From the NCBI GenBank assembly GCA_039818985.1, contig JBCBSU010000001.1, positions 832,367 to 896,366 on the forward strand: a DNA stretch of 64,000 nucleotides, written 5' to 3'. The first letter of the stretch is position 1, and the number at the start of each line of letters is the position of its first letter. Positions 1-64,000 of the stretch are shown here, piece by piece. The notes beneath the pieces were generated by a model that was given only the letters and a program-made list of their open reading frames with translations, was not told where the DNA came from and made no database searches. The stretch is from Pseudomonadota bacterium. Lineage in GTDB: Bacteria > Pseudomonadota > Alphaproteobacteria > Sphingomonadales > Sphingomonadaceae. The translations under genes and the position numbers were made by a program.

Positions 1-263
1 AGCTCGAAATTGAACTTGGAAAGCTCGGTAACGATGTCCGGGTCATCGGCGGTGGCGATGAATTCGGCATTTTGCGGCGCCGGCAGGCAATCGGTATCGG
101 TCAGCCAGCCTTCCAGCTCCAGCCCGACCGTGGGCACATCGTCCTGATCAAAAGCGCGCTCGTCAAACCATTGCTTCAACGTCGCCGTTTCGCGCCGCAA
201 CCGGTTGCGAAATTCCTCGCGGTCAGCGGCGGTGAAATCCGCGTCGTCAATTTCCTGCCCCAT
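1..263 (-). CDS. Glutamate-cysteine ligase-like protein, GCS2 type (5' part only)
   Basis: Only the first 87 or so codons are inside the window; the gene runs off the left edge. The start is an ATG whose complement lies at 261-263. The N-terminal region has an acidic/basic helix and then the segment VGLELEGWLTD, followed by PAPQNAEF and ELSKFNFEL. This pattern matches the beginning of the GCS2 family of ATP-dependent carboxylate-amine ligases (COG2170-like). The family ligates glutamate to cysteine or forms related peptide bonds; the substrate here cannot be read from the fragment. It lies just outside the left repeat of the putative tRNA-Lys island, so it is probably ancestral chromosome. 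Recognition is from motif memory and is moderately secure. Confidence 0.55.
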   Translation of the reverse strand, partial: MGQEIDDADFTAADREEFRNRLRRETATLKQWFDERAFDQDDVPTVGLELEGWLTDTDCLPAPQNAEFIATADDPDIVTELSKFNFE

Positions 264-335
264 AAGCGCGCGTCCCTGCCTATCGACTTAAACGGTAATT
301 GAAGCCGATCTGCGGAGAGGATGCAATATGGAAGA

Positions 336-381
336 ATGGTGGACGCACTAGGGTTCGAACCTAGGACGCGCTGATTAAGAG
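336..381 (-). repeat. Partial tRNA-Lys 3' end, attachment-site-like direct repeat (left copy)
   Basis: This 46-bp stretch matches 13655-13700 at 45 of 46 positions; the mismatch is at 368 against 13687. It comprises the CCA end, acceptor 3' strand, T-arm, variable loop and the 3' half of the anticodon arm of tRNA-Lys(CTT), and then diverges. The 5' half of the tRNA is absent. A displaced 3' tRNA end in the same orientation as an intact tRNA 13.3 kb away is the classic footprint of a tyrosine-integrase insertion into a tRNA gene. Confidence 0.8.
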
Positions 382-704
382 CGTGGCTTAAGCTCTTGTT
401 ATATTGTTGTTAATGACCTCATTTCGTTCAGAAATCATGCGGTTGAGGTGCGCAGTTTGTCGCAGGCTCTTTCAGGTCCAAGCAGGCAAGTTCAGGAGTT
501 TGTGACCCCAGAGAGACCCATTGCAGGACACAGATATATCTCGTGATAAAGTCTGAAGAACGCCGATCGGTATCTAAGTGCTAAATGACCATTTCATCTA
601 TAAAGCGCATAGCTAACAACGGTTTGAGGCCTCTACTATAAGCCACGACTAGAAGGGCTTAAGAGCATCTTTCCTGCAATAGTCTCTATTAAAACAACTA
701 ACAT

Positions 705-724
705 GCACCGCTGTGAAGCGGTGC
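705..724. terminator. Hairpin, possible terminator
   Basis: Seven-base perfect arms (gcaccgc at 705-711 and gcggtgc at 718-724) enclose a six-base loop. A short T run follows on the plus side. It lies just beyond the stop of the minus-strand PepSY gene, so it could end that operon, but the T run is better placed for plus-strand transcription. Confidence 0.35.
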
Positions 725-757
725 TTTTAGCTTAATCAAATGGCTACTGAACTTACG

Positions 758-2380
758 TTATTCCGCAGGCTGTAAGCTAGGATCAACATCAGGTTCGATG
801 ATTTCTGATGCCTTTTTGGCGCGGCGCAAATCGATCGGCCGGCTGGCCGGCATTTTCATTGCGACGGCGCAGATTATCGCACCAAAAATGAGGAACGCAA
901 GATCGAACCAGGCTGATACGCTGGCTGCGGTACCGAAAGCGGACCAGAGGAAGTCACCTGTGGCTAGTCCATTGCTGATCGGCAGCGCGAGCATGGTGAG
1001 ACCGGTTGCCGCCAAAAGCTCACGTGCGGTGCGATACTGATTGCTCCGCGTAAAGGCGAAGACCAGTGTCGCCAGCCAGACGATGAAGAAAGCGCTAATG
1101 ACGCTGCTCATCCGACCGGCTTCCGCGCCCCAGTAGAATTTGTCAAAGTGCAGGATAGCGACGCTGGCCAGTGGCATGCCGCCGCAAACGCCGGTGGTCA
1201 GTGCGCTGAGACGGCGATAGAATTTCTCGCTCTTATTGCCTTCACCGCCATGCAGTCGCCGTTCGACCCACATCATATTGCCCAGCGCGGCCATGACAGC
1301 AATCGCCATGCCCATCAGGAAATAGCCGATCTTCAGTGCGATACCGCCAAAAATCCCGTAATGCAGCGGTGAGAGTGCCGCCAGGGTGCGGGGCAATGGC
1401 TTGGTGGGAGACAGGAATTCGGGCGTGGGCAGCGCTCTGCCATCCACGGCGCTGATCTTGTGCTGATCATAATAGACCAGACGATCATCAACCGGGTAGT
1501 TGATAGTGTACGCGGCATTGGCGTCGCCCCAATTCTCGACATTGATGGAAACGGCTTTTGCACCCGTCTCGGGATGAGGGATAGTGAGTGCCTGATCGAC
1601 GGGCATCATTTCTGCCTCGATACCGGCTTTTTCCGCTACGCCCAGGCCAATGGCCTCGACGAGCTTTTCGGTATCGCCCTTGACGGTGATTGCGGCCAGC
1701 AAGGGTGCCAGCAATGCTATGACGCCAAGATAAGCCCCGGTAAAGGCAATCATCGAAGAGAAAGGCACAGTCCAAAGACCGAAGACCTTGTGCGTATCCT
1801 GCCATTTCAGCCGTACCGATTTGAGATAGCGCAGCGAGAACAGCTCCTTGGTAATCTTGGTGTGCGCGATGATCCCGGTCAGCACGAGCAGCATGAACGC
1901 GATGCCGACAATGCCGACAATGGCGCGTCCGACAGTGCGGCCACCCAGCACTTCGGGCCATGAGAGATCCCGATGCAGGTCATAGAGGAAGCGGTTGGCG
2001 CCTTCTTCGCGTGTCGCGATTGCCGCGCCCGTATTCGGGTCCCAGCGCTGGCGCAAAAATTCGATCTCGCCATCCTCGCCCCGCAGGTTGAGAAAGCCCT
2101 CGAAAAAGTCCTGATGGCGGTTGCCCGGCGCTGTGAAACCGACATAGGTGACTTCACGTCCGTCCATATTCTCGGCAAGCCATTCGGTGAAAACGCCATG
2201 CATAATGACCGGTTGCTCGGTCGGCTCAATCCGCGCGGCCGGGTCTTCCCAGCCCCTGAACTCATTGTAGAAAAGCGCTATCGATCCGGTGAAGCAAACC
2301 ACAAACAGCATGATACCGAGCGCAATGCCGGTCCAGCTGTGCATGTCGTAAATACGGATCTGACGTTCGCGATTGGCCAT
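758..2380 (-). CDS. PepSY-associated TM domain protein (ferric-siderophore reductase type)
   Basis: This 540-residue inner-membrane protein begins with the family signature HSWTGIALGIMLFVVCFTG, a first transmembrane helix at residues ~13-36. A large periplasmic segment of about 110 residues follows, then several further helices (about 150-172, 205-235 and a cluster after 350). Proteins of the PepSY_TM family next to TonB receptors are thought to reduce ferric iron, releasing it from siderophores at the periplasmic face, as for FpvG in Pseudomonas. The conserved His of HSWTG and HRDLSW could ligate heme or iron; that is inference. It is the last gene of the minus-strand run receptor, DUF3325, small TM protein, PepSY, 32 bases downstream of its neighbour. 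Confidence 0.85.
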   Translation of the reverse strand: MANRERQIRIYDMHSWTGIALGIMLFVVCFTGSIALFYNEFRGWEDPAARIEPTEQPVIMHGVFTEWLAENMDGREVTYVGFTAPGNRHQDFFEGFLNLRGEDGEIEFLRQRWDPNTGAAIATREEGANRFLYDLHRDLSWPEVLGGRTVGRAIVGIVGIAFMLLVLTGIIAHTKITKELFSLRYLKSVRLKWQDTHKVFGLWTVPFSSMIAFTGAYLGVIALLAPLLAAITVKGDTEKLVEAIGLGVAEKAGIEAEMMPVDQALTIPHPETGAKAVSINVENWGDANAAYTINYPVDDRLVYYDQHKISAVDGRALPTPEFLSPTKPLPRTLAALSPLHYGIFGGIALKIGYFLMGMAIAVMAALGNMMWVERRLHGGEGNKSEKFYRRLSALTTGVCGGMPLASVAILHFDKFYWGAEAGRMSSVISAFFIVWLATLVFAFTRSNQYRTARELLAATGLTMLALPISNGLATGDFLWSAFGTAASVSAWFDLAFLIFGAIICAVAMKMPASRPIDLRRAKKASEIIEPDVDPSLQPAE

Positions 2381-2412
2381 GGCGGGGACGGTCCTCTGGT
2401 CTGTCGGATGAA

Positions 2413-2730
2413 TTACACTGGCGGTTCACTTAGCAAAATTATGGCGGTGCTGATAGCGCTAATGCCAATCATTACTGACAAAACCCGCCATTTTGAGGGG
2501 TTCCAGTAGAGCCAGAACTGTAACCCTACCCAGATGAACGGGGAAATCAGCGCGACGATCAGAACCCTGTCAGCAAATCCCCATGGGCCGATCATGACAA
2601 AGGCCGAACAGACGGCCATTGTCGTGATGAAGGCCCAGATAATGGCACCGGTGAGGCGCGGGCCTTTCCAGGTGAAGAAGGCGAGTGCCAGAACCACCGC
2701 TGCGATAATGCCAATAACCACCGGGCTCAT
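2413..2730 (-). CDS. Small three-helix membrane protein of the PepSY/DUF3325 cluster
   Basis: The 105-residue product starts at an ATG overlapping the stop of the upstream DUF3325 gene (ATGA overlap), which fixes the start. Three hydrophobic segments are visible: residues ~3-18, ~28-50 and ~58-75, with another weak one near the end. There is a conserved-looking aromatic patch, QFWLYWNPSKW. In comparable iron clusters a DUF3649-type membrane protein occupies this place, but I cannot confirm that family from the sequence. The position suggests a subunit or helper of the PepSY iron-reduction module in the inner membrane. Confidence 0.65.
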   Translation of the reverse strand: MSPVVIGIIAAVVLALAFFTWKGPRLTGAIIWAFITTMAVCSAFVMIGPWGFADRVLIVALISPFIWVGLQFWLYWNPSKWRVLSVMIGISAISTAIILLSEPPV

Positions 2731-3071
2731 GCGGCGCCTCCCATGAACAGCAGAGCACCGGTTGCCAGACCGATCACCGCCGATGCAACTGTGCTGGGAA
2801 AATGCAGTTTCGGCCATAACGCCGATATCAGCAGACCGGAGATTCCAGCGACCACGAAAACCGCCAGCCATAGTGGGATGCCCAGCTCCCAGCCATAAAT
2901 TTCGGCCAACGTCATCAGTGCTGCGATGGCAAATGCCCAGCCGGCAGCATGCACAGCGCGTCGCGCCGCCAGCGAGTTTTTGAGCGCAGGAAATGTCGTG
3001 CGGTGTTTGCCTGCCTGATAAAAGGCATAGCAGCCAATATAGAGCAGCGCAGTGGCGAAGAGCAGCATCAT
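2727..3071 (-). CDS. DUF3325 family inner-membrane protein
   Basis: A 114-residue protein with three to four predicted helices (about 2-16, 40-58, 66-85 and 95-111). The pattern LLYIGCYAFYQAGKHR, then AAGWAFAIAALMTL and the GWELGIPLWLAVF stretch, is typical of DUF3325. This family is almost always beside PepSY reductases and TonB-dependent siderophore receptors, where it is presumed to help inner-membrane handling of iron; no biochemical role is settled. It starts 8 bases after the receptor stop and overlaps the next gene by 4 bases, so the four genes are very probably one transcript. Confidence 0.75.
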   Translation of the reverse strand: MMLLFATALLYIGCYAFYQAGKHRTTFPALKNSLAARRAVHAAGWAFAIAALMTLAEIYGWELGIPLWLAVFVVAGISGLLISALWPKLHFPSTVASAVIGLATGALLFMGGAA

Positions 3072-3079
3072 GGCAGGCC

Positions 3080-5476
3080 TTAGAACCCTCCGACCAAGCG
3101 CACACCGAACACTTGTGGTGGACCTGCAATATTGACGGCTCCCACAACCGTATCGACGCTGTTGAAGGTAAGGAATTCCTCATTCAGAACATTGGTGCCG
3201 AATAGCTCAACGCGGAAGTCGTCGGTTTGGTAGCCCACGATCAGATCGACGACCATATTGCTGTCATTTACCGCATCTGGCTCATTGCCGATGAGTGCAA
3301 AGCTCTCATCGGTGAACCGAAAACGGCCATTGGCGAAAAAGCCACTGTCATGCGTGTACCGTGCCCCACCATTGATGGTCCAGCGTGGTGCAAAGGTGAA
3401 TTGGTTGCCGGTAAAGTCTATGCTGACTGGACCCAGATCGCTCTGGGCTTCTGTAAATTGCGTGTCGGTAAAGCCGACGCCAACATTGAAGGTCAGCTCA
3501 TCGGTTGGCTGGGCAAACATTTCGACTTCAAAGCCGAATAGTTCCGATGCCCCGGCATTGTCGGTAAGGTTGTCGAGCGGATTAGCCGAGAGCTGTACCG
3601 TGACCTGCTGATCGGAATAATCGATAAAGAAGACATTTGCGTTTAGTGTCACTTTGCGATCAGCAAATTGTGAGCGGAAAGAGAATTCATAGTTGGTCGA
3701 AAATTCAGGATCAAAGGTGTTGATGATCGCATTAGCTTCCAGCACTTCCTGGTCGGTTGCATCGCCACCACCTGGTATCGGCAATGCTCCGCGGAAAGCG
3801 TTAACCGATACACCTCCGGCGCGATAAGCTCGCTGTACACTGAAGCTGGTGGATACATCGTCCGACCAGTCATAGGTAATGACGCCTTTGGGCAGGAATG
3901 CGCTGAAATTATTCTGTGCATTATTGATCGTGACAGCGCTGGTGAACTGGCTTGCAAGCAGCTGCAACGCGCCATCAACAATGGGAACGCCGGTTTCGCC
4001 AATCGGTGGTACGCCGGTGAAATTGAGCACGGACTGAGTGATGCTCTCATCATCATAGCGAGCACCTACGGTAATAGAGAGGCGGTCGGTCAACTTGTAG
4101 TTGACCTCACCGAAGAATGCGAAATTCTCAATATCTGTGGGGTTGTCGGCGGCAAAATCGACCTGAAAGCTAGGAACACTGGCGACTGCTGTATCTCGAA
4201 CAAACTGGCCTTGGCCAATCTGAATTGGGTTAGGTGCCGGTGTCTGAAACAAGAGGCTGGCAATGGTGCCCGCATCAGGGAGTGCCAAATCGGTATCGAC
4301 TACGGCAGAACTGGTATTCTCAAATGCGCTGCTGCTGTCAAAATAGTAAAAACCCAGCAGACCGGTCAAACGATCATCAGGGCTGACATAGGACAACCGC
4401 AATTCCTGACTGAAGACCTCGTCATTTGTACTGTTGTTGCCAACCGTAATATCGCCGCCGGTTTCATCGCGCGAGGTGTCTAGAAAGGTTATGTTGCTGC
4501 TTTCGATATAGCCGGTAACTGCCGTCAGCGAGAGGCCATCCGCGATATCAATATTGGCTTCAAATGAAAAAATATCGGCACGGGTTTCGGTCAGACTCTG
4601 AATATTCTCAAAATTCAGCCGGTCAGGCGGGAAAAATGTATCATCTATCCGCCCCTCGCCCTGATTGGCATCGATGTAGGTGTAGCTGGCAATAAACTCG
4701 AAACCTTCGGCGGGCGTAAGGCGCGCCTTGGCCCGGATTGTTGCGGCTTCCTGTGCGTCAGACTCATCGGTGTTCAGCGTTGGGTTGAAGATAAAACCAT
4801 CGCTGCTGGTGTAATCGCCAGAAACGCGCAGCGAGAGCAAGTCCTGCACCACCGGTACAGTTAGCGCCGCCGAGCCACGAAAGGTGTCGAACTCGGCATA
4901 GGAAATCTGGCCCTGACCGGAAAAATCATTGCCCGGATCAATCGTATTTATAACAATGGCACCCGCCAGCGCATTACGCCCCTGAATTGTCGATTGTGGA
5001 CCGCGAAAAATCTCGACGCTGGAAACATCGAACAGGTTGAGCGCGCCGCCAGCGGTAAACAGCGCGCTGGGTATGAAGACCCCGTCAATATAGACTGTTG
5101 ACGTATCGCTGGTAGTTTCCCCCAGGCCAGCACCAGCATTACGGATACCGCGAATGGTGATAACCTCTTCACCGAAGCCGGTATTCACATTGGCAGTCTG
5201 ATTCAACAGATCGGCAAGATCGATAAAGTTCTGCTCGTCGATGGTTTCCTCATCAAAAACTTTTACCGAAGCGGCAGTATCCTGGAGTGATCGCGTGATC
5301 TTCTGCCCGGTGACGATAACGACATTCTCATCATCAAATTCGTCTTGCGGCTGGTCGTCAGCAATAGGCGTAATAGCTTGATCCTGTGCCTGCGCCGTCC
5401 CGGCAAAACCGGCCAGCGCGATGATCGCTGCTCCAGCCATACAGTAGCTGCGCTTGGTTGATACAGATTTGGACAC
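3080..5476 (-). CDS. TonB-dependent outer-membrane receptor 1
   Basis: A receptor of about 798 residues. I chose the GTG at 5476 as start because a GGGGA ribosome-binding site lies 7 bases upstream and the product then begins MSKSVSTKRSY, like the third receptor of the cluster; a longer reading from the GTG at 5500 is possible. A signal peptide ends near AQA. A TonB-box-like segment (ENVVIVTGQK) follows, then a plug domain with VEIFRGPQSTIQGRNALAGA, and a 22-strand-type barrel ending in the terminal Phe. It should import a ferric chelate with energy from TonB-ExbBD. The substrate is unknown; the Fur-like box upstream and the PepSY and DUF3325 genes downstream argue for iron. Confidence 0.92.
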   Translation of the reverse strand: MSKSVSTKRSYCMAGAAIIALAGFAGTAQAQDQAITPIADDQPQDEFDDENVVIVTGQKITRSLQDTAASVKVFDEETIDEQNFIDLADLLNQTANVNTGFGEEVITIRGIRNAGAGLGETTSDTSTVYIDGVFIPSALFTAGGALNLFDVSSVEIFRGPQSTIQGRNALAGAIVINTIDPGNDFSGQGQISYAEFDTFRGSAALTVPVVQDLLSLRVSGDYTSSDGFIFNPTLNTDESDAQEAATIRAKARLTPAEGFEFIASYTYIDANQGEGRIDDTFFPPDRLNFENIQSLTETRADIFSFEANIDIADGLSLTAVTGYIESSNITFLDTSRDETGGDITVGNNSTNDEVFSQELRLSYVSPDDRLTGLLGFYYFDSSSAFENTSSAVVDTDLALPDAGTIASLLFQTPAPNPIQIGQGQFVRDTAVASVPSFQVDFAADNPTDIENFAFFGEVNYKLTDRLSITVGARYDDESITQSVLNFTGVPPIGETGVPIVDGALQLLASQFTSAVTINNAQNNFSAFLPKGVITYDWSDDVSTSFSVQRAYRAGGVSVNAFRGALPIPGGGDATDQEVLEANAIINTFDPEFSTNYEFSFRSQFADRKVTLNANVFFIDYSDQQVTVQLSANPLDNLTDNAGASELFGFEVEMFAQPTDELTFNVGVGFTDTQFTEAQSDLGPVSIDFTGNQFTFAPRWTINGGARYTHDSGFFANGRFRFTDESFALIGNEPDAVNDSNMVVDLIVGYQTDDFRVELFGTNVLNEEFLTFNSVDTVVGAVNIAGPPQVFGVRLVGGF

Positions 5477-5540
5477 ACTCAATTCCCCAGAAATTCCCAC
5501 TCGGCCGTGAAGGGCAAAGGCCTTCCCGATTCGGTAAAGC

Positions 5541-5568
5541 TAATAACGAGAATGATTTGCAATAACAA
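5541..5568 (-). promoter_or_regulatory. Fur-box-like site upstream of receptor 1
   Basis: The stretch contains AT-rich interrupted dyads around gagaatgatttgcaataa. It lies 65-92 bases upstream of the chosen GTG start of receptor 1. A 24-base core (5544-5567) recurs at 11281-11304 with two differences, again upstream of a TonB receptor. The form resembles alphaproteobacterial Fur boxes in front of iron-uptake genes. Repression by iron-loaded Fur is inference. Confidence 0.65.
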
Positions 5569-5690
5569 TGGAGAGATGTCTTGTTCATGCTTTTTGCAAC
5601 ACAGCCGTCTTTCTGTCGCTATTTTGTCACAGAAACCCGGCTGTGTTGCAGGCACATTGTCGTATCTCTTCTCTCGCCGATTGGGTCGGG

Positions 5691-7901
5691 TCAAAAACCT
5701 GCGCGAATCTGCACGCCGTAAACGCCCTCGGTTCCGCCTTGACCCTGATTGAATTGCGGGTTGACGAAAGTGGTGAAATCATTGCCGAAGGCATTGTTGG
5801 CGAAGACAGAAATGCTGAACTTCTCATATTGATAACCGATGCGCGCATTGACCACGGCGAAGCTCTCCGAGAATTGTCCCGGCAAGTTCAGATTATCGGA
5901 AAATTGCCCATTCTGGTAATTCACATTGGCGTTGGCAAAGATACCCGAAGGATGCTCAAACTGAGCGCCCAATGAGCCCGACAATTCCGGCGAAAAGCGG
6001 AACTGGTTACCCGCCAGATTGGTGCCGTCGCCGACAGGGAAATCGAGGAATTCGGTACGGTTATATCCCAGCGCACCATTGAGACGCAGCGTGTCCGTTA
6101 GAACGATAACAAGCTCGCCTTCAAAGCCGTAAAGCTCGCTCTGCCCCGCATTGACGGTGGCAAAAAGTGTGCTGGGATCGAGACCGTCCGGGATCTGACC
6201 TGCAAGCTCTGGAAAAGCAGCCAGCAACGGCACCTGCACCTGCTGGTCGGTCCAGTCGAGATAGAAAGCATTCGCATTGAGGGTGATACGTCCATCCAAA
6301 AAGCTGGTGCGAAGCGAGAATTCGTAGTTGTTTATGAACTCAGCATCAAAAGTTATGGTGTTGCCAAGAACATTCTGTTCGGCGCCTCCAGAACGATAAC
6401 CGCGCGAATAGGTGAATCCGGCCGAAATACGATCATTAAAATCATAAACGATCTGCGCCTTGGGAAGGAACGCGTCAAATTCGGTATCGGCCAATGTATC
6501 CGGGTTGGTAAGTGTCGGGCCAGGAGTGATAATCGTGGCGCTGCTGGTGGCCACACGTACTGTTTCGTTGTCGTAACGCAGGCCGAGGAGCAGCCGTAAA
6601 TTATCTGTTGCCTGCCATTCCACCTCACCGAAGAACGCGAAGTTTTCAGTCGCCTCATCGGTATTGCTGACAATGTTGATAATGGAATCTGGCGCGGCAC
6701 CGAAAATGAAACCGGGAAACTCTCCCACCACAGCTGTAGCAGCATCGATGTTAGCGTAGAAGCCGCCTAGCAGCACATTCCAGTCATCTGCGGGTGTAAA
6801 GACGGCCCGCAATTCCTGAGTGAAGGACTCGATTTCATTGTCCTGGGTGAAGAAACCCAATGGCTGCGATGTGCCGTCACCATCCTGATTACGCCCGCTT
6901 TCAGAATCGACATAGCTGGTGATGGAGCTCAGCGACACAGTATCGCTGGGGTCCCAGTCAATCCGGCTGCCAAACAGCCAGCTTTCATCGAAGCGGCGCT
7001 GCGGGCTGTCGAGACTGTTCACCCGCTCACCAGTGGCTTCGAAAGTGTCCAACTCAAAGCCCTGAAAAACCGTTCCCACAGAGTCAGCATAGATACCCGT
7101 TAGCTTGACCGAGAGATTGCCGGTCGGCTGGAACAGCAGCTTCAGCCTTGCCAGTTCGTCGTTATTCCCTGCAACCTCATCGCTGTCGAGCGTCGGGTTG
7201 AAGACGAAACCATCGGCCTCCTGATGGTCATAGGAAATGCGGAAGGCGAGAACGTCTTCGATGATAGGGCCGCCGACTGCAGCGGAATATTGCCGCGTAT
7301 CGAAATTGGCAAAAACGGCCTGTGCATCAGCGGTAAATTCATAACCGGGGTCTTGGCTGTAAAGCAGGATAGCCCCTGCTAATGCGTTGCGACCCTGCAC
7401 GGTAGATTGTGGGCCGCGAAAGACCTCGATGCGATTAAGATCCCATGCGCCCGTGGGAGAGAGCAGATTCTGCTGCGTTGTTGTCAGTGGGATGTCATCG
7501 ATATTGACCGTCAGTGTCAGATTGGAACTGATGGTGTTGAGACCAGCATCGACGCCATTTTGCGCAATGCCGCGAATGGTAAAGCCGGCATCGCCAAAGG
7601 CACTGTTCACATTGGGGATACGGTCCAGCAACTGTTCCAGATTGGGCGTATATGTGCTTTCAATGTCATCTCTGGTAACAACGACGATGCTTGACTGCGT
7701 ATCCTGGACCGAGCGTTCCCGCTTCTCGCCGGTCACGATAACAAGGTTTTTGTCATCTGTATCGGCAGCTTCTTCGCTTGGTGCTGTCTCTGCAGCTTGC
7801 AGCTGGAGGCCCTCAACACCGGTACTCGCGACCGCCACCGATGGGCAGGTCAATATGGCCAATGTGGCTACGCCACATTTCAACATCTCTGATTTTTTCA
7901 T
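5691..7901 (-). CDS. TonB-dependent outer-membrane receptor 2
   Basis: A 736-residue receptor. The signal peptide (MKKSEMLKCGVATLAIL) ends near VAVAS, a TonB-box-like KNLVIVTGEKR follows, then a plug with FRGPQSTVQGRNALAGA and a beta-barrel ending in a terminal Phe. It belongs to the same subfamily as receptors 1 and 3, sharing the RGPQST.QGRNAL.GA element and long acidic linkers after the signal peptide. It starts 26 bases after the stop of the small Cys-containing gene and has no separate Fur-like box. It is therefore probably the last gene of a four-gene operon that starts with receptor 3. The ligand is not identifiable; a ferric chelate is likely. Confidence 0.92.
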   Translation of the reverse strand: MKKSEMLKCGVATLAILTCPSVAVASTGVEGLQLQAAETAPSEEAADTDDKNLVIVTGEKRERSVQDTQSSIVVVTRDDIESTYTPNLEQLLDRIPNVNSAFGDAGFTIRGIAQNGVDAGLNTISSNLTLTVNIDDIPLTTTQQNLLSPTGAWDLNRIEVFRGPQSTVQGRNALAGAILLYSQDPGYEFTADAQAVFANFDTRQYSAAVGGPIIEDVLAFRISYDHQEADGFVFNPTLDSDEVAGNNDELARLKLLFQPTGNLSVKLTGIYADSVGTVFQGFELDTFEATGERVNSLDSPQRRFDESWLFGSRIDWDPSDTVSLSSITSYVDSESGRNQDGDGTSQPLGFFTQDNEIESFTQELRAVFTPADDWNVLLGGFYANIDAATAVVGEFPGFIFGAAPDSIINIVSNTDEATENFAFFGEVEWQATDNLRLLLGLRYDNETVRVATSSATIITPGPTLTNPDTLADTEFDAFLPKAQIVYDFNDRISAGFTYSRGYRSGGAEQNVLGNTITFDAEFINNYEFSLRTSFLDGRITLNANAFYLDWTDQQVQVPLLAAFPELAGQIPDGLDPSTLFATVNAGQSELYGFEGELVIVLTDTLRLNGALGYNRTEFLDFPVGDGTNLAGNQFRFSPELSGSLGAQFEHPSGIFANANVNYQNGQFSDNLNLPGQFSESFAVVNARIGYQYEKFSISVFANNAFGNDFTTFVNPQFNQGQGGTEGVYGVQIRAGF

Positions 7902-7927
7902 GCATATCTTCCTTTATGCGATGCAAA

Positions 7928-8371
7928 TTAAGGGGATTCAGCGGGCGCAATGTCACGCCCTGGCAGCGTGTCGACAAATTCCCGGACCGTACGCTGGATC
8001 GAAAAAATTGCTGCCCTGGGCATCATGTCGCGCAGCATGGCGTGAAAGCGCTGGCTGTCATTCTTGATCGTTGCCGTGACCAGATCGACGATCAGCACTT
8101 CATCATAAGTCGTGGTGTAGCAAAAAGGTCGGTGGACAATGAGAGATTCCGGCCATGCTGCAACAATGGTGCGTAGCATATTCATGAATGTGCCAACGCT
8201 GTGCGCACTGCCGAGATATTGCGCCAGATGGCCGCAGCAGCAACGCCCTTCCACATTCGCCAGAACACAAGTGCGCAATGCGAGGATCAGCGCTTTTTGG
8301 CCCTCCGACATGTCGGCGAGTGGCTTTGTCCAGCATAGCTTGTCGACAACAGATTGGGATGTACTCGGCAT
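7928..8371 (-). CDS. Orphan Cys-containing protein A of the receptor operon
   Basis: A product of 147 residues, using the ATG at 8371 that follows an AAGGAG site; an in-frame ATG at 8392 would add seven residues. No signal peptide or membrane helix is evident, so it is probably cytoplasmic. It has a cysteine cluster (EGRCCCGHL, plus FCYTT) and the acidic motif TTYDEVLIVDL. I do not recognise the family. The order of elements resembles the orphan protein at 11497-12045 (hydrophobic helix with Cys, central helix, then a Pro/Cys/Thr stretch and a DE-x-L hydrophobic helix). The two are probably distant relatives, one at each end of the receptor operon. Iron-sulfur, heme or metal sensing is possible but unproven. 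Confidence 0.6.
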   Translation of the reverse strand: MPSTSQSVVDKLCWTKPLADMSEGQKALILALRTCVLANVEGRCCCGHLAQYLGSAHSVGTFMNMLRTIVAAWPESLIVHRPFCYTTTYDEVLIVDLVTATIKNDSQRFHAMLRDMMPRAAIFSIQRTVREFVDTLPGRDIAPAESP

Positions 8372-8425
8372 CTTTCTCTTCTCCTTGCGCATATTTCATC
8401 CGACGCGACGGAAATTCTGGCCTGG

Positions 8426-8821
8426 CTATGGGGTTTGCGCACTTTCAGCCCGGCGTGCCTGCCACAACAGGATCACGCTGAGCAGACAGGGCAGGAACAT
8501 CGTAAAAATGATGAGCATGGTGAGCTCGCTGTCACTGGCCATGGCGTGCTCAAGAATGTGCAAGGCATGAAACAGCGCCAGCAACACGGCCACTGCCATT
8601 GCCGACCAGCGCGCCCATGCGGCACGGCTTGTCGACAGCGCTATGATCGGCAGCGCGCTGACGCAAAGCAGGCCGACCAGCATTGATACCGGAGGCACTG
8701 AGAGATCATTCGCCCCTTTTTCGACCCCGCGAATAACTTCCATAAGGATGAGTGCCAGAACGCCACCAGCCTGCATCAGCAAAAGCGCCAATGTGCCACC
8801 CAACTTCTTTTCTACCGTCAT
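8426..8821 (-). CDS. Hypothetical four-helix membrane protein
   Basis: A 131-residue protein with four strongly hydrophobic segments (about 8-28, 44-64, 69-90 and 98-122), consistent with a small inner-membrane protein. The loop ALFHALHILEHAM carries three histidines near the membrane, which could bind metal or heme. I do not recognise a family. It starts 37 bases downstream of receptor 3 and ends 54 bases before orphan protein A, so it belongs to the same minus-strand transcript. A role in the inner-membrane step of iron uptake is suggested only by position. Confidence 0.6.
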   Translation of the reverse strand: MTVEKKLGGTLALLLMQAGGVLALILMEVIRGVEKGANDLSVPPVSMLVGLLCVSALPIIALSTSRAAWARWSAMAVAVLLALFHALHILEHAMASDSELTMLIIFTMFLPCLLSVILLWQARRAESAQTP

Positions 8822-8858
8822 CTATCCCTCCTGTTTGGGCTGTTACCTGAAGCCGCCA

Positions 8859-11219
8859 TCACAGACGCCAGCCCAGCGATATGCCGATCACGCTTCTGTC
8901 GGTGCTGGTGAAACTGGGCTGATCATTGAGCGTTGGCGTCCCTGTGGCCGGATCAACCGTTGAAACCAGAGGCCGGGTGAGTGCGCGTTCGTTGAACAGA
9001 TTGTTGGCAAATATCGCGATCTCCCAATTGTCGCTGCGATAGCCGATGCGGCCATTGACCAGCATGATTGGATCACCCAGGTTTTCCGGGAGATTGGCAA
9101 CTTCGGAGAATTGCTCGGTCGAGAAGGCACCGTTGGCATTGACGAAAAACCCGCTGTCACTGGTGTAGTTGAAACCGAAGGACAGATTAAACTCGGGCGC
9201 GCCGGGGAAGGAATTTCCAGCGAGATTGGCGAATTGTGGGAAGTCCGGGTTGAGCGGATTGCCGTCTGCATCCTGCGCGAACGGGAAGTCAACAAATTCC
9301 GTGCTCAGCAGGCCAACCGAAGCGAACACGTCAAACTCCGGCACAATCTCAATCAACAGATCGATCTCCGCACCATAAAGCTCGGACTGGCCGGCATTCA
9401 GCGTTTGTGCCGAAAAGGGCAGACCGCTCGGATCGGGAATGGAAACCTGCTGGTCATCCCATGTGGAATAAAAGAAGTTGGCATTAAGCGTGATGCGCTG
9501 GTCCCAGAATTGCGAGCGGAACGCTATCTCATAATTGGTGAGAAATTCCGGTCCGAATTCGAGCAGCGTCGGCGTTGCACCCGGTGGGGCAAAGAACACA
9601 GCGCCGCCAGCCCGATAGCCGCGCGCGACGGTCGCGGCAATCGAGACATCATCGCTGATATTATAGGTGATTGCAGCGCGCGGGAGGAAAGCCTCAAAGT
9701 TGGTTTCGAGTGGCGGTTCACTGGTGACTGGAATAATATTCACACAGGGCAGTCCGCCAATAAAGGGGACCACGGGCGAGACAGTGCAAGTCGGTGGGTC
9801 GACGGTTACTGACCCTTGCAACCCGATGGACGAGAATGTCTCCCAGTCATAGCGTGCGCCGATATTGATCGTCCATTTGTCGCTGATATCCCAGTTGATA
9901 TCACCGAATATTGCGAAATTTTCCGTAGCGCTGCCCTGCAGAATCGCCAGATCGACTACTGAGTCAGGTGGGTCGACCGGTAGGCCAATCAATGAGAGTG
10001 GCGTTATAAATGATGTATCGCTGGTCGTGTTGGTGTCGAAATAATAGCCACCGATCCAGCCGGTGACATCACCATAGTTGAAATTGGCGCGCAGCTCGCC
10101 CGAATAGGTACGGTCGAAATTGTCGCCCGCGCCAGCAGGCGCAAAGTCGATGGTCCGATTGACATCCTCAACTGTCGCCAATGCGTTGATCGACCATGTA
10201 TCGGAAATGTCATAGCTGAGGTCAGCGATGCCACGGATCACTTCATTGAATTCGAGGCGAGATGCAGCAGGAAAGGTCTCGCTGCCAAAAATGTCGAAAT
10301 CGGCAAAAGCTGGATCATCGACTGGCACTGGGGACTGCAGAATATTGAACTGGCCGAAGCTGGTATCGGCATAGCTGGCGATCAGTTCGAGCCGCAGGCC
10401 TTCGGCGAATTCCGGTTCGAACAGCAGCTTGCCGCGCAAGGTCAGCGCCTCGATAAACTGCGCGCGTTGTCCGCTGGTCTGGTCAATGACGCCAAAATCA
10501 TTCTCGCGATAATCCGCAGCAATGCGGAATGCGACCTGATCCGAGACGATAGGCCCGGTCACCATGCCCGAAATCTGATAAGTATCCTGTGTGCCAACGA
10601 TACCGCGTACTCTGGCACCAAAATCATATTCGGGATCAGCGGTATTGATAACGACAGCACCGGACAGGGCATTGCGCCCTTGCACCGTCGATTGTGGTCC
10701 GCGCAATATCTCTACCTGCGCTACATCCCAAAGGTTGGATACACCCTGATTGGCGTTGAAGCTCGCTGGTGCTCCGTCAACATAAACCTGTGCTGTAGCT
10801 CCGGTGCCGGCATTGCCGACGCCACCAAGCTGGACGCCGCGAATGGACAATTGGTTGATAGCATCGCCGCCCAGGGTGGAGACATTGGCAGTACGCAACA
10901 AGGCATCACGCAGATCGAAAAGCGCCTGTTCCTCGATTGACTTTTCGGTGATGACGGCGACCGAGGCTTCGGTCTTCTGAATAGACTGGAAAGTTTTTGT
11001 GCCAGTTACGATCACCACATCATCGTCGTCTCTATCCCTGTCTTGAAGTGGTTCGGGTTCTTCGCTGTTGGTTTGCGCCAATGCCGTATCAAGTTCTTCA
11101 AGCGCGACCGCATCACTGGATGCAGTCTCAGCGTTCGCAGGTGACGCAGCGGCAATGATAGCAGCAATAGCCGTCCCACCCAGCCAGTGTGGCCGACTAG
11201 CCCACAAAGATTTGCTCAC
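8859..11219 (-). CDS. TonB-dependent outer-membrane receptor 3
   Basis: A 786-residue receptor that starts MSKSLWASRPHWLGG; its signal peptide ends near ANAE. An unusually acidic linker of about 35 residues containing RDRDDDD precedes the TonB-box-like segment VVIVTGTKT. The plug contains VEILRGPQSTVQGRNALSGA; the barrel ends LGWRL rather than with Phe but keeps the amphipathic last strand. It is first in the operon receptor 3, small membrane protein, orphan A, receptor 2. A Fur-box-like site lies 62 bases upstream. A ferric chelate is the likely substrate. Two structural receptors in one operon suggest related or sequential ligands; that is inference. Confidence 0.92.
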   Translation of the reverse strand: MSKSLWASRPHWLGGTAIAAIIAAASPANAETASSDAVALEELDTALAQTNSEEPEPLQDRDRDDDDVVIVTGTKTFQSIQKTEASVAVITEKSIEEQALFDLRDALLRTANVSTLGGDAINQLSIRGVQLGGVGNAGTGATAQVYVDGAPASFNANQGVSNLWDVAQVEILRGPQSTVQGRNALSGAVVINTADPEYDFGARVRGIVGTQDTYQISGMVTGPIVSDQVAFRIAADYRENDFGVIDQTSGQRAQFIEALTLRGKLLFEPEFAEGLRLELIASYADTSFGQFNILQSPVPVDDPAFADFDIFGSETFPAASRLEFNEVIRGIADLSYDISDTWSINALATVEDVNRTIDFAPAGAGDNFDRTYSGELRANFNYGDVTGWIGGYYFDTNTTSDTSFITPLSLIGLPVDPPDSVVDLAILQGSATENFAIFGDINWDISDKWTINIGARYDWETFSSIGLQGSVTVDPPTCTVSPVVPFIGGLPCVNIIPVTSEPPLETNFEAFLPRAAITYNISDDVSIAATVARGYRAGGAVFFAPPGATPTLLEFGPEFLTNYEIAFRSQFWDQRITLNANFFYSTWDDQQVSIPDPSGLPFSAQTLNAGQSELYGAEIDLLIEIVPEFDVFASVGLLSTEFVDFPFAQDADGNPLNPDFPQFANLAGNSFPGAPEFNLSFGFNYTSDSGFFVNANGAFSTEQFSEVANLPENLGDPIMLVNGRIGYRSDNWEIAIFANNLFNERALTRPLVSTVDPATGTPTLNDQPSFTSTDRSVIGISLGWRL

Positions 11220-11280
11220 AATTTCCCCCTCGTAATCTCGTCTCGTAATCCAGTTCCCATATTCTGGATTCGCCTTTCAC

Positions 11281-11304
11281 TAACGAGAATGAGTTGCATT
11301 AACA
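11281..11304 (-). promoter_or_regulatory. Fur-box-like site in the divergent promoter region
   Basis: The core taacgagaatgagttgca is nearly the same as the site at 5544-5567 (22 of 24 positions). It lies 62-85 bases upstream of receptor 3. It is also about 190 bases upstream of the divergent orphan gene at 11497, so one site may serve both directions. The rest of 11220-11496 is AT-rich and holds no gene that I can support. Confidence 0.6.
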
Positions 11305-11496
11305 ACTTATATTGAGATATTCTTGTCCTCCAGCGATGGCCAGACAGCAATTCCTAAAGTCCGAATATCTTGCAAAGCCTGTCATAAATTATTGATATAG
11401 AACAGAATATATAGATTTATCCGGGGATGCTTGACCTTACATGGAAAATATGAGAATAATTCGCATTAGCAATCACGCTCATGCAGATTTTGATCT

Positions 11497-12045
11497 ATGG
11501 CACGCAATACTGAAGCCAATCGCAGCGAAATCATTGTGCGCCTGTTCCGCTGCTGGTCGGCGGCGCGCAGCATGGGCTGCAATCCTCTGCCGGAAATGCA
11601 TAACGCCATTGCCTTTTTCAAACCGGCGCCGGAATTGGGCTCGGCCTGTGAAAGCCTGTTCTGCCTCACCGAGGCACTGCTTGGCCGCATCTTGGAGCCT
11701 GGCTATAGCTGCAGCCCCACTCTTTCGCGGGATGAGCGGGCGTTGTTGCTGTTGTTGCGCCTTACGCCTTCCGCCGGGCATATCCACACCAGCCGCGCCA
11801 TTCCGCATGGACTGCCAACAGCATTACAATGTGCCGCTTGGTCAGTGCTGCGTGCACTGGGCGATGTGCTGTCTCCCGATCCTGAAAACGCCGAGCTTTA
11901 TGTGAGCGCTGGCACCTGTCCTTTTGATACCGCGCTGCCCGCGCAGCCAGAGGTCTGCACATCACGACTTGCACGCGAAACAGGAAAAGTCATTCCGATA
12001 ACCCGGCCGTCTGGCATGACTGCGGATCAAGCACGAAATGGATGA
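11497..12045 (+). CDS. Orphan Cys-containing protein B
   Basis: A 182-residue product without a signal peptide, divergently transcribed from receptor 3 across the Fur-box region. Cysteines occur in FRCWSAARSMGC, ACESLFC, YSCSP, LQCAAW and GTCPF. The stretch SCSPTLSRDERALLLLL parallels FCYTTTYDEVLIVDLV of orphan protein A, and the helices before it also line up, which suggests a shared fold. I do not recognise the family. Its stop overlaps the start of the methyltransferase gene (ATGGATGA), implying translational coupling. Its place between the Fur-like box and the other cargo suggests an accessory or regulatory part in iron uptake; that is inference. Confidence 0.6.
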   Translation: MARNTEANRSEIIVRLFRCWSAARSMGCNPLPEMHNAIAFFKPAPELGSACESLFCLTEALLGRILEPGYSCSPTLSRDERALLLLLRLTPSAGHIHTSRAIPHGLPTALQCAAWSVLRALGDVLSPDPENAELYVSAGTCPFDTALPAQPEVCTSRLARETGKVIPITRPSGMTADQARNG

Positions 12046-12775
12046 CCCCGCTACACAGCCTGCAACAGGAGGCAGCGATGCTGCTTCTGGAAGAACTGCC
12101 ATCATCGGCGCGCAGAAGAGTCAGACGCCACTCGTGCCGCTGATCATTATCCTGTCCGCCATTGCTATTTATCTGTGGCGTAGCGATTTTGCGCCACGTT
12201 GGCCGATGATTATCGGCGCAGTGCTGATATTGGTCCAGATGTTTATCCGCGGCCCCTTCGCCAAAAAGGCTGGCTCTGTCACGGTTAGCCGCGACTATGT
12301 TTACCGCCTTGATCTGATCATCATGTTCGGGGTGTTTGTCACCATGGTTCTGTTACCAACAGCAAGGCTCGTAACGCCCTGGCTTGATACCTTTGATTAT
12401 CAGCTTGGATCAGCCAGCGCAGTGATGGGCGTGATTATCAGCATCTTTTCGCTCTGGCTGTTTTATCGCAGCCATGCAGATCTCGGCAAACAATGGTCGG
12501 CAACATTACAGATAGGCGAGGAACATCAGCTCGTCACCAATGGCGTCTATGCACGCATCCGCCACCCCATGTATAGCGCGCTCTGGCTCTATGCACTGGC
12601 ACAGCCTCTCTTGTTCCAGAACTGGATCGCCGGGCCGCCCGTGATACTGGTCTGGGCCATGCTCTATTTTAGTCGGCTGCCGCGCGAAGAGCGAATGATG
12701 GAAGAGCAATTCGGCAAGGGTTACGATGATTATCGCAAACATGCAGGGGCCTTGTGGCCCAGAATGAGGTCTTGA
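12038..12775 (+). CDS. ICMT-like methyltransferase family membrane protein
   Basis: A 245-residue integral membrane protein with about five helices (~30-46, 55-70, 90-108, 122-143 and 176-205). The C-terminal motif NGVYARIRHPMYSALWL, followed by EERMMEEQFGKGYDDYRKHA, is the S-adenosylmethionine-binding signature of the isoprenylcysteine carboxyl methyltransferase/PEMT fold. Bacterial members methylate small molecules or lipids; isoprenylated protein substrates are not expected. The start overlaps the upstream orphan gene by 8 bases. It sits on the island, so it could modify an imported or secreted chelator, but nothing in the sequence proves that. Confidence 0.8.
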   Translation: MDDPATQPATGGSDAASGRTAIIGAQKSQTPLVPLIIILSAIAIYLWRSDFAPRWPMIIGAVLILVQMFIRGPFAKKAGSVTVSRDYVYRLDLIIMFGVFVTMVLLPTARLVTPWLDTFDYQLGSASAVMGVIISIFSLWLFYRSHADLGKQWSATLQIGEEHQLVTNGVYARIRHPMYSALWLYALAQPLLFQNWIAGPPVILVWAMLYFSRLPREERMMEEQFGKGYDDYRKHAGALWPRMRS

Positions 12776-12802
12776 TTGTCGCAAAAAGGTGAGGGGGACG
12801 CT

Positions 12803-13513
12803 ATGGGGTATGTGCTGGACAGAGGCGGGACACCACTCGATCATATAGCGATTGGCGTTCCTGATACCGAGCGTGGCGTCGAAGAGCTAGGCGAGGTCTT
12901 GGGCTATAAACCGGTCTTGACGAAGCCTGAGCCGGATCAGTTTTATTGGAGTGGATCGTTGCCTCTGGGCGCCGGTCGCTTTTTGGAGATACTTGGACCG
13001 AATCCGGAATACCGGAAATTCAATCCGTTTATCGAGATAGTGCGTCGGCTGGAGCAGCCACAGCCGCTTTTCTGGTATGTGGCAACTGATAATTTTGCGC
13101 GTTTTGAAGCTGCGGCCAAGGCAGCCGGCGCTCCGGTCGAGCGAGTACAGACCGTTTCCCACGAGGTCCATGGGACTATAACGGATTATACGCGCGGTAT
13201 TATCGGTCCAGGCTTTTTAAGCGTTAGCCCGAATGTCATCGAATGGCGATCACGTTTCGCGGCGCTAACCGAAGGGGATGGCCCCGAGTTTGTTAGCCTT
13301 GAGCTGGCACACCCTGAGGCAGATCGGCTTAATAGTGCGTTTAAGGTGTTGGGGATCAATCAGCATGTAAGTAAAGGTCCGCACCGTATCGGCCTAAATC
13401 TCAATACACCAAAAGGACCGGTATCTTTCGCTGGGGACGGTCTGGAGTTGCGAGGGGTCACCGCCATGGCCCGCATGGCGGGCCTGTATTTTCGATGGCT
13501 TGCTAAACGTTGA
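12803..13513 (+). CDS. Glyoxalase-like (VOC superfamily) protein
   Basis: I chose the ATG at 12803 because of a GGTGAGGGGGA ribosome-binding site; the reading frame extends to a TTG at 12776 directly after the previous stop. The product has 236 residues. It opens with LDHIAIGVPDTERGVEELGEVLGYKP, a VOC-type beta-alpha-beta module with a potential metal-binding His. A second half-module contains VSLELAHPEADRLNSAFKVLG. This matches the Glyoxalase_3-like domain. The reaction is unknown; VOC proteins include dioxygenases, isomerases and glyoxalases. It is the last gene before the right island boundary. Confidence 0.75.
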   Translation: MGYVLDRGGTPLDHIAIGVPDTERGVEELGEVLGYKPVLTKPEPDQFYWSGSLPLGAGRFLEILGPNPEYRKFNPFIEIVRRLEQPQPLFWYVATDNFARFEAAAKAAGAPVERVQTVSHEVHGTITDYTRGIIGPGFLSVSPNVIEWRSRFAALTEGDGPEFVSLELAHPEADRLNSAFKVLGINQHVSKGPHRIGLNLNTPKGPVSFAGDGLELRGVTAMARMAGLYFRWLAKR

Positions 13514-13654
13514 GTGGTGGCAGACGACTTATAATCCTCTGATAATTAGCAAAGCCCTGTTCATCTATCGTAGTAGCCAGCTAGCCGCTTAATAGTCAGA
13601 AGTTGTAGTTCGATAAGGCACCTACTAGTTGATCACCCATAAGTCATTGAAAAG

Positions 13655-13731
<77 letters not shown>

Positions 13732-13838
13732 TTATCCACTTGGCGTTCCCGTTTCGGGGCTACCGATTCGTCGGGCAGAGCGGCGTAAATAGGCATTTTT
13801 GCGCCGATGAAAAGGGTTTTCTTTAATGGCGGCCCAAA

Positions 13839-14960
13839 TTAGCTGAAAGTGCTGGTGCCCGGTCGCTGCCGGAGCTGGCGGTCTATGGCCATCAGCATGC
13901 CGATGCAGATCATCACCGTCATCATCGACGATCCGCCATGGCTGAGAAAGGGCAGGGGAATGCCGACCACCGGGGCCAGACCCATCACCATCATCATGTT
14001 GATCGCGGCATAGAGGAAGATGGTCATGGTGAGGCCGCCGGCGAGGAGCTTGGTGAAGCGGTTCGGCGCATTGAACGACAGCCGCCAGCCCCAGCGCAGC
14101 AGCAGGAAATAGGCGAAGATCACCGCCAGCCCGCCGATCAGGCCCCATTCCTCGGCCATGGTGGCGAAGACGAAATCGGTATGGCCCTCGGGCAGATAGT
14201 CGAGATGGCTTTGCGAACCCTGGAGGAAGCCCTTGCCGTCAATGCCGCCCGATCCGATGGCGATTTTCGACTGGGTGATGTGATAGCCCGAGCCCAGCGG
14301 GTCATTCTCCGGGTTGAGAAAAGTGCTTACCCGGCGCTGCTGATAGGGTTCGAGCAGGAACAGATAGGCCAGTGGAATGGCGACGGCAGCGGCGGCACTG
14401 GCACCGACGAACAGCCGCATCGGCAGGCCGGCGAGAAAAGCCACGGTGACCGCGCCGATACAGATGGTGAGGGTGGTGCCAAGATCAGGCTGGAGCAACA
14501 CCAGTGCGGCGGGAAGCCCCATCATCACCAGTAGCGGCCAGATCGCGGCCCAGCCGCGGATCATGCCGCGCGGCAGGGTGGCGTAAAAGCGCGCCGTCAC
14601 CAGCACAATCCCCGGTTTCATCAATTCGGACGGCTGGATGCGCATAAAGCCGAGCTCCAGCCAGCGCTGGCTGCCGCCCCTGACCTGGCCGAGAATTTCC
14701 ACCCCCAACAGCATCAGCAGCAATATGACATAGACCGGCAGCGCGGAAAATCGGAACAGGCTTTCGGGCATATAGCTGATGACCAGCGCCATGATGAGAA
14801 ACACGGTAAAGCGCGCGGCGTGAAGCCCGGCCCATGGACTGACAGAGCCGCCCGCAGCCGAATAGAGGATCGCGAAGCCAAAGCCGCTTAACACCACCAG
14901 CAACAGTATGATGCCCCAGGGCTGGGCCCGGATCGGCTGGGGAATGATCGAGATGTCCAT
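13839..14960 (-). CDS. rodA: Peptidoglycan glycosyltransferase RodA (SEDS family)
   Basis: The 373-residue polytopic protein has about ten membrane helices and the SEDS features expected of RodA. These include the QPDLGT segment, where the catalytic-site Asp lies, plus GSGGIDGKGFLQGSQSHLDYLPEGHTDF and the C-terminal PLPFLSHGGSS. RodA polymerises lipid II into glycan strands during cell elongation and works as a pair with the class B transpeptidase encoded immediately upstream (2 bases apart). It is the last gene of mreB-mreC-mreD-mrdA-rodA. Length and motifs are normal for the family. Confidence 0.95.
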   Translation of the reverse strand: MDISIIPQPIRAQPWGIILLLVVLSGFGFAILYSAAGGSVSPWAGLHAARFTVFLIMALVISYMPESLFRFSALPVYVILLLMLLGVEILGQVRGGSQRWLELGFMRIQPSELMKPGIVLVTARFYATLPRGMIRGWAAIWPLLVMMGLPAALVLLQPDLGTTLTICIGAVTVAFLAGLPMRLFVGASAAAAVAIPLAYLFLLEPYQQRRVSTFLNPENDPLGSGYHITQSKIAIGSGGIDGKGFLQGSQSHLDYLPEGHTDFVFATMAEEWGLIGGLAVIFAYFLLLRWGWRLSFNAPNRFTKLLAGGLTMTIFLYAAINMMMVMGLAPVVGIPLPFLSHGGSSMMTVMICIGMLMAIDRQLRQRPGTSTFS

Positions 14961-14962
14961 GG

Positions 14963-16912
14963 CTATCCGGTCTCGTCGGTGCCATCGTCGCTATCGGCGG
15001 CGGTGCCCGCATTGCGTGCCTGAAAAGCGGCGAATTTGCGCGCTGCGCGCTGCTCGATGGTGCCGCCCCATTGCGCCTCCATCGCCTCGAGATCGGCCAG
15101 CGCGCGCTGGCGGTCATAGAGGAAGGTCATGACATCACGCGCCACCGGATAGGCGGCGCCCGAGCCGCCGCCGTGCTCGATGACCACCGAACAGGCGTAA
15201 CGCGGATTGTCATAGGGGGCGAAACAGACGAACAGGCCATGGTCGCGGAACTTCCACGGCACGTTGCGACCGTCGCCGCGTGAGAGGCTGACCACCTGGG
15301 CGGTCCCGGTCTTGCCAGCCAGTTCGACATTCTCGACCGGCAGCCGCGCGCGCCGGGCCGTGCCGGCACCATGGACGACATTGCGCATGCCAGCGCGCAC
15401 CACCTGCAGATGCTCCGGATCAACCTGCATCGCTGTTAGCGGCTTTCTGCGGCTGCTCACCAGCAGGTTCGGCACGAGCTTCTGGCCGCTGGCTATGCGT
15501 GCGGTCATCACCGCCAGTTGCAGGGGGTTGGTCAGCACATAGCCCTGACCGATCGAGGAATTGGCGGTGTCGGCACGGGTCCATTTCCGGTCATATTTGC
15601 GTTCAAGCCATACCGGGTCCGGCACGGTGCCGTAAAACTGGTTGGGCACGGGCAGGTCATATTCCTCGCCCAGGCCATGGTCGCGCATCATCGCCGCCAC
15701 CCGGTCCATGCCGACGCGCTGGGCCATTTTGTAGAAATAGGTGTCGCAGCTCTGGGCAATGGCCTTGTCCATATTCACCGTGCCATGATTGCTGTGACAG
15801 CGGAAAAAACGGTTGCCGACGCGCGTGCCGCCACCGCAGGAAATGGTTTCCTCAGGATCAATTCCGGCTTGCAGAAAGGCGAGGCAATTCATCGGCTTGA
15901 TGGTGGAGCCGGGCGGATAGAGGCCGAGCAACGACTTGTTGCGCAGCGGCACATGGTCGTCCTCGCGCAGCATGGCATATTCGTCGAAGCCGATACCGTC
16001 GGAAAAGCTGTTCGGATCGAAGCTCGGCATTGAAGCCAGGCACAATATATCGCCATTGCGGCAATCCATGACGATGACCGAGCCGGACTCTTCGCCCAGC
16101 CTCCGTGCGGCATAATGCTGCAGGTCGGAATCGATGGTCAGCTTGACCGGATCACCGGGCACGTCGTCGCGCTTGTCGAGATCGCGGACAACCCGTCCGC
16201 GGGCTGTGACTTCGACCCGGCGGGCACCCGGCTCACCGCGCAGCTCCTGCTCGAACTGCTTTTCCAGCCCGTCCTTGCCGATCTTGAAGCCCGGTGTGAT
16301 CAGCAGCGGATTGGGTTCGGCATCATATTCTTCGGCGCTGGCGGTACCGACATAGCCGACCAGATGGCCGACTGCGGCGCCGATGGGATATTGCCTGCTA
16401 AAGCCCTGAATCGGGGCGACGCCGGGCAGATCGGGCAGGCGGACGCTGACTGCGGCATAATCCTCCCAGCGCAGGCCCGAGGCGATTTCTACCGGCTGGA
16501 AACCGCGCGCCTGTTTCAGCTCGCTGCGGATGCGCGCCAGTTCACCATCGGGCAGGTTCAGCAGCAGCGCCAGTTCGTCCAATGTCCGGTCCTGATCGAG
16601 CAGCCGGTCGGGAATGACATCGACGCGAAAGTCGGCGCGGTTGCTGGCAATCGGCTTGCCGTTGCGATCAATAATCCAGCCACGGCGCGGCGGCACCAGC
16701 GTCAGATTGACACGGTTGCTCTCCGATAGCGTCTGGTAACGCTCATTCTCCGCCACCGCGATATAGGCCATGCGTCCGGCAAGCAGCAGGCCGATGGCAC
16801 CCTGGGCACCACCGATCAGCAGCGAGCGGCGGTTAAAGGTGATATTTTGCGATGCCGCCGAGATGATTCTGGGCGCATTGTTTTTGGACAGGCCGCCCCC
16901 AAAGCGTTTCAT
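14963..16912 (-). CDS. mrdA: Penicillin-binding protein 2 (elongation transpeptidase)
   Basis: A 649-residue class B PBP. An N-terminal cytoplasmic tail and one membrane helix (about 30-50) are followed by the PBP dimerisation/pedestal region. The transpeptidase domain carries the active-site triad motifs STIK (within YPPGSTIKPMN), SSIGQG in the SxN position, and KTG (AGKTGTAQV). It cross-links peptidoglycan made by RodA in the elongasome. The start overlaps the end of mreD by 4 bases. The tail after the domain (residues ~610-649) is Ala-rich and acidic and looks disordered. Confidence 0.95.
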   Translation of the reverse strand: MKRFGGGLSKNNAPRIISAASQNITFNRRSLLIGGAQGAIGLLLAGRMAYIAVAENERYQTLSESNRVNLTLVPPRRGWIIDRNGKPIASNRADFRVDVIPDRLLDQDRTLDELALLLNLPDGELARIRSELKQARGFQPVEIASGLRWEDYAAVSVRLPDLPGVAPIQGFSRQYPIGAAVGHLVGYVGTASAEEYDAEPNPLLITPGFKIGKDGLEKQFEQELRGEPGARRVEVTARGRVVRDLDKRDDVPGDPVKLTIDSDLQHYAARRLGEESGSVIVMDCRNGDILCLASMPSFDPNSFSDGIGFDEYAMLREDDHVPLRNKSLLGLYPPGSTIKPMNCLAFLQAGIDPEETISCGGGTRVGNRFFRCHSNHGTVNMDKAIAQSCDTYFYKMAQRVGMDRVAAMMRDHGLGEEYDLPVPNQFYGTVPDPVWLERKYDRKWTRADTANSSIGQGYVLTNPLQLAVMTARIASGQKLVPNLLVSSRRKPLTAMQVDPEHLQVVRAGMRNVVHGAGTARRARLPVENVELAGKTGTAQVVSLSRGDGRNVPWKFRDHGLFVCFAPYDNPRYACSVVIEHGGGSGAAYPVARDVMTFLYDRQRALADLEAMEAQWGGTIEQRAARKFAAFQARNAGTAADSDDGTDETG

Positions 16913-17427
16913 ACACGCTGCCTCCAGCCGTCAATCCGGGCGGTGAGGCGCACAATGAGCGGAAAAAGGATCATGGACAGCAAAATCTGTGGCAACAGGA
17001 AAACCGGCGCGATCGGGGCGCCGTTGACCATATTGATAACATAGCCCACGGCAATGGCGAAGAGGATCAACAGGTTGGCGATAATCCATTCCTGCCAGAA
17101 GCCGCGAAGCAGGAAGCGCTGATCGGCCAGATCAAGCAACACCATAGTCACCGACCAGATAAAGATAGCAGAGCCGAATGGCTGGCCGCTGAACAGATCA
17201 TCGGCGAGACCCAGCGGCGCACCGATCCATATCGGCCACAGGCCGGGGCGCAGCATCCGCCATGCGATCAGCAGCATAAAGCCGAACGGCGGCATCACCG
17301 GCATGGTGGCGATCAACGGCAGCAGCATCGGCAGCGCGCTGGAAATAATCACCGACAGCAGCGGATAGAGCCGGAGCTTCAGGCCCGATTTCTGGCGGTT
17401 GATCCGGGGTTCATAGCGCCGCGCCAT
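16909..17427 (-). CDS. mreD: Rod shape-determining protein MreD
   Basis: A 172-residue integral membrane protein with five to six predicted helices (e.g. LLSVIISSALPMLLPLIATM, FGFMLLIAWRML and LLILFAIAVGYVINM). MreD family members connect MreC and the MreB filament with the PBP2-RodA pair in the inner membrane. The gene starts on the last base of the mreC stop and overlaps mrdA by 4 bases, showing tight coupling. Sequence conservation in MreD is low, so identification rests on topology plus position in the operon, and together these are strong. Confidence 0.9.
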   Translation of the reverse strand: MARRYEPRINRQKSGLKLRLYPLLSVIISSALPMLLPLIATMPVMPPFGFMLLIAWRMLRPGLWPIWIGAPLGLADDLFSGQPFGSAIFIWSVTMVLLDLADQRFLLRGFWQEWIIANLLILFAIAVGYVINMVNGAPIAPVFLLPQILLSMILFPLIVRLTARIDGWRQRV

Positions 17428-18392
17428 TATTCGCTCTGGCCGACGCCATCGGCGACGGGATTTTGGGGGCTGCCATTGCCGGAGGTGGTTTCTTCTGCAT
17501 CGTCATTATCGGCAGAGGCAGGGGTTTCACCGCCATCGGCATCGACAATATCGGGCAGATAGACCCGCTGCACCATGACGAAGTCGGCGGCTGCCGGATC
17601 GCTGAGCAGGGTCGCCAGCGCGCCGTCACTGGTGGTCTTGCGGATCACCGCCACCGGGATATTGGGGCGATAAAGGCCGCCACTGCCCGAAGTTACCAAT
17701 ATGTCACCCTGTTCGAATGGATTGACCCCGACATTGATCAGTCGGATGGCGATATCGCCATTGCCCAGCCCCTCGGTAAAGGCGACGACGCCATCGCTGG
17801 CACGTTTTACCGGCACCACATTGCGCGGGTCTGTGAGCAGGAGCACCCGCGCTGTATTGGGGGTGGTCTCGATCACCCGGCCGATGAGACCTTTGGGTGA
17901 GCGCACCGGCTGGCCGCGTTCGACGCCCTGACGTGATCCGGCGCCCATGGTGGCATAGCGCCGACTGCTTGTGGCCGAGGAACTGATCAGTCGTGCCAGT
18001 GTCACCGGTTCGGGTTCGGATTCGAGCAGGTCGAGCAGCCTGCGCAGCCGCTGGTTCTCCTGTTTCAGTGCGCGTGCCTCGACCAGCTGGTTGCGCGTGT
18101 CTTCAAGCTCGCGTTGCAGCGCGGCATTTTTCGATCCGGCATCGAAATAGGCGGCGATTTCCTGCCAGCTATTGCGGCTGCCCGAGCTGGCACTGGCCAG
18201 GGTTCCGGAGACGGGTGCCGTGGCTTCGGACGCGGCGCCGCGCAACACCGAGAAACCGGTTGGATCGACATAGGACAGGACCAGCAGGAATAGCCCGGTA
18301 AAGCCGCCTAAAATGGCGAGCACATAGCCGGTAAAGGCACGGTAATGGGCCTTGCGGTTAAAGCCGAGACGCCGTTTGTCGGGCGTCGCCAT
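17427..18392 (-). CDS. mreC: Rod shape-determining protein MreC
   Basis: The start is the ATG at 18392, preceded by AAGGAG; an upstream in-frame ATG at 18431 has no such site. The product has 321 residues: a short basic cytoplasmic tail, one membrane helix (about 20-42), a coiled coil (about 75-120, with ELEDTRNQLVEARALKQENQRLRRLLDL), then the MreC beta domain with GLIGRVIETTPNTARVLLLTD and VTSGSGGLYRPNIPVAVI. The C-terminus is an acidic, Asn/Asp/Glu-rich disordered tail. MreC scaffolds the elongation machinery in the periplasm and activates PBP2. Confidence 0.94.
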   Translation of the reverse strand: MATPDKRRLGFNRKAHYRAFTGYVLAILGGFTGLFLLVLSYVDPTGFSVLRGAASEATAPVSGTLASASSGSRNSWQEIAAYFDAGSKNAALQRELEDTRNQLVEARALKQENQRLRRLLDLLESEPEPVTLARLISSSATSSRRYATMGAGSRQGVERGQPVRSPKGLIGRVIETTPNTARVLLLTDPRNVVPVKRASDGVVAFTEGLGNGDIAIRLINVGVNPFEQGDILVTSGSGGLYRPNIPVAVIRKTTSDGALATLLSDPAAADFVMVQRVYLPDIVDADGGETPASADNDDAEETTSGNGSPQNPVADGVGQSE

Positions 18393-18481
18393 TCTGTTCT
18401 CCTTTCCGGACTCAATAGCCTTGTCGAGCAAACGCCTGTCACCGGCGTTTGTGCCAATCCCCTAGTGCATGGGCCGCTATG

Positions 18482-19687
<1,206 letters not shown>

Positions 19688-19720
19688 TCAGAGGCGATTC
19701 GTCCTTTTACACTTGCCAAT

Positions 19721-21565
19721 ATGCCTATTCGCAAACTTCCCGATGCGCTGATCAACCGTATTGCTGCCGGCGAGGTGGTTGAGCGGCCTGCCAGCGCGCT
19801 CAAGGAAATCATCGAAAACGCGGTTGATTCCGGCGCGAAGAACATCGCGATTCGTCTTTCGGGTGGCGGGCTGGAGAGCTTCGCCGTGCGTGATGATGGC
19901 TGCGGTATGACGCGCGAGGAAATGGTGCTGGCGCTGGAGCGCCATGCCACTTCCAAATTACCCGATGATGCGATCGAGCAGGTGACGACACTCGGCTTTC
20001 GCGGCGAGGCGCTGCCCTCCATCGCCAGCGTTGCCAAAATGCAGCTGACCAGCCGCACTTCGCAAGGCGATGGCTGGACGATTGCCATCGACCATGGCCA
20101 GAAGATTGCCGATGGCCCGGCGGCGGCGATGAAGGGTACCGAGATTGTCGTCTCCGATATGTTCGCCAAGGTGCCGGCGCGGCGCAAATTCCTGCGTACG
20201 CCGCGCAGCGAATATGCCGCGTGCAGCGATGTTGTGAAGCGGCTTGCCATGGCACGGCCCGATATCGGTTTCCGCCTCGAACATGAGGGCCGCACCGCGA
20301 TCAATGTCCAGCTGGATCAGGACAAGCTGGCAAGGGTCGCGGCGCTCACCGCGCGGGGGCTGGCGGAGAACAGCATTGCCATCCATCTCGAGCGCGAGGG
20401 CGTGACGCTGACCGGGGTGGCTGGACTGCCGACTTTCAACCGCGGTGTCGCCGATCACCAGTTCCTGTTCGTCAATGACCGCCCGGTCAAGGACCGGATG
20501 CTCACCGGTGCGGTGCGTGCCGCCTATGCCGAAATGCTGGCACGTGACCGGCATCCGGTGGTGGCGCTTTATCTCTCCGTTCCGGCGAGCGAGGTCGATG
20601 TCAATGTGCATCCGGCCAAGACCGAGGTGCGCTTTCGCCAGGCGGCGATGATCCGCGGCATGATCGTATCCGGTTTGCGCCGGGCATTGGATGAAAACGG
20701 TTTCCGTGCAGTCCAGCGCCCTGCGGAAAGTGCGCTGGAGCGATGGCAGAGCGAGCCTGTCACGCCTGATCCGTCATTCTTCTCCTCTGCGCCTTCTGGA
20801 CAGACGACCGGGGGGTGGGAAGGTTCCGCAGGCGCGGTGCAAATGGAAAGACACCATCCCAACCCGTCCTCTGAGGAGGAGGGGCCAGGCTATGGCGCCG
20901 TTTGCGAGAACCCGGACAGCTATGTCTATGCCGAGCCGCTGGGCCGTGCCGAACCGTCCACCGCGCCCGTCCCGCAGGCGATTGAACACCCGCTCGGTGT
21001 CGCGCGCGGGCAGGTGGACAAGACCTATATCGTCGCCGAGGCCGAGGACGGGCTGGTGATTGTCGATCAGCATGCGGCGCATGAGCGGCTGGTGCTGGAG
21101 CGGATGCGTGCGGCGAAACAGGGCACAACCATCCCGTCTCAGGGTCTGTTGGTGCCGGAGATTGTCGAGCTGGAAGAAACAGCCTGTGACCGGCTTGAGG
21201 CGCGGATAGAGGATATGGCGGCGCTGGGACTGGAAGCAGAGCGTTTCGGTCCGACCGCGATGGCGGTGCGCGCGGTTCCGGCGATGCTGAAAAAGGTTGA
21301 TATTGCCCGGCTGATGCAGGACCTTGCCGATGAGTTGGCTGGTCTGGGCGATATGCTCAGCCTCAACGAGCGGATCGAGCACGTCGCCGCGACAATGGCC
21401 TGCCATGGATCGGTGCGGGCCGGACGGGTGCTGAATGTCGCAGAAATGAATGCGCTCTTGCGCGAGATGGAGCAGACCCCACATTCAGGGCAGTGCAATC
21501 ATGGCCGGCCGACATGGGTCAAGCTGGCGCATGATGATATCGAGAAATTGTTCGGGAGGAAATGA
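19721..21565 (+). CDS. mutL: DNA mismatch repair protein MutL
   Basis: The start is the ATG at 19721 giving MPIRKLPDALINRIAAGEVV; the frame is open further upstream but that part is not conserved. The product has 614 residues. The N-terminal GHKL ATPase motifs are NAVDSGA, DDGCGM and GFRGEALPSIA. The C-terminal dimerisation domain carries DQHAAHERLVLE, which fits the metal-binding endonuclease motif DQHA(X)2E(X)4E, and ACHGSVRAGR and CNHGRPTW. This MutL is therefore predicted to nick DNA itself, as expected where MutH is absent. The linker (residues ~350-390) includes a palindromic repeat-like insertion in frame. The stop overlaps the start region of the next gene. Confidence 0.96.
   Translation: MPIRKLPDALINRIAAGEVVERPASALKEIIENAVDSGAKNIAIRLSGGGLESFAVRDDGCGMTREEMVLALERHATSKLPDDAIEQVTTLGFRGEALPSIASVAKMQLTSRTSQGDGWTIAIDHGQKIADGPAAAMKGTEIVVSDMFAKVPARRKFLRTPRSEYAACSDVVKRLAMARPDIGFRLEHEGRTAINVQLDQDKLARVAALTARGLAENSIAIHLEREGVTLTGVAGLPTFNRGVADHQFLFVNDRPVKDRMLTGAVRAAYAEMLARDRHPVVALYLSVPASEVDVNVHPAKTEVRFRQAAMIRGMIVSGLRRALDENGFRAVQRPAESALERWQSEPVTPDPSFFSSAPSGQTTGGWEGSAGAVQMERHHPNPSSEEEGPGYGAVCENPDSYVYAEPLGRAEPSTAPVPQAIEHPLGVARGQVDKTYIVAEAEDGLVIVDQHAAHERLVLERMRAAKQGTTIPSQGLLVPEIVELEETACDRLEARIEDMAALGLEAERFGPTAMAVRAVPAMLKKVDIARLMQDLADELAGLGDMLSLNERIEHVAATMACHGSVRAGRVLNVAEMNALLREMEQTPHSGQCNHGRPTWVKLAHDDIEKLFGRK
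20776..20886. repeat. Repeat-like insertion inside the mutL linker
   Basis: This segment encodes a low-complexity stretch (SSAPSGQTTGGWEG...PNPSSEEEGPG) between the two MutL domains. Its DNA has the Pro/Gly/Glu-coding, C- and G-run style (e.g. catcccaacccgtcctctga, with cctc/gagg arms) of the palindromic elements seen in glyS. It keeps the frame open and sits in a disordered linker. Assignment to a repeat family is by eye. Confidence 0.45.
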
Positions 21566-21567
21566 CG

Positions 21568-22140
21568 ATGCGGACTATGGCGATCACTCTGGTGTTGGGC
21601 GGTGCCCTGCTGGTTGGTGCCTGCGCCAAGCAGGAGCCGATTACCGAGGAGGAATTGCAGCGTCTGCCCGATCTGCCAAGCCCCACCACCGATGAGCCCG
21701 ATACCGCGCCGGTGGAGGACGAACAGGCCGCCGCCGAGACCGAACAGTCCGAAGGCGATGGCCCGGCCTTGCAGGCGATTGCGCTGGGTGAAGCCGATGA
21801 TGCCGTCGAAGCGGGCCTTGGCTGTGCCTATATCAACTCTGACAACGAGACGCTGTTCCTGGCCTCGGCACCTACGGAGACCGACAGCGCCGCCAGCGCT
21901 GCCGTCAAGCTCAACGATACAATCGTGGCACTGACCGCCGAAACACTGGGCGGCTATGGGGCGCTGCAACAGGGCGGTGTCTATGCCAGCGAGGCGCTCA
22001 GCGTCACCATTGAGCGCGCCAGCAGCGAAGGCGAGACCGTGGGCATCGAGACAATGGAATGGCCCGCCTCGCTCAGCGTATCGCAGGATGAGGGTGGCAC
22101 AACCGTCTATGAAGGCGGCCGCTATAGCTGTGGCGCTTAG
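21568..22140 (+). CDS. Predicted lipoprotein of unknown function
   Basis: The ATG at 21568 has a GGGAGG site 7 bases upstream, so it is preferred over the ATG at 21562 that overlaps the mutL stop. The product has 190 residues. A signal peptide ends in the lipobox LVGAC, so Cys is lipidated and the protein anchored in a membrane. A Pro/Glu/Asp-rich spacer of about 50 residues leads to a compact domain (GLGCAYINSDNETLFLASAP ... EGGRYSCGA) with two cysteines that could form a disulfide. I do not recognise the family. It is coupled to mutL by position only. Confidence 0.7.
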   Translation: MRTMAITLVLGGALLVGACAKQEPITEEELQRLPDLPSPTTDEPDTAPVEDEQAAAETEQSEGDGPALQAIALGEADDAVEAGLGCAYINSDNETLFLASAPTETDSAASAAVKLNDTIVALTAETLGGYGALQQGGVYASEALSVTIERASSEGETVGIETMEWPASLSVSQDEGGTTVYEGGRYSCGA

Positions 22141-22149
22141 GCGCGGACC

Positions 22150-22620
22150 CTAATCCTCATCGCTGATCGGCGCCTCGGGATCGCGTACCGCGATCAGCCC
22201 GATGGATTTCATCCGCATCACCGGTTCGTCATTCTGGTTGAACACCGTCAGTTCGCCTTGCATGCTGCCCATTTCCGGGCGGCTGCGCGAGCGTCGTTTG
22301 GAAAGGGTCGTGCTCTCACAGCGCAGCATATCACCGGGATAGACCGGTTTGAGCCAGCGAATCTCGTCGACGCCGGGTGAGCCGAGCCCCGCCTGGCGGT
22401 TGACCTTCATATTTTCCACCATCATTCGCATCGCCATCGCGCATGTATGCCAGCCACTGGCCGATATCCGGCCGAAATGGGTCTTGGCCGCCGCCTCGTC
22501 ATCGAGATGAAAGGGCTGAGGATCATATTTCTGCGCAAATTCGAGGACTTCTTCGCGGGTGACCCGGTAATGGCCAAAACTGTGGCTTGCGCCGACTTCT
22601 ATGTCTTCGAAATGGATCAT
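22150..22620 (-). CDS. MaoC-like acyl dehydratase
   Basis: A 156-residue single hot-dog-fold domain. The (R)-hydratase signature is visible as YDPQPFHLDDEAAAKTHFGRISASGWHT, with catalytic Asp and His in the positions used by MaoC/PhaJ enzymes to hydrate or dehydrate acyl-CoA thioesters. Length is normal for a stand-alone MaoC protein. It is convergent with the lipoprotein gene, 9 bases apart, and about 50 bases downstream of the SbtB-like gene. The acyl substrate cannot be inferred. Confidence 0.88.
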   Translation of the reverse strand: MIHFEDIEVGASHSFGHYRVTREEVLEFAQKYDPQPFHLDDEAAAKTHFGRISASGWHTCAMAMRMMVENMKVNRQAGLGSPGVDEIRWLKPVYPGDMLRCESTTLSKRRSRSRPEMGSMQGELTVFNQNDEPVMRMKSIGLIAVRDPEAPISDED

Positions 22621-22670
22621 TGGCGGTTACTGCTCCATCATCATGCAAATAATGTTGGGGGGCGGCGAAG

Positions 22671-22979
22671 CTAAAAACGCTCGCCCCGGATTACCTCGAC
22701 ATCCCACATCGACAGAAGGAAGCCATATTTGGTCAGCATCGGGGCAATGGCCTCGGCAAGCGCCATCGCCCTGTCTTCCGCAGCTATTGTCAGAACGAAA
22801 ACCTTGTCGGTGCCCATGACCCGCTCCTCACGCCAATGGCCATCGCGCCCTTTGCCTTCGGTTACCGGGACAATAGTCCAGCCTGTGATCCCCGCCGCGT
22901 CAATGGCATCGGTGACGCGCTTCTGCAGTGCCTTGTCGGCGAGGATTTCAATCCGTTTGCGGATAACCGTTTCGATCAT
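22671..22979 (-). CDS. SbtB-like PII signalling protein
   Basis: A 102-residue product starting at the ATG at 22979, which overlaps the stop of the bicarbonate transporter gene by 4 bases. The pattern (IRKRIEILADKALQKRVTDAIDAAGITGWTIVPVTEGKG ... VFVLTIAAEDRAMALAEAIAPMLTKYGFLLSMWDVEVIRGERF) follows the ferredoxin-like PII fold. In cyanobacteria SbtB binds adenine nucleotides and inhibits the transporter SbtA. The C-terminal extension with a redox-sensitive Cys pair, present in some cyanobacterial SbtB proteins, is absent here. A longer open frame upstream is a shadow of the transporter gene. Confidence 0.8.
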   Translation of the reverse strand: MIETVIRKRIEILADKALQKRVTDAIDAAGITGWTIVPVTEGKGRDGHWREERVMGTDKVFVLTIAAEDRAMALAEAIAPMLTKYGFLLSMWDVEVIRGERF

Positions 22980-23968
22980 GGTCCGACAACTCCTGCGCCG
23001 CTGCTGAGATAGGCAGCAAATGCACTGATGACACCGATATTGATAAGTACGTTGAAGGGGAAGGTGATGCTCAGGGACATGGTCAGATAGATGCCGGGAT
23101 CGGCCTCTGGCAGGGCGAGACGCATGGCGGCGGGCACCGCGATATAGCTGGCGCTGGCGCAAAGAACGCCAAGTGCCGCCGCCGACCCTGTATCGAGACC
23201 GACACCGACACCAAGCGCAGTCCCGACCAGCCCGTTCACAATCGGCAGGAAGATCGCAATAGCGGTGAGACGCCAGGTGATGGCCCGGGAATCCATGATT
23301 CTGCGCGCCGCGATCAGGCCCATATCGAGCAGGAACAGGCACAATACGCCTTTGAAGCCGACTTCGAAAAACGGTTTGACCGCAGCAAAGCCGCTCTCGC
23401 CCGAAACCAGACCGATGGCAAAGGCACCGAGCAGCAGGACGATGGAGGAATTGGTGAGCACCTCATGCAGCATCTCGCCGGTGCTTTGTGCGCCGCCATC
23501 CTTGCTGCCCAGGCCGCGCGCCAGCAGCAGCCCGCTCAATATCGCCGGGGCTTCCATCGTCGCCATCACGGCGACCATATAGCCACCCGGCTCGCGTGCC
23601 TGTCCGGTGAGGATTTCCACTGCAGTGACAAAGGTCACCACGCTGATCGATCCATAATGCGCTGCGACTGCGCCCGAATTAATCCGGTCGAGCCTGCCGA
23701 AAGTCTTCAGCACCGCATAGGCGAAGAAGGGCAGCAGGAACCCGGCGGCTATGCCTGCGCCCAGCGCCGAGAGCACCGTTGCATCGAACCCCGATTTTGA
23801 AACCGCGACACCGCCTTTAATGCCGATAGCCGCCATCAGATAAAGCGACATCGCTTTGGCAATCGCTTCGGGAATGGCAAGATCAGAGCGCGCAAAGGCG
23901 GCCAGCAGTCCGAGCACGAAGAACAGGACAACCGGGGATGTGAAAGTCTGGATAGCGGTATCGAACAT
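22976..23968 (-). CDS. sbtA: SbtA-family sodium-dependent bicarbonate transporter
   Basis: The likely start is the ATG at 23968 (MFDTAIQTFTSPVVLFFVLG), giving 330 residues; the in-frame extension upstream is not membrane-like. About ten hydrophobic helices are visible in two repeats, with HYGSISVVTFVTAVEIL in the first half and small-residue-rich helices (AALGVLCASASYIAVPAAMRLALPEADP) in the second. This fits the SbtA/DUF897 family, which takes up bicarbonate with sodium. The downstream PII-like partner strengthens the call. In a heterotroph it may supply bicarbonate for carboxylases; that is inference. Confidence 0.85.
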   Translation of the reverse strand: MFDTAIQTFTSPVVLFFVLGLLAAFARSDLAIPEAIAKAMSLYLMAAIGIKGGVAVSKSGFDATVLSALGAGIAAGFLLPFFAYAVLKTFGRLDRINSGAVAAHYGSISVVTFVTAVEILTGQAREPGGYMVAVMATMEAPAILSGLLLARGLGSKDGGAQSTGEMLHEVLTNSSIVLLLGAFAIGLVSGESGFAAVKPFFEVGFKGVLCLFLLDMGLIAARRIMDSRAITWRLTAIAIFLPIVNGLVGTALGVGVGLDTGSAAALGVLCASASYIAVPAAMRLALPEADPGIYLTMSLSITFPFNVLINIGVISAFAAYLSSGAGVVGP

Positions 23969-24161
23969 CACGCGACCGGGTAGCGACCCGGCTGTTGCAT
24001 GTAAAGCGCGAGGCCGAGCGATTTCAATGGCTGTGCGATATGATCGCGTATTCACAGAATAGAGCGATATTGCCAGGTTATTCCGGCGCATTTCTTCATT
24101 GATTATAATATGAAATCTGTGTGATGATATTATAGTAAATTTTGCTGTTATAGGGGGCAAA

Positions 24162-27100
24162 ATGAGTTTTCATCAAGATAAACAGGCGATAATCCCAAGA
24201 TCGTTTGAATCTTCATCTAGGGAAATTCCACTAAGTCTTGAGCAACAGCTCGTCGATGCTGTTGAACGTGGACAAAAATTCAATCCTGACCATGAGTATC
24301 TGAGTTCATATCCTGATGATTACATCCGAGCGGATTTCATACGAAATTTGCTCCTCAACTTGGCAAAACAGCCTGGGCGCCCAAGTTTGGAGGATGTTGT
24401 ACTCACACCATTTGGTATTCATATTGGGGCAGCAAAGAAAATATCCGATGGCACCTGCATACCGCATGCCGACCCGACCAACTCTACTGAATGGTTGGCG
24501 GCGCCACGCGTCCCGATCAAAGGCTGCCTCGACCTGGCGCATCTGACTGCCGATGACGGAGCGCCGCTTCCGCCTCTTTTGCTGGAGTGGTGTGATTTCG
24601 AGCAGATCATTACGATGCGTGAGGCAAGGCTAAGTTCGGTCTCCTTCTATGGTTCGCGCTTTCCAGGCGTCTGCGTGCGCGACGCACACATTTCCGGTGA
24701 ACTCAATCTTAGTTTTTGCGGGCCGCCGCCCCATAAGATTGGCGGGCTGGAACAGTTGGAATATTTCCCATTTTCGGGACAGATTTTCGAGTTTTGTATA
24801 GACGAGAAAGAAAACAAGCGAATTGAAGATGAAGGAAAGTCGGATAAATCCACTGTCCCTGACTATTATATGTTCAAGGCGTTGGGTTCTTCTAACGAAA
24901 AGCAGAACGACCCATTGCCCCTGCCGCATATTCTACCAGAAAAATGTCAGATAAGCCCTTGTATATTAGACGCGCGAGCAGCAACGGTTCTGGGTTCGAT
25001 CCATATACAAAATTCCAATTTCTGCCGGAATCATGTCGAGAAGAACCCGTTTTCTCCGAGTGAGGGGAATATCAACTATGCGATAGAATTGTCCCACGCA
25101 CAGGTTCGGGATAGTATCGATTTTTCGCTGTCGGTTGTTCTCGGAGGAATCAATTTATCGTCAGCGGATATTGATGATGATATCTGGTTCAAATCCTCCC
25201 GAATATTTTGTGGCGGTGAGGATGCGGAATTTTCTTCAGATACCAGTGATAATGAGGTCGACCTCGGTCCCGCAATCAGGCTGCAACTCACAAAAATCGG
25301 TGGGCTGCTTGGAATTCGTAAAAATGAGAGTGGTGCAAAGCGCGAAGGCTTTGATCATACGCTTATCCGTGGCCCCATTCTCGGAATAGGAATACAGGCA
25401 CGGGAAATTTGGGTGGCTCGCGCTGTGCTTTGTCGAACATCGCGAGACGCGACTGCAATTTGGTGTCCAAAAGCAAATATAGAACAGAGCATTACCATTG
25501 GCGGGTATACAACTGAAGAATCCCATAACAGGGTTTTGGCCAACGGCGTTATCAGTTTTGAAAACGCATCGATAGGCAAGAATGTTGAGTTCCATCATGT
25601 CAGCTATGAACCAGCCAATCGCATCAGTCGTAGAGGTACGGACAAGCGCGGCGAATCGTTATTTTGCCCATGGTTTCTCAATCATGTTACACCGGACAAT
25701 CGCGATCTGCAGGCGACGGAAGGGGATTGCACCGCCCGCACTTTGAAAGATCTCGATGAAAAGTTGGTGGATCGGAAAAAACAGTACGCAGACGGCAAGG
25801 CACATCTTTACGGACTCGGGTTAACCGTTAGGGCGAAGGGCTTAAAGACCGGTCGTCGCTTTTACATTAGCTATTGTCATTTTGCAGCCTTGAACCTGCA
25901 GGCGGACAGGCCTCGAAAGCGTGCTGCCATCGACCTCTGGAAGTCAAGCCTGCACACCGGCTTCCGTATTGGTGAGCATAGCTATCTGGATGGCGCGCTG
26001 ATGCTGAATCGCTCAGAAATCAGCCGTGAGGTTTCAATAAAGTGCCGGCGGATCGAGACAGTTCGTCTAGCCAAAAACCCTTATTTGATATGCACCGCGA
26101 TCGATCTGAGTGGTGCACAGATCGATGGCGATATCAAGATCGGGACAAAATCCTCACGCTGGTCCTCTACAGACTTCAACTCAACCGTTAAAGGCGCAGT
26201 CATAATGGGGGGGATGAAAGTAAGCGGAGATCTACGCCTCAGCGGAATTGAGATCGACCTGGGTGCGTTTCAACGTCGAAGCAATAAAAAAGTTAGCCAG
26301 TCGGTAGAAAGCCTTCCTTCCACAGATCAACTCAATTCTGATAACGGAGCGATATTGCAAGGAGTCAGGATTGGTGAATCGGAACCCAAATTTGATCCTG
26401 CCGTTCTCGAGCTTGCTTCATGCAATATTCAGGGCGTGTTGCTGATCGACATCAAGCGCTGGACATTTCCCGCGAGTGATCAACCAAATACAAGCGAGGC
26501 TTATATTTGGTCTGAAATGCACCGCAATTTACAATTGGGCCGGCCTGTCAGTCACGCTGAACTCTCCTTTTACAAAAAAACCAAAATTGGCAAAATTGGC
26601 AAGGAAGATGATCCTATAAAATACGTAGAATATGATGAAAAATTTTATCCAATAACAGGAAAGTCTGCTCTCATTCATTCATTGAATGAACAAGCGGGTA
26701 ACCTGGATCTGAATACTGACAAAAAACGACGCGACTATTTATCCTTTTTTTGTGGCATTGTTGAGGGGCAGGGCGGACCTTTCTATATTGTGGACTGCAT
26801 CGATAAAGGCATTTTTGATGGCAAGAACCGCCCCAAGAAGCTGGAGTTGAAGCATGAGGAAATGCCGCCTGATATTCTGGAGAAGCTGAAACATGATACG
26901 GGCAAGCATCTCGATATCGACCGTTTGGCCTATATATTGGCATTCAAGCTCGGTGCGGGCGAGGCGGTCGCATTGGGAGATGGACTACTGAATGAATTGG
27001 AGGCGAAAGCATATTATGACGAGCTGCGGCCAATCGAGGAAAAAGCTGACGCAGCGTCGGGATATGAAAATGGTCCAGACGATCAAGACACCACCACCGA

Positions 27101-29033
27101 TGAAATTACCATCTCTTCAGATAATCAAGGCACAAATTCCGACGAAGTATCAGATAGCTTAAATGGGTGGAAATACACAGGCATAGTTCATTATGCAGAC
27201 GCTCTGTTTCTTGCTAATTTCCACCTTTATCCGGACGGAAAGATCGAGATGGTCGAAGATTCCGCGATTGCAGCGGGCCTTGATGAGGTCAAAAATACCA
27301 AAAAGATATTCGGATTCAGGGAAGCGCGAGTTCATCATGCGAGTTACGTAAATAGCTATACGGACAGTAGCCTGACCGTTCCGAAACTCCGCCAGCAAAT
27401 ATCGACATTGGTTGATACTTATTCAACATTGATTTCCGGGATCCGTGATAAAATCCCGAGCGAGAAAGATAAGGCGGCACGAAAGTATTTACAGGAAAGG
27501 GAGCGCGTAGTTACTGCTAATCTAGACCTTTTTAAAAATTCAAAGTTTGGAACTATATCTACTGAGATAAATATATATATCAGGGCTAAGGAATATATAT
27601 GTGGCATTTTTCACAGTTGCCGGAATGCGGTATCAAAGAGATATGAGTATTTGATTGCCACTATTATTCCCAACCGCGGTGATGCAGATTATCTGGTGGA
27701 TTTATCCAGCATGTCCTGTGCTTACCTGAAGGACAATAATGGACTAGGTTGGCGGTTTCAGCCCGGCTTGCGTCTGAAGGCGGCTGGCTTGTCCTGTGGC
27801 CGCGTCGAGGCAACTGGAGAAAACCCTGGGAGCAATTCCTTGAGTGCGAGCTTCATATGGGAAAATGCAGGAGACAACGGTAGTAACACTGATCGGTACG
27901 GAACGAGTAATGGCACCAGTTTGGGCGGTGCTGGAAAAAAACGTCGAGAATGGTTGGCCTATCAATATAGCCCCAAACCCGTTTTAAGGGAAAAATCGTT
28001 TTCCCGATTCATCAACCCGATAGCCCGTATGACCCATGTCAGCCGTGACCAATTCGTCCCCTATGCCTATAATATGTTTGCAGCGGCACACCAGCGCGCA
28101 GGGGAAAATGAAGAAGCCCAGGAGTTGTTGCTGGAACGGAAAAATATTGAGAACACTTTGGCGTTTAAAGACTTTTCAGCCAAACGCTCCCCATGGTTGA
28201 GGACAATGCTGACGCGAATATTCCTTAGGCCCGTCAAGGAAGAGCAAGGTTTTTCGATCATACGGACGGAATGGTTTGGCGTCCGTTTCCCTTTTCTCAG
28301 CCTGGCCTCGCTGTTCTGGTTGGCGATATCATCATTTGCTTTCTATGCGATAGGGTGGCGTCAATTCGGAGTTGAATGGCTTAACCGTTATACTCCCTGG
28401 GAACTTGCCGCTTCGAATTGGCAGATAATGATCTTCACCTTGCTCGGCCTGATTCTGATCTATCATTTCTTTGCCGTTTTCTTTGGCGTCGGAGCCTATA
28501 TATTCCGTTATGGATTCCGATATGCCTTGTCACCCTCTCGTGGTTTGGCCACTTTCGGCTTTTTCCTCTTGATAGGGGCTTTTTGTGTTCATGGTTTGCG
28601 CACTGGAGATTTCTGGTCCTATGACACGGATTGGCAGGCACTGACGCACGAGGTCTCCGGCCAGAACGGTATGACAAGGCTCGACCAAGATGTTGTTCTG
28701 GTATTGGACGTTCACTACGAACCCCAAATTGGTGATGATACCGGTATAAATGATGACGTGCGACAAATTGGCGCCGCGGGTATTGCTGCTGCGTCACCGT
28801 GCAACCTTGGCGTTAACAGCCTTTTGTACGCGGCCGATGTGTTTATCCCTTTACTTGATCTGGATCAACGGAAGAGATGTCGTATCAGGGACGTAGAAGA
28901 CAGCGATCAGCCAGACCCCTATCTGCATTGGCGATTCTTCAAAGCGCTGTATGAGTTAATGGGCTGGGTCATCACATCACTTCTGATTCTGACATTCTCA
29001 GGGGTGATGCAGAGAGATCTGCAGAAGCACTGA
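24162..29033 (+). CDS. Very large predicted beta-helix protein with C-terminal membrane helices
   Basis: A 1623-residue product; the ATG follows a strong AGGGGG site. Residues ~115-870 contain many degenerate repeats of the kind I-x-G-x-I-x-L-x-x-A-x-I, e.g. IDLSGAQIDGDIKIG, GMKVSGDLRLSGIEIDL and NASIGKNVEFHHV, as expected for a right-handed beta-helix. Residues ~1076-1130 look helical. The C-terminal part has an Ala/Glu helical repeat (PYAYNMFAAAHQRAGENEEAQ) and four membrane helices (~1377-1397, 1420-1448, 1460-1478, 1598-1617). This layout matches a family sometimes labelled membrane-associated oxidoreductase, but no catalytic or cofactor motif is visible. DNA is clearly AT-richer than both neighbours, suggesting transfer. 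Function unknown. Confidence 0.8.
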   Translation: MSFHQDKQAIIPRSFESSSREIPLSLEQQLVDAVERGQKFNPDHEYLSSYPDDYIRADFIRNLLLNLAKQPGRPSLEDVVLTPFGIHIGAAKKISDGTCIPHADPTNSTEWLAAPRVPIKGCLDLAHLTADDGAPLPPLLLEWCDFEQIITMREARLSSVSFYGSRFPGVCVRDAHISGELNLSFCGPPPHKIGGLEQLEYFPFSGQIFEFCIDEKENKRIEDEGKSDKSTVPDYYMFKALGSSNEKQNDPLPLPHILPEKCQISPCILDARAATVLGSIHIQNSNFCRNHVEKNPFSPSEGNINYAIELSHAQVRDSIDFSLSVVLGGINLSSADIDDDIWFKSSRIFCGGEDAEFSSDTSDNEVDLGPAIRLQLTKIGGLLGIRKNESGAKREGFDHTLIRGPILGIGIQAREIWVARAVLCRTSRDATAIWCPKANIEQSITIGGYTTEESHNRVLANGVISFENASIGKNVEFHHVSYEPANRISRRGTDKRGESLFCPWFLNHVTPDNRDLQATEGDCTARTLKDLDEKLVDRKKQYADGKAHLYGLGLTVRAKGLKTGRRFYISYCHFAALNLQADRPRKRAAIDLWKSSLHTGFRIGEHSYLDGALMLNRSEISREVSIKCRRIETVRLAKNPYLICTAIDLSGAQIDGDIKIGTKSSRWSSTDFNSTVKGAVIMGGMKVSGDLRLSGIEIDLGAFQRRSNKKVSQSVESLPSTDQLNSDNGAILQGVRIGESEPKFDPAVLELASCNIQGVLLIDIKRWTFPASDQPNTSEAYIWSEMHRNLQLGRPVSHAELSFYKKTKIGKIGKEDDPIKYVEYDEKFYPITGKSALIHSLNEQAGNLDLNTDKKRRDYLSFFCGIVEGQGGPFYIVDCIDKGIFDGKNRPKKLELKHEEMPPDILEKLKHDTGKHLDIDRLAYILAFKLGAGEAVALGDGLLNELEAKAYYDELRPIEEKADAASGYENGPDDQDTTTDEITISSDNQGTNSDEVSDSLNGWKYTGIVHYADALFLANFHLYPDGKIEMVEDSAIAAGLDEVKNTKKIFGFREARVHHASYVNSYTDSSLTVPKLRQQISTLVDTYSTLISGIRDKIPSEKDKAARKYLQERERVVTANLDLFKNSKFGTISTEINIYIRAKEYICGIFHSCRNAVSKRYEYLIATIIPNRGDADYLVDLSSMSCAYLKDNNGLGWRFQPGLRLKAAGLSCGRVEATGENPGSNSLSASFIWENAGDNGSNTDRYGTSNGTSLGGAGKKRREWLAYQYSPKPVLREKSFSRFINPIARMTHVSRDQFVPYAYNMFAAAHQRAGENEEAQELLLERKNIENTLAFKDFSAKRSPWLRTMLTRIFLRPVKEEQGFSIIRTEWFGVRFPFLSLASLFWLAISSFAFYAIGWRQFGVEWLNRYTPWELAASNWQIMIFTLLGLILIYHFFAVFFGVGAYIFRYGFRYALSPSRGLATFGFFLLIGAFCVHGLRTGDFWSYDTDWQALTHEVSGQNGMTRLDQDVVLVLDVHYEPQIGDDTGINDDVRQIGAAGIAAASPCNLGVNSLLYAADVFIPLLDLDQRKRCRIRDVEDSDQPDPYLHWRFFKALYELMGWVITSLLILTFSGVMQRDLQKH

Positions 29034-29067
29034 AGCGAAAGTCGTCAAACCATCTTCATTGTGCATA

Positions 29068-29156
29068 AATGTGCGCTGCTTTTGCCGCCCAGCGCGATGT
29101 AATCATCATAGGCACCGGGCCCCGGCGCGGATGAAGTCGCACCGAGGTCGCCTGCA
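29068..29156 (-). pseudogene. Decayed fragment of a ychF 3' region
   Basis: On the minus strand this stretch encodes, with a frameshift, FIRA followed by AYDDYIALGGKSSAH. The intact YchF 1.3 kb away has FIRAETIAYDDYVALGGESGAREAG at the corresponding place. DNA similarity runs over about 90 bases with small gaps. The fragment sits between the giant gene and the OmpA gene and is not part of either. It looks like the relic of a duplicated or displaced ychF end. Confidence 0.65.
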
Positions 29157-29164
29157 ATCCGGGC

Positions 29165-30067
29165 TTAAAGGCCGTCGACGCTCTTGCTGACAAGCACATT
29201 GACCGCAACGCGGCGATTTTGCGCCTTGCCTTCGATGGTGTCGTTGCTTGCTGCCGGATCGGCTTCGGCCATGCCAGTCGGTGTCAGCATGCGATAGGGC
29301 TTCCAGCCACAGGCCTGCTGCAGATAGTTGACGACACGGCTGGCGCGCTTTTCGCTGAGCTGCTGGTTGAATTCCTGGCTTCCGGTTGAATCGGTATAGC
29401 CGACAACCAGCATCAGGGCGTTATCGGTTGCCTCGGCTTCGCTGGCGGTGGCGCACAGCTCGGCCTTGTCCTGCGCGGACAGCACGGCCCTGCCGGTATC
29501 GAAATAGACATTTGTCGTCCGCTTGATGTTGTATTTGTCGATATCGCCGACCCGACCGCGCAGGGCTTCGGTGGCCGCTGCATTCTGGTCGATGGCGGCG
29601 CCCTGTTGCGCAAATTGCTGTTCGGTGCCGCTGCGTATCATTGATGCCGTCTTCAGATCCTTGTTGCGGAACCTGATGCGGCTGGCGACGAGGCCACCGC
29701 CCCATTCCACGGTCCTGACTGTCACCGGCAGGCCGTTGAGCAGCGAATCCGCGGCAAGCTTGTCGCGACCAAGGCCCAGGAAACCGCCCGTGCCGCGAAT
29801 TTCGGTTCCGTCGCTGATGCGGATCTGCTCGTCCGCGCCATCTTCTCTTGTTACCAGCAGCATGTCGCCATTTCGTGCCGAAATAAGGCCTTCGATTTCG
29901 GGCCCTTCAGTCAGTTCGCTGAGGTCGGCAGGCGGTGTACCGAATACCGTGGTTTGAGATGCGCTCCCCGGCATGTCCTGCTGCTGTGCGGACAGGGCAT
30001 GGGGCGCTGCCATGGCAAGCGCTGTGACCAGCAACAGACCTGCCGGCCGTTTGGAGATGACACTCAT
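29165..30067 (-). CDS. OmpA-family peptidoglycan-associated outer-membrane protein
   Basis: A 300-residue protein with a cleavable signal peptide (ending near ALSAQ). The N-terminal ~110 residues form a small beta-rich domain (GLISARNGDMLLVTREDG ... VTVRTVEWGGGLVASRIRFRN). A helical linker follows, and the C-terminal OmpA domain (residues ~185-295) contains NVYFDTGRAVLSAQDKAEL, GYTDSTGSQEFNQQLSEKRA and NRRVAV. These include the Asp and Arg that bind diaminopimelate of peptidoglycan. There is no N-terminal eight-strand OmpA barrel. It probably tethers the envelope to the wall. Confidence 0.9.
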   Translation of the reverse strand: MSVISKRPAGLLLVTALAMAAPHALSAQQQDMPGSASQTTVFGTPPADLSELTEGPEIEGLISARNGDMLLVTREDGADEQIRISDGTEIRGTGGFLGLGRDKLAADSLLNGLPVTVRTVEWGGGLVASRIRFRNKDLKTASMIRSGTEQQFAQQGAAIDQNAAATEALRGRVGDIDKYNIKRTTNVYFDTGRAVLSAQDKAELCATASEAEATDNALMLVVGYTDSTGSQEFNQQLSEKRASRVVNYLQQACGWKPYRMLTPTGMAEADPAASNDTIEGKAQNRRVAVNVLVSKSVDGL

Positions 30068-30313
30068 TATACTGCTCCTTCAAACTGTTCGGGCCAGTCG
30101 CGCCAAGGCACGTCCGGCAGCTCAGTCCCCTGCATTTTTATGGAAAATTGTGCGATTATTATCGCGCTCGCACCCCACTGGACACCCAATGTTACGGTGA
30201 CGCTTTCTCGCAGGTGAATGGCTGTTGCAGAATCGCCAGCAGCCCGGATGGTTTGAGAGCAGTGTGCGGCGAACCGTTTCCGGCTCGGTCAAAGCCTTCT
30301 TGCAGGCAAGCCG

Positions 30314-31414
30314 TCAGACATTGAACTTGAACAGCATGACATCGCCGTCCTGCACCACATAGTCCTTGCCTTCCTGGCGCAGCTTGCCCGCTTCACGCGC
30401 TCCGCTTTCGCCGCCCAGTGCGACATAATCGTCATAGGCGATGGTCTCGGCGCGGATGAAACCACGTTCGAAGTCGCTGTGTATCTCGCCTGCAGCCTGC
30501 GGCGCTTTGGCGTCACGTTCGACGGTCCATGCCCGCGCCTCATTCGGCCCGGCAGTGAAGAAGGTTTGCAGGTTCAACAGGTCATAGCCGGCGCGGATGA
30601 CGCGGGTGAGGCCGGTCTCGCTGAGCCCCATTTCCTCGAGGAACATCTGCTTTTCCTCGGCCTCCATGGCGACCAGTTCGGACTCGATGGCAGCCGATAC
30701 GACCACCGCTTCGGCGCCCTCGGACTTCGCTTTCTCAAATACTGTGGCGCTGTAATCATTGCCGTTGGCGGCGCTGTCTTCATCGACATTGCAGACATAG
30801 AGCACCGGCTTGGATGTCAGCAGTTGCGCCTGTGCCAGATGCTTCTCCTCCTCGGCATCGGCGGGTTCGGTCAGGCGCGCCGGTTTGCCCTCGCGCAGCA
30901 GGTCGAGCGCTTTGGCCAGCACCGAGGCGGCGATCTTCGCCTCCTTGTCCTGGCCGGTGGCGCGCTTCTGCAGATTGGGGACGCGCTTTTCCAGGCTCTC
31001 CAGATCGGCGAGCAGCAATTCGGTCTCCACCACTTCGGCATCGGAGATCGGGTCGACGCGGTTGTCGACATGCTGGATATCGTCATCGTCGAAACAGCGC
31101 AGCACATGGACGATGGCGTCAACTTCGCGTATGTTGGCGAGGAACTGGTTGCCCAGACCTTCCCCCTTGCTTGCCCCCTTTACCAGCCCGGCAATGTCGA
31201 CAAAGGTCAGCTGGGTCGCGATGACCTTCTTGCTCTCGGCAATCGCCGCAATCTTGTCGAGCCGGTCATCGGGTACCGCGACGACGCCCTCATTCGGCTC
31301 GATAGTGCAAAAGGGATAGTTGGCCGCCTGTGCCGCTTGTGTTTCGGTCAGTGCATTGAACAGCGTCGACTTGCCGACATTCGGCAGGCCGACAATACCG
31401 CATTTGAAACCCAT
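30314..31414 (-). CDS. ychF: Redox-regulated ATPase/GTPase YchF (Obg family)
   Basis: The 366-residue protein opens with MGFKCGIVGLPNVGKSTLFNALT, the P-loop. Switch and G3 elements follow (DIAGLVKGASKGEGLGNQFL). The G4 position is NVDE (VLYVCNVDE) rather than NKxD, which explains ATP preference in this family. A coiled-coil insertion (about 130-200) and a C-terminal TGS domain (FTAGPNEARAWT ... DYVVQDGDVMLFKFNV) complete it. YchF binds ribosomes and is linked to stress responses and translation fidelity. Length is normal. A fragment of its TGS region is duplicated at 29068-29156. Confidence 0.97.
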   Translation of the reverse strand: MGFKCGIVGLPNVGKSTLFNALTETQAAQAANYPFCTIEPNEGVVAVPDDRLDKIAAIAESKKVIATQLTFVDIAGLVKGASKGEGLGNQFLANIREVDAIVHVLRCFDDDDIQHVDNRVDPISDAEVVETELLLADLESLEKRVPNLQKRATGQDKEAKIAASVLAKALDLLREGKPARLTEPADAEEEKHLAQAQLLTSKPVLYVCNVDEDSAANGNDYSATVFEKAKSEGAEAVVVSAAIESELVAMEAEEKQMFLEEMGLSETGLTRVIRAGYDLLNLQTFFTAGPNEARAWTVERDAKAPQAAGEIHSDFERGFIRAETIAYDDYVALGGESGAREAGKLRQEGKDYVVQDGDVMLFKFNV

Positions 31415-31426
31415 ATTCGCAATCCT

Positions 31427-32275
31427 TCAATCTGGCTTACTGGCCGAGAGCAACAGCCCGATAGCCAACCAGATACCGATTGGGAAGCTCATTCCTGCGC
31501 CCGCCCATGGAACGGGAAACCAGCCAAATGCCGGTGCGATGGTAGCAACGGCAAGATATGCGGTTAGGGCAAGCCCTTCGCTGCGGCCAGATTGACGCGC
31601 CAGCAGCGCCGGGAACAGGGCGCCGGCAGCCAATAGCAGGATCAGCAGAAAACCGAGCAGGGACGACGTCTCAAAAGCCATTTCGATAATCAGCTCGACA
31701 TGGGGAATTGGCGGCAGCGGCGTGTTGCGCCATATCGCGACCAGCGCTGTGCCGATAGAAATTGCGGCGATCAGCAGCGCCTTTGTGTTCCTCTCATGCA
31801 ATGCCACTACGCCCATTGCGGCGGCGAATGCGAATGCCTGGGAGGGGTCGGGCTGTATGGCGAGAATGATGGCCAGGACCACAGCGATGGCAGGGTAGAT
31901 ACGCCCTCTGAAACCGGATTGTGCCATCGCAACCACTATCCATGGCAGTGTCAGCATCGCGGCATTCAGACGGACCGAACCAATGGCGAGCCAGCGTGTA
32001 ACGTCATCCTGACCGGACTGGAAAAGGGTCAGCGTCAATGCTGCGCCGCCAATACAGGTTAGGACTGTCAAGCCTCGCTCCGCAAGTCGCGTACAGGCGC
32101 AAGCGATCGCCAGAACCGCCCCGATGGCCCATGCCAGTGCGGTGCCCAGCGATGCCGAGGTCAGTACATTTCCGGATATCATCAGATAGGCACCAATGCC
32201 GACGCATAGTCCCGATATCAGGCCGAATAATGACAGGCTTCTGCCGCGATAAGAGTGGGTCAGGCTCTGGTTCAT
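31427..32275 (-). CDS. Hypothetical polytopic membrane protein
   Basis: From the ATG at 32275 (MNQSLTHSYRGRSLSLFGLISG) the product has 282 residues and about nine to ten hydrophobic helices spread along its length. A further in-frame start upstream at 32332 would add charged residues. I see no catalytic motif; the helix pattern resembles small polytopic permeases or cell-wall SEDS-like relatives only superficially (e.g. IQPDPSQAFAFAAAMGVVAL recalls the QPD-based motif of SEDS proteins). It ends 12 bases before the ychF start and follows the serine hydrolase gene. Confidence 0.65.
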   Translation of the reverse strand: MNQSLTHSYRGRSLSLFGLISGLCVGIGAYLMISGNVLTSASLGTALAWAIGAVLAIACACTRLAERGLTVLTCIGGAALTLTLFQSGQDDVTRWLAIGSVRLNAAMLTLPWIVVAMAQSGFRGRIYPAIAVVLAIILAIQPDPSQAFAFAAAMGVVALHERNTKALLIAAISIGTALVAIWRNTPLPPIPHVELIIEMAFETSSLLGFLLILLLAAGALFPALLARQSGRSEGLALTAYLAVATIAPAFGWFPVPWAGAGMSFPIGIWLAIGLLLSASKPD

Positions 32276-32303
32276 GCTCCCATGATAGGCTTGCCAGTGC
32301 GTT

Positions 32304-33527
32304 TTATCGATTTGCGCCCTGTGCTTTTTCACCCGCTTTCAGCATGTAATTGGCGACCGCGGTTGAAGAGCCGTCGCCGGTCAGCGCCACAGTGACAATC
32401 ATCCTGCGATTGACATCATAGCCGATCCACGCGCTGACGCCCGGCGCGCCGCCATAATGGCCGAGCATGATCAGGCGCCCGACAGCTGCCGGTGCGTCGA
32501 CCAGCATCGCACCCAGACCGTAATAGGTGGTGACATCGAACATCGGCAGCAGTTCGGCGAACATTTGCTGGCGGGTTTCCGCGCTGACCAGCCGGTCGTT
32601 GAGCAATGCGGCCCAGAAGCGCGCCATGTCGCCGGCGCTGGCGGCAACCGGGCCAGCGGTGCCGGGGCCGGTAATGTCGAGAACCGGCTCCTCACCATCA
32701 GTCGCCAACGGCACAATGCGATCCAGATTGGCGGGCGAGACGATCACCGTCTGCGCCAGGCCCAGACGGTCGATGATCCGCGTCTGCACCACATCGGCAA
32801 AGGGCCGGTTTTCGACCGCTTCGACAATGCGACCGAGCAGCGTGTAGCCCGAATTGGAATAGCGCCAATACTGGCCGGGGCAGAACATCGCACCACGGTC
32901 TTTCAGGATATCGTCATGCTGTCTCGCAGTCAGCGAGCGTTGTCCGTTCGCGCGCCATTCCGGATCTTCATTGGCGCTAAACAGACCGCTGGTATGCTGC
33001 AGCAAGTCGCGGACGGTGATATGCTCGGCATTGGGCAGGTCGGGCTGCCATTTTGCCAGCCGGTCATCGAGCGACAGGCGCTTTTCCTCGACCAGTTGCA
33101 GCGCCACAACAGCGGTAAAAGTCTTGGTCGCGCTGGCCCAGTAGAACAGTCTTTCCGGTGTCTCGCTGCTCTTCTGCCACAAGCGGCCATCGGGCCAGGC
33201 CAGTGCCACGGTCATCGCCTTGGCCTTGGCATTTCGCTGCGCTTCGCCAAAGGCGCGGTCCAGCGCTGCTGCATCGGCGGTGGGCAATGCTGTCCCGCCC
33301 AATGGTGCGAAATCGGCGCGGGACTCGATTGTGCGGAAATAGGGTTTGCGGCCGTTATAGGCCTTGCGCTCCTTGCATTTTACGGGACGGTAAAGCGGAG
33401 TCTCAGCCGTAGCGTCGACACGCGATTGCGATGCGGTCTGTGCCAGCGCCGGGGATGTGCCGACGGCTGCAAGGACAGCAAAGGCCAGCATGCCCTTGAG
33501 CAGGGCCGGTATTCTTTGGTGCTGCAT
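32304..33527 (-). CDS. Secreted beta-lactamase-fold serine hydrolase
   Basis: A 407-residue protein with a signal peptide (ending near ALAQ). The class C beta-lactamase/DD-peptidase fold is indicated by the nucleophile motif SATK (FYWASATKTFTAVVAL), the YSN motif (WRYSNSGYTLLG) and the GHYGG segment replacing KTG near the C-terminus. Such proteins include esterases, D-aminopeptidases and penicillin-binding relatives; the substrate cannot be named. It acts in the periplasm or outside. It lies 6 bases downstream of the Tat-type SDR gene and probably shares its transcript. Confidence 0.88.
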   Translation of the reverse strand: MQHQRIPALLKGMLAFAVLAAVGTSPALAQTASQSRVDATAETPLYRPVKCKERKAYNGRKPYFRTIESRADFAPLGGTALPTADAAALDRAFGEAQRNAKAKAMTVALAWPDGRLWQKSSETPERLFYWASATKTFTAVVALQLVEEKRLSLDDRLAKWQPDLPNAEHITVRDLLQHTSGLFSANEDPEWRANGQRSLTARQHDDILKDRGAMFCPGQYWRYSNSGYTLLGRIVEAVENRPFADVVQTRIIDRLGLAQTVIVSPANLDRIVPLATDGEEPVLDITGPGTAGPVAASAGDMARFWAALLNDRLVSAETRQQMFAELLPMFDVTTYYGLGAMLVDAPAAVGRLIMLGHYGGAPGVSAWIGYDVNRRMIVTVALTGDGSSTAVANYMLKAGEKAQGANR

Positions 33528-33533
33528 GAATGC

Positions 33534-34547
33534 TTATGCCTTGTTGTGTACTGCGTTGATCCACGGGCCAAAGGGTGTCTGGCCCAGCCACTTCACCTGG
33601 GTTTCTGCCGAGACCGAGTTGATTGCCATTTGCGGCTTGTTGCCGGGATGGACGGCGCGACGGACCGGTCGCTCCGCAGCGGGCATGGCAACAATTTCTG
33701 CCATGGCGTGCGGTATATCCATCGGGTCGGCGTTGCGGCCCGATCCATCCTCGGTGCCCATGCGCGCCACCAGCGCCGGATAGCCGGCCTTGCGCTCCTC
33801 TGAAATGCGGTCACGCAACGCCTTGGTATAGACGTTGCGTTTCTTCCAGATATCGGTGGGGTATCCGCCCGGCTGAATCACCGTGACGCCGATATTGTGT
33901 GGCACCAGCTCATAAGCCATTTGCTCGGCCATGGCCTCGACCGCGAATTTGGTCGGTGAATAATGGCCGGCACCGGGCACGATCACGCGGCCAAGCTGGG
34001 ATGAGACGGCAAAGATATGCCCCGATTTTTGTGTCCGCATGCCTGGCAGTACCGCGCGCACCAGCCGGTGATAGCCATAGACATTGGTATCGAAGATCAG
34101 CTTGGTGGCTTCCATGTCCTGCAATTCAATCGGCCCGGTAATCCCGATACCGGCATTGTTGACCAATATGTCGATCGGCCCGCCGGTGAGGCGTTCGGCC
34201 TCGGCGACGCCGTTTTTGACCTGCTCATCGGAAAGGACATCGATCTCGATTATGTCCAGTTTCCACCCCTGTTTCTTCGCCTCGGCGGCAAGGCTGGCGG
34301 CTTCCTCGCGCGGCAGGTTGCGCATGGTGGCGATGACATGGGCCCCCAGTCCGGCAAAGTGCATCGCGCTCAGCCGTCCGAAGCCTGAGGAACAGCCGGT
34401 GATCAGTACCGATTTGCCTGCCATTGATGTGCCGCTGCCCGCGTCTTCTCCGGTCAGCGTTGCCGTTGCGCCGGAGGCGGTGAGCGCTATCGCACCGCCG
34501 GCAATGGCGGTTCCTGCGAGCATGTCGCGGCGACTGATATCGGCCAT
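33534..34547 (-). CDS. Tat-exported short-chain dehydrogenase/reductase
   Basis: A 337-residue protein. The first ~35 residues carry a twin-arginine signal (SRRDMLAGTAIAGGAIAL). A classical SDR follows: the cofactor motif TGCSSGFG after a first beta strand, the NNAG motif (DILVNNAGIG), and the catalytic Ser (AVSSQLG) and YSPTK (Tyr-x-x-x-Lys). SDR enzymes oxidise or reduce alcohols and ketones with NAD(P). Export through Tat implies folding with bound cofactor before transport, which is unusual for SDRs but known for periplasmic glucose-fructose oxidoreductase of Zymomonas. Substrate unknown. Confidence 0.88.
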   Translation of the reverse strand: MADISRRDMLAGTAIAGGAIALTASGATATLTGEDAGSGTSMAGKSVLITGCSSGFGRLSAMHFAGLGAHVIATMRNLPREEAASLAAEAKKQGWKLDIIEIDVLSDEQVKNGVAEAERLTGGPIDILVNNAGIGITGPIELQDMEATKLIFDTNVYGYHRLVRAVLPGMRTQKSGHIFAVSSQLGRVIVPGAGHYSPTKFAVEAMAEQMAYELVPHNIGVTVIQPGGYPTDIWKKRNVYTKALRDRISEERKAGYPALVARMGTEDGSGRNADPMDIPHAMAEIVAMPAAERPVRRAVHPGNKPQMAINSVSAETQVKWLGQTPFGPWINAVHNKA

Positions 34548-34581
34548 AAGGATTCTCCTTTATGCTATGTGGTGGTGACGT

Positions 34582-35064
34582 CTATGGTTCGCCCTGGCGG
34601 CGGAAGGGAGGCGACAAGGATGGTGGCGGTAGCCGCCAGCTATAGCTATAAATATAACTGGCGGAGATGGGCTGGCGCTGTTCGTCGAGCGCCGGTTTGA
34701 AACGGGCGCGCTTGCGCAGCAAACGGCATGTCGCCATGTCGAGTCGGCTGTCGCCCGAGCTCTTGATGATGTCACACCCTGTGACCTTGCCGTCGTCCGA
34801 CACGAACAGCTCAGCCTCTATATCGCCCTCATTGCCATCAAGCGCGGCCTTCATCGGATAATCGGTGGTGGTGATCCACAATTCGGGCGCGATCAGCGGA
34901 ACCGGCTCCCGACGCCGGTTCGGCACCTTTTGCGGCAGGGCCATGCGCGCCGGAGCGGCAGCAGATGCGGGGAGTGGTGACGGTGTGCCGGGTTCATCTT
35001 GCGCATAGGCCTGTTGCACGGCGCCAGCTGCAAGAAGCAGCAATATCGATTGACCAAAGGCCAT
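34582..35064 (-). CDS. TonB C-terminal domain periplasmic protein
   Basis: A 160-residue product with a cleavable-looking signal peptide (MAFGQSILLLLAAGAVQQAYAQ) and a short Pro/Ala-rich stretch. A TonB-C-like domain follows: DYPMKAALDGNEGDIEAELFVSDDGKVTGCDIIKSSGDSRLDMATCRLLRKRARFKPALDEQ (shown here only as landmarks DYPMKAAL, GKVTGCDI and RARFKPA). It lacks the uncleaved N-terminal anchor and long proline arm of a true energy transducer. It may be a free periplasmic TonB-like domain that senses or modulates. Two Cys could form a disulfide. Confidence 0.75.
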   Translation of the reverse strand: MAFGQSILLLLAAGAVQQAYAQDEPGTPSPLPASAAAPARMALPQKVPNRRREPVPLIAPELWITTTDYPMKAALDGNEGDIEAELFVSDDGKVTGCDIIKSSGDSRLDMATCRLLRKRARFKPALDEQRQPISASYIYSYSWRLPPPSLSPPFRRQGEP

Positions 35065-35133
35065 GTCCGCTCTCCCCGGATCAGGCTAAGCTTTTCTTGT
35101 GAACGGGGCCTGATCCTTTTTCTTTGCAGCTTA

Positions 35134-35718
35134 TCACTCCTGCAGCCGCAGCGCCACATCGCTCATGAAGCGGGCATCGTCATCCTCGGCCAGCCGGTGC
35201 GCCGCAGAGGCGATGGCACCGAGCATGTCGCTCAGCGGGTCCATTTCGGCCTTGGCATAGTTGCCCAGTACATGGCCATGCACCCGGGCCTTGCTGCCGG
35301 GATGACCGATGCCGATGCGGACGCGGCGGAAATCGGGACCGATATGCTGATCGGTGGAGCGCAGGCCATTATGTCCCGCGGTGCCGCCGCCGCGCTTTAC
35401 CTTGATCTTGAACGGTGCCAGGTCGAGTTCGTCGTGAAACACCGTCACATCTTCAGGCGACAGCTTGTAGAAACGCATAGCCTCGCCGATTGACTGGCCC
35501 GACTTGTTCATGAAGGTGGCGGGCTTGAGCAGCAGCAGCTTTTGCGATCCGCCATGCGAAAGGCTGAGCCGCCCCTCGGCGACCCAGCCCTGGAATTTCA
35601 CCCTCGGTGGGGGAAAACCGTGCACCTCGGTTATGGCGTCGAGCGCCATAAAGCCGACATTGTGGCGGTTGAGGGCGTATTCCGCTCCCGGATTGCCAAG
35701 GCCGACCCAGAGTTGCAC
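35134..35718 (-). CDS. pth: Peptidyl-tRNA hydrolase
   Basis: A 194-residue single-domain enzyme that begins MQLWVGLGNPGAEYALNRHNVGF; the conserved Asn and His of this stretch are catalytic. FHDELDL and GGGTAGHNGLRS are the other family signatures. It releases peptides from peptidyl-tRNAs that drop off ribosomes, and is essential in most bacteria. It is directly downstream of rplY (21 bases), a common arrangement. Length is normal. Confidence 0.97.
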   Translation of the reverse strand: MQLWVGLGNPGAEYALNRHNVGFMALDAITEVHGFPPPRVKFQGWVAEGRLSLSHGGSQKLLLLKPATFMNKSGQSIGEAMRFYKLSPEDVTVFHDELDLAPFKIKVKRGGGTAGHNGLRSTDQHIGPDFRRVRIGIGHPGSKARVHGHVLGNYAKAEMDPLSDMLGAIASAAHRLAEDDDARFMSDVALRLQE

Positions 35719-35739
35719 GGTGTTGTTTCCCTTTAGCGA

Positions 35740-36408
35740 TTACTCGCCGTCTGTGGCTTCGCCTTCTTCGCCGCCTTCAGCTTCTGCTTCCTCGCCGCCT
35801 TCTGCAGCTTCCGCTTCTGCTTCGCTGTCCGAACGCTTCAGCGCCGACGGTGCGACGACAGTGGCAACGGTGAAGTCGCGATCAGTAATTGCCGATTCGC
35901 TGCCTTCGGGCAGGCTGACGGAAGAAATGTGCACGGAGTCGCCGACTTCAAGACCGGTAACGTCGATCTCGATCTGGTCGGGGATACGCGCCGCATCGCA
36001 GACCAGGTCCAGTTCGTGCCGGACAACGTTGAGAACACCGCCGCGTTTCAAACCCGGTGAAGCTTCCTCATTGACGAAGATTACCGGTACCGCAACTTCG
36101 ACCGTGGCGTCCTTGGCGAGACGCAGAAAGTCAACATGCAGGGGCCGGTCGGTAACCGGATGAAAAGCAACATCTTTCGGCAGGGTGCGGATGCTGTCCT
36201 TGCCGACATTGACCATGACCAGCGAGTTCATGAAATGTCCGGTGCCGAGCATCTTGTTGAGCTCGCGCTCTTCCAGATGGATCGGGGTGGGGTCTTCGTT
36301 ATTGCCGTAAATCACGGCGGGTACGCGGCCTTCGCGACGCAGCGCACGAGAGGCTCCCTTGCCTGCTTTTTCGCGCTGCTCGGCCGACAGGGTAAGCTGA
36401 TCGCTCAT
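35740..36408 (-). CDS. rplY: 50S ribosomal protein L25 (CTC type)
   Basis: A 222-residue protein made of the N-terminal L25 5S-rRNA-binding domain ([24 protein letters not shown]) and the C-terminal beta domain of the TL5/CTC form ([20 protein letters not shown] ... [20 protein letters not shown]). It ends in a strongly acidic Glu/Ala/Gly tail of about 35 residues (from 185 on), common in alphaproteobacterial L25 and likely disordered. It sits in the central protuberance of the ribosome. It is transcribed with pth. Confidence 0.96.
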
Positions 36409-36557
36409 GGTCTGTCTCCAAATCGGTGGTTGTCAAAAGCCCTGATATCCATCTCGCCTCCAGGGATGACCAAGATGGCAGGGATGCGCGCGCTTAGGGG
36501 AAAAGCGGCGCCTGTGCAAGCCTTACCTGCTGATCGCCGCCTGCATCAGGCCGGTAT

Positions 36558-37376
36558 CTAGCGGTGCGCCGCCATCTGGTTGCTGATCATCAGCAACTGA
36601 CCGTCAGCCGACCATGCATCGACGCGCTGATCGTAAAAGCCATTGGCGATGCTGCTGCTGTCCGCGCGCAACATTATCGGTTTCGCACCGGCGGCGGCAA
36701 TCTGTTCAGGGGTTGCGACAACATGGTTCTGCATCTGGATCGTCGAGCCCATGCGCAACTGGCTGTCGACGAAGAAGGTTCGGGGCATGGGAGCATCGAC
36801 CATCGCGATCAGCCCCGGCAGGTCGAGCGGGCGTTCGTCCCTGTCTTGGATCCACAGCCAGCTCTCCGGGCGCGGGTTGACCCTGAAGGGCGTTCCCCGG
36901 GCGAGCCATTGGCGATATTGCCCCATCCACAAGGGTGTCAATGGCGGGGCAGGTTCGAGAGGTTGTGACTCTTCAGCAGGAGCGGCCTCAGGCATCGCGA
37001 TCTGCACCTCCGGTCCGCTCTTGCGGGGGAGGCCGAAGACGAGCTGGGCCGAGACCATGAGAGCGTCATTCTGCATCATGTCGACGCGCCAGAAATCGGT
37101 GGCCCTGCGGCTGACGAGAAGACGGGCTTTGATGGTGACATCGCCCTCGGCGAGACCGCCCATGAAACTGGTCTGCATTGTCTGCAGCGTCCCGCGAGAA
37201 TCGGAATGGCTGGCTATGGCGCGGTAAGCCAGTGCATTGATCCAGCCGCCAAAGGCCGCTTTGGGTGTGTTGCAGTAATCGGTGGTGACCCCGGCGCGCC
37301 AATGGCTTGTGCTATCGTCCAGCGCCTGCAGCTGAAGCGCTCTGTCCAGCGCGAATTCGGTCCTGTCTGCGGTCAC
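36558..37376 (-). CDS. Acyl-CoA thioesterase-like protein (double hot-dog)
   Basis: The 272-residue product starts at a GTG that shares its first base with the stop of the upstream TraB gene (TAGTG), so start and coupling are clear. Two hot-dog halves are visible: residues ~20-115 (NTPKAAFGGWINALAYRAI ... TSFMGGLAEGDVTIKARLL) and ~150-270 (SWLWIQDRDERPLDLPGLIAMVDAPMP shown by landmarks SWLWIQDRD and LIAMVDA). This is the TesB-like/thioesterase-like superfamily layout. It presumably hydrolyses acyl-CoA; chain length and pathway are not evident. Confidence 0.8.
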   Translation of the reverse strand: MTADRTEFALDRALQLQALDDSTSHWRAGVTTDYCNTPKAAFGGWINALAYRAIASHSDSRGTLQTMQTSFMGGLAEGDVTIKARLLVSRRATDFWRVDMMQNDALMVSAQLVFGLPRKSGPEVQIAMPEAAPAEESQPLEPAPPLTPLWMGQYRQWLARGTPFRVNPRPESWLWIQDRDERPLDLPGLIAMVDAPMPRTFFVDSQLRMGSTIQMQNHVVATPEQIAAAGAKPIMLRADSSSIANGFYDQRVDAWSADGQLLMISNQMAAHR

Positions 37377-38287
37377 TATTGCACCCTTTCTATGGCAAAA
37401 CCTTCGGCCACCAGCATCGCCTGTACGCTGTCCTGTCCGGCAAGATGCGCGGCGCCGACGGCAACAAAGGGGCGTTTGCCGTCATCGACGAGACCGCTGA
37501 TCTCGGCAATCCAGGCGCGGTTGCGCTGGACCAGCAGCGCATTGCGCACCGGTTCGGTGGCCAGCAGTCCCGATTTCGTCGTTTCAGCCAGTGATGCCAC
37601 ATCACCGTTGAGCCAGTTGGTCAGAAGGGTGCGATAGCTGTTGCGTGCCGTTGCCGCATCGGCGATCACCGCCTCGAGCATTTTCAGCTGCTGTGCTTCG
37701 GTCAACCGATCGAAATAACCGAATTGCTCGGCGGCGCTTTCCAGGGCGATGATAGGCATGTTGCGCTTATAGGCATATTGCGACAGCACTGCCTCGACAC
37801 CATAGGTCCGGCTGACGCCGAGGCCACTGGTGGCTATGCCTGCCAGTGACAGCGCCGCGGCCCAGCTTTCGCGGCCGGTAAAGGCATTGTCGGGCAGGCT
37901 GGCGGTTTCGGCCAGTGCTGCATATTCATCCTGCCACTGGTCATCAATGCGCTGACTGACAGGGGGAATGCCGGGGGTGGCGCCCATTGCCCTGAAGGTG
38001 TCCGGCACCGGCTGGGGCTCCTGAGACGGATCGATTTCCAGCGCCAGGGTCTTACTGGCGTCGAGCGCTGCGATGATGGCATCATCATACCAGTGCAAAC
38101 GGTCCGGCAGGGCGTGGACGGCACCAAAAAGATAGCCGCTCTGGCCATCGCGGCTGATCCGCCACAGCGCTGGGCGGTGCTCGCTTGGCATATCGGTCCA
38201 GTCGCGGGTGACCGAACTCTCGCGCTCACATGCAGCGAGCAACGGCCCAAGCAAGGCGAGGCAAAGGGCGGTAACAAGAACGCGCAT
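37376..38287 (-). CDS. TraB/GumN family lipoprotein 1
   Basis: A 303-residue protein with a lipobox signal (ALLGPLLAAC). The family landmarks are present: WRISRDGQSGYLFGAVHALP with the GxxH motif, the acidic LEIDPSQE, and near the end VAVGAAHLAGQDSVQ. TraB/GumN/PrgY/TIKI proteins are proposed metal-dependent peptidases that use the GxxH His and conserved Glu residues; the activity is shown for animal TIKI and is inferred here. It is coupled to the thioesterase gene. Two paralogues follow on the same strand (38367 and 40487), all predicted outside the cytoplasm. Confidence 0.85.
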   Translation of the reverse strand: MRVLVTALCLALLGPLLAACERESSVTRDWTDMPSEHRPALWRISRDGQSGYLFGAVHALPDRLHWYDDAIIAALDASKTLALEIDPSQEPQPVPDTFRAMGATPGIPPVSQRIDDQWQDEYAALAETASLPDNAFTGRESWAAALSLAGIATSGLGVSRTYGVEAVLSQYAYKRNMPIIALESAAEQFGYFDRLTEAQQLKMLEAVIADAATARNSYRTLLTNWLNGDVASLAETTKSGLLATEPVRNALLVQRNRAWIAEISGLVDDGKRPFVAVGAAHLAGQDSVQAMLVAEGFAIERVQ

Positions 38288-38366
38288 GGCGACGCCTTAG
38301 CCGAGCGTTGTGCCTATGGGAATGCTGCACTGCCCCGATGGTGGCCTGCCGGGTGCTGCGCGGTCA

Positions 38367-39308
38367 TCAATATTCGACACGCCGTGTCGTGATATTCAGC
38401 CGGGCAAGCTGTTGCTGTACGCTTTTGTCGCCGGCGAGATGGCCGGCTCCCACCGCAATGAACACCGTTCCGGGCGTATCGAGCCGGGTCTTGATCCAGC
38501 CGGCCCAGTCGATGTTGCGGTTGGTGAGCATTGTGTCATAGAGCAGCGGATCGGCGAATCCGGCATGCATGATCGCAGCCAGCGCATCAATATCAGCATC
38601 GCCCCAGCTGGTGATCATGGCATCGCTCTGCTCGGCGACACTGTCAACGCCGGCGGCGGTGCTGATCAGATAGTTGATCTGGGTTTTCTCGGGCAGGTTA
38701 TCGAGAAAGCCGATTTGCTGTTCGGCGCTTTCCAGTTCGACCAGCGTCTTTCCATCGGCCTTGGCCTGGGTGATCAGCACCTTTTCGACGCCGCTATTGA
38801 GGTCATAGCCTGCCTGAACCAGTGGCAGCACGCCAAGATTGATTGCAGCGAACCAGGGTTCCATCCTGTCAAATGCTGCGACCGGCATGCCAATGGCGGT
38901 CATGGCACGGTCAAAGGTGGCTTTTTCTGTCTCGTCCAGCTTGCCGCGCAGCGGATTGTTGAAGTCGATGGCCCTGCTGGTGATAATTTCCTGCATCTTG
39001 GCAGGGTCAGGCTCGATCATTTCGAGCACAAGTTCATCCGAGGCATCAAATGCATCGCGTACTGCCTCGTCGAACCAGCTCAGTTTCGGCCTCAGCAGGT
39101 GCAGCGTACCGAAAAGGTAAATGGTGGTGTCTTCATCCTGTACTATCCACAGAGCCGGATCGACATCGGTCATATCCGTGGCTTCCGGTGTGGCTTGGGC
39201 TGACTCCTGCTCGGCAAGTGCAGGAGCGGGGGTGGCAAATGCGGCGCCGATACTGGTCATAACCAGGCCAAGTGTCGGGATGGAGCGGGTAAAAAAGCTG
39301 ATGTTCAC
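38367..39308 (-). CDS. TraB/GumN family secreted protein 2
   Basis: I chose the GTG at 39308 because AAGGAA lies 6 bases upstream; an alternative TTG lies at 39323. The product has 313 residues with a cleavable signal peptide ending near ALAEQ. Landmarks are LWIVQDEDTTIYLFGTLHLLRP (GxxH), LVLEMIEPD, VELESAEQQIGFLDNL and the C-terminal IAVGAGHLAGDKSVQ. It is a close paralogue in design of the genes on either side, but soluble and periplasmic rather than lipidated. A putative metallopeptidase; substrate unknown. Confidence 0.85.
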   Translation of the reverse strand: MNISFFTRSIPTLGLVMTSIGAAFATPAPALAEQESAQATPEATDMTDVDPALWIVQDEDTTIYLFGTLHLLRPKLSWFDEAVRDAFDASDELVLEMIEPDPAKMQEIITSRAIDFNNPLRGKLDETEKATFDRAMTAIGMPVAAFDRMEPWFAAINLGVLPLVQAGYDLNSGVEKVLITQAKADGKTLVELESAEQQIGFLDNLPEKTQINYLISTAAGVDSVAEQSDAMITSWGDADIDALAAIMHAGFADPLLYDTMLTNRNIDWAGWIKTRLDTPGTVFIAVGAGHLAGDKSVQQQLARLNITTRRVEY

Positions 39309-39439
39309 GCGAATTTCCTTCAATGGGTGGGGAATGGGGATAAAATCTTGCCATTGCCTTAAACTGGGCTGCGTTAAATCCGGTGAGGCACCCTATGGAA
39401 GGGAAAGGATGAACCGGACATGGGCGGTGGTGTCATAGA

Positions 39440-39643
39440 TTATCCGGGTTGAACGCCGTCATCGAAAATTTCTTCTATTGCCTGGCCAAACAGCCGCGCA
39501 ATGCGAAAAGCGAGTGGTAGTGACGGATCATATTTGCCGGTCTCGATAGCGTTGACCGCCTGTCGAGAGACATCGAGATGCTGGGCCAGCTCTGCCTGAC
39601 TCCAGTTGCGCTCGGCGCGCAAGACCTTGAGCCGGTTCTTCAT
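39440..39643 (-). CDS. Small XRE-family transcriptional regulator
   Basis: A 67-residue protein that is nothing but a helix-turn-helix domain (MKNRLKVLRAERNWSQAELA, QLDVSRQAVNAIETGKYDPSL in essence, with SRQAVNAIE as recognition helix). It resembles the small regulators paired with membrane proteins in many genomes. It starts 2 bases after the stop of the membrane-protein gene, so it is the third gene of that operon. The inverted and direct TGACA/CATGACT motifs at 40311-40377 near the operon promoter are the likely target for autoregulation. Confidence 0.9.
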   Translation of the reverse strand: MKNRLKVLRAERNWSQAELAQHLDVSRQAVNAIETGKYDPSLPLAFRIARLFGQAIEEIFDDGVQPG

Positions 39644-39645
39644 CG

Positions 39646-40095
39646 CTACAGGCCTTTCACGCGCAGGGTGAACCAGGCCGATGAGAAACCGATCATCAGC
39701 AGTGCGATGATATCATTCCCCATGGGTACCGGTATGCCCGGCCCGAATTTCGCCAGCAACATCCAAGCAGCATGGCTGAACAATATAGTGGGCAAAGTCG
39801 CCAGCGCCGCCGTCGCCATAAGCTGAAAGGCATAATCCTCGCTGCAGCGCCGGTCGATGCCGGTGCCGATGGAGAAAATAACCGCGAAAATGGCAATCAC
39901 CGGGATCAGTATCGCAGCGGCGATGACAGGTTGCACGGCTTCGGCATTGGCAGCTATCCGCTCCACATCGGGGGTATCGCCCAGATCGGAGATCAGGCTG
40001 ACTATACCGATCACCATCAGCAACACGAACATCACATTGAGGTTGCGGAAGGTATATTTGCTGTTCCAGAAGCCGTTTCGGCCTTGTGTAGACAT
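39646..40095 (-). CDS. Four-helix membrane protein of the XRE operon
   Basis: The ATG at 40095 is preferred over 40101 because the AGGGG site then has 8-base spacing. The product has 149 residues and four hydrophobic helices (about 20-38, 55-80, 92-113 and 120-140). The short loop DRRCSEDYAFQL lies between helices two and three. Family not recognised with certainty; the pairing of a small membrane protein with a single-domain XRE regulator recalls DUF2178-like modules. It is second in an operon with the 53-residue protein upstream and the regulator downstream. Confidence 0.7.
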   Translation of the reverse strand: MSTQGRNGFWNSKYTFRNLNVMFVLLMVIGIVSLISDLGDTPDVERIAANAEAVQPVIAAAILIPVIAIFAVIFSIGTGIDRRCSEDYAFQLMATAALATLPTILFSHAAWMLLAKFGPGIPVPMGNDIIALLMIGFSSAWFTLRVKGL

Positions 40096-40124
40096 TATCA
40101 TTTCCCCTGTAGCGTGGTTATGGT

Positions 40125-40286
40125 TCAGGCGACCATGGTGGCAAAGAGCTGGAGCGTTTCCAGCCCGCGGTCATACCAGCCGATCAGACCTTCATTAGCC
40201 TTCTTCATCAGCGCCAGACCGATAATTGCTCCGGCACCGAGCCACACGGTGTTGCGATTGGACGGCGACAGTTTACAGCATTGCAT
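40125..40286 (-). CDS. Small protein (53 residues) heading the XRE operon
   Basis: The open frame starts at an ATG (complement at 40284-40286) preceded by GGGAGA and ends TGA at 40125. The translation begins MQCCKLSPSNRNTVWLGAG, has one hydrophobic segment (TVWLGAGAIIGLALMKK), and then NEGLIGWYDRGLETLQLFATMVA. It is 29 bases upstream of the membrane-protein gene and shares its promoter. The CC pair near the N-terminus and one membrane-spanning segment suggest a small membrane peptide. Family unknown. Confidence 0.6.
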   Translation of the reverse strand: MQCCKLSPSNRNTVWLGAGAIIGLALMKKANEGLIGWYDRGLETLQLFATMVA

Positions 40287-40310
40287 GGTGTTTCTCCCAG
40301 TCATCAGTCC

Positions 40311-40377
40311 CTGACACGATGTCAGGTTTCCATGACTATATGCCGATGATTCTGATCGATGTCAAGTAAGCATGACT
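40311..40377 (-). promoter_or_regulatory. Promoter and probable operator of the XRE operon
   Basis: On the minus strand a TTGACA box (40360-40365) and a TATAGT box (40335-40340) are 19 bases apart. Just downstream lies the dyad ctgaca-cga-tgtcag (40311-40325). The heptamer catgact occurs twice in direct orientation at 40331-40337 and 40371-40377, overlapping the promoter. Repeated TGACA-type half-sites around a promoter of an operon ending in an XRE gene suggest autoregulation. Confidence 0.5.
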
Positions 40378-40486
40378 TTTGGTAATGGAGAGATGTCTTT
40401 ATGGCATGGGTAGATGTCATAAAGTGATGATTTGTAGACATTTTGGGGGATGCGCAAACGTCTGCGCGTTGCCGTGCGATGCGGGC

Positions 40487-41629
40487 CTAGCGGATGCGCT
40501 CGGTTTCCAGACCGCGCTTGCGCAACATCACCTGCACCGAATCGGGGCCGGCAAGATGGCCCGCACCGACTGCGACCAGAACTGTCCCTGGTGCATCGAG
40601 CCGGTCGTCGAGCCATTCAGCCCAGGCACGATTGCGATCAACCAGCAGCACATCGTAAAAGGCGTCACCCAGTTCCTCGCGCGACAGCCCCGATGCCATG
40701 GCGCTGGTCTTGCCCTGAGCCCAGCCATGATCGTCTGCGAAATAGGCAATCGGGTCGGCCAGCGACGGATTGGTCTCAGGCGTTCCGAATAACGGGCCTT
40801 TGCCGTCCCATTTGCTCAGCGCGGTATTGAGTTCGGCGATCATGGCAGTTTCGTCGATGGCGCTCATCGCCGCCATCACCGCATTGCCGTCCTCGATCGC
40901 GCTGATCGGCTTGTTGCTGCTCTTGAAGATTTTGCCGAGAACTGTCTCAACGCCATATTCATCGACCGAGCCAAAATCGGCGGCACCATCGTAAAAGCTG
41001 AAAAAGCCGAGCAACCAGACCGGCATGATGTCGATAAAGTCTTTCGGCATGCCGATCTGCTCTGCCAGCATTTCCAGCTTGGGTCTGTTTTCGGCGTCGA
41101 CAAGGCTGCTCAGCGGGCCGCGCTCGGCAGTGGCGTTGAAGATGGTACCGATCATTTCCATCATCATTGCGTCGAGATCGTCCTCATCCTCGCTGGTCTC
41201 CATTACCAGTTCATCAGCTTCCTCGATAATCGCGTCGAGTTTGCTGGAGCGCCATTTGAAACCCTCTGGCAGGATATGGATGGTGCCGAACAGATAGATG
41301 GTGGTGTCGTCATCGGAGAGGCGCCAGATTGCGGGATTGGGTTCATAATCCTGACGCAGCGCCAGTGCCAACCGTGCCTTGTCGGCAAATGCTGTCCGCG
41401 AAGCGCTGCTGTCGCCATCACCCGGGCTGTCAACGGAAGTGTCGCCTTGACCCTTGAGCGTAAATTCGCTGCCCTGCTGCGTCTGGTCGGGGCCGTTTTT
41501 CACCTGTGCCTGAACAAGCGGCGTCTGGAACAGTGCTACAGCCAGCGTCATGGCCGCGATTTTGGTGATCAGACGATGAATGGCCGGCATAGGCGGGGCG
41601 TTCCCATTGTGATTGATGATCTCTGTCAT
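40487..41629 (-). CDS. TraB/GumN family secreted protein 3
   Basis: A 380-residue protein, the longest of the three TraB/GumN paralogues. Translation may begin at the ATG at 41629, or 13 codons later at MPAIHRLITKIAAMTLAVAL, which gives a cleaner signal peptide. An extra Gln/Ser/Asp-rich segment of about 50 residues precedes the family domain: IWRLSDDDTTIYLFGTIHILP with the GxxH motif, LVMETSEDEDDLDAMMMEM (acidic), and the C-terminal VAVGAGHLAGPDSVQVMLRKRG. It is predicted periplasmic. It is divergent from glyQ. Confidence 0.85.
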   Translation of the reverse strand: MTEIINHNGNAPPMPAIHRLITKIAAMTLAVALFQTPLVQAQVKNGPDQTQQGSEFTLKGQGDTSVDSPGDGDSSASRTAFADKARLALALRQDYEPNPAIWRLSDDDTTIYLFGTIHILPEGFKWRSSKLDAIIEEADELVMETSEDEDDLDAMMMEMIGTIFNATAERGPLSSLVDAENRPKLEMLAEQIGMPKDFIDIMPVWLLGFFSFYDGAADFGSVDEYGVETVLGKIFKSSNKPISAIEDGNAVMAAMSAIDETAMIAELNTALSKWDGKGPLFGTPETNPSLADPIAYFADDHGWAQGKTSAMASGLSREELGDAFYDVLLVDRNRAWAEWLDDRLDAPGTVLVAVGAGHLAGPDSVQVMLRKRGLETERIR

Positions 41630-41784
41630 ACACCAGAAACAGCGCCAGAAGCGTATCCGTCAAGTAATTTTCCCAAAAACCGGGTGAATCGCCACGGTGC
41701 GCGTCTTGACCCGATGCACGCCATCCGCCAAAGCGCGGCTTCACATTTTGTGACTTTATCGTCAGCAAGCCGAAGGATAAACCG

Positions 41785-42699
41785 GTGGCCGACCCTACGC
41801 CGCTCAGCTTTCAGGAAATCATTCTCACCCTGCACGCCTTTTGGGCCAGGCAGGGCTGCGTCATCCTGCAGCCCTATGACATGGAGATGGGGGCGGGTAC
41901 CTTTCACCCGGCGACGACTTTGCGCGCGCTGGGGCCTGAGCCCTGGAATGCCGCCTTTGTGCAACCCTGTCGCCGCCCGACCGATGGCCGCTATGGCGAG
42001 AACCCCAATCGCTTGCAGCATTACTATCAATATCAGGTGATATTGAAGCCATCGCCAAGCGATATCCAGCAGCTTTATCTCGATAGCCTTACCGCCATCG
42101 GTATTGATCCGCTGCTGCATGATATCCGCTTTGTCGAGGATGACTGGGAAAGCCCCACACTCGGCGCTTGGGGACTGGGCTGGGAAGTCTGGTGCGACGG
42201 CATGGAGGTGACGCAATTCACCTATTTCCAGCAAATGGGCGGCTATGACTGCAAGCCGGTGGCGGGCGAGCTCACATACGGCCTCGAACGGCTGGCGATG
42301 TATATTCAGGGGGTCGACAGCGTCTATGACCTGACCTTCAACGACGCCACCGCCGAGCATAAGCCCACCAGCTATGGCGATGTCTTCCTCGAAAACGAAC
42401 GCCAGATGAGCACTTGGAATTTCGAAGTGGCGGAGACAGAGGCGCTGTTTGATCTGTTCAAAAAAGCCACGGCGGAATGCGAAAATTGCTTGGAGAAACA
42501 GCTGCCACTTCCGGCCTATGAGCAAGCGATCAAAGCCAGCCATATCTTCAACCTGTTGCAGGCTCGGGGCGTGATCTCGGTCGCCGAACGCCAGGCCTAT
42601 ATGGGCCGCGTCCGCGATCTCGCACGGGGCTCATGCGAGGCGCATATGGCCAAGGAGAAGGACCGCTGGGCCGAGCAATATCCGGGGTGGTCGGTGTGA
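41785..42699 (+). CDS. glyQ: Glycyl-tRNA synthetase alpha subunit
   Basis: A 304-residue class II aminoacyl-tRNA synthetase subunit starting at GTG ([38 protein letters not shown]). Class II motifs 2 and 3 are visible around [20 protein letters not shown] and [14 protein letters not shown]. It carries the glycine/ATP active site of the alpha2beta2 enzyme; the beta subunit is glyS at 43178. Normally glyS follows directly; here a DUF559 gene is interposed, with its ATG overlapping the glyQ stop (TGATG). Confidence 0.97.
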
Positions 42700-43178
42700 T
42701 GGTTGCCCAGCAAAATCCTCCCCGGGACGGGGAGGGGGACCGCGCGAAGCGTGGTGGAGGGAGCGCTGCGTCTTTACGCAAGCCCACCGTTTACAAAGCT
42801 CGTCGCCTGCGAAAAGAAATGACTCTGCCCGAAATTAAGCTCTGGCAAGCATTGCGTGGCAAGAAACTTGGCGTGAAATTTCGTCGGCAATACCCCATTG
42901 GTCCCTATGTCGCGGATTTTTTCTGCAACGAGAAGAAACTGGTTATCGAGGTGGATGGGCAAGTGCATGGCATGGGCGAAAAGCCTGAAAGCGATGCGGC
43001 CAGAGATAACTATATGAAAGAACAGGGCTATACTGTTTTGCGCTTCGCTGCGGAGACCATTCTTTCTGATTTCGAGGCGGTGATTATCGCTATTGCTGCG
43101 CAAGTGGATGGCCCCCTCCACCAGCCTTCGCCAAGGCTACGGCCGGTCCCCCTCCCCGCAAGCGGGGAGGATATATAA
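42699..43178 (+). CDS. DUF559 (Vsr-like nuclease fold) protein in a palindrome-bounded cassette
   Basis: The 159-residue frame starts at an ATG overlapping the glyQ stop and ends in a TAA overlapping the glyS ATG. Residues ~1-25 are encoded by the left palindrome (PPRDGEGDRAKRGGG). The DUF559 domain (about 28-130) has MTLPEIKLWQALRGKKLGVKFRRQYPIGPYVADFFCNEKKLVIEVDG (landmarks: TLPEIKLW, FRRQYPIGPYVADF, LVIEVDGQVH) and VLRFAAETIL. The E...D...ExD pattern fits a PD-(D/E)XK/Vsr-like endonuclease. The last ~25 residues come from the right palindrome, which also provides the GGGGAGG ribosome-binding site of glyS. Probably a mobile-element nuclease; activity is inferred. Confidence 0.85.
   Translation: MVAQQNPPRDGEGDRAKRGGGSAASLRKPTVYKARRLRKEMTLPEIKLWQALRGKKLGVKFRRQYPIGPYVADFFCNEKKLVIEVDGQVHGMGEKPESDAARDNYMKEQGYTVLRFAAETILSDFEAVIIAIAAQVDGPLHQPSPRLRPVPLPASGEDI
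42717..43170 (+). mobile_element. Palindrome-bounded DUF559 cassette between glyQ and glyS
   Basis: The left end is a palindrome with 7-base arms (cctcccc at 42717-42723 and ggggagg at 42729-42735) followed by a ccgcgc/gcgtgg hairpin. The right end is cctccccgc-aa-gcggggagg (43151-43170), preceded by further inverted segments from 43111. Both ends recur in the 139-bp insertion in glyS (44471-44609). The cassette carries the DUF559 frame across both ends. Mobility is inference; no target-site duplication could be settled by eye. Confidence 0.6.
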
Positions 43179-45829
43179 TGACCGATTTCCTCCTCGAATT
43201 GCTCTCCGAAGAAATCCCGGCGCGGATGCAGGGCAAGGCGCGGGCCGATCTGGAGCGGCTGTTTACCGCGCAACTGGACGAGGCCGGGCTCAAGGCCGAG
43301 AGCATTACCACCTGGTCCACCCCGCGGCGGCTGGCGTTGATTGCGCGCGGCTTGCCGGATGAGACCGAGGCGGTACATGATGAGGTCAAAGGTCCACCCG
43401 AAGGCGCGCCGGATCAGGCGGTGGATGGTTTCTGCCGCAAGAACAGTGTCACCCGTGACCAGCTGGAAGTGCGCGAAGTTAAAGGGCGGGCGACCTATTT
43501 CGCCGTGATCAACACCCCGGGCCGTGCCACCAGCGATGTGCTGGCCGAAGCAATCCCCGCGATTATCCGCGCCTTCCCATGGCCGAAATCAATGCGCTGG
43601 GGCAAAGCCAGCATCAGCACCGAAAGCCTGCGCTGGGTGCGGCCTTTGCAGGGCATTATCGCATTGTTCGGCGGCGATGTCGTGGAATGCGAAGTGGATG
43701 GCATCAAAGCCGACCGCGTCACCGTCGGCCACCGCTTCCACTATGGCGCGCCTGCGACGCGCCTGGTCGAAGACATGGCGGATATGATCCCGCTGGAACG
43801 CATCGCCGCCAGCAGTTCAGCGCATAGCGATGTGCCGCTGATCACCATCAACAGCGCCGATGATTATGCCGACAGCCTGCGCGGCGGGCATGTGATTGTC
43901 GATCATGAAGAGCGGCAGAACATCATCCGCGAGGGCGCAGCCAAAGCTGCCGCAGATGCCGGTCTGGTGCTGGTCGAGGATGAGGGACTGGTGATCGAGA
44001 ATGCCGGCCTCACCGAATGGCCGGTGCCGCTGCTCGGGCGCTATGACGAGGCGTTTCTCGATGTTCCCGAAGAGGTGATCCAGCTGACGGCGCGGGTGAA
44101 CCAGAAATATTTTATCTGCCGCGCCCCCCTCCCGCTTGCGGGAGGGGGCGGGGGAGGGCCTGCAACGGCTGACGAACCCTCCCCTAACCCCTCCCGCAGG
44201 CGAGAGGGGGACTTGGCCCCGGCCTTTGTCTGCACCGCTAATATTAACGCCAGCGATGGCGGCAAGGCGGTGGTCGCGGGCAATGAAAAGGTGCTCGCCG
44301 CGCGGCTCGCCGATGCGAAATTCTTTTGGGAGTTGGACCAGAAAACGCCGCTGGAGGCTCATGCCGAGAAACTGAACAATATCGTCTTTCACGAAAAGCT
44401 GGGCACCGTCGCCGACAAGGTGGAGCGCGTCGCCAAGCTGGCGCGGTGGTTGTGTGAGGAGGGGATAATTCCTCCCCGGGACGGGGAGGTGGCAGGCGCC
44501 GTAGCGCCAGCGAACGCGGCTGACGGAAGGGGTTCTCCATCGGGCACAGCGCAAGTGGATACCCCCCTCCACCGCGCAAGCGCGGTCCCCCTCCCCGCAA
44601 GCGGGGAGGAACTCGCTGACCTCGCCGAACAGGCGGCCAGGCTGTGCAAGGCTGATCTGGTGACCGAGATGGTCGGTGAATTCCCCGAATTACAGGGCCT
44701 TATGGGCGGCTATTATGCCGAGAAAGAAGGTCTCGACCCGCAAGTCGCCACCGCCATCCGCGACCATTACAAGCCGGTGGGGCAGGGCGATGAGGTGCCG
44801 ACTGCGCCGGTGACGGTGGCGGTGAGTTTGGCGGATAAGCTGGATACGCTGGTTGGGTTTTTTGCGATTGATGAAAAACCTACGGGGTCCAAGGATCCGT
44901 TTGCGCTCAGAAGGGCAGCGCTGGCGATCATTTCTTTATTTATGAACAATGGGTATCGCGCCTCACTCAACGTAATTTTTAAGACCGTTTTTAAAGATCT
45001 AGAATTTCAGATTAAAACAGAAATGAGTCTTTTGGGGCGTCAATCGATGAACCAAAAACTCGCAGATGATACTGTTGAAGAAATTGCGGCTAATCAAAGA
45101 GCAGAGACTGCAGGCGAATGGGTTCTCCCTGAACCAGTTTCAGTAGAAGTTGTTCGTAAAGACCTATCGCAGCTCAATGAAAGGCTTGATTTGCTAAGTC
45201 GAACTTGGTCTCAATTGGACGAATTAGCATCTTTGGCAGACATATCTGCTTTCATCGTTGATCGCCTCAAAGTGCAACAGCGCGAGGCAGGCGTTCGTCA
45301 CGACCTCATCGATGCAGTGTTCGCGCTGGGCGGCGAGGATGATCTGGTCCGTCTGCTGGCCCGAGTGAAGGCGTTGCAGGGCTTTGTCGAAACCGAGGAC
45401 GGCGCCAATTTACTCGCGGGCTATAAGCGCGCGGCGAACATACTAAAGAAAGAGGAAACTCCCTCTCCCCAGCGGGGAGAGGGTCGGGGTGAGCGTCCCA
45501 AGCCAGAAGGTGCAGAACACCCTCACCCAACCCTCTCCCTTAAGGGAGAGGGCTTTAGGGACTTGCCCTATACGCCCGAACCCTCCGAAGCCGCGCTTAT
45601 TACCGCATTGACCGAAGCCAAGCCTGCTGCGGCGGCTGCCGTCGAAGAAGAGCGCTTCGAGGATGCGATGACCGCGCTGGCTTCGCTCCGCGCGCCGATT
45701 GATGCGTTTTTCGATGATGTGACCGTGAACGACCCGGATGCGGATAAACGCGCCGCACGGCTGGCCTTGCTGGCGGATATTCGCAATACCATCCACACTG
45801 TTGCCGATTTCTCGAAGATTGAGGGGTAA
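43178..45829 (+). CDS. glyS: Glycyl-tRNA synthetase beta subunit with four insertions
   Basis: The frame is open for 883 residues and begins MTDFLLELLSEEIPARMQGKA, the usual GlyS start. The family normally has roughly 690 residues. The HD-like/tRNA-binding core and the C-terminal DALR-type anticodon region (DRLKVQQREAGVRHDLIDAVF) are recognisable. Palindromic insertions encode PLPLAGGGGGGPATADEPSP (about residue 316 on), PPRDGEVAGAVAPANAADGR (about 432 on) and TPSPQRGEGRGERPKPEGAE (about 761 on). An AT-rich segment at 44940-45260 adds about 70 residues. All keep the frame, so the protein is probably functional. The beta subunit binds tRNA-Gly. Confidence 0.94.
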   Translation: MTDFLLELLSEEIPARMQGKARADLERLFTAQLDEAGLKAESITTWSTPRRLALIARGLPDETEAVHDEVKGPPEGAPDQAVDGFCRKNSVTRDQLEVREVKGRATYFAVINTPGRATSDVLAEAIPAIIRAFPWPKSMRWGKASISTESLRWVRPLQGIIALFGGDVVECEVDGIKADRVTVGHRFHYGAPATRLVEDMADMIPLERIAASSSAHSDVPLITINSADDYADSLRGGHVIVDHEERQNIIREGAAKAAADAGLVLVEDEGLVIENAGLTEWPVPLLGRYDEAFLDVPEEVIQLTARVNQKYFICRAPLPLAGGGGGGPATADEPSPNPSRRREGDLAPAFVCTANINASDGGKAVVAGNEKVLAARLADAKFFWELDQKTPLEAHAEKLNNIVFHEKLGTVADKVERVAKLARWLCEEGIIPPRDGEVAGAVAPANAADGRGSPSGTAQVDTPLHRASAVPLPASGEELADLAEQAARLCKADLVTEMVGEFPELQGLMGGYYAEKEGLDPQVATAIRDHYKPVGQGDEVPTAPVTVAVSLADKLDTLVGFFAIDEKPTGSKDPFALRRAALAIISLFMNNGYRASLNVIFKTVFKDLEFQIKTEMSLLGRQSMNQKLADDTVEEIAANQRAETAGEWVLPEPVSVEVVRKDLSQLNERLDLLSRTWSQLDELASLADISAFIVDRLKVQQREAGVRHDLIDAVFALGGEDDLVRLLARVKALQGFVETEDGANLLAGYKRAANILKKEETPSPQRGEGRGERPKPEGAEHPHPTLSLKGEGFRDLPYTPEPSEAALITALTEAKPAAAAAVEEERFEDAMTALASLRAPIDAFFDDVTVNDPDADKRAARLALLADIRNTIHTVADFSKIEG
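44125..44210. repeat. In-frame palindromic insertion 1 in glyS
   Basis: An 11-base perfect inverted repeat (ccccctcccgc at 44125-44135 and gcgggaggggg at 44138-44148) is followed by a spacer and a second GC-rich arm ending at 44210 (taacccctcccgcaggcga). The encoded Pro/Gly/Ser/Arg-rich stretch interrupts the conserved YFICR...APAFVCTANI region. It belongs to a different sequence group than insertion 2. Confidence 0.75.
44471..44609. repeat. In-frame insertion 2 in glyS, short relative of the DUF559 cassette
   Basis: The left 19 bases (from cctccccgggacggggagg) are identical to the left end of the DUF559 cassette at 42717. The right 26 bases ending at 44609 are identical to 43145-43170. The 12-mer gcgcaagtggat (44549-44560) also matches 43098-43109, inside the DUF559 3' coding end. 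The nuclease gene itself is missing. This is what a MITE-like internal-deletion derivative would look like. Confidence 0.8.
44940..45260 (+). other. AT-rich segment inside glyS
   Basis: Between the conserved DPFALRRAAL and DRLKVQQREAGVRHDLIDAVF segments the codon choice changes abruptly to A/T-ending codons (e.g. ttatttatgaacaatgggta). The encoded part includes FKTVFKDLEFQIKTEMSLLG and NQRAETAGEWVLPEP and has no close equivalent in ordinary GlyS proteins that I know. It looks like recombined or inserted foreign DNA that kept the frame. Confidence 0.55.
45461..45552. repeat. In-frame palindromic insertion 3 in glyS
   Basis: It has two adjacent hairpins: ccctctcccc-agc-ggggagaggg (45461-45483) and ccctctccctt-aagggagaggg (45531-45552). 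They are joined by a spacer in which gggtcggggtgag can pair with ctcacccaaccc. It separates KKEE from YTPEPSEAALITAL, which are contiguous in ordinary GlyS. It is a third sequence type of palindromic element. Confidence 0.75.
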
Positions 45830-45862
45830 TATTCTCTCCATGTTCGCTATGCTCACATCCGA

Positions 45863-45934
45863 CACCGGCCCGCACCCCCTCCCGACCTCCGCAGATTATA
45901 CTCATGGGGGGCCGGGAGGGGGTGCGGGCCGGTG
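45863..45934. repeat. Long perfect inverted repeat between glyS and ppdK
   Basis: Twenty-two-base perfect arms (45863-45884 and 45913-45934, beginning caccggcccgcacccc) enclose a 28-base loop. The element fills most of the gap between the glyS stop and the ppdK ribosome-binding site. It can form a very stable RNA hairpin and may end or attenuate transcription, although no T run follows. Confidence 0.85.
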
Positions 45935-45961
45935 CCGTGCGCTTCAACGCAGGAATATTTC

Positions 45962-48622
<2,661 letters not shown>

Positions 48623-48643
48623 GGGCAGCACAGGGGCGTATCG

Positions 48644-49231
48644 ATGTTGCGTTTATTGGGTTATCTACTGTGCATTGCGCTGGGCCTTGCTGCTGGCGGC
48701 GGTGTTGCGGCCTGGCAGTTGCGCAGCGGCATGAGTGCTCTCGACATCAGCAACGGGCCATGGCGCACTGCGCAGCATGTCGGCACCCGAGATGCCGATA
48801 TGCGGACCAGAGCGATCATTGCATTGCGTGGTTTGCTGGCGCTGCCCGACAGCGAGGCGGTCTATTACAACGCTGCTTTCGACAGTGATGGCGAGCCGCT
48901 CAACGGTGCCTGTCATTACCGCGTCAGTGGCGGCCGCCTGCCGGCGCGCTGGTGGAGTGTCACCGCCTATGCGCCGGATGGCTATCTTATCTCCAATAGG
49001 AGCGGCATTTATTCGGTCGGGAGCGGCGCCCTGTCCGAAGAGCAGCAGGATGACTGGTCATTTACCGTCGGCCCCCATGCGCTCGCCCATCCGGACGAGA
49101 AATGGATTCCGGTTGCCGAGAACCAGCCCTTTGAACTGACTTTACGCGCCTACCATCCCGGTGAGGAACTGCTCGATGCCAGGGATAGCGTGGCGCTGCC
49201 GACCATTATCTTGCTGGAGTGTTTCGAATGA
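48644..49231 (+). CDS. DUF1214 family membrane-anchored protein
   Basis: A 195-residue protein with an N-terminal membrane helix (LLGYLLCIALGLAAGGGVA). The DUF1214 signature follows: YYNAAFDSDGEPLNGACHYRVSGG, ARWWSVTAYAPDGYLISN and the C-terminal DWSFTVGP ... FELTLRAYHP. The family is of unknown biochemical role and often pairs with DUF1254. The stop overlaps the next start (ATGA), so both products are probably made together and may form one periplasmic complex. It follows ppdK by 21 bases and could share its transcript. Confidence 0.85.
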   Translation: MLRLLGYLLCIALGLAAGGGVAAWQLRSGMSALDISNGPWRTAQHVGTRDADMRTRAIIALRGLLALPDSEAVYYNAAFDSDGEPLNGACHYRVSGGRLPARWWSVTAYAPDGYLISNRSGIYSVGSGALSEEQQDDWSFTVGPHALAHPDEKWIPVAENQPFELTLRAYHPGEELLDARDSVALPTIILLECFE

Positions 49232-49764
49232 CCACACGCAGTCTGGTCATGGGTGGCGCGTTGGCGCTGATCTCCGGCATTGCCGGCTATTTTGGCCTGT
49301 TCGATCGCGCGCCCGGCTACATCATGGGGCGTGCCTGGGATAGCGTTACTGAACGCGTTGGCGAACCCAACAGGATGACGTATTCGCCACTGATCAACGC
49401 CACAGCGCGCGATATTGTCCGGCCCAGCCCGGACCTGATCTATTCGGTCTGTCCTTTTGATCTGCATAAGGCACCACTGCGTATCCATGCCGAGCCGGTT
49501 CCCGATCATTACTGGTCGCTCACCATATTCGATGACGAGACCAATGCAGTCTATGTCCGCAGCGACCGCGATACGGGCGGTGAACCGATCGACATCATCG
49601 TCGGCCGTTTCGACCAGCTGGGCAACCGCAATGGCGAAAAAGTGCAGATGCCCGGCAATAAGGGCATCGCGTTAATTCGCGTGCTGATGAAGGATCGTGG
49701 TGAATTTGACCAGATCGACCCGATACGCCAGAAATCACTTTGTGAGCCGATCAAGCGGCGCTAG
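49228..49764 (+). CDS. DUF1254 family protein
   Basis: A 178-residue product from the ATG at 49228 that overlaps the DUF1214 stop. The N-terminal hydrophobic segment (SLVMGGALALISGIAGYFGLF) is a signal anchor. DUF1254 features include YSPLINATARDIVRPSPDLIYSVCPFDL and DHYWSLTIFDDETNAVYV. In larger relatives DUF1254 and DUF1214 are fused in one chain; here they are two adjacent small genes. Function unknown, likely periplasmic. Its stop overlaps that of the convergent DUF4259 gene by 4 bases. Confidence 0.82.
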   Translation: MTTRSLVMGGALALISGIAGYFGLFDRAPGYIMGRAWDSVTERVGEPNRMTYSPLINATARDIVRPSPDLIYSVCPFDLHKAPLRIHAEPVPDHYWSLTIFDDETNAVYVRSDRDTGGEPIDIIVGRFDQLGNRNGEKVQMPGNKGIALIRVLMKDRGEFDQIDPIRQKSLCEPIKRR

Positions 49765-50432
49765 AAATCATCGATATCCGGCAGATTGTCGGGGTCATAT
49801 TGAAAGTCCTGAATCGCCCGGCTGTGATGCACACGTGCGTTGAGGCAGCGCAGATGCGCCCACATATAATGGGTGCTGGTACCCAGATGCCGATGGTCGA
49901 TGACCGCGACTTCCAGCAGTTCCTCCGCCGCTATCGGCTCGTTGCAGAACACGCAAATGGGCGGGCTGTCATTTTTGGCGGCGGCCTGGATTTCCTCGAC
50001 AGATAATGGTGGCGGCGCGTTTTCCGGATTGAGGCGCGCGATAAGGTCGGTCATCGCCAGATTCCACTGGTTGATCTCACCATCGGCCTCGGCCCAGAGT
50101 TCGGCCAACTCGGAATCGCGGAATATCAGCGAAAGCGCATTTTGCGCGCGCGCGACAAGATTGATGTCCGGCTCGCCCGCATCTGCGAGCCTTTGCTTCA
50201 GATCATCCGGAACATCGCGCGATGGCCGACCCATAAGCATGGCGATGGTATCTGCTGCCGCGACCAGTTCCGCCGCTTGCGTGGCTTCGATATAATATGG
50301 CTCTTCGTCGCCAGCTTCGATGGCGTCCTTCAGAGCGGCAAAGGACTTCTCTATATCTTCCAATGCCTTGATGCGCGCAGCCCAGTCGAGCGCATCATCA
50401 TTTTCGAAACTGCCTGTACCCCATGCACCCAT
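49761..50432 (-). CDS. DUF4259 protein with C-terminal zinc-ribbon-like domain
   Basis: A 223-residue cytoplasmic protein. The start MGAWGTGSFENDDALDWAARI is the DUF4259 hallmark, and the helical domain covers residues ~1-150. A second part (about 150-210) has CVFCNEPIAAEELLEVAVIDHRH and AHLRCLNARVHHSRAI, a CxxC...H...C arrangement that should bind zinc. DUF4259 is of unknown function; the zinc module is an addition not found in short family members. It is convergent with the DUF1254 gene. Confidence 0.8.
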   Translation of the reverse strand: MGAWGTGSFENDDALDWAARIKALEDIEKSFAALKDAIEAGDEEPYYIEATQAAELVAAADTIAMLMGRPSRDVPDDLKQRLADAGEPDINLVARAQNALSLIFRDSELAELWAEADGEINQWNLAMTDLIARLNPENAPPPLSVEEIQAAAKNDSPPICVFCNEPIAAEELLEVAVIDHRHLGTSTHYMWAHLRCLNARVHHSRAIQDFQYDPDNLPDIDDF

Positions 50433-50459
50433 GGTCTGTCTCCCGGTAATATGGGGATG

Positions 50460-51689
50460 TTATAGGGCAATTTCCTTACCGCCCTTTAACAGGTGGGTGA
50501 CACGTCCCTGAACTGGCATCTTGTCGAAGGGGGTGTTGCCGGCGGCGGCTTCCATCTTGGCTGAATCGACGATCCATGGCCGGTCCATCTCGAAAACCAT
50601 GATGTCGGCCTCCATGCCCTGTGCCAGCTGCCCGGCCTCGACGCCGAGAATGGCAGCGGGGTTGGAGGTCAGCCGGGCGATGGCATCGCCAAGAGTGAGC
50701 ACCTTGTCGCGCACCAGATTGAGCGTCAGCGCGAGCAATGTTTCGGCACCCGCCATGCCCGGTTCGGCATCGGCAAAGGGCAGGCGCTTGTCCTCGGGGC
50801 CGCGCGGATCATGGCCCGAGGCAATGACATCAATGGTGCCATCGGCCAGTGCCTCGAGTGCTGCCTGGCGATCATCCTCGCTGCGCAAGGGGGGCGACAG
50901 CCTGGCAAAGGTGCGGAAGCCACCCAATGCGACATCCGAGAGCATGAAATGCGCCGGTGTAATCCCGCAAGTAACGGGCAGCCCCTCGGCCTTGGCGGCA
51001 CGGATCAACGCCAGCCCGGCACGGGTGGTGACCTGGCGGAAATGGACCTGTGCACCGCTCAGCCGCACCAGCGCCAGATCACGCGCAATGGCAATGGCTT
51101 CGGCTTCGGCCGGTGCCGAAGCGAGACCCAGCCGCAGCGCCATTTCGCCATCGGTGGCCACTGCCTTGCCGGTGAGCCCCTGATCCTCGCTATGGACGAA
51201 CAGCGGCAGGTCGAGCGCGGCGCAATATTGCATCAGCCGCAACATGGTGCCGCTATCGGCGATCCAGCCGCGTCCGGTTGCGACACCGCGCGCACCGGCA
51301 TCCTGCATCAGCGCCAGTTCGGCCATTTCCACGCCCGCCAGTTCGCGCGTCGCGCCGCCCAGCGGATGCACCCAGAAATCGGGCTTCCCCGATTGCGCGA
51401 CAAAGCGCACGCGCGCCGGATGGTCGAGCGGCGGGTTCTGGTCGGGCATGACCGCAGCCCGGGTGATGCCGCCAAAATGAAAGGCGGGCTTGTCGATGGC
51501 AAAGACGCCGAGATCGATGATGCCCGGTGCGACATAATGCCCACCGGCATCTATGGCATGGAGGGTGGTGATGCCTTTGCCTATCGCGCTGATCCGGTCA
51601 CCGGTCATGGCCAGCGAGGCACCATCGGCGATGCTGCCATTGGGCAGGATCAGCCGGCCATTGGTGATGGCGAGTGTCGGGTCGCTCAT
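50460..51689 (-). CDS. pyrX: Dihydroorotase-like protein, probably non-catalytic (PyrC')
   Basis: A 409-residue amidohydrolase-fold protein that overlaps pyrB by 4 bases. In active dihydroorotase the first strand ends DxHxH; here it reads [13 protein letters not shown], without either His. The late catalytic Asp in the TDHAP motif is replaced in ASGHDPRG. The metal-binding site is therefore lost. Such PyrC' (PyrX) proteins form a dodecamer with PyrB and are needed for assembly of aspartate carbamoyltransferase in Pseudomonas. A catalytic dihydroorotase must be encoded elsewhere. Confidence 0.85.
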
Positions 51690-52678
51690 GCCCAGCCCTC
51701 CACCTTGCGCGCGCGGCGGGTCAGCACGTCGAGACAGGCCATACGCATGGCGACACCCATTTCCACCTGCTCGGTAACGCTGGAGCGGCTGGCATCATCG
51801 GCGACATCACTGTCAATCTCGACACCGCGATTCATCGGTCCGGGATGCATGACCAGCGCATCGGGTGCTGCGTGTTCGAGCCGCTTGTGCGTTAGCCCGT
51901 ACAGCCGATGATATTCACGGGTGGAGGGGATGAACTGGCCCTGCATCCGCTCATTTTGCAGACGCAGCATCATCACTACATCGACGCCATTGAGCGCGGC
52001 GTCGAAATTGGTAAAGGCGGTGACATTCATCTGCTCGACAGAGCGGGGCAGCAAGGATGGTGGCCCGACAACGCGAACTTCCGCGCCCAATGTCGTCAGG
52101 CAGATAATATTTGACCGGGCAACACGGCTGTGCAGGATATCGCCGCAAATGGCGATTTTCAGGCCGGCAATCTCGCCCTTGCGACGGCGGATGGTAAGCG
52201 CATCGAGCAGCGCCTGGGTTGGATGCTCATGACTGCCGTCACCGGCATTGAGCACCGGGCAATCGACCTTGTCGGCAATCAACTGCACCGCGCCCGAGCT
52301 GCCATGGCGGATGACGATGGCATCGGCACGCATGGCATTGAGCGTCATCGCGGTGTCGATCAGCGTTTCACCTTTCTTGATACTCGACTGCGCCGCATGC
52401 ATGTTGACGACATCGGCGCCCAGACGCTTGCCCGCTATCTCGAAAGACAGCAATGTGCGGGTGGAATTCTCGAAAAACGCGTTGATGACGGTCAGCCCCG
52501 CCAGCCGGTCATCATGCTTGGATGACTGCTGGTTCAGCGCCACCCATTGCTCGGCCTCGGCCAGAAGATACTGGATTTCCCAGGGCTGCAAACCGGCAAT
52601 GCCCAGCAGATTGCGGTGCGGAAAGGCATCCGAACCTTCAGGGAAGGGCGGATAGGCGGGAGAATCTGCTGCTGTCAT
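51686..52678 (-). CDS. pyrB: Aspartate carbamoyltransferase catalytic subunit
   Basis: The likely start is the ATG at 52678 ([20 protein letters not shown]), with 330 residues; the frame is open 13 codons further. The carbamoyl-phosphate motif STRTLLSFE ([13 protein letters not shown]), the [12 protein letters not shown] motif and [11 protein letters not shown] are as in ATCase. It makes N-carbamoyl-aspartate, the first committed step of pyrimidine synthesis. No pyrI is nearby; coupling to PyrC' indicates the class A type complex. Confidence 0.95.
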
Positions 52679-52720
52679 TAAAGTGGGAGCATTAGGCCCG
52701 GTTGATGATAACCGCAAGGA

Positions 52721-53095
52721 TTAAGGCTGTCGGCTTTTCCCTGCACTGCCTGTAAACGCCGAGACAAGGAACAATAGCGCACCAAAGCCCATCACCACCA
52801 TCGGTATCCATTCGTTGAGCATCAGCGCCAGGGCGCCACAGGCAAAGACCCCAGCGGCCAGGATCAAGCAAAGCGGTCGCCGAGCTGCCGGCAAGAACAG
52901 CGCGACAACAGCAAACAGCGAAAGCACAAGCAGATAAAGGCTGGGCATGGCGTAGAGGATCGGGAACATATCCTTGAGAAAATCCGAAGCATTGCTGGCA
53001 TTCATCTCGGCAGTGAAATCACCAAAGCCCGATATGTGCAGGCCCGCGATGGCGAGCATGAAAACAATACCGGATATGCAACATATGGCGGACAT
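52721..53095 (-). CDS. Hypothetical four-helix membrane protein
   Basis: A 124-residue product with hydrophobic segments at about 3-20, 46-66, 72-88 and 93-112. The stretch between the first and second helix (HISGFGDFTAEMNASNASDFLKDMFP) would be periplasmic. No family recognised. It lies 42 bases upstream of the pyrB start on the same strand and 54 bases after ruvX, so it may be co-transcribed, but nothing links it to pyrimidine synthesis. Confidence 0.55.
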   Translation of the reverse strand: MSAICCISGIVFMLAIAGLHISGFGDFTAEMNASNASDFLKDMFPILYAMPSLYLLVLSLFAVVALFLPAARRPLCLILAAGVFACGALALMLNEWIPMVVMGFGALLFLVSAFTGSAGKSRQP

Positions 53096-53149
53096 TGATA
53101 CTTCCCCGTCTAATCCATCGACCCAACAGCAAGAACAGAGTGATCTACC

Positions 53150-53620
53150 CTACTGCTCGGGTGCATTCTGCACCAGCGCATCAATGGCGCCCTGAAGGAT
53201 ATATTCCGCCGCCTTGGCATCGACCTGCGCCGCCCGTTTGGCGCGGCTGATATCGGCATCGATCATTTGCCGTTCGACCGCCATGGTCGACCAACGTTCA
53301 TCCCATAGCAGGATTGGCAGTTCGAGTACCGTCAGATTGCGGGCAAAGGCCCGGGTCGATTGTGTCTGCGGCGTGTCGCGGCCATCGAGCGACAGCGGCA
53401 AGCCGATAACGATTCCCGCAATATCCTGCTCGGCGATCAGTGCGCGCAGTTTATCCAGATCCTTGCTGAACTTGCCACGCTTCAGCGTCTTGTCGGCGCT
53501 GGCAAAGCTCCACCCGGCGTCACAAAACGCCACACCGATGGTCTTGCTGCCCACATCCAGCGCCATCAGCCGCCCGCCAGCAGGCAAAGCTGCATGAAAT
53601 TCCGCCGTGCCGCTGATCAT
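53150..53620 (-). CDS. ruvX: Holliday junction resolvase-like protein RuvX/YqgF
   Basis: A 156-residue RNase H-fold protein. [17 protein letters not shown] gives the first acidic residue, [18 protein letters not shown] the middle motif, and [25 protein letters not shown] with the DxxAA-like end ([15 protein letters not shown]) completes the family pattern. It is implicated in 16S rRNA 5' processing and possibly recombination. It overlaps the upstream DUF3089 gene by 4 bases. Length is normal. Confidence 0.94.
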
Positions 53621-54726
53621 TGGTTCAGAAATGCCGCCACCCTTCGTTCGGCATCGGCGCGAATATTGGCCCAGAACAACGGATAGTCATAGACATGGTA
53701 ATTATTGCCCGGCAGCACGTAATTGCCCAGTTCGGGAGGGTCGCCGATGAGCAGGAAACCACGATCATTGCACCGCGCGGGGACAGCCGCTGGAATGATC
53801 TCGCCATCGGTCAGTTTTTCATTGGGTACCAGCGTGCCGATATTGTCTTCCGCCGCCGTCTCGCCATTGACGATGCCGCTGACCGGATTGACGCACAGTG
53901 CCGGTTGGCCCTTGCGCGGCTGGCCATCGAAACCGATGGTCGAATCATAGGCTGAAAGGATGAGATCGGTATCCGCCGGTTCGGCGAAGCTCTGCCAGCT
54001 CAGCGCACAGCCGGTTTCATCGGGCGCTTCACAGGCTTTCATGCCCAGCGCGTCGAGGTCATTGGTCACAGATACGGGCCAACCGACAATATAGGCGGCG
54101 ACAATACGCTCGGAGACCGGTTGTCCGGCGACCCGGTTCTGCAGCAAATAGGTCAGGTGCAGCGCGCCCTGGCTATGCCCGGCAAGAATCACCGGCGCGT
54201 CTTCCGGAATGTCGCGTAGAAACTCCGCAAAGGCGGTGTCGATATCCTTATAGGCCGCATCCAGTGCCATGCCCGCTTCGGGTTGGTCGGTCAGGAAGGC
54301 GCCAATCGCCGCCTGGCGATAACGCGGTGCCCAGATCTGGCTGACACCGTTGAACACGCTGGCCTGGCTGCGCAGGAAGATGCGGGCCCGGTCCTGCGAT
54401 TCCTTGTCGTCGAGCGCGGCGTTCCAGCTATCGGCCTTGAGATAGGAGGTGGGGTGGACGAAAAAGGTATAGGCCTTTGGTGTGTCGGTGGCCTCAAAGC
54501 CATCGGGCGTCCACAGCACCGGGTTGTTTTCGGTGATCTCGGGCCGGGAAAACCACATATCGACCGGGGCATAGGCGGTTTCCGCCATCAGCGGCTGTTC
54601 GACAAAGTCTGCGCGCGGCACGAAATAGAGCTGCGACAGCTCTTTGGGGAACAGCCGCAACGCGCTGAGGACAATAATCACCAGCACGATCAATGCGGCG
54701 AAGATATAGAGGAATTTGCGCGCCAA
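53617..54726 (-). CDS. DUF3089 family alpha/beta-hydrolase
   Basis: A 369-residue protein with an N-terminal membrane anchor ([19 protein letters not shown]). DUF3089 marks include [18 protein letters not shown] and the nucleophile elbow [14 protein letters not shown], with Ser as nucleophile. The late part carries a Cys-containing segment ([15 protein letters not shown]) and [20 protein letters not shown] with a candidate catalytic His. Probably a periplasmic esterase or lipase of unknown substrate. Translationally coupled with ruvX. Confidence 0.85.
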
Positions 54727-54887
54727 GAGGGTCTCCGGAAAAGATGGTCGGCATCTGTTTGTGCCAGCGATATAATGGGGTGTGGCCGCAAGGCCAAGCC
54801 GCTAATGGCGCATCATGGATGAATTGCGCTTGAAGCGAAGAAAGCGCGATGCTAGCCGCAAAATGATCCTCCTGTCAGAGAGAAAAC

Positions 54888-55190
54888 ATGTCCGTAACCG
54901 AAGATGAAGTGCGTAAAATCGCCAGCCTGGCACGCATTGCCATGCCCGATGCAGAAATCGCCGGACTGGTGCCCGAACTCAACAACATCCTCCACTGGGT
55001 CGAACAGCTTGGCGAAGTCGATGTCGAGGGTGTCGAACCGATGGCCTCGGTAATCCATAACAAGCTGCGGCTGCGCGATGATGTCGTCGATGCCGACCCG
55101 CAAACCGCTGGCGGTGTGCGTGACAAGGTGCTGGCCAACGCGCCGGTGGCCGAACACGGTTTTTTCGGCGTGCCGAAGGTGATCGAATAA
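54888..55190 (+). CDS. gatC: Asp-tRNA(Asn)/Glu-tRNA(Gln) amidotransferase subunit C
   Basis: A 100-residue protein beginning [20 protein letters not shown] with the family's central [23 protein letters not shown] and the C-terminal [20 protein letters not shown]. GatC wraps around GatA and holds it to GatB in the complex that amidates mischarged Glu-tRNA(Gln) or Asp-tRNA(Asn). It starts after GAGAG-type site and is separated from gatA by a 101-bp dyad repeat. Confidence 0.96.
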
Positions 55191-55200
55191 AAACCCGCTC

Positions 55201-55301
55201 GTCACCCTGAACTTGTTTCACCTTCCGGTGACTGCGTTCCAGGGTCTCAGGCCACAGGCTCCGGGCTTACTGGCTAGATGCTGAAACAAGTTCAGCATGA
55301 C
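55201..55301. repeat. Dispersed inverted-end repeat between gatC and gatA
   Basis: It begins gtcaccctgaacttgtttca and ends with nearly its reverse complement (tgaaacaagttcagcatgac); the interior has a ccttccggtgactgcgttcc segment. A second copy lies at 57607-57707 before gatB and a diverged one at 63862-63943. This is a MITE/REP-like intergenic family of sphingomonads and relatives, to judge from its style. Confidence 0.85.
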
Positions 55302-55318
55302 TGTAACGAGAGTATAAG

Positions 55319-56803
55319 ATGACGAATATAACAGATCTTGGCATCAAGCAAATCCGTGATGGCGTGCGCGAAGGCAGTTTCAGCGCACGCGAAGTGGCCG
55401 AGGCGCATATCGAGAAAGTCGCTGCGGCGAAATCGCTCAACGCCTTTCTGATCGAAACACCCGACCATGCGTTGGCTGCCGCCGATGCCGCAGACAAAGC
55501 CAAAGCGACTGGCGAGGAGTTGGCGCCGCTGGCCGGTGTACCGATCGGTATGAAAGACCTGTTCTGCACCGAAGGCGTGGAGGCGCGCGCCGCCAGTGCC
55601 ATTCTGGACGGGTTTACTCCGACCTATGAATCAACTGTCTCGGGCAAGCTGTTCGCCGCGGGCGCAGGGATGCTTGGCAAGCTCAATATGGACCAGTTTG
55701 CCATGGGCTCGTCGAACGAAACCAGTGCTTTTGGCAATGTCGTCTCGCCCTGGCGGCGCAATGATGGTGGCAATACCGATATGTCGCCGGGCGGTTCCTC
55801 GGGCGGTTCCTCGGCAGCAGTCGCGGCGCGGCTGTGTCCGGGGGCGACCGGCACCGATACCGGCGGCTCAATCCGCCAGCCCGCGGCCTTTACCGGCATT
55901 AGCGGCATCAAGCCGACCTATGGCCGCTGCTCGCGCTGGGGCATTATCGCCTTTGCCAGCTCGCTTGACCAGGCCGGATCGATGGCGCGCGACGTCACCG
56001 ATTGCGCGATCATGCTCGAAGCCATGGCCGGTTTCGACCCCAAGGATTCAACCTCGCTCGATGCCCCGGTTCCCAATTGGGAAGGCGGGCTGAATGCCGA
56101 TCTGAAGGGCAAGCGCGTTGGCATCCCTAAAGAATATCGTATTGATGGCACGCCCGCTGAGATCAACGCGCTCTGGGATCAGGGTGCCGAATGGCTGAAG
56201 GATGCCGGGGCTGAGATTGTCGAGGTATCGCTGCCGCACACCAAATATGCGCTGCCCGCCTATTATATCATTGCGCCGGCCGAAGCCTCGTCCAATCTCG
56301 CGCGCTATGACGGTGTGCGCTACGGCCATCGTGAATTGCCTGATGGCGCAGGGCTGCAGGATATGTATGCCGAGACGCGCGAGGCCGGCTTCGGTGCAGA
56401 AGTCAAGCGCCGCATCATGATCGGCACCTATGTGCTCTCGGCTGGCTTTTATGATGCCTATTACACCCAGGCACAGAAGGTACGCCAGCTGATTGCCAAT
56501 GATTTCGAGCGAGCATGGAGCGAATGCGATGTGCTGCTGACCCCGACCGCACCCAGCGCCGCCTTTGGACTTGGCGAGAAAAGCGACGACCCGATTGCGA
56601 TGTATCTCAACGATGTCTTCGCGGTGCCCGCCTCGATGGCGGGACTGCCCGCGATGTCGGTGCCCGGCGGTCTCGACGGCCAGGGCCTGCCGCTGGGATT
56701 GCAGATTGTCGGGCGAGAGCTTGACGAGCAGGGCGTGCTCAATGCCGGTCTCGCCATCGAACAGCGCGCCGGCTTTACCGCGCGGCCGGAGCAGTGGTGG
56801 TGA
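55319..56803 (+). CDS. gatA: Asp-tRNA(Asn)/Glu-tRNA(Gln) amidotransferase subunit A
   Basis: A 494-residue amidase-signature enzyme. The catalytic Ser-cisSer-Lys triad is represented by Lys in PIGMKDLF, the glycine/serine-rich [15 protein letters not shown], and [15 protein letters not shown]. It releases ammonia from glutamine or asparagine and channels it to GatB. Length and motifs are normal. The gene follows the dyad repeat closely (17 bases). Its stop overlaps the start of the lipoprotein gene, which separates it from gatB. Confidence 0.97.
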
Positions 56804-57585
56804 TCGCTGTGCGCTTCACTCTCATTGCTGTTGCAGCCGTGCTGGTTGCCAGTTGCACCCTGGTGCAGCGGCCGACCCATATCGGCACCATGGCGGGCAG
56901 TGCCGAAGTTGACCAATATTATGGTCCGGTGCTTTCAGTCGGGGAGGATGTTCCTGCCGAAACAGCACCGGCATTGCAGAAGCTGGCTGATGAGACGCTG
57001 CGGGTGCTGACTTCGGACCAGTTTCTCGACAATGCCATGGCAATGAGCGGGCAATATCCCGAACTTTTTATCAATGGGCAGCTTGGCTATCGCTCGGCGG
57101 CCTGGACCGCGAGCAATTTTCAGGACCCGGTGGGCGATTATCGCTTTAACGCGACCCCGCTCATGCTGGGCAAGAAGCACGCCTTTACCGGCTATGACCG
57201 CAAGGGCTGGCGCATGGAAGTGCCCCCGGCGACGCTGGCGCAATGGGCGTCCGAAGATGTGGTCGAGCGCAGCTGTGCCATCAACACCATCGCGCATGAG
57301 ACGTCGCATACGCTGGTCGATGAAGATGGTGCCATCGTCATGATCGATGAGGGCGCCGACGCCTTTTATTCGCGGCGCAAGGGCACGACGGGCAGCTATG
57401 TCATGGGTGGGCTGGCGCAATGCACCTGGCTGCAATTGCAGGGCCGCGTCACCGAGGATGAAGTGCCGGCCTGTGTGGCGACATTCTATCATGCGCCGGT
57501 GTGGCCATGGGATCGTGGTTCTTTCGCCTCGAACCGCTGCGATGATTTTCCGGACGATACACCGATCGGCAAGGTCGGGCCATAG
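56800..57585 (+). CDS. Lipoprotein with HExxH metallopeptidase-like motif
   Basis: Several GTG starts are possible (56794, 56797, 56800); 56800 has GGAG 8 bases upstream and is used here. The product has 261 residues with a lipobox (VLVASC). The motif AHETSHTL (HETSH) fits the zinc-binding HExxH signature, and [15 protein letters not shown] downstream could provide a Glu ligand. There are several Cys ([25 protein letters not shown]). It is inserted between gatA and gatB, coupled to gatA. No family was recognised; peptidase activity is inference. Confidence 0.75.
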
Positions 57586-57606
57586 GGGATTGGGTAACAC
57601 ATTATC

Positions 57607-57707
57607 GTCACCCTGAACTTGTTTCACCTTCCGGTGACTGCGTTCCAGGGTCTACGGCCACAAGCGCTTAGCTTGTCAGCCAGATGCTGAAACAAGTTCA
57701 GGGTGAC
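57607..57707. repeat. Dispersed inverted-end repeat upstream of gatB
   Basis: Second copy of the 55201-55301 family, again 101 bases long, here with 20-base perfectly complementary ends (gtcaccctgaacttgtttca and tgaaacaagttcagggtgac). It fills the space between the lipoprotein gene and gatB and ends 17 bases before the gatB ATG. Confidence 0.88.
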
Positions 57708-57724
57708 GAATTTGGGAATGAGAT

Positions 57725-59227
57725 ATGACAGAATCGACGTACAGAATTCAGGGCGCAACCGGCGAGTGGGAGGTCGTGATCGGCCTGGAAGTGCATGCCC
57801 AGATCACCAGCCAGTCCAAGCTGTTCTCCGGCGCGGCGACCGAATTCGGCGCCGAGCCGAACAGTCAGGTATCGCTGGTCGATGCAGCGATGCCCGGAAT
57901 GCTGCCGGTGCCGAACCGGGAGTGCATTCGTCAGGCAGTGCGCACCGGCATGGCGCTCAATGCCCAGATCAACAAATGGTCGCGTTTCGACCGCAAAAAT
58001 TATTTCTATGCCGATCTGCCACAGGGTTATCAGATCAGCCAGCTCTTCCACCCGATTGTCGGTGAGGGCGAGATCGAAGTTTCGCTCGACGAGAAGAACC
58101 CGGACGCGCCGGGCAAGACCATTGGCATTGAACGCATCCATGTCGAACAGGATGCCGGCAAGCTGATGCACGACCAGCATCCGACCATGTCCTATGTCGA
58201 CCTCAACCGCTCGGGCGTGGCGCTGATGGAGATTGTGTCGCGTCCCGATATGCGTTCACCGCAGGAAGCCGGCGCCTATGTCCGCAAGCTGCGCTCGATC
58301 CTGCGCTATGTCGGCTCATGCGACGGCAATATGGAACAGGGCTCGATGCGCGCCGATGTCAATGTCTCGGTGCGCAAGCCGGGCGAAGAATTCGGCACCC
58401 GCACCGAGACCAAGAATGTCAATTCGGTGCGCTTCCTGCAGCAGGTCGTCGAATATGAGGCCAATCGCCAGGTTGATGTGCTCGAAAGCGGCGGCCGTGT
58501 GGTGCAGGAGACGCGGCTGTTCGATCCGGACAGGGGCGAGACCCGCTCGATGCGCTCCAAGGAAGACGCGCATGATTATCGCTATTTCCCCGATCCCGAC
58601 CTGCTTCCGGTCGAGCTCGATGATAATTTTCTTGACGAGTGCAAGGCCTCGCTGCCCGAACTGCCCGATGCCAAGCGCGCGCGCTATGAGGGCGATCTCG
58701 GGCTGACTGCCTATAATGCCGCAGTGCTGACCGCTGAGGTCGAGACGGCGCGGCGTTTCGAGGAATTGCTGACCGAGGCGGCGAGCAAGATCGGCAAACC
58801 CGAGGCCAAGGTCGCGACCCAGGTCGCCAACTGGATTCTCTCGGTTGCGCCGGGGGTTATCAAGGCGCTGGGCGAAGAGGCCAATCTCGATCACAACGGC
58901 GCCGCTGCCAATGCGGCTATCCTGGCGATGGTCGACAAAGGCAGCAGCTCGGGTGGGCAGGCCAAGGAAATCTACGAAATCCTGCTCAAGACCGGCCGCG
59001 ACCCGGCCGAAATCGCCGAGACCGAAGGGCTGCAGCAGACATCGGATACAGGCGCGATCGAAGCTGCTATCGGCGAGATACTCGCCAACAATGCCGACAA
59101 GGTCGAGCAATATAAGGGCGGCAAGGACAAACTTTTCGGCTTTTTCGTCGGTCAGACGATGAAGGCGATGCAGGGCAAGGCCAACCCCCAGATCGTCAAT
59201 GAACTGCTGAAAAAGGCATTGGGCTGA
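57725..59227 (+). CDS. gatB: Asp-tRNA(Asn)/Glu-tRNA(Gln) amidotransferase subunit B
   Basis: A 500-residue protein with the GatB catalytic cradle: [23 protein letters not shown], then [17 protein letters not shown], the [22 protein letters not shown] segment (landmark [17 protein letters not shown]) and [10 protein letters not shown]. The C-terminal YqeY-like tail domain (residues ~350-500) binds tRNA. It phosphorylates and amidates the misacylated tRNA with ammonia from GatA. Standard length. Confidence 0.97.
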
Positions 59228-59374
59228 CCAGCAGGCCCGGTACCCTGCGATGACGACTAGTTCCCGACTGGTCGTTTCGGCTTCGTAAGCAGAAATATAA
59301 CATGATCAGTGATTCAGGCTTGCTCCGTACCAACAGGGCATTATTCTGGCGGCATTGAAACGGGGGGCGTATTC

Positions 59375-60103
59375 ATGTTGCATCGAATATTTTTCGTGCT
59401 GGTCGCGATGGCCAGCCTTGCCGTTGCGCCTGCAGCACAGGCGCAGCTTTTCGGGGGCACCGAGAAAACGGCGATCAAGGAAGGTTTCACTTTTGCTGAA
59501 GATGAAGAGGTACGGATTGTCGTCTTTCGCCCCGATGTTTCGGTGTCGTCCCTGTCCACAGCCGGGATTGATGAGCCCAATGCCGACTGGACCGAAGCGG
59601 CGCGGCGCAACCTTACCGAATCGCTGAAACGTGCGCAGACCGAAAAGGGTAATGAGCTCATCTTCCTGGATGAACTCGAAGGCGCGGACGCGGAATATCT
59701 CGCCGATTACCAGAACCTCTTCTCCGCCGTTACCGGTGCCGTGGTGGTGCACAAGCTATTCACCGACAAGTTGCCGACCAAGAAGGATGCCTTTGACTGG
59801 ACTCTTGGTCCGGGCGTGTCGCGCCTCGCGGAAATTGGCGGCGGTGATTATGGCCTGTTCGTCTATACCGACGACGCCTATAGCTCGGCTGGTCTCAAGG
59901 TCATGCGTTTCCTGATGGGTGGGGTGCCGCCGCGGCATATCGGCTATGCCGGACTTGTCGACCTGCGCACCGGTGATCTGATATGGATCAATGCCGATAT
60001 TCAAATGGGTGGCGATGTCCGTGAGCCGGATGGGGCGGAAAAGCGGATCAAGCAGTTGCTTGAGGGCTTCCCGCTGCGTGAACTGACCGTCTCGGCGCAA
60101 TAA
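59375..60103 (+). CDS. Secreted protein of unknown function
   Basis: From the ATG at 59375 the product has 242 residues with a signal peptide ending AQAQLFGG. The remainder is a single domain: EVRIVVFRPDVSVSSLSTAGIDEPNADWTEAARRNL opens it (landmark VRIVVFRPDVSVSSL), followed by GGGDYGLFVYTDDAYSSAGLKVMRFL and GLVDLRTGDLIWINADIQMGGDVRE. The latter resembles lipoprotein domains that bind or present peptidoglycan- or LPS-related partners, but I do not recognise the family. It is the first of three closely spaced genes (10 and 4 bases apart) coding secreted proteins, one an M48 peptidase. Confidence 0.7.
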   Translation: MLHRIFFVLVAMASLAVAPAAQAQLFGGTEKTAIKEGFTFAEDEEVRIVVFRPDVSVSSLSTAGIDEPNADWTEAARRNLTESLKRAQTEKGNELIFLDELEGADAEYLADYQNLFSAVTGAVVVHKLFTDKLPTKKDAFDWTLGPGVSRLAEIGGGDYGLFVYTDDAYSSAGLKVMRFLMGGVPPRHIGYAGLVDLRTGDLIWINADIQMGGDVREPDGAEKRIKQLLEGFPLRELTVSAQ

Positions 60104-60113
60104 GGTAGCCCTC

Positions 60114-61292
60114 ATGCTGAGAGCGCTGTTTCTCACACTTATCGCAGCGTCCCTGTCGGTACAGCCCATTGCGGCTGCGCAGCAGGCCGATAGCGAAGCC
60201 CAGGCCGAAGTTGATCCGACGCCATCCTCGTTCGATTATGTCCCCCAGGGAGAGGATGAGCGCGGTCTGTGGATGCGCATGGATGAGCAGGAGCGGAAGT
60301 TCCAGACATCCGATTTTATCATCCGCGATGAGGCGCTGAATGACTATGTCAATCAGGTGCTGTGCCGCACCGTGGGGGCGGATCGCTGTCAGCGTACCCG
60401 CGTCTATCTGGTACGCACCCCGGACTTCAACGCCACCATGGCCCCTAATGGCATGATGCAGGTGTGGACCGGATTGCTGCTGCGGGTGCAGAATGAGGCG
60501 CAGCTGGCGGGGATATTGGCGCATGAATTTGCCCATTTCGAGGAGCAACATGGGCTGAAACAGTTTCGTGCAGCCAAGGCAAAATCGGATGCGGCGATGT
60601 GGGTCGGTGCCTTCACCCTCGGTCTCGGTTCGATCTTCTTTCTCGGTGATATTTTCAGCTTCAGCCGCGAAATGGAGAAGGAGGCCGATATCCATTCCAT
60701 CGCCTATATCACCGAGGCTGGTTACGATTCACGCCAGGTATCGCTGATCTGGAAGAATCTGCGCGCCGAACAGGACGCCACTGCCGAAGCGCGCAAGCAG
60801 AAGAGCCGCAAGGACAAGAATGGTGGCTTTTTCGCGACCCACCCGAACACTCTGGACCGCATGACCTATCTCGCCGACCTTGCCGGGCAGCAGCCTGAAG
60901 GCGGTTTTGTCGGTGAAGCCGAATATCGTGCAGCGCTGGCCGAATGGTGGCCGCGTCTGATCGATGACCAGATAAAGCGCAATGATTTTGGCGGCACTTT
61001 GTTCCTTCTCGACCAGCTGGCGGAGGATGGAGAGAATGGCGTCATCGCCTTTGCGCGTGGCGAGCTGTATCGCGCGCGCGGGCGGGAAGGCGATTTCGCG
61101 CTTGCCATCCAGTCCTATCAGCAGTCGATCGCAACCGGTATCGACATTCCGGAAAACTGGCGCGGCCTTGGGCTGGCGCAAATGCGCAATGGTCAGAAGG
61201 AAGAGGGGCGGCTTGCGCTGCGCGAATATCTCAAAAGGCAGCCTGATGCCTCGGATCGGGCAATGCTGTCGATGATGGCAGGGGGAGTTTAA
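60114..61292 (+). CDS. Secreted M48 family zinc metalloprotease
   Basis: A 392-residue protein with a signal peptide (ending near IAAAQQ). The M48 catalytic motif is HEFAHFEEQHG (HExxH) with the third ligand Glu in EMEKEADIHSIAY, followed by HPNTLDRMTYL. A membrane-like stretch (MWVGAFTLGLGSIFFLGDIF) lies between the two. The C-terminal ~130 residues contain TPR-like helices (GNGVIAFARGELYRARG..., short landmarks only). It resembles BepA/LoiP-type periplasmic proteases that act on misassembled outer-membrane proteins. Middle gene of a three-gene operon. Confidence 0.9.
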   Translation: MLRALFLTLIAASLSVQPIAAAQQADSEAQAEVDPTPSSFDYVPQGEDERGLWMRMDEQERKFQTSDFIIRDEALNDYVNQVLCRTVGADRCQRTRVYLVRTPDFNATMAPNGMMQVWTGLLLRVQNEAQLAGILAHEFAHFEEQHGLKQFRAAKAKSDAAMWVGAFTLGLGSIFFLGDIFSFSREMEKEADIHSIAYITEAGYDSRQVSLIWKNLRAEQDATAEARKQKSRKDKNGGFFATHPNTLDRMTYLADLAGQQPEGGFVGEAEYRAALAEWWPRLIDDQIKRNDFGGTLFLLDQLAEDGENGVIAFARGELYRARGREGDFALAIQSYQQSIATGIDIPENWRGLGLAQMRNGQKEEGRLALREYLKRQPDASDRAMLSMMAGGV

Positions 61293-61296
61293 GAAC

Positions 61297-61893
61297 ATGA
61301 TGCGGGGAATGATTGCGATAGCCATGGCAGGTGCGCTGATGGTGACGCCAGTGATGGTACAGGCCGGCTGGCGGCTGATCGAGAAAGATGTGCCGGTCGA
61401 GGTTGCGAAGAAGAAAATGACGGTGACACCAGCGCAGCAATGGAATCGCTGGACACGCCGTCCCGGCAAGCGCGTCGAGGTGTGGACGCTCGACGGTACC
61501 GGCCTCAATGAAGTCGCCTTTTTCGGCGGTGTGCAGGAAGGTGAACCGATCTTCAAGGAGCGGCAGAAAAAGACCAAACCGCTGCCGAAATTCACTGGTG
61601 ACATGCTGCTGACCGATCTTGTCGATCTTTATGAGAGCAGCAGCCGTATCGTGCTCGATACCGCGCTGTTCGAGGTCGATAATATCGAGCCGGCAAAGCT
61701 TTCTGGCAATGACGCGGTTCGCTTCAACTTCCACTATACCATCAGGGGCGACGAGCTGCGCCGCAATGGCGAGGCCGTGGCCACGATCATCGACGGCGAG
61801 CTCTACATGGTCACCTATGTGGCACCGGTCATCCATTATTATGACCGTGATATCGAGACGTTTCGGGATTTGGTCGAAACCGTGAAAATCTGA
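61297..61893 (+). CDS. Secreted protein of unknown function downstream of the M48 protease
   Basis: A 198-residue product with a signal peptide (MRGMIAIAMAGALMVTPVMVQAG). The mature part is rich in Lys and aromatic residues at the start (WRLIEKDVPVEVAKKKMTV, WNRWTRRPGKRVEVW), then FKERQKKTKPLPKFTGDML and YESSSRIVLDTALFEVDN. The end contains DIETFRDLVETVKI. No family recognised. The 4-base gap from the protease gene suggests co-expression and perhaps a substrate or partner relationship, which is inference. Confidence 0.7.
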   Translation: MMRGMIAIAMAGALMVTPVMVQAGWRLIEKDVPVEVAKKKMTVTPAQQWNRWTRRPGKRVEVWTLDGTGLNEVAFFGGVQEGEPIFKERQKKTKPLPKFTGDMLLTDLVDLYESSSRIVLDTALFEVDNIEPAKLSGNDAVRFNFHYTIRGDELRRNGEAVATIIDGELYMVTYVAPVIHYYDRDIETFRDLVETVKI

Positions 61894-62046
61894 CCTTCAA
61901 CTGGCACAGCCTCATGGATTTTCGGCCCCTCCAGCGAAATTGCACTCCGGGCTGACCCTGGCGACAGAATGCGCCATCATGTTGGCGCTATCCCTCTTGC
62001 CCTTTGGCGCGGCTTTGTATAGACGCACGCGCTTGACCGGCAGTGT

Positions 62047-62131
62047 GCGGGCGTGGCGGAACTGGTAGACGCGCCAGATTTAGGTTCTGGTATCGAAAGG
62101 TGTGGGGGTTCGAGTCCCTTCGCCCGCACCA
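62047..62131 (+). tRNA. tRNA-Leu (anticodon TAG)
   Basis: Acceptor gcgggcg pairs with cgcccgc; anticodon stem ccaga/tctgg encloses the loop ttTAGgt; a long class II variable arm (tatcgaaaggtg) precedes the T-arm ggttcgagtccc; an encoded CCA ends at 62131. The anticodon reads CTA/CTG-type leucine codons. Confidence 0.96.
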
Positions 62132-62230
62132 TTTCACTGCTGCACCTCATATTTGCTCTGGCGCGGATTTTCCGGAACAGGACAGCCTCGCCGCGATGCG
62201 CATAACGATACGGAAAGCTGAAGAGACATC

Positions 62231-63799
62231 ATGCAGATTGTTGAAACCACCAATGAAGGCCTGAAGCGCGCCTATACCATCACCATCACCGCCAAGGATC
62301 TTGATGCCCGCGTCGAGACCGAGGTCAAGAAACTGGCGCCGCAGGTCAAGATGCCGGGTTTCCGCCCTGGCAAGGTGCCGCCGAACCTGATCCGCAAAAT
62401 GCATGGCGAAGCGCTGGCGCAGGACGCATTGAACAATGCGGTGCGCGAGAGCGTTGACACCACCATTGCCGAGAACAGGCTGCGCCCGGCGATCCAGCCT
62501 TCGGTCAATCTCAACGATGATTATGAGCCGGGCAAGGATGCCGAAGTCTCGGTCGAGCTCGAAGTGCTGCCGGAGATCACTGTGCCGTCGCTCGACGATC
62601 TCGCGCTTGAGCGTCTGGTGGTCGAGCCCGGAGATGCGGCGATTGACGAGGCGCTGGGCAGGCTGGCGGAAAGCCAGAAGCGTTACGAGACCGCGGCCAA
62701 GACGTACAAGGCCAAGCAGGGTGACCAGATCATCATCGATTTCGAGGGCAAGGTTGACGGTGTGCCGTTCGAAGGCGGCAAGGGCGAAGGCATGGCCGTG
62801 GTCATCGGCTCGGGTCAGCTTATCCCGGGCTTCGAGGATCAGCTGGTTGGCCTGAAAGCCAATGACGAGACGGTTATCAACGTGACTTTCCCCGAGGATT
62901 ACAATGCCGAAAATCTCAAGGGCAAGGACGCAACCTTTGATATTCTCGTTGGCGAGGTAAAGAAGCCGGGCGAAAACACAATCGATGACGAATTTGCCCA
63001 GTCGCTGGGTCTGGAGGACCTCGACAAGCTGCGCGAGCTGATGAAGGGCCAGCTGGAGCAGGAGCTGAACGGCCTGACCCGCACCCATATGAAGCGCAAG
63101 CTGCTCGACCAGTTGGCAGAAGCCCATGATTTTGAGGTGCCGCCGAGCATGGTCGAGGCCGAGTTCAACCAGATATGGCAGCAGCTTGAGCAGGAAGCCG
63201 TCAAGGAAGAAGATCCGGAAGCGGCAAAAGCCGACATGGAGAATGATCGGGACGAATATCGCGATATCGCTGTGCGCCGTGTGCGTCTCGGCCTGCTGCT
63301 CTCCGAGATCGGTCAGGTCAATGGCGTCGAGGTCAGCCAGCAGGAAATGCAGATGCTGATGAGCCAGGCGGCGCAGCAATATCGCCTCGAGGACCGCGAA
63401 AAGTTCATCCAGTATATCCAGCAGGACCAGATGGCTGCCGCCCAGCTGCGCGCGCCGCTCTATGAGGACAAGGTCGTCGACTTCCTGTTCGACAAGGCGG
63501 AGATCAGTGAGAAGACCGTGACCCGTGAGGAACTGGAAGCGGCAATCGAAGCCGAGGATGAGGCCGAAACCAAACCGGCGGCTAAGAAGAAGCCTGCGGC
63601 GAAAAAGACCACGGCCAAAAAGACCACGGCCAAAAAACCAGCGGCGAAGAAAGCACCCGCCAAAAAGGCCCCTGCGAAGAAGCCTGCCGCCAAAAAGCCG
63701 ACAGCGGCGAAAACCGCCACCGCGAAAAAGGCTCCGGCCAAAAAGACTGCGGCGAAAAAGGCACCAGCCAAGAAGCCGGCCGCCAAAAAGGCTGACTGA
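62231..63799 (+). CDS. tig: Trigger factor with a long Lys/Ala-rich C-terminal tail
   Basis: A 522-residue protein. Residues ~1-440 are an ordinary trigger factor: the ribosome-binding loop GFRPGKVPPNLI, an FKBP-type PPIase domain (GDQIIIDFEGKVDGVPFEGG ... LIPGFEDQLVGL) and the helical chaperone arms. From about residue 449 a tail of some 74 residues consists almost only of K, A, P and T (e.g. KPAAKKTTAKK repeats), like histone H1-type tails. It will bind nucleic acid, perhaps ribosomal RNA. The core folds nascent chains at the exit tunnel. A good terminator follows. Confidence 0.95.
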   Translation: MQIVETTNEGLKRAYTITITAKDLDARVETEVKKLAPQVKMPGFRPGKVPPNLIRKMHGEALAQDALNNAVRESVDTTIAENRLRPAIQPSVNLNDDYEPGKDAEVSVELEVLPEITVPSLDDLALERLVVEPGDAAIDEALGRLAESQKRYETAAKTYKAKQGDQIIIDFEGKVDGVPFEGGKGEGMAVVIGSGQLIPGFEDQLVGLKANDETVINVTFPEDYNAENLKGKDATFDILVGEVKKPGENTIDDEFAQSLGLEDLDKLRELMKGQLEQELNGLTRTHMKRKLLDQLAEAHDFEVPPSMVEAEFNQIWQQLEQEAVKEEDPEAAKADMENDRDEYRDIAVRRVRLGLLLSEIGQVNGVEVSQQEMQMLMSQAAQQYRLEDREKFIQYIQQDQMAAAQLRAPLYEDKVVDFLFDKAEISEKTVTREELEAAIEAEDEAETKPAAKKKPAAKKTTAKKTTAKKPAAKKAPAKKAPAKKPAAKKPTAAKTATAKKAPAKKTAAKKAPAKKPAAKKAD

Positions 63800-63831
63800 G
63801 TTGGCTCAGCGGATCGTGACAGATAAGGAAA

Positions 63832-63857
63832 AGGGGGCCTAAAGCCCCCTTTTTTGT
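63832..63857 (+). terminator. Rho-independent terminator after tig
   Basis: The hairpin agggggc-ctaaa-gcccccttttttt (arms aggggg(c) and (g)ccccct) ends in a run of T residues, an almost ideal intrinsic terminator, 32 bases after the tig stop. Confidence 0.9.
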
Positions 63858-63861
63858 AATC

Positions 63862-63943
63862 GTCATCCCGGACTTGATCCGGGATCTCATACAACAGGCT
63901 GTATAGCTCGGGCCCGTAGATGCTGAAACAAGTCCAGCATGAC
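63862..63943. repeat. Diverged copy of the dispersed inverted-end repeat
   Basis: It starts gtcatcccggacttgatccg, continues with a shortened middle and ends agatgctgaaacaagtccag-catgac. The right end is nearly the same as in the copies at 55201 and 57607; the left end is a different variant of the family with its own hairpin (cccggacttgatccggg). Confidence 0.75.
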
Positions 63944-63958
63944 GACTTCATGAATATC

Positions 63959-64000
63959 TTACTTGAACTTCACCTCGCTCGCGCTCGAGATCACGGTGCC
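63959..64000 (-). CDS. C-terminal end of an unidentified gene
   Basis: On the minus strand the last 13 codons read GTVISSASEVKFK and stop with TAA at 63959-63961. The gene continues beyond the right edge. Too little is present to assign a product. Confidence 0.45.
   Translation of the reverse strand, partial: GTVISSASEVKFK

What the first reader, a model, noticed from the sequence alone, without database searches (positions are those of the whole stretch)
24162..29033. 1623-residue beta-helix/membrane protein on an AT-rich block
Seen: one uninterrupted gene of 4.9 kb, many I-x-G-x-I-x-L type coils, four C-terminal membrane helices, no catalytic motif, AT-rich compared with both sides, ychF relic at its right end. 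Known: similar proteins are listed as membrane-associated oxidoreductases without support. Inference: a horizontally acquired envelope or defence-related protein of unknown action.
Basis: partly seen in the sequence, partly recalled or inferred. Interest (0 to 1): 0.65.

Follow-up and report, generated by a model that had tools for sequence, protein, structure and literature searches.

The report
Giant membrane-anchored beta-solenoid accessory protein
A sphingomonad-type bacterium carries a very large, horizontally acquired protein made of a long beta-solenoid inside the cell joined to membrane helices; it belongs to a scattered, undescribed family found in Proteobacteria, Actinobacteria and Cyanobacteria whose membrane end looks somewhat like a channel, but whose function is untested.

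Summary
An intact 1623-codon gene at 24162-29033 (+), GC 47.7% against 60% on both sides, encodes a predicted beta-solenoid (residues about 84-770), an inserted domain (820-1037), a helical hairpin and four membrane helices. It lies in a 7.7-kb block (22621-30313) absent between the same two genes in both congeners; a decayed ychF fragment lies at 29073-29135. Relatives are sporadic (9 of 398 genomes of the family) and not core. The family extends to Actinobacteria and Cyanobacteria; Streptomyces members are indeed labelled 'membrane-associated oxidoreductase'. All share a C-terminal hairpin with the loop signature YxxDxxxPxx[DNS][LF]xQ between two membrane helices; Pfam has no model for it. 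The model resembles a two-helix pore module (TRPC5/TRPM, Z 5.5-6.3), but profile comparison with K+ channels is not above controls. Defence neighbours occur only beside distant relatives; the nearest relatives stand alone among housekeeping genes, and an 800-aa branch sits in RiPP-type clusters. Most likely a solenoid-gated membrane pore or effector (inferred, about 0.35). Horizontal acquisition is well supported; 'defence' for this gene is not.

The parts
24162..29033 (+). 1623-aa beta-solenoid/membrane protein gene
   Evidence: uninterrupted ORF, ATG, AGGGGG upstream; GC 47.7% vs 60% flanks
24411..26471 (+). beta-solenoid, about residues 84-770, with low-confidence inserts (193-262, 484-551, 701-747)
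   Evidence: AlphaFold2 model m370076033b16, pTM 0.74; VIA-align against right-handed beta-helices Z up to 19.4, rmsd 4.5, 322 aligned; HetL Z 15.2, rmsd 3.2, 232 of 237
26619..27272 (+). inserted domain, residues 820-1037, also found as a stand-alone protein of about 230 aa
   Evidence: alignment A7; stand-alone copies in G236 and G102, E 8e-30 and 2e-16; no Pfam model
28053..28151 (+). helical hairpin (residues 1298-1330), 'PYxxxAxAxxRAGExxxAxxLLxERK' type, present throughout the family
   Evidence: alignment of family members
28296..28352 (+). membrane helix 1 (residues 1379-1397), long branch only
   Evidence: hydropathy, predicted helix
28425..28481 (+). membrane helix 2 (residues 1422-1440), long branch only
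   Evidence: hydropathy, predicted helix
28542..28598 (+). membrane helix 3 (residues 1461-1479), shared by the family; preceded by the 'YGxxPxRA'-type motif
   Evidence: hydropathy, alignment
28800..28880 (+). loop with Cys1547, signature YAADVFIPLLDLDQ and Cys1573; modelled as a short helix then extended loop between the last two membrane helices
   Evidence: A6 invariant columns; both Cys in 19, neither in 18, one alone in 0 of 37 sequences; model
28956..29012 (+). membrane helix 4 (residues 1599-1617), 'GWVITSLLILTFSGVMQRD', shared by the family
   Evidence: hydropathy, alignment
29073..29135 (-). decayed fragment of ychF
   Evidence: 80% over 65 bp to intact ychF
22621..30313 (.). block absent from both congeners between the maoC-like gene and ychF; holds an SbtA-like permease gene, the large gene, the ychF fragment and an OmpA-type gene
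   Evidence: G001: the two flanking genes lie about 20 bp apart; in G002 they are neighbours too

Best explanation
This is a single-gene, horizontally acquired member of a widespread but undescribed family: a long cytosolic beta-solenoid, coupled through a conserved helical hairpin to a C-terminal membrane hairpin. Shown here: the gene, its absence from congeners, the predicted solenoid, the membrane helices, the conserved loop signature and the paired cysteines. Inferred: the solenoid (with its inserted domain) binds a cytosolic ligand or partner and oligomerises; the C-terminal hairpin, with its loop dipping back towards the membrane on the periplasmic side and clamped by a disulfide (or marked by a Trp in other branches), forms an ion-conducting or leaky pore; ligand binding to the solenoid opens it. 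It would act as a stress or conflict effector that changes membrane permeability.
For: Family-wide constancy of the order solenoid - hairpin - membrane helix - YxxDxxxPxx[DNS][LF]xQ loop - membrane helix, in three phyla. The loop and last helix are the best conserved part of the chain. The model places a short helix plus extended loop between the last two membrane helices, and the rows that fit residues 1454-1620 with a low rmsd are all cation-channel pore modules: TRPC5 Z 6.3, rmsd 3.7, 100 aligned; TRPM2 Z 5.7, rmsd 4.0, 99 aligned; TRPM3 Z 5.5, rmsd 3.9, 101 aligned. The loop is acidic (21 D+E, 10 K+R; acidic in 33 of 36 relatives) and carries a cysteine pair that is both-or-neither in 37 sequences, which fits a periplasmic loop; the TM2-TM3 connection is positively charged, which fits cytosolic N and C termini. 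Mobile distribution.
Against: Profile-profile comparison of the C-terminal region with 26 Ion_trans_2 channels scores 13.9, no better than the reversed control (14.5) or the best column shuffles (15.0). No channel among PDB sequence matches. No selectivity-filter motif TxGYGD. The C-terminal model is of low overall confidence (pLDDT 56, pTM 0.40), Foldseek itself gives no significant match, and Z near 6 can be a common helix arrangement. The Cys pair is nearly confined to one clade, so its both-or-neither pattern may be a single event. No oligomer was modelled.
Confidence: 0.35

Rival explanations
1. Membrane-anchored scaffold: the solenoid is a passive platform that organises other proteins at the inner membrane, in the manner of the cyanobacterial pentapeptide membrane protein HglK; the membrane hairpin is only an anchor.
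For: Large repeat surface without a catalytic family match; protein length varies strongly between relatives (about 490 to 1623 aa) while the membrane part is kept; precedent HglK, four membrane spans plus 36 pentapeptide repeats (PMC8145042).
Against: A mere anchor would not be expected to be the most conserved part: the loop signature and last helix have 40-51% mean identity against 14-33% elsewhere. Sporadic distribution is unusual for a cell-architecture scaffold.
Confidence: 0.3
2. Self-immunity, export or target-linked membrane protein of RiPP (ribosomal peptide) clusters, from which the solitary long forms derive.
For: An 800-aa branch lies beside precursor-like small ORFs and GrrM/OscB-like radical SAM maturases (L049 395 bits, above the 310 cut-off; L018/L054 254 bits, below it), 2OG-Fe oxygenase, GMC oxidoreductase and sulfotransferase genes; one relative (L052) lies beside a LanL/LanKC-like lanthionine synthetase.
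Against: The window gene, L039, L041, L044, L046, L047, L051 and L053 have no RiPP genes nearby; the RiPP-linked branch is only one of several.
Confidence: 0.15
3. Anti-phage defence effector.
For: Distant relatives beside AbiEi/AbiEii and SIR2 (Rhodococcus pLP337) and overlapping by 4 bp with a CU044_2847-family gene next to a caspase gene (Acaryochloris pMB04); SIR2 gene within 6 kb in a Streptomyces plasmid.
Against: No PADLOC match for the protein and no coherent defence system next to 11 nearer relatives; no phage or viral contig carries a relative, and the window's own neighbours are mutL, a maoC-like gene, an ompA-type gene and ychF.
Confidence: 0.12
4. Membrane-associated oxidoreductase, as some databases label relatives.
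For: Label in Streptomyces records; two conserved cysteines in this clade.
Against: No cofactor-binding or oxidoreductase family match; the cysteines are absent from the Streptomyces, Rhodobacteraceae-like and cyanobacterial members, including one that carries the label.
Confidence: 0.03

Closest known systems
Streptomyces proteins annotated 'membrane-associated oxidoreductase' / 'oxidoreductase' (for example WP_331764204.1)
   Same: Same order of parts: degenerate pentapeptide-like solenoid, 'YEQLAxxYRRVGDxxEARxVxLAK' hairpin, 'YGFRPLRA' membrane helix, YALDLLLPIIDFGQ loop, last membrane helix.
   Different: About 490 aa against 1623; no inserted domain, no two extra membrane helices, no Cys pair.
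Pentapeptide repeat proteins (HetL, QnrB, EfsQnr; PF00805/PF13576)
   Same: Right-handed beta-helix in the model; HetL aligned over 232 of 237 residues, Z 15.2, rmsd 3.2; PF13576 match at cut-off.
   Different: Only five contiguous repeats at best against the eight that define the superfamily (PMC8145042); higher Z to other beta-helices such as PfbA; has membrane and inserted domains.
HglK (cyanobacterial pentapeptide membrane protein)
   Same: Beta-solenoid plus four membrane spans.
   Different: HglK has its membrane spans first and 36 regular repeats after them (PMC8145042); no sequence comparison was run.
Cation channel pore modules (TRPC5, TRPM2, TRPM3; Ion_trans_2)
   Same: Helix - short loop helix - helix arrangement, Z 5.5-6.3 over about 100 residues.
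   Different: No sequence relationship above controls, no known filter motif.

Membership tests
[quoted passage not shown]
   longest contiguous run is 5 (residues 155-179); shuffles give mean 2.9, maximum 7; definition from PMC8145042
Pentapeptide repeat protein superfamily | right-handed beta-helix | tested here: met
   AlphaFold2 model and VIA-align matches, HetL Z 15.2, rmsd 3.2, 232 aligned; a prediction, not a structure
Pentapeptide repeat protein superfamily | regular quadrilateral coil of four pentapeptides (20 residues) | tested here: inconclusive
   strand spacing in the model is mixed, often 22-23; periodicity of hydrophobic residues at lag 5 z = 2.9, at lag 20 none
Ion_trans_2 / VGIC-type channels | detectable sequence-profile relationship | tested here: not met
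   hhalign score 13.9 vs reversed control 14.5; no Pfam channel match at E 10
Ion_trans_2 / VGIC-type channels | helix - pore helix - filter - helix fold | tested here: inconclusive
   TRPC5/TRPM2/TRPM3 Z 5.5-6.3, rmsd 3.7-4.0, about 100 aligned, model of low overall confidence
Ion_trans_2 / VGIC-type channels | ion conduction | not testable with these tools
   needs electrophysiology or flux assays
Known anti-phage defence systems (PADLOC-DB 2.0.0) | match of the protein to a defence model | tested here: not met
   0 families at E 10
Known anti-phage defence systems (PADLOC-DB 2.0.0) | recurrent defence neighbours of near relatives | tested here: not met
   82 neighbours of 11 relatives give scattered generic matches, no coherent system; housekeeping domains dominate
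Oxidoreductase (database label) | cofactor-binding or oxidoreductase domain | tested here: not met
   no such family in Pfam or NCBIfam
Unnamed solenoid-membrane family described here | YxxDxxxPxx[DNS][LF]xQ loop between the last two membrane helices, preceded by the conserved helical hairpin | tested here: met
   alignments A1, A6, A9 and the 37-sequence comparison

The most novel reading that the evidence does not exclude
The C-terminal hairpin with its YxxDxxxPxx[DNS][LF]xQ loop is a new class of two-helix membrane pore, gated by a giant cytosolic beta-solenoid, carried as a mobile conflict module in three phyla and recruited by RiPP clusters and defence-type loci.
Probability: 0.2. Interest if true: 0.75.

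Novelty: new variant of a known kind. Interest (0 to 1): 0.45.

Why it matters
The family is spread over at least three phyla, carries an unsupported oxidoreductase label in public records, and its most conserved part has no Pfam model. If the C-terminal hairpin is a pore, it would be a new channel architecture with an unusually large cytosolic solenoid as sensor; if it is only an anchor, the family still gets a clear definition and a wrong annotation goes. The link of one branch to radical-SAM RiPP clusters gives a directly testable setting.

Tried and rejected
Sequence searches of Pfam, NCBIfam, PADLOC, PHROGs and PDB with the whole protein gave only Pentapeptide_3. Plasmid and phage tblastn with the whole protein: no match; viral contigs: 52 pattern hits, none confirmed. 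A seven-row alignment was too divergent to search with; five rows worked. Own-genome paralogues: none. Homology to K+ channels by hhalign: first run spoiled by wrongly oriented loci, repeated correctly, not above controls. Foldseek with both models: no match at E 0.001. The Hsp70-lid matches of the C-terminal model cover only a helical stretch (model 433-530) and were set aside; the KCNQ and PKD2 rows have rmsd 14-20 and were not counted. The 2026 'Knotted Solenoid' fold was considered and rejected: 100-160-aa Brevundimonas proteins (PMC13123833). An att-type origin of the ychF repeat was considered; the repeat is internal to ychF and decayed, and no integrase gene was noticed among the window's ORFs, so it is left open. 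Small-ORF and neighbour calls were made with a simple ORF finder, so some neighbours may be spurious.

Full report
1. The observation. The open reading frame 24162-29033 (+) is intact, 1623 aa, ATG start with an AGGGGG run just upstream. Its GC content is 47.7% (GC3 49.1%) against 59.9% and 60.4% in the 5 kb left and right. Only Pentapeptide_3 (PF13576) matches, at its cut-off of 27 bits.

2. How it got there. In the congener G001 the maoC-like gene (window 22150-22620) and ychF (window 30314-31414) lie about 20 bp apart, and DNA similarity breaks off at window 22620 and resumes at 30316; in G002 the same two genes are neighbours. So 22621-30313 was inserted or moved in. The block holds an SbtA-like permease gene (orthologue, 94%, elsewhere in G001), the large gene, the ychF fragment at 29073-29135 (80% over 65 bp) and an OmpA-type gene that is single-copy in the genome and lies elsewhere in relatives. 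The large gene itself is absent from both congeners and found in 9 of 398 genomes of the family by protein search, in 9 of 96 genera, or in 13 of 299 by profile; across the phylum in 9 of 398. No paralogue was found in the own genome.

3. Relatives. The search for related loci gave 17 loci in Alpha-, Beta- and Gammaproteobacteria. A tree of the C-terminal part joins the window protein with L041 (Sphingorhabdus MAG, 1492 aa; support 0.96) and with L039/L040 (0.99), i.e. a branch of 1400-1620-aa proteins where complete. Shorter members of about 490-950 aa occur in other genomes of the class and, on plasmids, in Rhizobium, Shinella, Roseomonas, Streptomyces, Nonomuraea, Rhodococcus and Acaryochloris.

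4. Anatomy. Residues 84-770 are predicted as a right-handed beta-solenoid (pTM 0.74) that aligns with PfbA (Z 19.4, rmsd 4.5, 322 residues), phage tailspikes and HetL (Z 15.2, rmsd 3.2, 232 residues). It is not a canonical pentapeptide repeat protein: the longest contiguous run is five repeats, the definition asks for eight (PMC8145042). Residues 820-1037 form an inserted domain shared with other long members; it also exists as a stand-alone protein of about 230 aa in two genomes of the family. It has no Pfam model. Residues 1298-1330 form a helical hairpin present throughout the family. Then follow membrane helices at 1379-1397, 1422-1440, 1461-1479 and 1599-1617; the first two are peculiar to long members, the last two are shared. 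The loop between them carries the signature Y-x-x-D-x-x-x-P-x-x-[DNS]-[LF]-x-Q.

5. Topology. There is no signal peptide, the TM2-TM3 connection has three basic and no acidic residues, and the TM3-TM4 loop has 21 acidic and 10 basic residues. Two cysteines in that loop (1547 and 1573) are both present in 19 and both absent in 18 of 37 relatives, never one alone; where absent, the second site is Trp in 17 and Phe in 1. This fits a disulfide in the periplasm. The caution is that the Cys-bearing sequences group together in the tree, so the pattern may be one evolutionary event.

6. Mechanism. The model of residues 640-1623 is weak overall (pLDDT 56, pTM 0.40), but its last two membrane helices score about 75-90, with a short helix and an extended stretch between them. 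Among Foldseek's candidates, VIA-align fits this part to the pore modules of TRPC5, TRPM2 and TRPM3 (Z 5.5-6.3, rmsd 3.7-4.0, about 100 residues). The KCNQ and PKD2 rows have rmsd of 14-20 and do not count. Against this, profile comparison with 26 Ion_trans_2 sequences from related genomes is no better than a reversed control, and PDB profile searches return no channel. I therefore hold a solenoid-gated pore as the most likely single mechanism, at 0.35, and a scaffold with a plain anchor at 0.3. Every step from ligand binding to opening is inferred.

7. Context. The nearest relatives of the long type stand alone among housekeeping genes: L039 next to uvrA and near valS, L041 near a nucleoside transporter gene, L044 next to dnaK. 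A PADLOC scan of 82 neighbours of 11 relatives shows only scattered generic matches. An 800-aa branch and some others lie in RiPP-type clusters: L049 with a GrrM/OscB radical SAM (395 bits, cut-off 310) and a YhhC-like 2OG oxygenase, L018/L054, L019 and L055 with a GrrM-like radical SAM (254 bits in L018, below cut-off; the others by sequence likeness), L052 with a LanL/LanKC-like synthetase; a 64-codon ORF directly upstream of the L049 radical SAM gene and a 41-codon ORF shared by L018 and L055 look like precursors. Defence-type neighbours occur only beside distant plasmid-borne relatives: AbiEi/AbiEii and SIR2 in Rhodococcus pLP337, and a CU044_2847-family gene overlapping by 4 bp plus a caspase gene in Acaryochloris pMB04. 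From my own knowledge CU044_2847 corresponds to Trypco1; Trypco domains in conflict systems: PMC7159879.

8. Verdict. Literature searches found no paper on the family, within a library that lacks most subscription journals.

Noticed in passing
L049:6545-7917, L055:4042-5491, L018:10538-11987, L052:10520-15533: RiPP-type clusters beside short relatives: GrrM/OscB-like radical SAM genes with candidate precursor ORFs (64 and 41 codons), 2OG-Fe oxygenase, GMC oxidoreductase, sulfotransferase, and a LanL/LanKC-like lanthionine synthetase.
   Followed up: partly
L018:13873-15056: Phage-type integrase parts in two adjacent ORFs next to the RiPP-type cluster of Altericroceibacterium: the cluster looks mobile.
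   Followed up: no
L023:6992-7720 (-) and L147:6791-7603 (+): Stand-alone copies of the inserted domain; the first lies directly before a VirD4/TraG-like gene (by eye).
   Followed up: partly
29165-30067: OmpA-type gene that is single-copy here but lies elsewhere in the relatives checked; its 3' end abuts a decayed ychF fragment, which points to a local rearrangement.
   Followed up: partly
1-14000: GC mostly 51-58%, lower than the 60% further right, with three TonB-receptor-like genes and a PepSY-like gene (by eye), ending at tRNA-Lys 13656-13731; may be a genomic island.
   Followed up: no
37376-41629: Three TraB/GumN-like genes close together (37376-38287, 38367-39323, 40487-41629; by eye), two of them similar to each other.
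   Followed up: no
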